From: a virus
Direction: 5' to 3' (one strand)
Virus record (IMG/VR): IMGVR_UViG_3300017991_000337
Span: 1-28,087 of that record
Length of the DNA: 28,087 bases
Positions within the stretch are counted from its first letter, which is position 1. The number at the start of each line of letters is the position of its first letter. Of the stretch, positions 1-28,087 are shown in pieces. The notes under the pieces are model-generated. The model ran no database searches. It was given only the letters and a program-made list of their open reading frames with translations, and was not told the origin of the DNA. The translations under genes and the position numbers were made by a program.

Positions 1-325
1 GGTAATCGTATTGCATAAAGTGTTCCTTCCGCATTGGCCGGAGAATAGCCTCAAGCCAAAGTTGCGGATCGTCGATGTAGGGCTGGGTTATTCCGGCATC
101 CAAGTCCGCTATCGCCTGGGCCCTAATTCGGGCTTTGTAGGCGTCGAGGGTTTCCTCCGAGAATTCATACGGTAGAATGTCGCCGCCGTTGTATATCTCC
201 AATATTTTCGGGCTTACGACAGGGATGCAAGTCCCGCCCTTGACCGGAACTCCGGCGCAAGAGGCGACCAGGGCGTCGAGCTGTTCCGAGGTCGCGACGT
301 ATTCATTTTTGTGGTATGTGATCAT
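1..325 (-). CDS. Partial hypothetical protein downstream of the tail fibre (3' end outside window)
   Basis: The frame is open from an ATG at 325 to the left edge, giving 108 codons without a stop. The protein begins MITYHKNEYVATSEQLDALV. It is mostly soluble and mixed alpha/beta in composition, with no signal peptide or membrane segment. I do not recognise the family. It begins 20 bp after the tail fibre stop on the same strand, in the position where many siphophages carry a fibre assembly chaperone or a second fibre component. That role is inference from position only. There is no clear Shine-Dalgarno sequence in the short gap (weak AAC/CTTCT context), so translation may be coupled to the fibre gene. 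Confidence 0.6.
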   Translation of the reverse strand, partial: MITYHKNEYVATSEQLDALVASCAGVPVKGGTCIPVVSPKILEIYNGGDILPYEFSEETLDAYKARIRAQAIADLDAGITQPYIDDPQLWLEAILRPMRKEHFMQYDY

Positions 326-345
326 CTGTTTACCAGTTAGAAGGT

Positions 346-1584
346 TTAGGGCGTATGACTTAGCGCTCCTCCGAATCCGGCGACTATCGCGCGCTCTAAA
401 GAAGTGTGCTCCGCCGCCGCCAGGACGCTGCTTGTCAAACCCGAACCGTTGACGACTTCCCAATTTACGCCATCCGGGGAGATCGCTATTTGCCCGGCTC
501 CCGCCAGCGATCCAATTATAAAATGAGAAAATTTTGGTAGCCATGCCGCCGCCGAGATAGTTCCGGTTATACCGGAAATTATAACCGAAGTCCAGTTCGC
601 GCCGCCGTCGGTCGAATACTGAATTGTTCCGCTTGTAAAAGTACCGGCGACAATGATACCGAGTTTGGGAGAGTACGCCAACGACGCCGTCGCTATCGCC
701 ACAACCGGCGTCCAGTTGACGCCGTCCGTGCTGTAAAATATGTCTTGGCCGCCGGCGTTACCATTGCCGCCGATTACGAAACGATCGCCGCACCAAGCCG
801 CCGCATACAGCGTCCCTTGCCCCGTCACTGGAAAAGGTATCGCGCTCCAAGCTATGCCGTTGGAGCTTGTATAGCTGTTCGTTAACACCACGCCGTCAGG
901 CGCGCCGACAGCGACAAACAGGTTCAGGGTAGGCGACCATGCCGCACCCCACAAAACGGATTGGTTTAGTTGCCCGGACGCTATGGCCGTCCAAGCTACG
1001 CCGCCGTTGTCGCTGTATCGACCGTTGACGGTTCCCGTGTACGTACCGACCGATACTATTCGGCCTTGCGTCCCCAACGTAGGAGACAGAGCCAGACCGT
1101 AATTCGCGGCCCCCGTACCGCCGAGCTGCCCGGCGGCTATGGCCGTCCAGGTTATACCGTCGGCGCTGTACGATCCGGGGGCCGGCCCGACTCCCTGACC
1201 GACGCAAATTAAGTTCCCGCTCGCCGGATCGTATATCGCCGCGAAAATGTTGTCGGTTCCAAATTGCGGGTTCGTAGTCGTCCAGCGCAACAGGTTGAAC
1301 CGGCCGAATCTTTCCGCGAATTCGGAAACGAGCTCACCGGTCGTTAAATCTAGTTCTCCGATAAAAATATCCTGAGCGCCGTCGTATACATAGAGTTTCC
1401 AGGCCGTTGCCGCGCTGTCGTCTATCCACAACATGCCGCCTTGGGCGTATACCGGGCGGCTTGCCCCCTTATGGAGACTTTCCAGCGCGTCGCGCCATTT
1501 CGCGGCGCCGGATAAAATATCCGCCAGAGTCGACCCGCTGGTCGTTAGCGGGTTGATCGGCGCGGGCAATTCGTATTGAGTCAT
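346..1584 (-). CDS. Tail fibre / receptor-binding protein with six Asp-box (BNR) repeats
   Basis: This 412-residue protein has two parts. Residues 1-110 look like a phage fibre attachment region (the segment around SRPVYAQGGMLWIDDSAATAW is split between a collar-like motif and a short beta domain). Residues 135-405 hold six Asp-box motifs of the form S-x-D/N-G-x-x-W, near residues 140, 191, 240, 285, 324 and 369. Such repeats cap blades of sialidase-like beta-propellers and are common in glycan-binding or glycan-cleaving phage tip proteins. No obvious sialidase arginine triad can be assigned, so binding is more likely than catalysis. It lies 1 bp after the tip protein gene and uses a GGAG ribosome site inside the end of that gene, so the two are probably translated together. 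Confidence 0.8.
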   Translation of the reverse strand: MTQYELPAPINPLTTSGSTLADILSGAAKWRDALESLHKGASRPVYAQGGMLWIDDSAATAWKLYVYDGAQDIFIGELDLTTGELVSEFAERFGRFNLLRWTTTNPQFGTDNIFAAIYDPASGNLICVGQGVGPAPGSYSADGITWTAIAAGQLGGTGAANYGLALSPTLGTQGRIVSVGTYTGTVNGRYSDNGGVAWTAIASGQLNQSVLWGAAWSPTLNLFVAVGAPDGVVLTNSYTSSNGIAWSAIPFPVTGQGTLYAAAWCGDRFVIGGNGNAGGQDIFYSTDGVNWTPVVAIATASLAYSPKLGIIVAGTFTSGTIQYSTDGGANWTSVIISGITGTISAAAWLPKFSHFIIGSLAGAGQIAISPDGVNWEVVNGSGLTSSVLAAAEHTSLERAIVAGFGGALSHTP

Positions 1585-1585
1585 A

Positions 1586-4500
1586 TTAAGCTCCGTATCC
1601 TTTCGCTAAATAGTCGAAAGTTCTTGAAACCGGCGTACCGCCGGAATTGAAAAATTGAACGAAAAATCCAGTCTCGTCCTGATTCGTGAGTTCTTTATAG
1701 TCTCCCGTCGCCAAATCCTGAGAGTCGACCGCCAAAGCCGGACGCGCCTTGAAAGCCGGGCTATAGTCGACCTGCAAACCCGCCGTCGGGCAAACTAGAT
1801 CGGTCTCCCCGACAACCCTATCGGGCATATCGACGACGACAGCTAAGTCGGTAACTAAAGGCGTTACGTTGTCTTCCAGACTAAATAATTTCATTCTAAA
1901 TTCAAAACCCCTAGCTGTGTAGTCTCCGGCTGTAAAGTCCAGCCACTCTGACCATGTCGGCGATCCAGTCGGGTCGCCTTCGGTATATCTAACTTGTAGA
2001 GCGACTTCCCAGCCGTCCGCAACGGCCGTCATTGTCTCTCGATTGTAGCCGGAAGCTCCGAAAGTAGCTGTCAACCTGGAAGTGAAAACTGCGCCCAGGT
2101 CTACGGGGTTTGCAGCGAAATAGTATTCTCCCTCGCTCAGGGCGCCTTCCGTCAACGCGTCTACCTCGGCCAAGGTTGTCCAATCGGCCATAACTCCGAC
2201 GCCGTCGAGCTGCAAAACGCCGCCGATGGCGAAAACGTTCACTTTCGTCCCAAGGTAATCGGGCGCCTCGACTAGATTTTCAACAACGTTAAAACTGAGA
2301 AGTCCGGCTATTGTGGACACAACTAGCGCCGCGTTGACGCTCTCGATTCCGAAAACGTCGACCGCTTTTATAAGAAAAGTTCCCACTCTGGCCGGGAGAG
2401 AAATCTGATTACCGGTAACGTTCGTCGCGAAATCCGTAGACGCCGCCCAGGTCGCGCCGCTCGTGGCGGTCGAGTATCTAATTTTATAATGCGACAAATC
2501 CAAATCCGGAACCGGAGACCATGTCAGAAGCGCGGTAGCTCCGGTAATCTGAACGGAAAAATTTTCAACGTCGGCGGGCGGGGCTTTCAGTCCTAGAATA
2601 TCGACCGTCACCGTCGTCCAAGGGCCTGCGGCGTTGGCCGGACTGAGCACTCTGACCCGCAATTTATAAACGCCCGCTTGAATCGGTCTCAAATCCGTTT
2701 CCGGCTCGGTAGTCGTCGACCAGGGCAAAAATCCGTCCGAGTCGGGGTGGAGGTATTGAAAATCGTAGAATCCAACTCTTGCGGCTTGGTTCGGGTCGGC
2801 AGGTATGTCCCAACTTATCCGGGCGCCGGAGAGGATCGAGCCTCCGTCCAAATAAGTATACTCTTCGACCGTGATATTTTCAACCGTCGGCAGATCGGAC
2901 GGATCGAAATTGAAAACGCTATAGCTATCCCGCTCCAGTTTGTAGCCGGATTCAATCGCGGCGAACTTTCCCGGAAGTCGAAATTTTCCGGCAATCTCGA
3001 AAATATTCTTTTCAATCTCCCGTACCGAAACTACTGTAAACTCTCTAGGCGAAACGTTCGAGGCGTTGATAATCCACATTGAGCCGAGGACGGGCAAAGC
3101 CGAAAGCGCGGAACTTAAGTTCATGACGGTTTGATCCGGCCCAGCGGAATTGGTAACGTCCCGGGTTTCGATAGAGCCGTCCGGCAATATCGCGGATAGC
3201 TCGTAGGTCTCCCCGGCCTCAAGCTCGATAGCGGCGTCGATTGTTATGGAGGTTAGAGTCCTTTCGGCCACTCTGCCGCCGAATCTAACCCCGGCATACG
3301 CGGGATCGGCAATCGCGACAATCTCGCCCGGCCTTACGTCCGCATGATCCAACGCGGCGCGATAGGAAACCCGCTCCGACTCGTAGCGTTCAGTTAGAAG
3401 AGTGTACCGTCCGTGTCTGTACGCCTGACCTCTGCTCGTGCATGCGAAAGCGGCAATATCCGTCGGCTTCCAGCCGAACTCTTGAATTAAGTCCTCGTCC
3501 TCCACGACTTCGACGGCTTGCTCGTAGTTGTTCTCCGGGTCGTTCCAGCCGACCAGGGCGACTGAATGCCGCTCGGAAAGTTGAGCGCCGGAGTATGTGA
3601 AGAGGCCGTCGATTACGTTGGCGGGGGAGACGAGCTTGACGAAAGTTTTTTCGTCTTTTTCTTGGGAGAAACTAACCGAACCGTCCGCGCCCCAAAAAAT
3701 AGCGCATCTGAAATTCGACGCTACGGAATTTAAAACCTGATAGGTGTCCTCTCTTTTTCCTAAAACCCCATTAAAAGTGTAGCGCGGCTCCGTCTCGTTT
3801 ATCGAAACCGAATTGCCGGCCGCCTCGACCGCGAGCGTCTCCGAGACCGTGATCTGATCGCCTGAGAACGCCGCGACGGTTTTCAATCCGTTGTTGGCGG
3901 CGTTGGAAAATCCCTCGACGAATAAAATTTGATCAACCTCATATGTCTGGTTGTGCCCAGTCGGTAGCTCGTAAATATTGCCCGCCAGGACTTCAATGTC
4001 GTCGGAGCTGAACCCAAAGCCGGAATTTACGCGCCCGTCGTTGAATTGAGCTATCTCGTATAATCCAAATTTGTCGATCTGGTCGGCCGAGATCGCCCGT
4101 CCTAGGCCGTAGCGTTTCGAGACTAGCAAATCATACAGAATCCAGGCCGGATTGTCAGTCCATTCCGTCTTGAAAAGCCCATTCCACAAACCGGTATATT
4201 CGCGGGTTATCGGATCGTAGTTGATCGGAATTTGAACTTTGACGCCTTTTATCTCGAAAGATCGTTTCGGAACCCCTGCAAAGTCTTTGGCGTTCAACGA
4301 CATCGCATATAGCGCCGTGTCGGGGTATGTAAACTTGGCGTCGATTATCGAAGTGTACGAATCCCAATTCACGGTATCTTCCCAAAATGTTGCTTCCTGC
4401 GGAACCCATCTAAATTTAGTTATCCGTACATCCCATGAAGGCGCCGGTTTCGGAAGCTCCAGCCGAAAATCTATTTTCAGCGGCGATCTTACCGCCCCGA

Positions 4501-5683
4501 CAATATCCAGGTCGACCAGGGTTTCGTAGGAACCGCCGAACGGTTGGACTTCCATTTTCAGCCGAACCCACATCGCGCTGACGCCGCCCCAATCAGGTAT
4601 CCTATAGAATCCTTGAGGAAATTTAATCGTGACCAAAATCGCGTCGAAATCGGCGCCGGTGATTGTCCGCACAACTGGAGTCCCGAAAACTATCTCCGCG
4701 CCGACGGCGGTCGTCTGTTCGGTTTGAGGAAATCCGGGGATGTGTTCTTGGCTGGAGGCCCCGACGCGCTCAGACCAAACGACGTTCTCGAAATTATATT
4801 GATACGCCAGAATCGAAACGGACGGCCCGGCGGCTTCCGGCGTGAGCTCCTCGTAGACTGTTAACTCGTCGCCATCTACCGTTTTAATCCGTTTTAGTCC
4901 ATTATTTTCGGCGTTCGTGAACCCGGAAACGGTAATGAATTGCTCCTCCGAATACGTTTGACCGTGTCCGGCCGGCAGCTCGTAGATGTTGCCGACCAAA
5001 ACCGCTACGGCGTTGGAGCTATAAGTCGTCGTTGGGCCTATGAGCGGAGTATCGTTCAAATATATCGAAGCGGGGCTGTCGTCTACGAGGCCGACGATTT
5101 CGCCCTCGGAAACCACGTCCACAGTCCGCCTTGTGTCTACCGTCCCTTTCCAAATCCCGAAGCCTACGCCGCCGGGGTCGGCCGCTTCCGGCGGAACCCG
5201 TATCGACGTTACGCTTTCGGAAACTACGACCGAGCCCGCCCGCATCCGCCCGTAAACGAGCGGAACGCACACCCCCTGGGCGGCGATGTTCGTCGCGCCG
5301 TTGTAGAGAAACGACGGACTGGACGGCGGTTCCGTCGGGTAGTCCAGGGGGACTATTTCCGGCGCGAATATTTTTCCGAGCGCATAGGACGCGGCCAGGG
5401 TGAAGAGGATAAATGCCCCTCCCGCGCTCCCGGCGATTCTCGGGACGATGGTTATTGAATCCGATTCGCTTAGTTTAAACCGCCAATCGTCCGAAGTTTC
5501 GACCGTTTTTTCAACGCCTCCGCGCTTTCTGACTACGTCGTATTTTCCATTTCTGAAATCGGCCGTGAAGCCGGGCAATTGAGCCGACAGCGCCGACAGA
5601 ACTCCAAAAACCGTCGACGTGTCGAACTCGAACCACCCGCCGTATTTTTCTTTTAATTTACCCGTCAGTTTTACCGAAATCAT
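1586..5683 (-). CDS. Tail tip host-specificity protein: lambda gpI-like domain fused to gpJ
   Basis: This 1365-residue protein starts with a lambda gpI-like region (about residues 1-158): a ubiquitin-like N-terminus, the VPRIAG motif at 80-85, a small glycine/alanine-rich hydrophobic stretch, and the QGVCVPLVYGRMRAGSVVVS block at 136-155. From about residue 165 it follows lambda gpJ, the central tip protein that contacts the receptor: VVSEGEIVGLV (190-200), IPGFP (315-319), the GLYEIAQFNDG region (540-550), and the core around 630-805. Fibronectin-III-like modules follow at about 930-1125. Two extra copies of a beta domain also found in the tail tube protein interrupt the J fold at 226-292 and 563-627. 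It lies between the K-like gene (beyond island A) and the fibre. In lambda I and J are separate genes. Confidence 0.9.
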   Translation of the reverse strand: MISVKLTGKLKEKYGGWFEFDTSTVFGVLSALSAQLPGFTADFRNGKYDVVRKRGGVEKTVETSDDWRFKLSESDSITIVPRIAGSAGGAFILFTLAASYALGKIFAPEIVPLDYPTEPPSSPSFLYNGATNIAAQGVCVPLVYGRMRAGSVVVSESVTSIRVPPEAADPGGVGFGIWKGTVDTRRTVDVVSEGEIVGLVDDSPASIYLNDTPLIGPTTTYSSNAVAVLVGNIYELPAGHGQTYSEEQFITVSGFTNAENNGLKRIKTVDGDELTVYEELTPEAAGPSVSILAYQYNFENVVWSERVGASSQEHIPGFPQTEQTTAVGAEIVFGTPVVRTITGADFDAILVTIKFPQGFYRIPDWGGVSAMWVRLKMEVQPFGGSYETLVDLDIVGAVRSPLKIDFRLELPKPAPSWDVRITKFRWVPQEATFWEDTVNWDSYTSIIDAKFTYPDTALYAMSLNAKDFAGVPKRSFEIKGVKVQIPINYDPITREYTGLWNGLFKTEWTDNPAWILYDLLVSKRYGLGRAISADQIDKFGLYEIAQFNDGRVNSGFGFSSDDIEVLAGNIYELPTGHNQTYEVDQILFVEGFSNAANNGLKTVAAFSGDQITVSETLAVEAAGNSVSINETEPRYTFNGVLGKREDTYQVLNSVASNFRCAIFWGADGSVSFSQEKDEKTFVKLVSPANVIDGLFTYSGAQLSERHSVALVGWNDPENNYEQAVEVVEDEDLIQEFGWKPTDIAAFACTSRGQAYRHGRYTLLTERYESERVSYRAALDHADVRPGEIVAIADPAYAGVRFGGRVAERTLTSITIDAAIELEAGETYELSAILPDGSIETRDVTNSAGPDQTVMNLSSALSALPVLGSMWIINASNVSPREFTVVSVREIEKNIFEIAGKFRLPGKFAAIESGYKLERDSYSVFNFDPSDLPTVENITVEEYTYLDGGSILSGARISWDIPADPNQAARVGFYDFQYLHPDSDGFLPWSTTTEPETDLRPIQAGVYKLRVRVLSPANAAGPWTTVTVDILGLKAPPADVENFSVQITGATALLTWSPVPDLDLSHYKIRYSTATSGATWAASTDFATNVTGNQISLPARVGTFLIKAVDVFGIESVNAALVVSTIAGLLSFNVVENLVEAPDYLGTKVNVFAIGGVLQLDGVGVMADWTTLAEVDALTEGALSEGEYYFAANPVDLGAVFTSRLTATFGASGYNRETMTAVADGWEVALQVRYTEGDPTGSPTWSEWLDFTAGDYTARGFEFRMKLFSLEDNVTPLVTDLAVVVDMPDRVVGETDLVCPTAGLQVDYSPAFKARPALAVDSQDLATGDYKELTNQDETGFFVQFFNSGGTPVSRTFDYLAKGYGA
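3803..3997 (-). repeat. Tail-type beta domain, copy 2 in the tip protein
   Basis: Codes for residues 563-627 of the tip protein, with core GFSNAANNGLKTV and a GNIYELP lead-in. It interrupts the J-like fold between GFGFSS and TEPRYTF, where lambda J reads straight through a short GFGG-TEPR loop. It shares 19 identical bases, CCGTTGTTGGCGGCGTTGG on the plus strand (3888-3906), with the tail tube gene (15540-15558). Confidence 0.75.
4808..5008 (-). repeat. Tail-type beta domain, copy 1 in the tip protein
   Basis: Codes for residues 226-292 of the tip protein, with core GFTNAENNGLKRI, the same GNIYELP lead-in as copy 2 and a shared AAG-x-SVSI tail. It sits after the SIYLNDTPL motif and before YNFENVVW, where lambda J has a short turn between the equivalent strands. 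The two J copies are closer to each other than to the tube copy at the protein level. Confidence 0.75.
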
Positions 5684-5789
5684 ACGCCAATCCCACAGCT
5701 ATTAGATTTATATTTTACAAGATTTAATCTCAGTCTATCAGCGCGACCGGAAAAAGTAAAATTAATTTAATCTTTTTTAACTATTTTTC

Positions 5790-5817
5790 TTGACAGTATT
5801 TACCTGTCGTATATAAT
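5790..5817 (+). promoter_or_regulatory. Promoter P1 of island A (conserved moron cassette)
   Basis: The -35 box TTGACA (5790-5795) and -10 box TATAAT (5812-5817) are both perfect sigma70 matches, with a 16-bp spacer. The upstream AT box TTTAACTATTTTT and the GTA following the -35 are shared with the promoters at 7016 and 9718. An AAACCTAAA leader motif lies at 5837-5845 and AAGGA at 5856-5860. It drives the gene starting at 5866. Confidence 0.85.
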
Positions 5818-5865
5818 GGTATTCAACAAAGCAACAAAACCTAAACTTTAAAACGAAGGATTCAG

Positions 5866-6276
5866 ATGAAAATTAACAAATCAAAATTAATGAAAAAAGC
5901 CTGGGACATTGCAAGAAAGGCGATGAAAAATTTTGGCGGAAAAGTTAGAGAATATTTATCTGAATCTTTAAGAACAGCATGGAGTATTATGAAAATGAGA
6001 ACTCAAGAGATAGTGCAAACTGAAAAACATCTTGAAATACTAAAAACATGGATTGATAAAGCTGAAAAATTTTTCGACAACACATATAGGGAAATCTTGT
6101 CTAAAGACGTAACGGAAGTTACAAACAAAGAATTGATCCAGCGCAATGCGGGAGTAATGTTGGAGGATGAAATAAATATGAAAAAAAGAAAATTAAAAAA
6201 AATGGAAGCCGGTAAAATTATGTCTCAAAAAGTTCTAAGAGACATCGAAGCTCTTGAAACGGCAACTATTAAATAA
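5866..6276 (+). CDS. Small basic helical protein, island A (unknown function)
   Basis: This 136-residue protein is lysine-rich and predicted almost entirely helical. Its N-terminus carries a K-x-AW-x-IAR-x-A-x-x-x-FGG-K-V-x-EY motif (residues 11-30), followed by a second AW (38-39). I recall this motif at the start of various uncharacterised phage and plasmid proteins, but no function is established to my knowledge. Residues 50-136 are charged helices that could form a coiled coil. There is an AAGGA ribosome site 5 nt before the ATG. The gene is AT-rich and its codons differ visibly from those of the flanking tail genes, which suggests separate acquisition. Its stop overlaps the 3' end of the convergent K-like gene by 8 bp. 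Confidence 0.75.
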   Translation: MKINKSKLMKKAWDIARKAMKNFGGKVREYLSESLRTAWSIMKMRTQEIVQTEKHLEILKTWIDKAEKFFDNTYREILSKDVTEVTNKELIQRNAGVMLEDEINMKKRKLKKMEAGKIMSQKVLRDIEALETATIK

Positions 6277-7003
6277 TTTTTAAGTCTCTATGGCGCAACC
6301 AAAATTTAATATGTTTTCTCCAGCGCGAAATATTTTCCTCCCGTGGGTATCGAGTCGGGTCGAACGGGGCCGCGCCGCCCGGATGATGATATATCGCGCC
6401 GTTGCCGACATAGATCGCGCAATGGTGCGGAACGTCCGATTTTACGCCGATTACGGCTAAATCCCCGACTCCAGGCTCCTCCTTACCCGGATCGAACTTA
6501 TAGAATCCCGCATTGGAGAAACCGCTCTCGAGGATACCCTCGGACTTCCACCACTCCCATTCTCGGACAATCGGCGGGAGTTTTACCTCCCGCCCGGCAT
6601 ACCAATTTCTTACTAGTTCGTAGCAATCGCTGACGGCGTGGCGGAAAGGCGCGCTGTCGAGACTTTCGCCGTTTCCGAACTGAAACATGTCGGAGACCCG
6701 ACCGCTATTCACAACCCCGATTATCCAGGGAGCGGCGGTCTCTATCTGCCTCTCTTGGTCGAATACGGACGGGTAGTCCGGCCCGCCAATGTGGCTATGC
6801 GCGACCGCTCCGATTCTCCCGGCGTATTTACAGAGTTTCGCGGCTTCGATCTGGAACCCGGTTTTCCGGCCTTCTTTGGACAAAACGTTTCTACATGGGA
6901 CAAATAGCCCTGAGTCTTTTAAAATTATCCCGCAGCTCTCCTCTGTCGGATGCTGGAGGAACCAGTCTTTTATTTGCTTGATTGCGACTTTATTTATAAA
7001 CAT
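6269..7003 (-). CDS. Tail-tip assembly peptidase, lambda gpK-like (JAMM + NlpC/P60)
   Basis: This 244-residue protein has two domains, as in lambda gpK. Residues 1-115 form a JAB1/MPN domain with a complete JAMM zinc site: E22 in EESCG, then H69-x-H71-x7-S79-x2-D82. Residues 120-244 form an NlpC/P60 cysteine peptidase domain with C127 in SDCYELV, H194 in HHCAIYVG and a further H206/H207 pair. Both domains therefore look catalytically competent. The family works in tip assembly and possibly in local peptidoglycan cleavage during DNA entry. The ATG at 7003 directly abuts the divergent promoter cassette P2, leaving no room for a good Shine-Dalgarno sequence. Its 3' end overlaps the convergent island A gene by 8 bp. 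Confidence 0.9.
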   Translation of the reverse strand: MFINKVAIKQIKDWFLQHPTEESCGIILKDSGLFVPCRNVLSKEGRKTGFQIEAAKLCKYAGRIGAVAHSHIGGPDYPSVFDQERQIETAAPWIIGVVNSGRVSDMFQFGNGESLDSAPFRHAVSDCYELVRNWYAGREVKLPPIVREWEWWKSEGILESGFSNAGFYKFDPGKEEPGVGDLAVIGVKSDVPHHCAIYVGNGAIYHHPGGAAPFDPTRYPREENISRWRKHIKFWLRHRDLKII

Positions 7004-7015
7004 TAACTATTTTTC

Positions 7016-7044
7016 TTGACAGTATTTATTTAATTCGAGATACT
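7016..7044 (+). promoter_or_regulatory. Promoter P2 of island B (conserved moron cassette)
   Basis: TTGACA at 7016-7021, a 17-bp spacer and GATACT at 7039-7044. The upstream TTAACTATTTTTC and following AGTATTTA match promoter P1. The leader AAACCTAAATTAATTA (7064-7079) is identical to that of P3, followed by AGGAG at 7081-7085. The cassette begins immediately at the start codon of the divergent K-like gene. Confidence 0.85.
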
Positions 7045-7093
7045 AAGCTTACATTAACTGATTAAACCTAAATTAATTATAGGAGAAGCGAGA

Positions 7094-7390
7094 ATGAAAT
7101 TAGAAAAATACCCAGAATATGACTGTAATTTTTACCGCGCTCGGTACGAGTTGAGCGAATGTAATCAAGCTGTTTTCTATTCAACCTCAAAACCTAATTT
7201 TAAAAGTAAAAACGTTTTGGAGATTAGCATCAAGGCTGTTAAAAAACAAACTGGCGAACCTGTAGGCTTTCTATTAATTCAGGTTGATATGGCTGATAGC
7301 GAAATTTATAGAGACTCCGAAGCGTGTCGGGCGGCGATAAAGCAAGCGTTGAATTTAAAAACCGACGATTTCGAAGTATGGAGCATGTAG
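7094..7390 (+). CDS. Hypothetical protein, first gene of island B
   Basis: This 98-residue soluble protein begins MKLEKYPEYDCNFYRARYEL and is of mixed alpha/beta composition. I do not recognise the family. It is the promoter-proximal gene of the longest island, with AGGAGAA 7 nt before its ATG. Genes of this size directly behind a strong promoter in phage accessory cassettes often act on host functions, but nothing in the sequence shows such an activity here. The next gene starts 57 bp later, after a 6-bp GC hairpin at 7404-7419. Confidence 0.65.
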   Translation: MKLEKYPEYDCNFYRARYELSECNQAVFYSTSKPNFKSKNVLEISIKAVKKQTGEPVGFLLIQVDMADSEIYRDSEACRAAIKQALNLKTDDFEVWSM

Positions 7391-7403
7391 ACCGTAACTC
7401 TAA

Positions 7404-7419
7404 GCCGGATTACTCCGGC
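7404..7419 (+). other. Small GC hairpin between island B genes 1 and 2
   Basis: GCCGGA-TTAC-TCCGGC forms a perfect 6-bp stem with a 4-nt loop. There is no U-run after it, so it is not a standard terminator. It lies 15 nt before the AGGAG ribosome site of the gene at 7448 and could mark an RNA processing point or modulate read-through. Confidence 0.45.
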
Positions 7420-7447
7420 GTCCACCATAAGCATAGGAGTTTTAATT

Positions 7448-8101
7448 ATGGGAAATTTATTCTTTACGGATAAAAATCCGGCGGTTTGCGCCGGCAATCT
7501 ACCGGATATGTATCTCGCGCCGGTGCTGAAATGCATCGCTCGGATAAAGTCCACATTCCTGCAATCGCGCGGATTCGTCGCGCCGTACAAGCCCGTTAAG
7601 TGGGCCTCGGACTACATTAGGTGGCTATCCGAGAGCTACGCGAATGCGGAATGGCTATATGAGTACGCCCAAGCGCTGCAATCCGAGTATAGCCGAGCGT
7701 ATGAAAAAACCAAAGTCCTAAAATCGTTCAAAATCGTCGTGGCGTGTTTGCAGCTTGCGAAGAAAACGAACGCTCCGAAATGGAAAGCGGCTCCCTGGAC
7801 GCCGCCCCCGGCGATATTCGCCAGGGGTTTCGACGGCCCCAGGGAGATTAAAGGTTGGCTGGAATTCAACGATATTGCCAAAAATCGCGCATATTTAAAC
7901 TGGAAAGTCCAATGCCATTCTATAGACGAAAAAAACCCCGAACTCTACAGTTGGTCGAATCGTCCGACGCCCAATTTTATAGACCTTCTACCGAAATACA
8001 TACCACGGTACCGTTCCGCACCGATGTCCCCCGCTTCCGTCGGTAATTTACGATTTACAAGCAAATATGTTACGACTCCTTTTGGTAGAAACCGAACATG
8101 A
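7448..8101 (+). CDS. Uncharacterised phage protein, divergent LFFxDxxP family member, island B
   Basis: This 217-residue protein resembles a widespread uncharacterised phage family that starts with a LFYLDxDPxxxA-like motif and has later YKP, W-x-x-ES-x-x-N-x-x-WL and TPxP motifs. Here these appear as LFFTDKNPAVCA (4-15), APYKP (45-49), WLSESYANAEWLYEY (59-73) and TPPPAIFARGF (117-127). The family's conserved D-K-H-V-x-K-M stretch near residue 20 is degenerate here (DMYLAP), so any activity depending on it may be lost. Function of the family is unknown to me. The start has AGGAG 8 nt upstream. It overlaps the next gene by ATGA, which indicates translational coupling. Family assignment is from memory of motif order, not from an alignment. 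Confidence 0.65.
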   Translation: MGNLFFTDKNPAVCAGNLPDMYLAPVLKCIARIKSTFLQSRGFVAPYKPVKWASDYIRWLSESYANAEWLYEYAQALQSEYSRAYEKTKVLKSFKIVVACLQLAKKTNAPKWKAAPWTPPPAIFARGFDGPREIKGWLEFNDIAKNRAYLNWKVQCHSIDEKNPELYSWSNRPTPNFIDLLPKYIPRYRSAPMSPASVGNLRFTSKYVTTPFGRNRT

Positions 8102-8460
8102 ACGACTTTAAAATCGAATGGGATTTAGCGAAAACCGAATTGCAGCTCCAGGTATGGAACAAGCTTGAAAGCCTCGTAGACGAACTGGATTCGGCGTCCG
8201 ACGACTGGGAGAAGTACCGCCCGGAAGAAAGGCCGGAAGAGATGACGGAGAAGGAGCTTAAAAAACTTACGAAATCCGAACTTATCGAACAATGTCTCTC
8301 GATGCAGACTACCATGAACGTGGAGTTGGACGACATCGGGACGTCGATAAAAGAGACCTTGGAATCGATTCTCGAACCGTGCCGCGACGATCTTCTCGAC
8401 TTGCGGCGTAAAGCCGAGGGCATTCTAAACAGACTAACTTTCGTAAAACTTTTTGGATAA
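8098..8460 (+). CDS. Hypothetical acidic helical protein, island B
   Basis: This 120-residue protein is strongly acidic and predicted helical throughout, with heptad-like stretches (about residues 50-75 and 80-110) compatible with a coiled coil. No catalytic motif or membrane segment is visible and I do not recognise the family. It starts within the ATGA overlap at the end of the preceding gene, so it is coupled to it, and it is followed closely by the GDSF-type gene. A structural, scaffolding or decoy role is possible but cannot be read from the sequence. Confidence 0.65.
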   Translation: MNDFKIEWDLAKTELQLQVWNKLESLVDELDSASDDWEKYRPEERPEEMTEKELKKLTKSELIEQCLSMQTTMNVELDDIGTSIKETLESILEPCRDDLLDLRRKAEGILNRLTFVKLFG

Positions 8461-8470
8461 TAAAAATACT

Positions 8471-8746
8471 ATGTACAAAATAGATAAAAACATCCCTATC
8501 CCACCCCGCAAACATCAGGGCAACCCGCTAGGTCATAGGGACGTCTATCCGTTCGCCGAACTGCGGCCCGGAGACTCGTTTCTAATACCGACGGACAACT
8601 CTCCGGCCGGAAATCAAATAGCCCGAAATAGAGCCGGAGCGACCTTCCGCCGTAGCCGTCACGCTCACAGATATAAAATCGTGACCAGGAACGTTAAAGG
8701 CGGCGTCAGGGTGTGGCGCGAGCCGGAGGGAAAAACGGAGGTTTAA
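8471..8746 (+). CDS. Small phage protein with GDSF and GGVRVWR motifs, island B
   Basis: From the ATG at 8471 the protein has 91 residues and begins MYKIDKNIPIPPRKHQG. It has YPFAELRPGDSFLIP (26-40) and ends in KIVTRNVKGGVRVWREPEG. This combination, a Y-P-x-x-x-L/M-x-x-GDSF box followed by R-x-V-x-GGVRVWR, is a recurrent short family in phages of many bacteria with no established function. A TTG start at 8453 in the same frame lies inside the previous gene. I prefer the ATG because it matches the usual family N-terminus. No Shine-Dalgarno sequence is seen, so coupling to the upstream stop (8458-8460) is likely. Confidence 0.7.
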   Translation: MYKIDKNIPIPPRKHQGNPLGHRDVYPFAELRPGDSFLIPTDNSPAGNQIARNRAGATFRRSRHAHRYKIVTRNVKGGVRVWREPEGKTEV

Positions 8747-8752
8747 AAGAAT

Positions 8753-8962
8753 ATGTTAATGAAAATCCTATGCGCCCTTGCTGGGGCTTCGCTTTTTGTA
8801 TGCGGGTTTGTATCCGGGAGTGTAATGCTAATTCATACGGCTACCGACTTTATTCAATATGGCGGCTTTTCTATACCGCTATTTCTTGGGATGCTAGCGT
8901 CCGGGGTGCTCATTTGCGCAGGAATCGCGGTAGTGCCTATCGTATTATCTTTAATTGCCTAA
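8753..8962 (+). CDS. Small two-helix membrane protein, end of island B
   Basis: This 69-residue protein has two hydrophobic segments (about residues 4-29 and 40-68) joined by a short polar loop (HTATDFIQYGG), which is typical of a small inner-membrane protein. GGAGG lies 11 nt before the ATG. Candidates are a superinfection-exclusion protein, a holin-like protein or a membrane-acting host modifier. The absence of an endolysin nearby argues against a lysis role, and position in an accessory island favours exclusion, but this is inference. It ends 18 bp before the convergent L-like gene. Confidence 0.65.
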   Translation: MLMKILCALAGASLFVCGFVSGSVMLIHTATDFIQYGGFSIPLFLGMLASGVLICAGIAVVPIVLSLIA

Positions 8963-8980
8963 GATTAAAGGCTGGTATAT

Positions 8981-9694
8981 TTAACGACTCAACTTAGAAA
9001 CCCCCGGAAAGCCCGCGAAAGGCAATTCCGCGTTTTCTCCGAACCGCGCCCGGCAGCTTGCTAGGCGCTTTCCGCAACGATCATTCTCAGGCAAAGTTTC
9101 GGGTACGTCCGAGGTATTGAAGTAGCTTGCGCCGGCGTATGGGCATGTAGCCGATGCATAGTCGAACGCCGCGCCCGTCCACGTTCTGTAAATGTGGGAG
9201 CAGCTAGTTTTTAAAATCTGTCTACCTGGCAGAAACGAATTTTCGTTGTCTAGAACAGACCTCAACTCCCAACTGATTTGAATTTTATTTTGCTCCGTTT
9301 TACGATTGACGACAAACACGTCGTCCGGGAATCGGGCTTGCGGGTCGGGGTCGGCTCCGTCGTCCAGGAATTGCCGGAAAGTCCGTATTCTACGGAACGG
9401 AGCTCCAAGCAAATCGTCGAACCCGTAAAGCAAAGCTTGGTATGTGAATTCCACATTGCTTACTTTCAGCTCGGGAGACGGTAAAGCCCCGTCGGAGTCG
9501 GCGTCGAATCCGGTCGCCTCGCAATTTATCGGCGTGTAGGTATTTCCGTCGAAAACGATCGCCGACGACTCGAAAGCCGAGGAGGTGAATCGTAGGAGCG
9601 GGCCGCCTCTGGAGGTTAAATCCAGCTCGAAGAGAACGACCATCCTCCCAGGGCTAAAACCCTGCTGAGTTTCTTTTAAATTTAAATCCGTCAT
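8981..9694 (-). CDS. Minor tail protein, lambda gpL-like, with four-cysteine Fe-S site
   Basis: This 237-residue protein matches the lambda gpL family, a tail-tip component that carries an iron-sulfur cluster in its C-terminal domain. The C-terminal cysteines C165, C184, C207 and C214 are all present, and the last three have spacing of 23 and 7 residues as I recall for lambda. The N-terminal part (1-150) is the beta-rich tip domain with RGGPLLRFTSSA. It would assemble with M, K and the I-J protein at the end of the tape measure. The gene starts directly at the edge of the divergent P3 cassette and has no good Shine-Dalgarno sequence. Confidence 0.9.
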   Translation of the reverse strand: MTDLNLKETQQGFSPGRMVVLFELDLTSRGGPLLRFTSSAFESSAIVFDGNTYTPINCEATGFDADSDGALPSPELKVSNVEFTYQALLYGFDDLLGAPFRRIRTFRQFLDDGADPDPQARFPDDVFVVNRKTEQNKIQISWELRSVLDNENSFLPGRQILKTSCSHIYRTWTGAAFDYASATCPYAGASYFNTSDVPETLPENDRCGKRLASCRARFGENAELPFAGFPGVSKLSR

Positions 9695-9717
9695 TTAATC
9701 TTTTTTAACTATTTTTA

Positions 9718-9746
9718 TTGACAGTAATGTTCTGGTTTGAAATACT
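9718..9746 (+). promoter_or_regulatory. Promoter P3 of island C (conserved moron cassette)
   Basis: TTGACA at 9718-9723, a 17-bp spacer and AATACT at 9741-9746. The upstream box is almost identical to that of P1 over about 24 bp (from 9693), and AAACCTAAATTAATTA (9770-9785) and AGGAG (9787-9791) match P2. TTTGAAATACTA around the -10 is identical to the minus-strand coat promoter candidate at 20877. Confidence 0.85.
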
Positions 9747-9799
9747 ATATTTACACTAGTCGATAAACGAAACCTAAATTAATTACAGGAGAAACCGAA

Positions 9800-9988
9800 A
9801 TGGAAAGGATAATGTACAGCGTTTACTATAGTTCCCATGAATACGCGAAAACCCACTCACTAGACACGGTGGATCGAGACGTCGCGCTAGAAGAGGTTGC
9901 GCGTCTAACTAAAACGAGTTTCGATTGCCTTATTGAATGTAACGAGTTGACCGAAATAGAATATCTAGAGTTTAAAAATGAAACCTAA
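9800..9988 (+). CDS. Hypothetical small protein, island C gene 1
   Basis: This 62-residue acidic protein begins MERIMYSVYYSSHEYAKTHS and has no recognisable motif or membrane segment. An in-frame ATG at codon 5 is an alternative start, but AGGAG 8 nt before the first ATG supports the start given. It is the first gene behind promoter P3 and overlaps the next gene by 11 bp. Function is unknown. Confidence 0.6.
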   Translation: MERIMYSVYYSSHEYAKTHSLDTVDRDVALEEVARLTKTSFDCLIECNELTEIEYLEFKNET

Positions 9989-10172
9989 AAAGAAAGCTAA
10001 ATTTTCAGTACGAGCGTACAAAACGCCAAATTGTCAAGAGTCGGAGGTAGTTATGGAGACTTTCGACATCCACGAGGCCGTAGATAAGCAAATCGAGCTG
10101 CGGGAGTCTAGGAAATACTTCGCGGTTCACTTAACCGGAACCTATGTTCCTGTATCAGAAATAGGGGGCTAA
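9978..10172 (+). CDS. Hypothetical small protein, island C gene 2
   Basis: This 64-residue protein has a basic N-terminus (MKPKKKAKFSVRAYK) and a beta-strand-rich C-terminus (YFAVHLTGTYVPVSE). I do not recognise it. Its start lies 11 bp inside the preceding gene in another frame, which suggests translational coupling. Its TAA (10170-10172) shares CTAA with the TAG of the convergent M-like gene, so there is no spacer or terminator between them. Confidence 0.6.
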   Translation: MKPKKKAKFSVRAYKTPNCQESEVVMETFDIHEAVDKQIELRESRKYFAVHLTGTYVPVSEIGG

Positions 10173-10513
10173 AGATCGAAAACTTCCTCAAACTCGGTTC
10201 GCAGAGTAGAAAACCCGGACGCCACCGGCGTTTTGGTCAGGCTTCTGGCGATCCATTTCCGTTCGGCCGATTCGTCCGGAGCCGTCCACAGGAACGCGAT
10301 ATAGCCGAGCTTGTCGATTAGGAAATCGTAAAGCGAAGCGATATCGGCGTCCGGGCGGTTCTCCCATGTTAGCGACCAGTTTATTTTCTTGGAGTTGAGA
10401 CCGTCGGCGGCTCTTTGACTGTAGCCGTCTCCGAAATCGGCCTCCAAAACTCCGAATTCCGTGACTCCGTTCGATCCGTAGCTGGGCGCTACGGCAGGTA
10501 GAGGATCGGCCAT
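10169..10513 (-). CDS. Minor tail protein, lambda gpM-like
   Basis: This 114-residue protein has the features of the phage minor tail family that includes lambda gpM: a V-L-E-A-x-F-G-D-G-Y-x-Q-R motif (22-34), W-S-L-x-W (46-50) and a late F-L-W-T-A-P (72-77). These proteins form a ring at the end of the tape measure where the tip starts. In lambda it lies directly between H and L. Here it is separated from both by plus-strand islands C and D. Length is close to lambda gpM (109 residues). Confidence 0.88.
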   Translation of the reverse strand: MADPLPAVAPSYGSNGVTEFGVLEADFGDGYSQRAADGLNSKKINWSLTWENRPDADIASLYDFLIDKLGYIAFLWTAPDESAERKWIARSLTKTPVASGFSTLRTEFEEVFDL

Positions 10514-10531
10514 AATAATTTAAAGGTAAAA

Positions 10532-10963
10532 ATGTCTAAATTCGAAAATTTAAAAATCGGCGATACCGTTCTGACTCCTATTGTAGTGAGCAGCCCGTAC
10601 AGCCTGCGCGGTCGCAAGTTTCTGATATCCCGCGCCGTGGAGCATGTAACTAAAACTCAATTTACGGCGGACGGTCTCCGCTACTCGAAACAGTACGGCT
10701 CCGGAATCGGTCACTGCGGAAAGGCCGAAATTCCCGGCGGAATTCCCCACTCCGCAAGCGAGGAAATTCTAAAAGATCAAACCGCCGAGATGGAAGATTT
10801 TAAAAGACGCGTAGGTATTTTAAGAGATATTCGAGACGCCGCCGAGCAGCTAATCAAATCCATACGTCACGACGGGAAGCTGCTGAACATTTCGCTCGAC
10901 AACCTGGAATCCGCACGCAACCGGATAAAAGCCGCTCAAACCGATCTGAATATTAAAATCTAA
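10532..10963 (+). CDS. Hypothetical phage protein, island D
   Basis: This 143-residue protein has an N-terminal beta domain (about 1-60) with F-E-N-L-K-I-G-D-T-V-L and V-T-K-T-Q-F-T-A-D-G-L-R-Y, a pattern I have seen in small uncharacterised phage proteins that pair a KVGD opening with a later TKTQF block. Residues 80-143 are helical and may be coiled coil. No function is known to me. It begins 18 bp from the start of the divergent M-like gene, too little room for the conserved promoter cassette, so it probably depends on read-through from P3 across the M-like gene. Its TAA shares CTAA with the convergent tape measure stop. Confidence 0.7.
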   Translation: MSKFENLKIGDTVLTPIVVSSPYSLRGRKFLISRAVEHVTKTQFTADGLRYSKQYGSGIGHCGKAEIPGGIPHSASEEILKDQTAEMEDFKRRVGILRDIRDAAEQLIKSIRHDGKLLNISLDNLESARNRIKAAQTDLNIKI

Positions 10964-13900
10964 ACAACCCGCTGCCTATTCAAGCGGCCTCCGGGCCGCT
11001 GTTCTTTGCTCAAAAATTTATTGAAAGCCCCTTCCAACTCCCGGTTTACCTGGCGCGATATTTCCGCGCCGACTTCCTGGTTTGCCCCCTGAACTCTATC
11101 GATATTTATTCTCACCACCGGCGCGAAAGTTACCGGGCCGGACGGCGTGGAGGTTTGAGCCGCCACGACTCCGAGCTGACCCCGTGAATTTCGCGACAAC
11201 GGGAGAATAGCCTCCGGCCCGGCCTCTCCCATAACCCCCAGTGGAAAAGCGGTCGGCTTATCCACAATTCGATTCGTGAAAGCCCCGCCCTGGGCGAACG
11301 CCGGAACGGAACCGGACGCCGCAACGGCCTTCATTGCGGCATAGGAGGTTGTGTAGGCGGTGGTCGCGGTCGTAGCCGCGCCGCCGGAAGTTGCAATCGA
11401 AGCCGTTATGGAGGCGGGCGTGTACGCCGCGTTTATGGCCGCGCCGCTGGTAGCCGCGCCCGCCGCAAGCGCCGCTTGGGAGGCTAGAGCGTCGGCGGTT
11501 AGCGCACGGTTGGTTGCGAGCGTCGCGGCCTGGGCTACGGCCTCGGCTGAACGGGCGGCGTTTCCAACCGTCGCCATAGCTAACTGAGTTTCAATAAACT
11601 TCGCTATTAAATCGGCCGCTATACGCTTGCTTAGATTAGTTATGGATTGCCCGAGGTCGTCGCCGAAAACAATCGCTCTGGCGGCTGAATCGGCGAGCCC
11701 ACGCTGGAGACTTCCGCCCGGCCCGAAAACCTCGGCGAAGGCGACGCCCATCGCGAAAGCCGCCGACCTTGTGGCCTCGACCATGCTTTCAAGCTGCGTG
11801 GCGTATCCTCCCGCAAACGAGGTTTCAAACTGTTCGTTGCTCATGGCTATAAAATCGTCAATAAGCTGTTGAGCCGTCGCGATCTGATCGGCGGTTAAGT
11901 CTGCCAAATTCTCAGCGCCTGTACCCGCCTGTACAGGCGCGCCCGGCGTCTGCGGAGTCGGAAGTTTCGCCGATTGTCTAATCGTCGCGGTTTTTCTCAC
12001 GGCGCCTTCAAAATCTCTGACGAAATCACCGATAAAGTCGGTCGATAGCGCGTCGCTCCATAATTTTTGCGTATTGTTTGCGATCCTAGTCGCCGTACCC
12101 TCGAAATGATCCTCGACGCGCCCCAAGGCGAAGGTAAAGTCGTTTTCCCGAAATTCCGGCTCGATTAATAGGTCGAAATCCAAAAGCGGTAATCGATTAG
12201 CTTGAGAGATAAGAAAGTTTATCCCACGTATCGTATTTGTTGAAACAGTTTCTAGAAAATCGGCGGAAGCGTTCACAACCCGGTTTATCAAGGCTTCGGT
12301 CGTAGATACTACGGCATTAGTGACTTTAACCATCACCGAACCAACCGCCGGAACTATCAACCGCCAATTTTCTTCAATTGTGTTTATCGTTCCAGCAAAC
12401 AGCCCGATAACGACGTTCAGACCGCTCTTAACCGCGTCTCCTATATCCGGCATAGTCAAATTTACAGGCTCGATCCAGCCGAAAACGGAGTCGGCGATCG
12501 CCGCGGACGCCCGGCTAAACAGGTCGACCCAAAAGCCGACCGCGTCGCCCAAAATGTCGGTTATGCCGTTCCAGACAGTGACGAAAACATCGCGGAGCGT
12601 GACGGCTCCATCTTTAATAACTTCTATTTCATCGCTGAAAACTACCAGGGCGCTAACCGCCGCCGTGACTGCGACGGCAATCGCGCCGAGAGGATTGGCG
12701 GCTATGGCGGCGGTGAACAGTCTAACTCCGGTAGTTGCCAGACCTATTGCCGTTACAAATTGAGTCCCTATGAGCGCGATGATTTGCGGCCCGAAAGCGG
12801 CCGCCATCGCAACCCCGGCAACGGTCGCGGCCTTGGCTATATCCTCGAAATTATCGATTATAAAACGGGTCGCGGGCAACAGAACGTTGCTGACGGCGTC
12901 GCCGAATTCAATACCGATAACTGTTACGAGAGCTTTAAATTGTCGGGTCGCGAACCCCGGAGATTCGGCAATTTTCCTGAATGCGGTATCGGTCTCGCCA
13001 AGTTTTCTATCCACATCGCTTAAAATATCCGCGAAAACGGCAGCCCCCGACCCTGTCAGCGCCAAAACTGGAGTGAGCGCCTCCACCCCGCCGAATAATT
13101 TTCCGAGCGTTTCGACGTTCTGCCCTGTAATCGTCTTTAAATCCTCTAAAAAGTCAGCCAATCCGCGTTTTTGCAAACCCGCCGCGCTAAAATTAATCTG
13201 TAAGTCCCGGCTTTCTTTATTCAGCCGCGTCATTTCCGTTATCGCCTCGCCTGTCGGTTTTATAATTGCCGCAAGTACCGCCCGCAGTCCGGTCGCTGCC
13301 TCGGACGTGCTCGGCATCGTTTTAGTTAACGTAGCTAGAGCGGCAAAAAGTGCATTCACAGAAACCCCGCCCGCCTCGGCCAAGTTCGCCACCTTGCCCA
13401 TTTCGCGCGCCAACTGGCCAACGTTCGTTTTTCCTCGCCGCATGGCGACGAAAAAAGCATCGGAAATGTCGGAAACCGAACCCGCTTTCGCCCCGTACGA
13501 GTCCATAACGGCGGTTATGCCCTTAACGGCGGTGACGACGTCTGTCACGCCCCCGACCGCTAGACGGTTGGCGGCGGTTAGAATGGAGGTGGCTTCGGCG
13601 GCGTTTTCCGCTCCGGCCGAAATAATTTGATAGAACGCTTGAGCTTGCGCGGTCGGTAGCGATCCGAATTGAACCGCTTGGCGTTTGGCCTCTTCCGAAA
13701 TGAGGGACATTTGCCCGGGTACGTCGTCAAGCAGCGTCGAGACTTCCGCGAGAGAATCTTTAAAAGCGTTTGCCGCGCTGGTCGCGGCTCCGAGGGATGC
13801 GGCGAAAACTCCCGCCGCCGTGGTAATGAGTAGGGATTTTTGAAAGGTGTTGAGCGCGCCGGTCGCGCCGGTCGCGGACTTGCCGACTCCGTCGATTGCG

Positions 13901-13971
13901 CGTTTAGCTTCCAGACCTCCTATTTTCGCGCCTTTAGGATCAATTACAACGTCAAGTCTCGCGTCCGTCAT
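10960..13971 (-). CDS. Tape measure protein
   Basis: This 1003-residue protein sets tail length and is ejected through the tube with the DNA. The conserved tape measure core lies at about residues 75-300, followed by a hydrophobic stretch at 383-446 likely to insert in the host membrane. The C-terminal MGEAGPEAILPL motif (914-925) is typical of lambda gpH-like tape measures, where the tail end is processed after assembly. At about 1.5 angstrom per residue the length predicts a tail near 150 nm. Its ATG lies inside the end of the frameshifted chaperone gene, as expected for G-GT-H. Long antisense open frames here come from its alanine/glycine-rich codon use and are not genes. Confidence 0.93.
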   Translation of the reverse strand: MTDARLDVVIDPKGAKIGGLEAKRAIDGVGKSATGATGALNTFQKSLLITTAAGVFAASLGAATSAANAFKDSLAEVSTLLDDVPGQMSLISEEAKRQAVQFGSLPTAQAQAFYQIISAGAENAAEATSILTAANRLAVGGVTDVVTAVKGITAVMDSYGAKAGSVSDISDAFFVAMRRGKTNVGQLAREMGKVANLAEAGGVSVNALFAALATLTKTMPSTSEAATGLRAVLAAIIKPTGEAITEMTRLNKESRDLQINFSAAGLQKRGLADFLEDLKTITGQNVETLGKLFGGVEALTPVLALTGSGAAVFADILSDVDRKLGETDTAFRKIAESPGFATRQFKALVTVIGIEFGDAVSNVLLPATRFIIDNFEDIAKAATVAGVAMAAAFGPQIIALIGTQFVTAIGLATTGVRLFTAAIAANPLGAIAVAVTAAVSALVVFSDEIEVIKDGAVTLRDVFVTVWNGITDILGDAVGFWVDLFSRASAAIADSVFGWIEPVNLTMPDIGDAVKSGLNVVIGLFAGTINTIEENWRLIVPAVGSVMVKVTNAVVSTTEALINRVVNASADFLETVSTNTIRGINFLISQANRLPLLDFDLLIEPEFRENDFTFALGRVEDHFEGTATRIANNTQKLWSDALSTDFIGDFVRDFEGAVRKTATIRQSAKLPTPQTPGAPVQAGTGAENLADLTADQIATAQQLIDDFIAMSNEQFETSFAGGYATQLESMVEATRSAAFAMGVAFAEVFGPGGSLQRGLADSAARAIVFGDDLGQSITNLSKRIAADLIAKFIETQLAMATVGNAARSAEAVAQAATLATNRALTADALASQAALAAGAATSGAAINAAYTPASITASIATSGGAATTATTAYTTSYAAMKAVAASGSVPAFAQGGAFTNRIVDKPTAFPLGVMGEAGPEAILPLSRNSRGQLGVVAAQTSTPSGPVTFAPVVRINIDRVQGANQEVGAEISRQVNRELEGAFNKFLSKEQRPGGRLNRQRVV

Positions 13972-14239
13972 TGGTTTTCCTCTTCAGTTTGTCTCGCTCG
14001 TTCGCTAAAAATAGTTGCTCCAGGCGCTTAACGATTAAAATCGCTTTTTCGATATCCGCGTCGCCCCGGACGCCGCACAGGAGTACAACATCCGAAGGCG
14101 GCGCGGAACGTCCGTTGAACGCCAATTCGAATAGCTCCGTATAGTAGGTCGCCGCTTTAGTTTCCGGCGGCTTGTTTTGGAGAGCCTGCGGCGCTACGCC
14201 GAATCTTCGCTGGGCATTCCGTAGGGTTCGTTCATGTCC
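13952..14239 (-). CDS. Tail assembly chaperone, gpT-like -1 frameshift extension
   Basis: After a -1 slip at the seven-G run the frame stays open for 95 codons (14239 to the TGA at 13954-13952), giving a G-T fusion of about 242 residues. The extension is mixed helical (TYYTELFELAFNG, then charged helices ending KLKRKTNDGRET) and has no independent start with a ribosome site. It overlaps the tape measure start by 20 bp. This is the arrangement of lambda G-GT, where the minority fusion recruits tail tube subunits to the tape measure. The slip itself is inferred from the open frame and the slippery run. Confidence 0.8.
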   Translation of the reverse strand, partial: GHERTLRNAQRRFGVAPQALQNKPPETKAATYYTELFELAFNGRSAPPSDVVLLCGVRGDADIEKAILIVKRLEQLFLANERDKLKRKTNDGRET

Positions 14240-14679
14240 CCCCCACTCAAGCCTCCATTTGAAGTAGCTCTCCGCTCCCCCAAGTCGATCTGTATCTCCC
14301 TTTCACGGTATGCGGCTTCATCCTGGGCGAGAGTCATCACAAGAGTGAAAAACGACGTGTAGCGAGGTTGTTCGAGGATTTGTTTAGCGAGCGGCTGACT
14401 GTACGGGGTTGCTACGCCGTCGATATGCATACCCTCCCAATCCAGCAAAATAGTTTTTGAAACGGCCTCCGCCGTCAAGGCCGCCTGCTTGTCGTCCGGT
14501 AATGTTCCCGCCTGAATCATCCGCCTGTACGGCGCTACGAGCTCATTGAAAAGCCTGACGTATCGGGGGTTGTTCGCCCTCGCTATTTTGAGCCTCAAGC
14601 CGTCGCCTACGTCGTGCCAAACTCCTGCGACTTCCAGCTCTTCGTTAATCGCTATGCTGCTGAGATCGAACTTTTTCAT
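14194..14679 (-). CDS. Tail assembly chaperone, gpG-like
   Basis: This 161-residue protein lies between the tail tube and tape measure genes, the standard place for the chaperone. It starts with a short beta domain (MKKFDLSSIAINEELEVAGV) and continues as helices. AGGAG lies 7 nt before the ATG. Near its 3' end a run of seven G (14244-14238) permits a -1 shift into an open frame. The normal product would coat the tape measure in excess over the frameshifted form. Sequence similarity to lambda gpG is not obvious, so the call rests on position, size and the frameshift. Confidence 0.8.
   Translation of the reverse strand: MKKFDLSSIAINEELEVAGVWHDVGDGLRLKIARANNPRYVRLFNELVAPYRRMIQAGTLPDDKQAALTAEAVSKTILLDWEGMHIDGVATPYSQPLAKQILEQPRYTSFFTLVMTLAQDEAAYREREIQIDLGERRATSNGGLSGGDMNEPYGMPSEDSA
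14238..14244 (-). promoter_or_regulatory. -1 frameshift slippery run (seven G)
   Basis: In the zero frame the codons are AGT GGG GGG GAC. Slipping back one base gives GGA CAT GAA, and that frame is open for 95 codons. A +1 slip would meet TGA almost at once (ACA TGA), so -1 is the only productive direction. Confidence 0.75.
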
Positions 14680-14716
14680 AAACTTCTCCTGTGTATTTTT
14701 TTACAAAAATTAAACA

Positions 14717-14795
14717 AGCGCGCCGACAAAATAGATGCCTGAAAAAAAACTCTTACTACTTTTTATCATTAATAAAAACTAGATATCGGCGCGCT
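14717..14795 (-). terminator. Nested inverted repeat after the tail tube gene (attenuator or processing site candidate)
   Basis: AGCGCGCCGA (14717-14726) and TCGGCGCGCT (14786-14795) are perfect 10-bp inverted repeats in otherwise AT-rich DNA. Between them lies a second inverted repeat (CTACTTTTTAT, 5-nt loop, ATAAAAACTAG, one mismatch) and an A8 tract at about 14742. On the minus-strand RNA the outer stem is followed by a U-rich stretch. The 59-nt loop is too long for a classic terminator, so partial termination or RNA processing is the more cautious reading. Confidence 0.5.
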
Positions 14796-14800
14796 CGACC

Positions 14801-15967
14801 CTATGCGTCTATTTTCGTCAAGACGACGGTTTTAGCCGTTACCGGATCAAGCAAACCTCTGTAGCTCCCGTTCGCCAGGACATCCGTATTCGGGCCGCCG
14901 GCGTTGACCTCGTCGTCCGAGAACTTAATGAACGGGATGTTGAAGTGGTACGCTCCGAGCCCAGGGGCGTCCAGTTTGAACCGCAGGCTTGAACTGCTAT
15001 TGTCCAGAAACTTCTGATACCTTGTCCAGTCCGTGAAGTAAACATTCAAACTTCCGGTGACGTCGCAATCGCCATTTGCCACGCAAATATTCTCCGTACT
15101 TCCAACCGCGTTGTTTCCACGAACGTTGTTCGTGATTACGAGAGACAGCTCGCCCCCGACCAAACCTTGAAGAACCCCACCCTCGATAATATCCGCGACG
15201 TTATCGCCGGAATTCATGACCGGATTCGTGTTCGGCTCTATCGGGGTTCCAGTGACGACGCTATTATCTTGAACAGTGACGTTCATGCCGATGAAATTAA
15301 AAACTATATCGGCTATAGCCTCGCTTGCGAGAGTAAGCGTCATATCGCCCACAACTAGCCCGGTTCGCGTCCGGGTCTTATTGACGTCCGTGAATTCGTC
15401 TTCGATAGTGAACGATTTTTGAGTAACGCCGTTCGCCAGAACTTCGGACTTAACGGTTATGTCCGTTACCGCCAGTTCATCGACCAGCGCCTCCTCGACC
15501 GTTACGACGTCTCCGACTACGCTAACGACGGTCTTAACGCCGTTGTTGGCGGCGTTGGTGAAACCCGCGATCAGGTATTTTCCGCCGGGAACGAAATTTA
15601 TTCCATGCCCGACCGGAAAAGTGTAAGTGTAAACCCCGGTGTCCTCTTCGGCATCCACCGTGTTTGTAGAAGAGTCGTAGTCAGTCACGATCCAGTCGGC
15701 GAAAAAAGCCGCGCTGAAAAAATCGTCCCAAGTATCGTAGGACATACGTCCGTTTATTGTGATGTTTGGCTCTTTCTTCAGCATCACTTCGTCCACGACT
15801 TGTCTGTCTGGTCGGATTTCTCCCGGTGTTTCAGTGCTTTTGTCGACGCCTCCCCCAAGTCCGGTTACTCTAAGTTTCTGCATATCGCCGGTGGGCGGCG
15901 GCGTTCCCGGGGTAACCTCCTCGATATATCTTACTTCCGCTCTACTTCCTTGCGCTCCGCAACTCAT
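14801..15967 (-). CDS. Major tail tube protein
   Basis: This 388-residue protein has the layout of siphophage tail tube proteins. The N-terminus carries GSRAEVRYIEEVTPGTPP, a tube motif in which V-T-P-G-T-P is common. Further on are STETPGEIRPDRQVVDE (44-60) and a tube core that resumes after residue 175. A beta domain with GFTNAANNGVKTV (135-147) is inserted at about 112-172, as in many tail tube proteins. Homologous copies occur in the tip protein of this phage. It would form the hexameric rings of the tail. AGAGG lies before the ATG. The downstream inverted repeat may set it apart from the lower-abundance chaperones. Confidence 0.88.
   Translation of the reverse strand: MSCGAQGSRAEVRYIEEVTPGTPPPTGDMQKLRVTGLGGGVDKSTETPGEIRPDRQVVDEVMLKKEPNITINGRMSYDTWDDFFSAAFFADWIVTDYDSSTNTVDAEEDTGVYTYTFPVGHGINFVPGGKYLIAGFTNAANNGVKTVVSVVGDVVTVEEALVDELAVTDITVKSEVLANGVTQKSFTIEDEFTDVNKTRTRTGLVVGDMTLTLASEAIADIVFNFIGMNVTVQDNSVVTGTPIEPNTNPVMNSGDNVADIIEGGVLQGLVGGELSLVITNNVRGNNAVGSTENICVANGDCDVTGSLNVYFTDWTRYQKFLDNSSSSLRFKLDAPGLGAYHFNIPFIKFSDDEVNAGGPNTDVLANGSYRGLLDPVTAKTVVLTKIDA
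15452..15634 (-). repeat. Tail-type beta domain, copy in the tail tube protein
   Basis: Codes for residues 112-172 of the tube protein, core GFTNAANNGVKTV. It is the likely source type of the two copies in the tip protein, because this domain is familiar in tail tube proteins generally. It shares 19 identical bases (15540-15558) with the second tip copy. Confidence 0.72.
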
Positions 15968-15977
15968 TTTCTACCTC

Positions 15978-16397
15978 TTAGCTATAATATTCGTTATTCT
16001 CAAAGGGGATTAATAAATTTAGTTGAAACCAGCCGTCCGCGGCACCCACCACATTCACATATGGCGTTCGAAAATGAACGCACGGCTCCGCGAAATAGCC
16101 GCGAAAAATAGCGGCGATGTCCTTGGCGTAGCTCCTGGCCGTCTCCGTTCCGTCTCCCTGGGCTACGAAAATTGAAACAAATATGATCCCTGCATGACGT
16201 TCCAACCGCGAATCCGACCCGATAGTATCGAGAGCCCCGTCGCCCTCCCGGATTACGAAACGAACCCATGGAGACTTTGAATCTTTAGCAGCCTTCAACG
16301 CCGCCGAATCCGTCACGTTCTCGAAAGAAATCGGCGTGGTCGACCATTCGGACGCCATTCGCGCCTCTACATACGCTCTAAATTCGTCAAAAGTCAT
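15978..16397 (-). CDS. Tail terminator protein (gpU-like, DUF4128 type)
   Basis: This 139-residue protein resembles DUF4128-type tail terminators: an early W-x-x-x-P-I-x-F-E-N motif (18-27), P-W-V-R-F-x-I-x-x-G-D (44-54), an IGSDSRLERHAGIIFVSIF block (59-77) and a G-x-GTETA box. These proteins cap the tail tube and join it to the neck. It overlaps the preceding Z-like gene by 11 bp and has a GAGG ribosome site inside it. Its position directly before the tube gene fits this role. Confidence 0.8.
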   Translation of the reverse strand: MTFDEFRAYVEARMASEWSTTPISFENVTDSAALKAAKDSKSPWVRFVIREGDGALDTIGSDSRLERHAGIIFVSIFVAQGDGTETARSYAKDIAAIFRGYFAEPCVHFRTPYVNVVGAADGWFQLNLLIPFENNEYYS

Positions 16398-16794
16398 TGA
16401 TGCCTCGCTCTATTTCCGCAATCGTAACGGCGACCATGCCGGATGGCGCCTGTTTACTGCTCCCGTCTTCTAAAGTTTCGATATACGGCAAGCTATTTGA
16501 AATAAAAACCGTCTCGTAAGGTTTCAGTCGTCCGAGCGTCGCCAGTTGCCTATTTGCGATTGTCTGAGCTTCCGCCGCCGACATTTCTCGATCTTCAGGA
16601 AAGTTGGGGCTGTCAAGCGGGCGGTTAATTCCAATTACCCATGAAGCCCTCGCCCGTCCAGTGTCGACCGGCGTTTTTAAGACAATGCCGTTAAACGCCT
16701 GCAAAGATATTTTTCTAACTACGGTTTCAACCTTGACGTCTATAGATTCGGCAAATTCTTTCAGCGATCGCTTAAAACCTTTCAGCTTCGCCAT
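16387..16794 (-). CDS. Tail completion / neck protein, HK97 gp10-like (lambda gpZ-like)
   Basis: This 135-residue protein has two signatures of the HK97 gp10 / lambda Z family: TPVDTGRAR (41-49) and N-S-L-P-Y-x-x-x-L-E-D-G-S-S-K-Q-A-P (100-117). Members act where the tail joins the head. It precedes the tail terminator and overlaps it by 11 bp. The start follows the stop of the lectin-like gene by 4 bp without a visible Shine-Dalgarno sequence, so coupling is likely. Confidence 0.85.
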   Translation of the reverse strand: MAKLKGFKRSLKEFAESIDVKVETVVRKISLQAFNGIVLKTPVDTGRARASWVIGINRPLDSPNFPEDREMSAAEAQTIANRQLATLGRLKPYETVFISNSLPYIETLEDGSSKQAPSGMVAVTIAEIERGINDF

Positions 16795-16798
16795 AGCA

Positions 16799-17590
16799 TT
16801 AAAAATTCTTAATTTTCCACTCTACCCGCAAATTATAGAGTATGGCCTGGATCACTCCGTCCGACAGCGCGCTATTGAATTTCGCCATAAGTCCGAACTT
16901 TCCGCTAAAAAACACGCTGCCTTGGAGGCCGCCTACGCCGTTTTGCTGCGCGCCGATTACCGGATTGTAGAAATCGGTTGCCCCCTCCGGCGGATAAACC
17001 GTAGGCGCGTAAGTTCCTGACTGCGAGACCGCAGCGCCGCCGTACCACATTTTTACGGCGCCTGGCGCTCTCCTGCAAACGAGTATCGCCCATCCGCCGA
17101 ACAAGGTTGCACTCGCATTCAGCGAAGCCCCGTTAGCGTCTCTGACAAAAAATATGTCTTGGGAGGCGTCGTTATCGGCTTTCACCACTAGTAGCGGAAC
17201 GCCCGCGCCGCTGCTGCGCTGGGCAAGCAATGTCGATTCGGGCCACCCGTCGGGATCGTCTCGTATCACGAAAAACCAAGTGTCCGAGGTCGTGGTGATG
17301 TAGTCCGCAGAGGTTAGATAAAACGAGGTATCCTGTCCTCCCTTCTGGCCTCCGGCGAAACCGATATATTTACCAACTTCGGCGTCGAATTGGTACGTCC
17401 AGCTACGATTTAAATCGGCGGTTTGATAGTAGTCGACGCCGTTTCCAGTTAAGTCCGCGATATTTGTGATATTGTCGGACGCATCGACAGTCGCGCCGTT
17501 TGGACGGGAGATGTCGAGCAGTACCGCCATACCTAAATTGAGCAAATCGAATCTTTCATTCGCTCTACGCGCTGAAAATTGAGGGCCCAT
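16799..17590 (-). CDS. Predicted concanavalin/LamG-like beta-sandwich virion protein
   Basis: From the ATG at 17590 the protein has 263 residues. The longer frame from a TTG at 17620 is less likely, because GGAG lies 6 nt before the ATG and the ATG follows the previous stop by 1 bp. The pattern (L-D-x-S-x-x-x-x-x-T at the N-terminal strand, then I-T-N-I-A-D-L-T-G-N-G-x-D-Y-Y, a central W-F-F-V-I-R-D strand, and a final F-N-x-A-L-S-D-G-V-I-Q-A-I-L-Y motif) is that of lectin-like beta-sandwich domains on phage particles. Such domains bind glycans or decorate the capsid or neck. It lies among the head-tail connector genes, where a non-essential decoration gene is more plausible than a connector. 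Confidence 0.65.
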   Translation of the reverse strand: MGPQFSARRANERFDLLNLGMAVLLDISRPNGATVDASDNITNIADLTGNGVDYYQTADLNRSWTYQFDAEVGKYIGFAGGQKGGQDTSFYLTSADYITTTSDTWFFVIRDDPDGWPESTLLAQRSSGAGVPLLVVKADNDASQDIFFVRDANGASLNASATLFGGWAILVCRRAPGAVKMWYGGAAVSQSGTYAPTVYPPEGATDFYNPVIGAQQNGVGGLQGSVFFSGKFGLMAKFNSALSDGVIQAILYNLRVEWKIKNF

Positions 17591-17591
17591 G

Positions 17592-17954
17592 CTACACTCC
17601 CACAACGGCGCCGCTGACAAGCCATTCGTTAGCGCCGGTTTTCTGCAAAAACGCGAAATTGCCGTCGGCTCCTACGAGTTTATAGTTTGTATTCCCGGAA
17701 GGGCCGCGCATAGTAACACCGACGGCGGCTTGAATGAGCAGCTCGCCGCTCCCGGTCTTAGAGACCGCCAAAGACGCCCCGACGGGTATGTCTCCGCTTG
17801 CGTCTAGCGGAACTCCATATGTCCAGTCGTTAGCCCCATTTTGAAACTCGACAGTCGAGTAAAGGTCGGACGCCGAGATTATGGCCGACGCGGTTTTCTC
17901 GATCACGGAGATTAACTGCGAAGCGCCCCCGGTGGGCGGAAAAATTAAACCCAT
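17592..17954 (-). CDS. Small beta-rich virion accessory protein
   Basis: This 120-residue protein has a strand pattern that I know from short beta domains in phage fibres and decorations: V-E-F (about 36), P-V-G-A-S-L-A-V-S-K-T-G-S-G-E-L-L-I (57-74), A-A-V-G-V-T-M-R-G (77-85) and a closing G-A-N-E-W-L-V-S-G (108-116). It is probably exposed on the virion, but its partner is not known. It lies 1 bp from each neighbour, so it is part of the tightly packed late operon. Confidence 0.65.
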   Translation of the reverse strand: MGLIFPPTGGASQLISVIEKTASAIISASDLYSTVEFQNGANDWTYGVPLDASGDIPVGASLAVSKTGSGELLIQAAVGVTMRGPSGNTNYKLVGADGNFAFLQKTGANEWLVSGAVVGV

Positions 17955-17955
17955 A

Positions 17956-18231
17956 CTAAACCCCCGTCACGGCTATCGTCGTTTTTATATCTTGAGCTTT
18001 ATATTTCGGGTGGCGTCGCATGTAGACTTTCAGACCGCCGCCGTAGGAGATCACCGCGTCCGTATACGGGCCGACGTTAGTCGTATGTCCTCTCCGAGTC
18101 GAGGTGGGAGCGGAGCTGTCGAAAACAGTTTCGACGGCGCGTCCCTCCTCGACAGTGATAGCGCAAGCCCCCTCTATAATCTCCTGATAGCTATCGTCTA
18201 AAGTTTTAAATTCGGTCGGTGTGTCTGCCAT
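17956..18231 (-). CDS. Hypothetical virion-associated protein
   Basis: This 91-residue protein has a mostly beta C-terminal half that includes GPYTDAVISYGGGLKVYMRR. I do not recognise the family. AGGAGA lies 9 nt before the ATG, inside the end of the preceding 57-residue gene. It forms a compact run with the two beta-rich accessory genes downstream and may be a small decoration or adaptor protein. Confidence 0.65.
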   Translation of the reverse strand: MADTPTEFKTLDDSYQEIIEGACAITVEEGRAVETVFDSSAPTSTRRGHTTNVGPYTDAVISYGGGLKVYMRRHPKYKAQDIKTTIAVTGV

Positions 18232-18234
18232 CGC

Positions 18235-18408
18235 TTAAGGTCTCCTATTTAATTTTTTAGCACCAATCTGGTTCTCTTCGAACTGTACGCCCGTCAAAAT
18301 GTTGATACGGCCGTCCTCCCCTACCTCAAAAGGGACACCCTCCATTTTGAAAGGGCGCTCCGTTCCATCGGGTAGCAACAACGTCGGTTCTAAATTGCTA
18401 CTCTCCAC
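18235..18408 (-). CDS. Short late gene with GTG start (57 residues)
   Basis: A short frame fills the gap between the two neighbouring late genes exactly. A GTG at 18408-18406 overlaps the preceding TAG as TAGTG, with AAGGAG 6 nt upstream, and TAA lies at 18237-18235, 3 bp before the next ATG. The protein contains LEPTLLLPDGTERPF and VGEDGRINILTGVQFEENQI. Codon use matches neighbouring late genes. A gene this short is easily missed by automated calling. Function is unknown. Its size and position suggest a small connector or structural accessory. Confidence 0.72.
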   Translation of the reverse strand: MESSNLEPTLLLPDGTERPFKMEGVPFEVGEDGRINILTGVQFEENQIGAKKLNRRP

Positions 18409-18773
18409 TATGGTCTCCTTATCTGTAGAAAATAAACGGTTTCCGATGGGTCGCGTTCAAAATTGACAATATCCCATTCCGCGCCGTCTATCACTAGTTT
18501 CATTTCGGTTGTAAGATCGAACAGTATTTCGGAAGTTCTAAAAACCGCTTGTTGATCGAATTTTCTGATAACGTCGTTATCAATCTGAGAACTTTCGTAG
18601 TCGTACCTTATAATTTCCGAAATACTGTGCGTAACTTTGGAATCGGTATAACCGCCTGTAGCCGGATCATAAACTTTGGCCAGTTCCAGAAGCTCTCCCG
18701 GCGTTACAAGCTGCTGCAATATTCTAAAAAGCGTATCTACGCTATTGGCCGTAATTCCGCGAATATCGATCAT
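18408..18773 (-). CDS. Probable head closure / neck protein
   Basis: This 121-residue protein lies directly after the probable head-completion protein and before the tail completion genes, the usual place of a head-closure connector. It has a helical N-terminus (NSVDTLFRILQQLVTPGE) and a beta C-terminus with an E-W-D-I-V-N-F-E-R-D motif (99-108) similar to motifs in connector beta domains. The evidence for the exact family is positional. It overlaps its upstream neighbour by ATGA and its downstream neighbour by one base. Confidence 0.6.
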   Translation of the reverse strand: MIDIRGITANSVDTLFRILQQLVTPGELLELAKVYDPATGGYTDSKVTHSISEIIRYDYESSQIDNDVIRKFDQQAVFRTSEILFDLTTEMKLVIDGAEWDIVNFERDPSETVYFLQIRRP

Positions 18774-19291
18774 GCTCTAACTAACCTCAAAACCGCTCCG
18801 CCTCCGGGCTTTCCAGCGCCTACGAAACTCCCTAAATCCTGCACTAAAACCACAACGCTTGAAGCTAGCGCGGCTTGCATTTTCTCAGAGTCGAATTTCA
18901 GCGTAATGGAGCCGAGCTTCACTTCCCGCACCGCGTCGGGCGTCGGGTCGGCGGCGATTGTCCTGTCGCCTTCGATAAGTAAAAAAGCAAGTTCGGATTG
19001 AGCGTATTTTACAGCGACCGGTATTTCGTCGGACGCGATCAAGTAGTCGTTATAGTCGTAGACTCCAAAACGCGGCCATTGCATCGATTGAGTGTCCGTA
19101 GCTTTGCGGCCTTTCCAACGGAAATTAGCGTCGAGCGTCCTGGCGCCCCAAATGAGCGCGGCCTCTTTGGTCGGATCGCCCGCTCCAGTCCATGCGGAGT
19201 TATGGAGCCGTTCGTCATGATACTGGTCGGCTTCGGCTAAAGTGGCGTAGCTGTTGGCGTTGTCCGCCCCCGGAGTTACGATGAGGGCCAT
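18770..19291 (-). CDS. Head-tail adaptor (family often annotated DnaT-like)
   Basis: This 173-residue protein matches a phage adaptor family that databases often name putative DnaT-like ssDNA-binding protein. Seen here are the opening ALIVTPGADNANSYATLAEAD (split at residue 12), Y-H-x-x-R, E-A-A-L-I-W-G-A-R-T-L-D (43-54), W-K-G-R-K-A-T-D-T-Q-S-M-Q-W-P-R and an I-P-x-A-V-K-Y-A-Q-S-E-L-A helix. The role in particles is head completion, not DnaT activity. It begins within the TAATG overlap of the preceding gene, which shows coupling. Confidence 0.8.
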   Translation of the reverse strand: MALIVTPGADNANSYATLAEADQYHDERLHNSAWTGAGDPTKEAALIWGARTLDANFRWKGRKATDTQSMQWPRFGVYDYNDYLIASDEIPVAVKYAQSELAFLLIEGDRTIAADPTPDAVREVKLGSITLKFDSEKMQAALASSVVVLVQDLGSFVGAGKPGGGAVLRLVRA

Positions 19292-19548
19292 TACAAGATG
19301 CCTTTCTCTTTAAGCTTTTCAACCAGAGCATTCTCGCCGTTGCCGGTGATGCCGTAAAGCCCGGCAAACGATTTCTGGTCGGCGTATGAAAGTTCCCGGA
19401 ATCCCGCTTCCGTCAATGCGGCTGAACCTTCGGGCTTCTCAATCTCCGCCCACATTTCGTGCTTTTTCGGGTCGTAGTCCAATTTACCGATTATGATCTT
19501 ACCGAGGGTTTCGTGTTTAATTTCGACGGTTTCAACTTTTTGAGTCAT
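19291..19548 (-). CDS. Hypothetical small late protein after the coat gene
   Basis: This 85-residue protein has a beta N-terminal half (VEIKHETLGKIIIGKLDYDP) and a C-terminus (LYGITGNGENALVEKLKEKG) resembling the short helix-extended-helix/SAP-like tails found on small proteins near phage capsid genes. The specific role is not known. It starts 32 nt beyond the coat terminator's U-run, with no clear Shine-Dalgarno sequence or promoter, so it relies on read-through. Its stop overlaps the next start (TAATG). Confidence 0.65.
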   Translation of the reverse strand: MTQKVETVEIKHETLGKIIIGKLDYDPKKHEMWAEIEKPEGSAALTEAGFRELSYADQKSFAGLYGITGNGENALVEKLKEKGIL

Positions 19549-19570
19549 TTTAAATTTATTTTAGGGAATT

Positions 19571-19603
19571 AAAAAAAAAACGAGGCCATCATCTCCGGCC
19601 CCG
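19571..19603 (-). terminator. Intrinsic terminator after the coat gene
   Basis: On the minus strand CGGGGCC (19603-19597) pairs with GGCCTCG (19587-19581) as a 7-bp stem with one G-U, a 9-nt loop and ten U (19580-19571). It begins 18 nt after the coat stop. This is the clearest intrinsic terminator in the window. Confidence 0.8.
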
Positions 19604-19620
19604 CCTTTCCTAAAATTTCT

Positions 19621-20775
19621 TTAACCGGCTAGTCTAACGGCTTTAGCCGGATCGATGCATGCGGCTCCGCCAAGCAAGTCGAAAGACCATTCCCACTGCT
19701 TGTGCTGCCTGATGATTTCAAGTCGGAGACTTAGCCCACTCAAAGGGTCGGTCACGCTTTCGATTATCGCGGCGCTGTCGGCTCCCGGGGGAGTAGCGTC
19801 GGCAAGTGGCCTACTTGCGAAAGCGAAAGCACCCTCTTGAAACGCCAGATTGACGGTGTGACTCGCTTTGAGCGTCACGGCTTCGGAGCCCGCCAGGGCG
19901 ACTTTAAGGCCTGGTTGAACAGGAACGGTTATATCTCCCGCCCCGGTTCTAGCGGCATCGGCTGTAACTACATAGGTTTGATTTTGTCCTGCGAACGTTA
20001 TGATGTCGCCCTCAAGCAAATCGATGTCGTCGTCGGAGGTGCAAACTATGTCGGTAGTTCCTACCGCTTGGGCGGTGGCGGCCTTGGCGATCAACGCGGA
20101 GGCGATGGTTCCGGCGGTATGGGTCGGAGTTTGCTGGTCTTCGTACCAGTCGAAACCTAATTTTCTTCCGATGACCGCATCGGAAATTACCATCGCGTCG
20201 GCGGATTTACTGGCGTCTTGGAAGGCTCCGAGGTCGAGAGCGTTGGCCGCGGCTTCGGGGTCGAGCACCATTCGACGCGCCATCAGCGGCGCAAGCTGGA
20301 TATTTAGCAGCTTCCGGCATTGAGTAGCGTCGCTGGTAGTCGGCGTGGAACCTCCGAAGGGGGTAGTCGTCGGGGTACCTACGAAACCGTATACCGCTTT
20401 ATACTGCTCGAAAAGATAGGCGTTGACGTCGGCGGCGAGAGAAGCGACGGCGGATCGAGCCGTGGATGGCAGCGTTCCATTTTGCGCCTTCATAATGTCG
20501 TTGTCGGTCATCTGGAAAGGAGCCTCTTTCCAAAAATCCAAAACGATTTGAACGACTCCCGGGTTGATTGCGCCGGCGGCGAGTTGATTCGGCCCCGGCA
20601 CTACATCGCGGGTTGCGATAATCGGGTCTTTGGGGATGTCGATGGACGCGCCTTTCTTAGCCGCGTCGGATTGATATTCGGTGGAAACGAGGCCCGGCAT
20701 AACTACCGCGCCGCGAAGCACAAGCATGGCCTGCGCTAGAATCTGAGGGATAACATTGTCGAGTGTGTTAGCCAT
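19621..20775 (-). CDS. Major capsid (coat) protein, P22 gp5-like
   Basis: This 384-residue protein follows the P22-like coat family: an N-terminal NTLDNVIPQILAQ (3-15), IDIPKD (45-50), F-W-K-E-A-P-F-Q-M-T-D-N-D (81-93), R-K-L-L-N-I-Q-L-A-P (154-163), L-D-P-E-A-A-A-N-A-L (171-180), I-G-R-K-L-G-F-D-W (202-210) and THTAGT (218-223). The C-terminal third includes the beta domain with E-G-D-I-I-T-F-A-G (about 255-263) and a final V-N-L-A-F-Q-E-G-A-F-A-F-A motif. It forms the HK97-fold shell. It is preceded by a promoter candidate and leader hairpins and followed by a terminator, so it can be transcribed as its own unit. Confidence 0.92.
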   Translation of the reverse strand: MANTLDNVIPQILAQAMLVLRGAVVMPGLVSTEYQSDAAKKGASIDIPKDPIIATRDVVPGPNQLAAGAINPGVVQIVLDFWKEAPFQMTDNDIMKAQNGTLPSTARSAVASLAADVNAYLFEQYKAVYGFVGTPTTTPFGGSTPTTSDATQCRKLLNIQLAPLMARRMVLDPEAAANALDLGAFQDASKSADAMVISDAVIGRKLGFDWYEDQQTPTHTAGTIASALIAKAATAQAVGTTDIVCTSDDDIDLLEGDIITFAGQNQTYVVTADAARTGAGDITVPVQPGLKVALAGSEAVTLKASHTVNLAFQEGAFAFASRPLADATPPGADSAAIIESVTDPLSGLSLRLEIIRQHKQWEWSFDLLGGAACIDPAKAVRLAG

Positions 20776-20787
20776 AATAAAAACCTG

Positions 20788-20813
20788 AAAAAAAATAGTG
20801 AGGCCCCCGGCCT
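20788..20813 (-). terminator. Leader hairpin 2 with U-run before the coat gene
   Basis: Minus-strand AGGCC-GGG-GGCCT (5-bp stem, 3-nt loop, 20813-20801), then CACTA and eight U (20795-20788). The 5-nt gap between stem and U-run makes it a weak terminator, compatible with an attenuator or an mRNA stabilising hairpin. Confidence 0.5.
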
Positions 20814-20824
20814 TTAATCGAAAT

Positions 20825-20856
20825 AAAAAAAAGCACCGTTCGGCCCCGCTAAACGG
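20825..20856 (-). terminator. Leader hairpin 1 with U-run before the coat gene
   Basis: Minus-strand CCGTT (20856-20852) pairs with AACGG (20840-20836) across a GC-rich 11-nt loop, followed by TGC and eight U (20832-20825). It would end scaffold-side transcripts in part. It also lies downstream of the coat promoter candidate, in the coat leader. Confidence 0.5.
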
Positions 20857-20876
20857 ATTTTACTATGTGTGGGGTT

Positions 20877-20905
20877 AGTATTTCAAAAAACCGACAGTTA
20901 GTCAA
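20877..20905 (-). promoter_or_regulatory. Minus-strand promoter candidate for the coat gene
   Basis: TTGACT (20905-20900), a 17-bp spacer and AATACT (20882-20877). The -35 box overlaps the last codons and stop of the scaffold gene. TTTGAAATACTA is identical to the -10 region of plus-strand promoter P3. Confidence 0.65.
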
Positions 20906-21647
20906 CTACCGCAATTTCGCCCTTGGCTACGGCGTCGATATATTTTCCGGTCTGATATTCCGCGCGCGTGATAGTCTTAACCGCGCCGCCCGAACCGCCC
21001 GAACCGCCCGAACCGCCCGCACCGCCGCCGGAATTGCCCTCGAACAGGTACGGCGCCTCCTCGTATAGGCTTTGGGCGTACTCTTCCGCTGTTAGAGGGA
21101 GTTTTCCGTCCGAGCCGTAAATCGCGGCTCCGTCCTTCATAGCTACTGGAACGCCGTTTTCGTTGACTTCCCAAATGCTTCGCGCTCTGTGGAGAATGTC
21201 GGTAAGCGCGCCTTTTTGAACTTTCCCGACGTTGCTAACCGCCTTGGCTATCGTATCGTTGATGAGCAAGTCGTTCAATTTCCCTTTGTACGTCCCGGTC
21301 TGCTTCTCGGCGTTTTCTTTCGCGTCGAGCGCCTGCTTCAGGCGATCTTCATACTCGGTACGGAGCTTTTCGACGTCCTCGTTTCCGCCGTTTTTCTGAG
21401 CTTCCGCAAGCTTCGTCCGCAGCTCGTCGGCTTCGGTCTGCAACTGCTTGTAGCGATCGGCGTCGATGCCCGCGAAACCTTCAAGTTTTTGCTTAAGTTC
21501 AATGTTGTTGGTTCTAAATTCGTTGATTTTGTTCTTATATTCGCCGTCGTCGGTATCCAACACAAAACCACCCTCGCTCGCGGTATAGTAGCCGCGTAGC
21601 GTCTCATCAACATCGTTCAGACTTTTAATAAAAACTTTAAGTGCCAT
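20898..21647 (-). CDS. Capsid scaffolding protein
   Basis: This 249-residue protein has a short globular N-terminus (1-35), a long charged coiled coil (about 36-125), a region with GKLNDLLINDTIAKAV (125-140) and I-W-E-V-N-E-N-G-V-P, then a glycine/serine linker of G-G-S repeats (about 206-220) and a short C-terminus. This is the layout of gp20-type phage scaffolds, which guide shell assembly and leave or are cut before packaging. It directly precedes the coat gene, as usual. The glycine repeat visible at 20990-21030 is a coding repeat, not a separate element. AGGAG lies 11 nt before the ATG. Confidence 0.85.
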   Translation of the reverse strand: MALKVFIKSLNDVDETLRGYYTASEGGFVLDTDDGEYKNKINEFRTNNIELKQKLEGFAGIDADRYKQLQTEADELRTKLAEAQKNGGNEDVEKLRTEYEDRLKQALDAKENAEKQTGTYKGKLNDLLINDTIAKAVSNVGKVQKGALTDILHRARSIWEVNENGVPVAMKDGAAIYGSDGKLPLTAEEYAQSLYEEAPYLFEGNSGGGAGGSGGSGGSGGAVKTITRAEYQTGKYIDAVAKGEIAVVD

Positions 21648-21661
21648 AATTTTTTAATCTC

Positions 21662-22816
21662 CTATGCATATTTCTCCTGCAATTCGGCGACCGTCAAAGG
21701 GCGGCCGCGTTGGTTTACTAAATCTGTGAATGTAATTTTATTCTCTTGCCACAACTCGTACTTCGTCGGCCCGAGCTTTTCAAGCTGGACGCTCTTGGGC
21801 TTCGACCGCAGCCACGCTTCGTAGGAAGTGCCTGCCGCTACTTGGCCGTCCATGCTCGCGCGGGTGGTCGGCTCGATCTCCAGAATCTTATTATGTTTGC
21901 CGGGCGGAAGCTGTTTCCGTCTCAAACTCTCCCAACTTTTCAAATATGGAATCAGGAAAGTCCGGCAATTCCAGTGCCAAGGCGGCGCCCCTGGAAAGCT
22001 TTCCGTCGTTCCGGAAATAGGCTTCCCGGTTTCCAAATCCCAAACGGCGGAGGAACGGCCAATGCAAATCGTAGTCGTTCTAAGATCAAGAGTAACGACC
22101 GCCTGAACGCCCTGAACGATATCGGAGTTTTGCCGGAGAGTCTCAAGGTTCGCCTCGTTTGAAACCGCCTGAACGCTCGATCTCACGAGAGCTTCGGCCT
22201 GCCGCGTTCCGGTCTCCATGATGCCGCCGGCAAACTCGACATAGACTTTGCGCTTGCCGTTCAGCCAGTAGACCTCCCGTTTTCCGGTGGCCGTTCCGCG
22301 AACCCGCTGAACCAATTGGGCGTTCGTTTCTCCCTGCAAAACGCCCTGCCTTATTTGATCCTCGAACTTTCTAAGTAGATTCGATTCTTGGCGGCTCCAC
22401 CAATCGCCGGACGGGGCGCCCTCGATCAACGTATCGGACATCAAAGCGGAAATCCGCTCCGGCGTCAACGTAACGGAGGCGATATCGACGCCGAGCGCGC
22501 TGTTCAGAGTCGAAACCGTAAATCCGGCTTGCTCCCGAACTAACGGCCTAATCTCTCTGTTCGCGGCGCTCCGGGCGGCGGAATAAGCTTCGCGTATTGT
22601 GACTTTCACATATGCGAGAAGTTTTTCCAGCCGTCTCCGACGCCAACTCGGAGCGGCGGGTTCGGTCGGCGATATATCCCGGATTTGCCGTTCAAGTTCA
22701 GTTTGAAGCTCCCGGAGATACCCGAGCGACCGTTGACGGACGCTCTCTTTGAGCCGCTCCAGGTCGGCCGCTCTGGAAATATATTTGTCTTCTAACGCAT
22801 CGGCGATGTTGGCCAT
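21662..22816 (-). CDS. Minor head / head morphogenesis protein, MuF-like
   Basis: This 384-residue protein has a helical N-terminus (1-230) and a C-terminal MuF domain with T-L-D-x-R-T-T-T-I-C (242-251), a G-x-P-I-S-G turn, F-P-G-A-P-P-W-H-W-N-C-R (274-285) and I-P-Y. MuF proteins sit inside the head near the portal and can be ejected. No toxin domain is fused to this one. Its ATG overlaps the methyltransferase stop as TAATG, so it is coupled to that gene. Confidence 0.88.
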   Translation of the reverse strand: MANIADALEDKYISRAADLERLKESVRQRSLGYLRELQTELERQIRDISPTEPAAPSWRRRRLEKLLAYVKVTIREAYSAARSAANREIRPLVREQAGFTVSTLNSALGVDIASVTLTPERISALMSDTLIEGAPSGDWWSRQESNLLRKFEDQIRQGVLQGETNAQLVQRVRGTATGKREVYWLNGKRKVYVEFAGGIMETGTRQAEALVRSSVQAVSNEANLETLRQNSDIVQGVQAVVTLDLRTTTICIGRSSAVWDLETGKPISGTTESFPGAPPWHWNCRTFLIPYLKSWESLRRKQLPPGKHNKILEIEPTTRASMDGQVAAGTSYEAWLRSKPKSVQLEKLGPTKYELWQENKITFTDLVNQRGRPLTVAELQEKYA

Positions 22817-24447
22817 TATGTTTTAAACTCCCTAGCCGCCGATATTCTAGCGGCGGCTATTTCGCAATTATGCGGGTCGCGTTCGATGGCGACCCAATTC
22901 AGCCCGAGCCGCTCGCAAGCTATCGCGGTCGTCCCGCTTCCGGCAAACGGATCGAGAATTATAGTTCCGCGGGGATAGCTCACCAAACGGCAAAGATGTT
23001 CCATCAACTTCAGAGGCTTCACGGTCGGATGGTTGTTCCTTAGCAACGGGTTTCTTTCGTTGCCGCTTCCAGTTTTAAAATTGGATTGCAGACCACCAAT
23101 TTTATCGGCGTTAGTCATGGCGGCTTCCGGTATCTTCCCGCATCCAATATTGCGCTCGGAACGTGAAGCTTTGGCGACGTAGAAGAAACGCGAAGCTCCG
23201 CCGGAGTCTTGGTGCCCGCTAGTAGATTTACCGCCCATCGCGCCCACCATACTCCCGCTTTTATGCGGATTATTTTCTCTAATATTAGCACGGCTCCTAC
23301 TAAACCCGCTCTGAGCGTCCAGCATTTCCGCCGCTACCTCGTCGAGAATGATATTCGCTGGAAAGCGGCCTAGTGGCTGTCTGTAATCATCAGGGTTTAA
23401 ATTTGTATGTTTGCCGTAGCAATTGGCATCTTGTCGGCTACTTCCAGAATACTGGCCGCCTCTCAGATTATCTTCCGTCACTATCCTGCAACCATCAATA
23501 TTCATCCCCGCCACGCCATGCTCAAGGGCGTTTTTGGCGTAGCTTCCGGCGTTGGCTTTCATGGCTAGGATTATCGGCTCGTAGGCCGGTTTAAGGTGGG
23601 TCTTCCATCCGTCCCAGACTTCCGCTTCGGGCGTTGCGGGTTTGGTTATATCGAGTAGACGGTCGGCTCCTGAAATAATCGGGCATGCGCCTTTACCTAT
23701 CCCGGCCCCATTTTTAGTTTGCGCCACCACTTCGCGTTTTTTAAAATTTTCACTCTCTACAGTTCTTTCATTTACTAAACCCTCCACCCATTCAGGAATG
23801 TCGCATAAAATGAACGGTTTTAACAAATTGAAATATTCTTGCGTCGGTATAGCAGGTTGTTTCCCGTTCGGCGGAATATCCGTCCAGTGTCTCGCCATAT
23901 CGGATGTACCGCAAATTTGATCAATCGTGGCCTTAGATAATGCACAATTTTCAACAAACCATTTTGTAAATCGATAGCTCCGGCGCATTCGCTCTTCCGC
24001 AGCGTCCTGTTTATCAATCTGCTTACTCACATCCGTCGCTTTAGGGAATCCCGAACCATACAGCCACACCAAAGTATCTTTGAGCTGAAACCCGGCGTCC
24101 TCTACGTTGACGGCCATTCGATGCTGCGTCCGGCTCCCGGCGAAAATCAGAGCGTGCGCTCCGGGTCTTAAAACCCTCAAAGCCTCTCTCCAAAAACCGA
24201 CGCTAGGAACCGAGTAGTCCCAGGCTTTATTCATGAACTTCAACCCATATGGCGGGTCAGTGACTATCGACGTAAAGAAAGATGGCGGAAAGTTCTTCAA
24301 AACCTCTTCGCTGCCGCCGCGATAAAGCGCCCCGTATCGGGCTTGTAGAAACGGTTTAATCATTCGTAAAGTTTGATTCTGCATAGGTTCGGGCGCGAAG
24401 TCGGTAGGCAGATTGGGGTAAGGAAAAACTTCAAAAATTCCTCCCAT
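22816..24447 (-). CDS. Site-specific DNA methyltransferase (beta class, DPPY)
   Basis: This 543-residue protein has motif IV DPPY at 64-67 and motif I (SAM binding) DPFAGSGTT at 499-507, the motif order of beta-class N6-adenine or N4-cytosine methyltransferases. The catalytic motif is intact. An insertion at about 145-245 carries a helix-turn-helix-like segment (LSKATIDQICGTSDMARHW) and a PTxEYFxLL motif, seen in several phage methyltransferases and probably part of target recognition. No partner endonuclease is present. It sits between portal and MuF genes, so it is made late and could methylate phage DNA before packaging, as protection against host restriction. GGAG lies 6 nt before the ATG. 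Confidence 0.9.
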   Translation of the reverse strand: MGGIFEVFPYPNLPTDFAPEPMQNQTLRMIKPFLQARYGALYRGGSEEVLKNFPPSFFTSIVTDPPYGLKFMNKAWDYSVPSVGFWREALRVLRPGAHALIFAGSRTQHRMAVNVEDAGFQLKDTLVWLYGSGFPKATDVSKQIDKQDAAEERMRRSYRFTKWFVENCALSKATIDQICGTSDMARHWTDIPPNGKQPAIPTQEYFNLLKPFILCDIPEWVEGLVNERTVESENFKKREVVAQTKNGAGIGKGACPIISGADRLLDITKPATPEAEVWDGWKTHLKPAYEPIILAMKANAGSYAKNALEHGVAGMNIDGCRIVTEDNLRGGQYSGSSRQDANCYGKHTNLNPDDYRQPLGRFPANIILDEVAAEMLDAQSGFSRSRANIRENNPHKSGSMVGAMGGKSTSGHQDSGGASRFFYVAKASRSERNIGCGKIPEAAMTNADKIGGLQSNFKTGSGNERNPLLRNNHPTVKPLKLMEHLCRLVSYPRGTIILDPFAGSGTTAIACERLGLNWVAIERDPHNCEIAAARISAAREFKT

Positions 24448-24476
24448 ACCAACTCCGCAAATATTAAACAGGTTTT

Positions 24477-24506
24477 ATAGTTTCAAAAAACTGTAAATTC
24501 TGTCAA
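24477..24506 (-). promoter_or_regulatory. Weak promoter-like element before the methyltransferase
   Basis: TTGACA (24506-24501) overlaps the portal stop codon. An 18-bp spacer leads to a poor -10 (AACTAT). The segment GTTTTTTGAAA is identical to that in the coat promoter candidate (+ strand TTTCAAAAAAC at 20881 and 24481). The -10 is weak, so this is a candidate only. Confidence 0.4.
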
Positions 24507-25837
24507 GCCCCAAATTCGTCGCCGCGCCGCGCTTCGATTAGCGCGAGTTCGTCGTCGAGCGTTCTGCTTTCAGGCACAAGCTCCCAAGCTTTCAAATTCT
24601 CGAACCAAGTATTGTAGCTAACGCCGCCGCCCTGGAGAGCCGCGAACATAGTCGCCACAAGCTGCGGATCGGCTACGGTGGCGGCGTAGTCTCTGTTAAG
24701 CTCAAGGCCGTAGCTCTCCCAATCCGGCCGGAGCCTCCACTCCGCGCAAATTTGAAAAGCCCGGCTTACGCCTTCATCGCCGCTTCTAGCTATTTCGGAC
24801 AAAACGGACTGCTCGCCGGCGTAGCGCAAACGGTAGGTATCTGCCGCTTCCGCTGCCTTCTTTTGGCCTTCAAGCAGCCTGGCTCCTAAAACCGCCATCA
24901 TTTTTTCCTTTTCGCTTAGAGCGTTTTCCAACGCCCCCAAGCCCTGGCCTGTAAACTCCAGAAATCCAGCTTTAGCGTTTTCATTGTCCGTTACCCACGC
25001 CACGGCGCCGATTTCCAGCGATTCGCCCTCCGAGAGGTCGAATCCCGCCGCCCAGGGAGTAGGGAACCCGACGAAATGCCGCCCGTTCTCCAAGTCGGCG
25101 GAGCTTTTATAGTGCGATAGATTAACGTTGACTAAATCGAGCAGCGGCGGTTTAACGACGTGAAACCCGACGCCGCCGACTGCGTTAATGCAGACGAACG
25201 GGATGTGATCTAGATTCGAACCGTTTCGGACTGGAGCCGTCACGGACTGCAAGATGAATTCATCCTTGTCGTGCAGATAGAGTTCTTGAACGTACCCGCC
25301 GTTCTCCAACCGCAAAACTCTATAGAAAACTCTCTCTTCGACGACGAAAACGTCGTTGGGCTTCGGCGTCAGCCGGCATTCCCGCAAAACGACCAAAACA
25401 GGATTTCCATCCGAATCCGTCCGCCAATTGATTATATCCTCCGTGAAATACAGAGATAAAACTGGGTCGCCTCCGTCCACCGGGGCGTCAACTAAAACCC
25501 CGGCGCGGCCTACGGAAATCAGCTCCATGGTGATTTTTCTAACAAAATCGGAAGTTGTTCCCTGGGAGCTAAAACCGCCGACGGAATCTCTATCGGGCGA
25601 CATTTGGGCCGGCTTGCGGAATAAAAAACCCTGGAGAGCCGCGGAGGTTCTACCTACGGCGTTAAAAAACATAGCGCGATCCAAATATGCCGCATACCGA
25701 CCTGGATCGCCCGGCAATGGTTTTAAATACAAACTTTTGGCCGCTTTTACGGCCTCCTCGCCCTCAATGCAGTCGCGGCACTTTTTCCACAAGGGCGCGG
25801 CTTTGTCGTATTCCGGGTGCGTAGCGTTGATTTTCAT
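24503..25837 (-). CDS. Portal protein (DUF4055-like)
   Basis: From the ATG at 25837 the protein has 444 residues. Its N-terminus, with H-P-E-Y (7-10), P-L-W-K-K-C-R-D-x-I-E-G (15-26), Y-L-D-R-A-M-F-F-N-A-V-G-R-T (51-64) and F-L-F-R-K-P (71-76), is typical of DUF4055 portals. The portal forms the dodecameric ring where DNA enters and the neck attaches. A TTG 18 bp upstream is in frame, but it overlaps the terminase end, and GGAGGG 10 nt before the ATG supports the later start. It follows the large terminase by 4 bp. Length is near the usual 430-480. Confidence 0.85.
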   Translation of the reverse strand: MKINATHPEYDKAAPLWKKCRDCIEGEEAVKAAKSLYLKPLPGDPGRYAAYLDRAMFFNAVGRTSAALQGFLFRKPAQMSPDRDSVGGFSSQGTTSDFVRKITMELISVGRAGVLVDAPVDGGDPVLSLYFTEDIINWRTDSDGNPVLVVLRECRLTPKPNDVFVVEERVFYRVLRLENGGYVQELYLHDKDEFILQSVTAPVRNGSNLDHIPFVCINAVGGVGFHVVKPPLLDLVNVNLSHYKSSADLENGRHFVGFPTPWAAGFDLSEGESLEIGAVAWVTDNENAKAGFLEFTGQGLGALENALSEKEKMMAVLGARLLEGQKKAAEAADTYRLRYAGEQSVLSEIARSGDEGVSRAFQICAEWRLRPDWESYGLELNRDYAATVADPQLVATMFAALQGGGVSYNTWFENLKAWELVPESRTLDDELALIEARRGDEFGA

Positions 25838-25841
25838 AGTT

Positions 25842-27248
25842 TTAAATCCCTCCAATTGGAACTTTGTTCAATCTACTATCTTTGAATGTGATCATGTAGC
25901 GGGTTTCATCCCCGACGTGATCCTCGGCTTTCGTGTCGACGTCGTCGGGATTGGCTTTATCCCTCGGCAACGCCGGAACGGTTCTTATAAATTGGGTGCA
26001 TGTGTTGAAAATGAATATGCCGGGATTTTCCATAGGAAATGCTAAGGATGCGGAAAATAGATCATGGAGCTTTCTCCAACCCGCGATTCTTGAGCCCGGC
26101 GATTTGTTCGCTTTTTTCCAAATGATGTTGAACGGCCGGTAAATGTCGGATATCGCGGAACCCCGGTTCAGCTTGTCGAAAATCGAAGAGTCCGCCGGGC
26201 CTGGGAGAACTTTCCAGCCGGCTAGTTTCTCAAAATCCCTAATCCGTTTGGCGATCTCCATATCCGAGGCGTTCGTTCCCTTATTCGGCGTTTTGCCGTC
26301 CCATCCGTAAAGTTCGGCAATCCTGAAATAGGTTCCGGGCGCGAAAGATCGCCCGGCGGCGTCCGTGCCGTCCGAAATCGCCCACCAACCGACGGAGTAC
26401 GGTTTAGACGATCCCCAATCGAACGCGCGGTGAATTCTCCAGGACGACGGAATTTTAAACGGCTCTATGACGTGCTTATCCCGGCTCCAAACGTCGTCGA
26501 ACATACCCCCCGCGACGACGTCCCAATCGCCGTTGAGCCATGCGTCCAACAACCATTTCTTGCCGCCCGCGGCCAACGCCACGTTTTTCCAGTAATTAGG
26601 ATCATTTCGCTGTAGAATCAAATTATCTTTAAGTCGCGCGGGAATGAAAATTCGACGCACCGTTTCATTTTCGAATCCTTCGACCTCCAACGGTGCGTCG
26701 AACGGTTTCAATGGTGGGGCCGGGTCGATGTAACGCGCTTTAAGCCAGTTATGGCCGACGCCCCCAGGGTTAGCCGTCATTAAAAAACGGCCAACCACAC
26801 CATGCGCGCTTCTTACCGTAGCCCTAAGCAAGTCCGGAACTTCAGCCGTGGGATAGTTTCCGGCCTCCTCAATGTTGACCCATGTGTTATTTTCACCCTG
26901 GTGGGCTTCAGCGTCCTTGAGCGTTCTCAAATGCCTAAACCGTAACGTTCCTCCCCCATAGAACCTGAACATCGCTTTTTGCTCATACCAAACCCCTATA
27001 TCACGATAGAGGCTTCTGGAGCGCTCTATAGCCTCGTAAAGCTCGGGGTAAGTCGGGCGGACGAAAAGGCCGTTGGCGTACTCGCCATACCGCAACAAAT
27101 GATAGACCCAATCCCCGAGCACACCGTCCGTTTTGCCGCCGCCCCTCGCGCCTCCGAAAAGAATATCCTCGGCGACATGGCAGCGAACCAAGATGGTTTG
27201 CGGGCCTTTTTGCGGCGCCCAAACGCAGGCGGGCGGGTTTCTACTCAT
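25842..27248 (-). CDS. terL: Terminase large subunit
   Basis: This 468-residue packaging motor has an N-terminal ATPase with Walker A GGARGGGKT (32-40), Walker B WVNIEE (123-128) and coupling motif TANPGG (158-163), then a C-terminal RNase H-like nuclease with D277 in RAFDWG, D352 in PADSS and D443/D447 near the end. All key residues are present. It overlaps the small subunit by 8 bp. Together with the portal it drives DNA into the head and cuts the concatemer. Type of ends (cos or pac) cannot be read from this gene alone. Confidence 0.95.
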   Translation of the reverse strand: MSRNPPACVWAPQKGPQTILVRCHVAEDILFGGARGGGKTDGVLGDWVYHLLRYGEYANGLFVRPTYPELYEAIERSRSLYRDIGVWYEQKAMFRFYGGGTLRFRHLRTLKDAEAHQGENNTWVNIEEAGNYPTAEVPDLLRATVRSAHGVVGRFLMTANPGGVGHNWLKARYIDPAPPLKPFDAPLEVEGFENETVRRIFIPARLKDNLILQRNDPNYWKNVALAAGGKKWLLDAWLNGDWDVVAGGMFDDVWSRDKHVIEPFKIPSSWRIHRAFDWGSSKPYSVGWWAISDGTDAAGRSFAPGTYFRIAELYGWDGKTPNKGTNASDMEIAKRIRDFEKLAGWKVLPGPADSSIFDKLNRGSAISDIYRPFNIIWKKANKSPGSRIAGWRKLHDLFSASLAFPMENPGIFIFNTCTQFIRTVPALPRDKANPDDVDTKAEDHVGDETRYMITFKDSRLNKVPIGGI

Positions 27249-27873
27249 TGGAAATTTGTTCGTCTACAAGTTTTTCAAAATCGTCGTCGTCGTTCACGGG
27301 GGGTTGCTCCGGTATCTCGGTTCGAAGCGTCCTGTCGTTCAAATTCAAGGTGTCGACCTTGCCCCACCGCTTAGGTTGTCTGCGGGAGAGCCAAGTTTCG
27401 GCGGCTCTAACGTCGGCGGCTAGTGTCTTTCGAACTTTAACGATCTGAATTTTACCATCGACGACCATCGCCTTTTCTTCAGTGACGCGCGTTCCGCCGA
27501 GCGCCCTTTTATAGAGCGCCCTGGCGATTTTACCGTCGGCTGGATCGCGACCTTCGCCAATTGCGTCTGAAAATTTCGAGTTGGAGCGCTTCCACTCGTA
27601 GAAGGTCGCCTTCGATATTTCAAGCGTAGTGTATATCTCTTCGTCGTTCAAGCCCAATAGCGAAAGATTTCGCGCCAATTTCACAAGAGCCGGGGTGAGC
27701 TTCGGCGGCCGTCCGGCTTTTGAATCGGGTTTGTTCTTTCCGCGGCGCGGAGGAAGCCCCCGCCTCGATATTTCCTTCCTGAGATAGCTTAAACCCACGC
27801 CGAAATGATCGGCTATGTCCTTCAATTTAGCCCCGCTTGCGTAAAGTTCCTCTAGACCGATAAAATTAACCAT
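27241..27873 (-). CDS. terS: Terminase small subunit
   Basis: This 210-residue protein has two helix-turn-helix-like segments: GAKLKDIADHFGVGLSYLRK (14-33) and, after a GRPPKLTPALV linker, an NDEEIYTTLEISKATFYEWKR segment (split at residues 76 and 90). The rest forms the oligomerisation region, with an acidic C-terminus (PPVNDDDDFEKLVDEQ) that may contact the large subunit. It recognises the packaging site, which often lies near its own gene. The sequence just upstream has repeated motifs that fit this. No good Shine-Dalgarno sequence precedes the ATG. Confidence 0.9.
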   Translation of the reverse strand: MVNFIGLEELYASGAKLKDIADHFGVGLSYLRKEISRRGLPPRRGKNKPDSKAGRPPKLTPALVKLARNLSLLGLNDEEIYTTLEISKATFYEWKRSNSKFSDAIGEGRDPADGKIARALYKRALGGTRVTEEKAMVVDGKIQIVKVRKTLAADVRAAETWLSRRQPKRWGKVDTLNLNDRTLRTEIPEQPPVNDDDDFEKLVDEQISNE

Positions 27874-27903
27874 AATTTAACAACATTAAACTAAATTTAC
27901 AAA

Positions 27904-27987
27904 TCCCCGCAACTTCCACAATGAAAAATAAGTCGCGGAGGGTATTACCCTAATATATTTCAGTATCTTACCGGCACCTCCGCAACT
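27904..27987. repeat. Three copies of an 11-bp motif (YCYCCGCRACT)
   Basis: TCCCCGCAACT (27904-27914, plus), CCTCCGCGACT (27941-27931, minus) and CCTCCGCAACT (27977-27987, plus). The second and third form an inverted pair with one mismatch. Spacing and mixed orientation resemble binding sites for a protein such as the small terminase or a regulator. Confidence 0.55.
27939..27951. repeat. 13-bp palindrome between iteron copies 2 and 3
   Basis: AGGGTATTACCCT is a perfect dyad around the T at 27945 and overlaps the end of the minus-oriented 11-bp motif. It could be an operator for a dimeric protein. Confidence 0.5.
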
Positions 27988-28046
27988 ACCGCCACTTTTT
28001 ACTCTCCCCCTACCTTTTTACCCCTCCTTTACTTCCTCTATCTCTA

Positions 28047-28070
28047 TATACTACTACTACTACTAGTATA
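28047..28070. repeat. CTA triplet repeat with inverted ends
   Basis: Five CTA units (28051-28065) are flanked by TATACTA and TAGTATA, which are inverted copies. On neither strand is there a U-run after the structure, so it is not an intrinsic terminator. Confidence 0.5.
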
Positions 28071-28087
28071 AAAAAGTAATGGTAGTA

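Follow-up and report, generated by a model that had tools for sequence, protein, structure and literature searches.

Organization of the tail-tip region

The window, which is the whole stretch of 28,087 nucleotides that was analysed, is a 28-kb IMG/VR virus fragment in which the minus strand carries the late genes, terminase through J. The genes for H, M, L, K and the fused I-J protein are all intact on this strand. The first 93 residues of the fusion (aa 1-93) match phrog_32 (lambda I). Because I is fused to J, the region has exactly four tail-tip junctions, and plus-strand open reading frames (ORFs) are present in all four. The ORFs and PHROG matches confirm the sequence-only reading of this DNA, which described a lambda-type gene order kept on the minus strand and interrupted at each junction by plus-strand genes. 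The islands are D (H/M, one gene), C (M/L, two genes), B (L/K, five genes), and A (K/I-J, one gene), with nine plus-strand genes in total.

1586..5683, minus strand: fused tail assembly protein I and central fibre J (phrog_31, E=5e-208)
5866..6276, plus strand: island A gene, 136 aa, N-terminal Phage_Gp111 domain, 31% GC (PF07410, E=7e-13, above gathering score; codon test)
6269..7003, minus strand: tail assembly protein K, NlpC/P60 (phrog_30, E=7e-46; PF00877)
7094..7390, plus strand: island B gene 1 (B1), 98 aa, no family match (ORF, cassette ribosome site, codon test)
7448..8101, plus strand: island B gene 2 (B2), 217 aa, basic (N-terminal half phrog_624-like, E=1.5e-8)
8098..8460, plus strand: island B gene 3 (B3), 120 aa, acidic (ORF, codon test, net charge)
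8471..8746, plus strand: island B gene 4 (B4), 91 aa (97 aa from TTG 8453), DUF7303-like (PF23978, phrog_7597)
8753..8962, plus strand: island B gene 5 (B5), 69 aa, hydrophobic membrane protein (hydropathy maximum 2.68)
8981..9694, minus strand: minor tail protein L (phrog_18, E=7e-72)
9800..9988, plus strand: island C gene 1 (C1), 62 aa, acidic, no family match (ORF, ribosome site, codon test)
9978..10172, plus strand: island C gene 2 (C2), 64 aa, with a probable homologue at the M/L junction of a relative
10169..10513, minus strand: minor tail protein M (phrog_14, E=2e-24)
10532..10963, plus strand: island D gene, 143 aa, no cassette (ORF, codon test)
10960..13971, minus strand: tape measure protein H (phrog_991, E=1e-49)

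When codon usage is scored with the late genes as training set, the annotated frame is the best of six for all nine island ORFs; the lowest score, about zero, belongs to B5. AGGAG-type ribosome sites precede the starts of B1, B2, and C1. The B2 and B3 genes overlap by the sequence ATGA, and C1 and C2 also overlap. The stop codons of islands and tail genes interlock, by 4 nt at C/M, 4 nt at D/H, and 8 nt at A/K, and a gap of 18 nt separates the end of island B from L. ORFs that overlap by chance do not account for this layout. The GC content is 31% in A, 38% in B1, 41% in C1, and 49% in D; it is below that of the late genes in A, B1, C1, and C2, and close to it in B2, B3, B4, and D.

Sequence searches of Pfam, PHROGs, NCBIfam, PADLOC, and the PDB matched protein A to Gp111 and B2 to phrog_624, whereas B4 resembles DUF7303 slightly below the cutoff (PF23978, E=1.4e-5), and no other island protein has a family match. 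The remaining weak matches in these five collections were discarded as chance. B2 also matches jumbo phages by tblastn. No convincing paralogy was detected among the island proteins, and single-sequence AlphaFold models of D (pLDDT 58) and B2 (pLDDT 41) are too poor for a structure search. None of the island proteins resembles a known defence family in PADLOC, where the matches were weak and partial, with E values of 0.004 at best, and searches of PHROGs, Pfam, and PADLOC assigned no anti-defence or host-takeover function to any of them. The products of the overlapping B2 and B3 genes have net charges of +16 and -12, respectively, and it is possible that they form a complex.

Promoter-like cassette upstream of islands A, B, and C

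Each of the islands A, B, and C starts with a copy of one cassette, which is composed of TTAACTATTTTTnTTGACAGTA, a spacer of 16-17 nt ending in TATAAT, GATACT, or AATACT as the -10 element, and the leader AAACCTAAA. Copies B and C carry an additional TTAATTAnAGGAGAA after AAACCTAAA.

5765..5817, plus strand: cassette copy A, AT-rich upstream element, TTGACA-16-TATAAT (12/12 sigma-70 match)
7003..7087, plus strand: cassette copy B, TTAACTATTTTTCTTGACAGTA, TTGACA-17-GATACT, leader AAACCTAAATTAATTATAGGAGAA (abuts the K start codon)
9693..9793, plus strand: cassette copy C, TTGACA-17-(TG)AATACT, leader AAACCTAAATTAATTACAGGAGAA (begins at the L start codon)

The cassettes are promoter-like, and strong sigma-70-like promoters may drive islands A, B, and C, provided that the host has promoters of this type. 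When up to three mismatches are allowed, the 28-kb window contains three copies of the cassette, all positioned just upstream of islands, against 0.02 expected by chance; the leader occurs twice, against 0.00 expected. Copy C shares a 34-nt match with copy A. Copy B starts at the K start codon and copy C at that of L, so that the cassette occupies the whole of the divergent gap. The exact cassette sequence has no match in IMG/VR. A shortened version gave three single matches in unrelated settings, which were judged to be chance.

Island D and the terminator-like hairpin

Island D begins 18 bp from the start of M, and no cassette or promoter was found there. The search for terminators showed no strong one behind A, B, or C, so that these islands differ from morons with terminators of their own. 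Lacking a cassette, D probably relies on read-through from the C promoter across M.

10983..11000, plus strand: terminator-like hairpin after D, antisense to the 3' end of H (7 pairs, 6 of them G-C, then GTTCTTTGCT)

This hairpin is the best plus-strand terminator-like hairpin of the region, with a fold of -15.8 kcal/mol, and lies 20 nt past D, within the end of H. The closest tail relative found (L119) has a counterpart hairpin in the corresponding part of H, built of different bases and with a T-rich run, whereas none of 26 other relatives has a comparable hairpin and two have a weaker one. The hairpin is located in conserved H coding sequence (RPGGR) and is followed by five T in eight positions; terminator-like sites are no more common than in shuffled sequences. 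Because the stretch is coding, the evidence for a terminator is suggestive only.

Gene content of the junctions in related phages

L119 is the one close relative found, with identities of 71% in M, 69% in L, and 55% in H, and its contig stops inside L. Its H/M junction is clean, with a gap of 3 bp, and D is absent. The M/L junction of L119 contains two antisense genes, the content of which differs from that of island C. One of them encodes an HslV/proteasome-like peptidase (11947-12402, minus strand; phrog_1040, E=7e-33). The other encodes a protein of 61 aa that resembles C2 (33% identity over 43 aa; E=2e-6 when the two are compared alone). A search of the other fetched ORFs with the island proteins yielded this match and no further one (E=0.027), and the protein is probably a homologue of C2 at the same junction. 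Because the C2-like gene starts 9 bp from L and has no clear promoter, read-through is likely to be needed in L119 too. No cassette was found in L119 within three mismatches. With the C2-like and HslV-like genes in this place, the M/L junction appears to be kept as an antisense site while its contents changed; D, by comparison, is present in the window and absent from L119. The comparison agrees with the expectation of the sequence-only reading that relatives would lack single islands or carry other genes at the same junctions. A set of nine genes fixed without variation in all close relatives, which would argue against gene capture, was not seen, since L119 differs. No near-identical phages were found in the GenBank phage set, and no relative emerged when L and H were searched against 84,980 genomes of bacteria and archaea.

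The survey of related loci covered 143 junctions in 38 loci, about 37 of which are relatives more distant than L119. M-L-K-I-J is almost always contiguous in them. The islands of the window thus lie between genes that are adjacent in relatives, as H-M-L-K-I-J is contiguous in most and the H/M junction of L119 is clean. The exceptions among the 38 loci are same-sense genes at M/L in two of them (L099 and L103), a sense and an antisense gene at L/K in Halomonas phage H4907, and loci with broken frames. The M/L gaps of 954 and 925 bp in L099 and L103 were considered as antisense islands and rejected, because their genes are on the same strand.

A gene-by-gene reading of 25 annotated lambda-type phages showed antisense genes in the H-to-J region of four: Moraxella phage Mcat4 at K/I, Pseudomonas phage phiAH14a at L/K, AUS531phi at K/I and I/J, and Halomonas phage H4907 at L/K, where one sense and one antisense gene are present. 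These small antisense genes at junctions are like those of the window, but no phage has more than two of them, at a single junction or at two, compared with four junctions and nine genes here. Insertions in the same sense are likewise frequent at M/L and K/I. The uncultured phage ctLpZ231 (L127, MW202444), the TerL of which is 47% identical, contains islands of small antisense genes at three structural junctions (21568-21849, 30300-31391, and 35639-36151), one of them with a strong sigma-70-like TTGACA-17-TATTAT. Unlike in the window, its tail module is unrelated, and no common cassette or gene was found. Because four of the 25 annotated phages and ctLpZ231 show it, antisense insertion at a junction is a recurrent event, and antisense placement in lambda-type tails is less exceptional than had been claimed from the sequence alone. 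Single antisense cases are known in other phages, and the filling of every junction is unusual. Occupation of four out of four junctions by nine genes with a common cassette is extreme among the cases surveyed.

Proposed organization of transcription

We consider it rather probable that the islands form an accessory plus-strand operon, early or constitutive, which is interleaved in antisense within the late tail-tip operon, is expressed by read-through, ends near the hairpin, and undergoes gene turnover. The nine genes would be an accessory set expressed by the host RNA polymerase early or constitutively, the timing being suggested by the promoter type. Transcription would start at the three copies of the cassette, a strong sigma-70-like element located ahead of A, B, and C, pass through the intervening tail genes in antisense, and end in the vicinity of the hairpin that follows D. 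Read-through of this kind would express the promoterless island D from the C promoter across M. When the late minus-strand operon is on, opposed polymerases and complementary RNA would damp both programmes reciprocally, as in noncontiguous operons. Gene gain and loss would take place in the space that follows the stop of a tail gene and precedes the next start, where inserted DNA would cost neither reading frame anything.

The main alternative, unlikely though deserving serious consideration, is that the islands are four independent classical morons, captured separately and expressed alone, each with its own promoter and terminator. The differing GC contents of A, B1, C1, and D fit separate capture, as do the presence and absence of islands, which vary independently in L119, and the single insertions of either orientation in other phages. 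However, D has no promoter, A, B, and C are not followed by strong terminators, and unrelated sources would not give one cassette common to A, B, and C; a single interleaved plus-strand unit fits these features better.

It is improbable that the plus-strand promoters mainly produce antisense RNA that delays the translation of K, L, and M, with the small proteins being secondary. Strong predicted promoters do aim at these three genes in antisense with no clear terminator between them, but codon scores favour the stated frame of each of the nine ORFs, several have family matches and good ribosome sites, and one family has probably been kept in L119 while its DNA context changed. An ancestral early operon into which tail genes were inserted, forming an old fixed arrangement, is very improbable: the stop-codon overlaps of 4 and 8 nt point to tight, settled packing, but nearly all relatives lack the islands and have contiguous tail genes, and the gene content of L119 differs. 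That the plus-strand ORFs are not genes is scarcely credible, because, although long spurious antisense ORFs occur elsewhere in the window (for example, 12770-13630), the island stretches have no competing minus-strand genes and display codon bias in the stated frame, ribosome sites, cassettes, and family matches.

The repeated insertion mechanism suggested by the sequence-only reading is partly supported by gene turnover (the absence of D and the altered M/L island in L119, together with contiguous genes in distant relatives) and by the cassette common to A, B, and C. The cassette repeats could act as recombination homology for insertion; L119 is without them. A more far-reaching proposal, which is tentative and on balance doubtful, is that a mobile promoter cassette of about 100 bp, placed at the start codons of tail genes, drives the capture of antisense accessory genes, so that early and late operons become interdigitated and time each other.

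Comparison with known accessory genes and noncontiguous operons

Position often serves to locate the accessory genes of phages, many defence and counter-defence genes among them. A moron is an inserted accessory unit (PMC4378225). The islands resemble lambdoid morons, which are small accessory genes positioned between genes adjacent in relatives, with promoters of their own, often an odd base composition, and a patchy distribution. They differ from them in occupying four junctions in a row, all in antisense, as multi-gene units with a common cassette, in lacking a terminator each, and, for D, in lacking a promoter.

The men locus of Staphylococcus aureus is a noncontiguous operon, in which opposite-strand genes with their own promoter are nested in an operon and the transcripts overlap (PMC7154746). 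The plus-strand genes of the window have the same opposite-strand layout, with predicted promoters in their cassettes, and appear to be nested in an operon in a similar manner. In contrast to the single interruption at men, the window would represent two operons alternating through four islands, as read from its sequence. Phage accessory genes antisense in a phage operon, and under reciprocal regulation with it, have been described in two cases. In phi80, the Q-driven late operon carries in antisense the gene taiEcA, the product of which drops when Q is on (PMC11364771). In S. aureus phage 80alpha, Tha and its inhibitor Ith are arranged as a noncontiguous operon, which acts as a switch between lysogeny and lysis (PMC11087260). 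However, taiEcA/atiEcA and Tha/Ith are prophage immunity and counter-immunity genes, and the likeness to the window is one of layout alone.

The arrangement suggests that the opposite strand of lambda-type tail-tip junctions is worth searching for accessory genes, and that extensive insertion can leave the late operon unbroken. Should transcript data bear this out, the locus would provide a compact natural test of the way in which two opposed programmes share a piece of DNA over time.

Other features of the window

A gene for a DNA methyltransferase of 543 aa (22816-24447, minus strand; phrog_67) is located between the portal and a head morphogenesis gene, in the late direction. Downstream of J, at the place where a tail fibre is expected, is a gene for a protein of 412 aa with no PHROG match (346-1584, minus strand). 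A short tandem repeat of 9 bp (20981-21025) encodes a glycine-rich stretch near the end of the scaffold gene.
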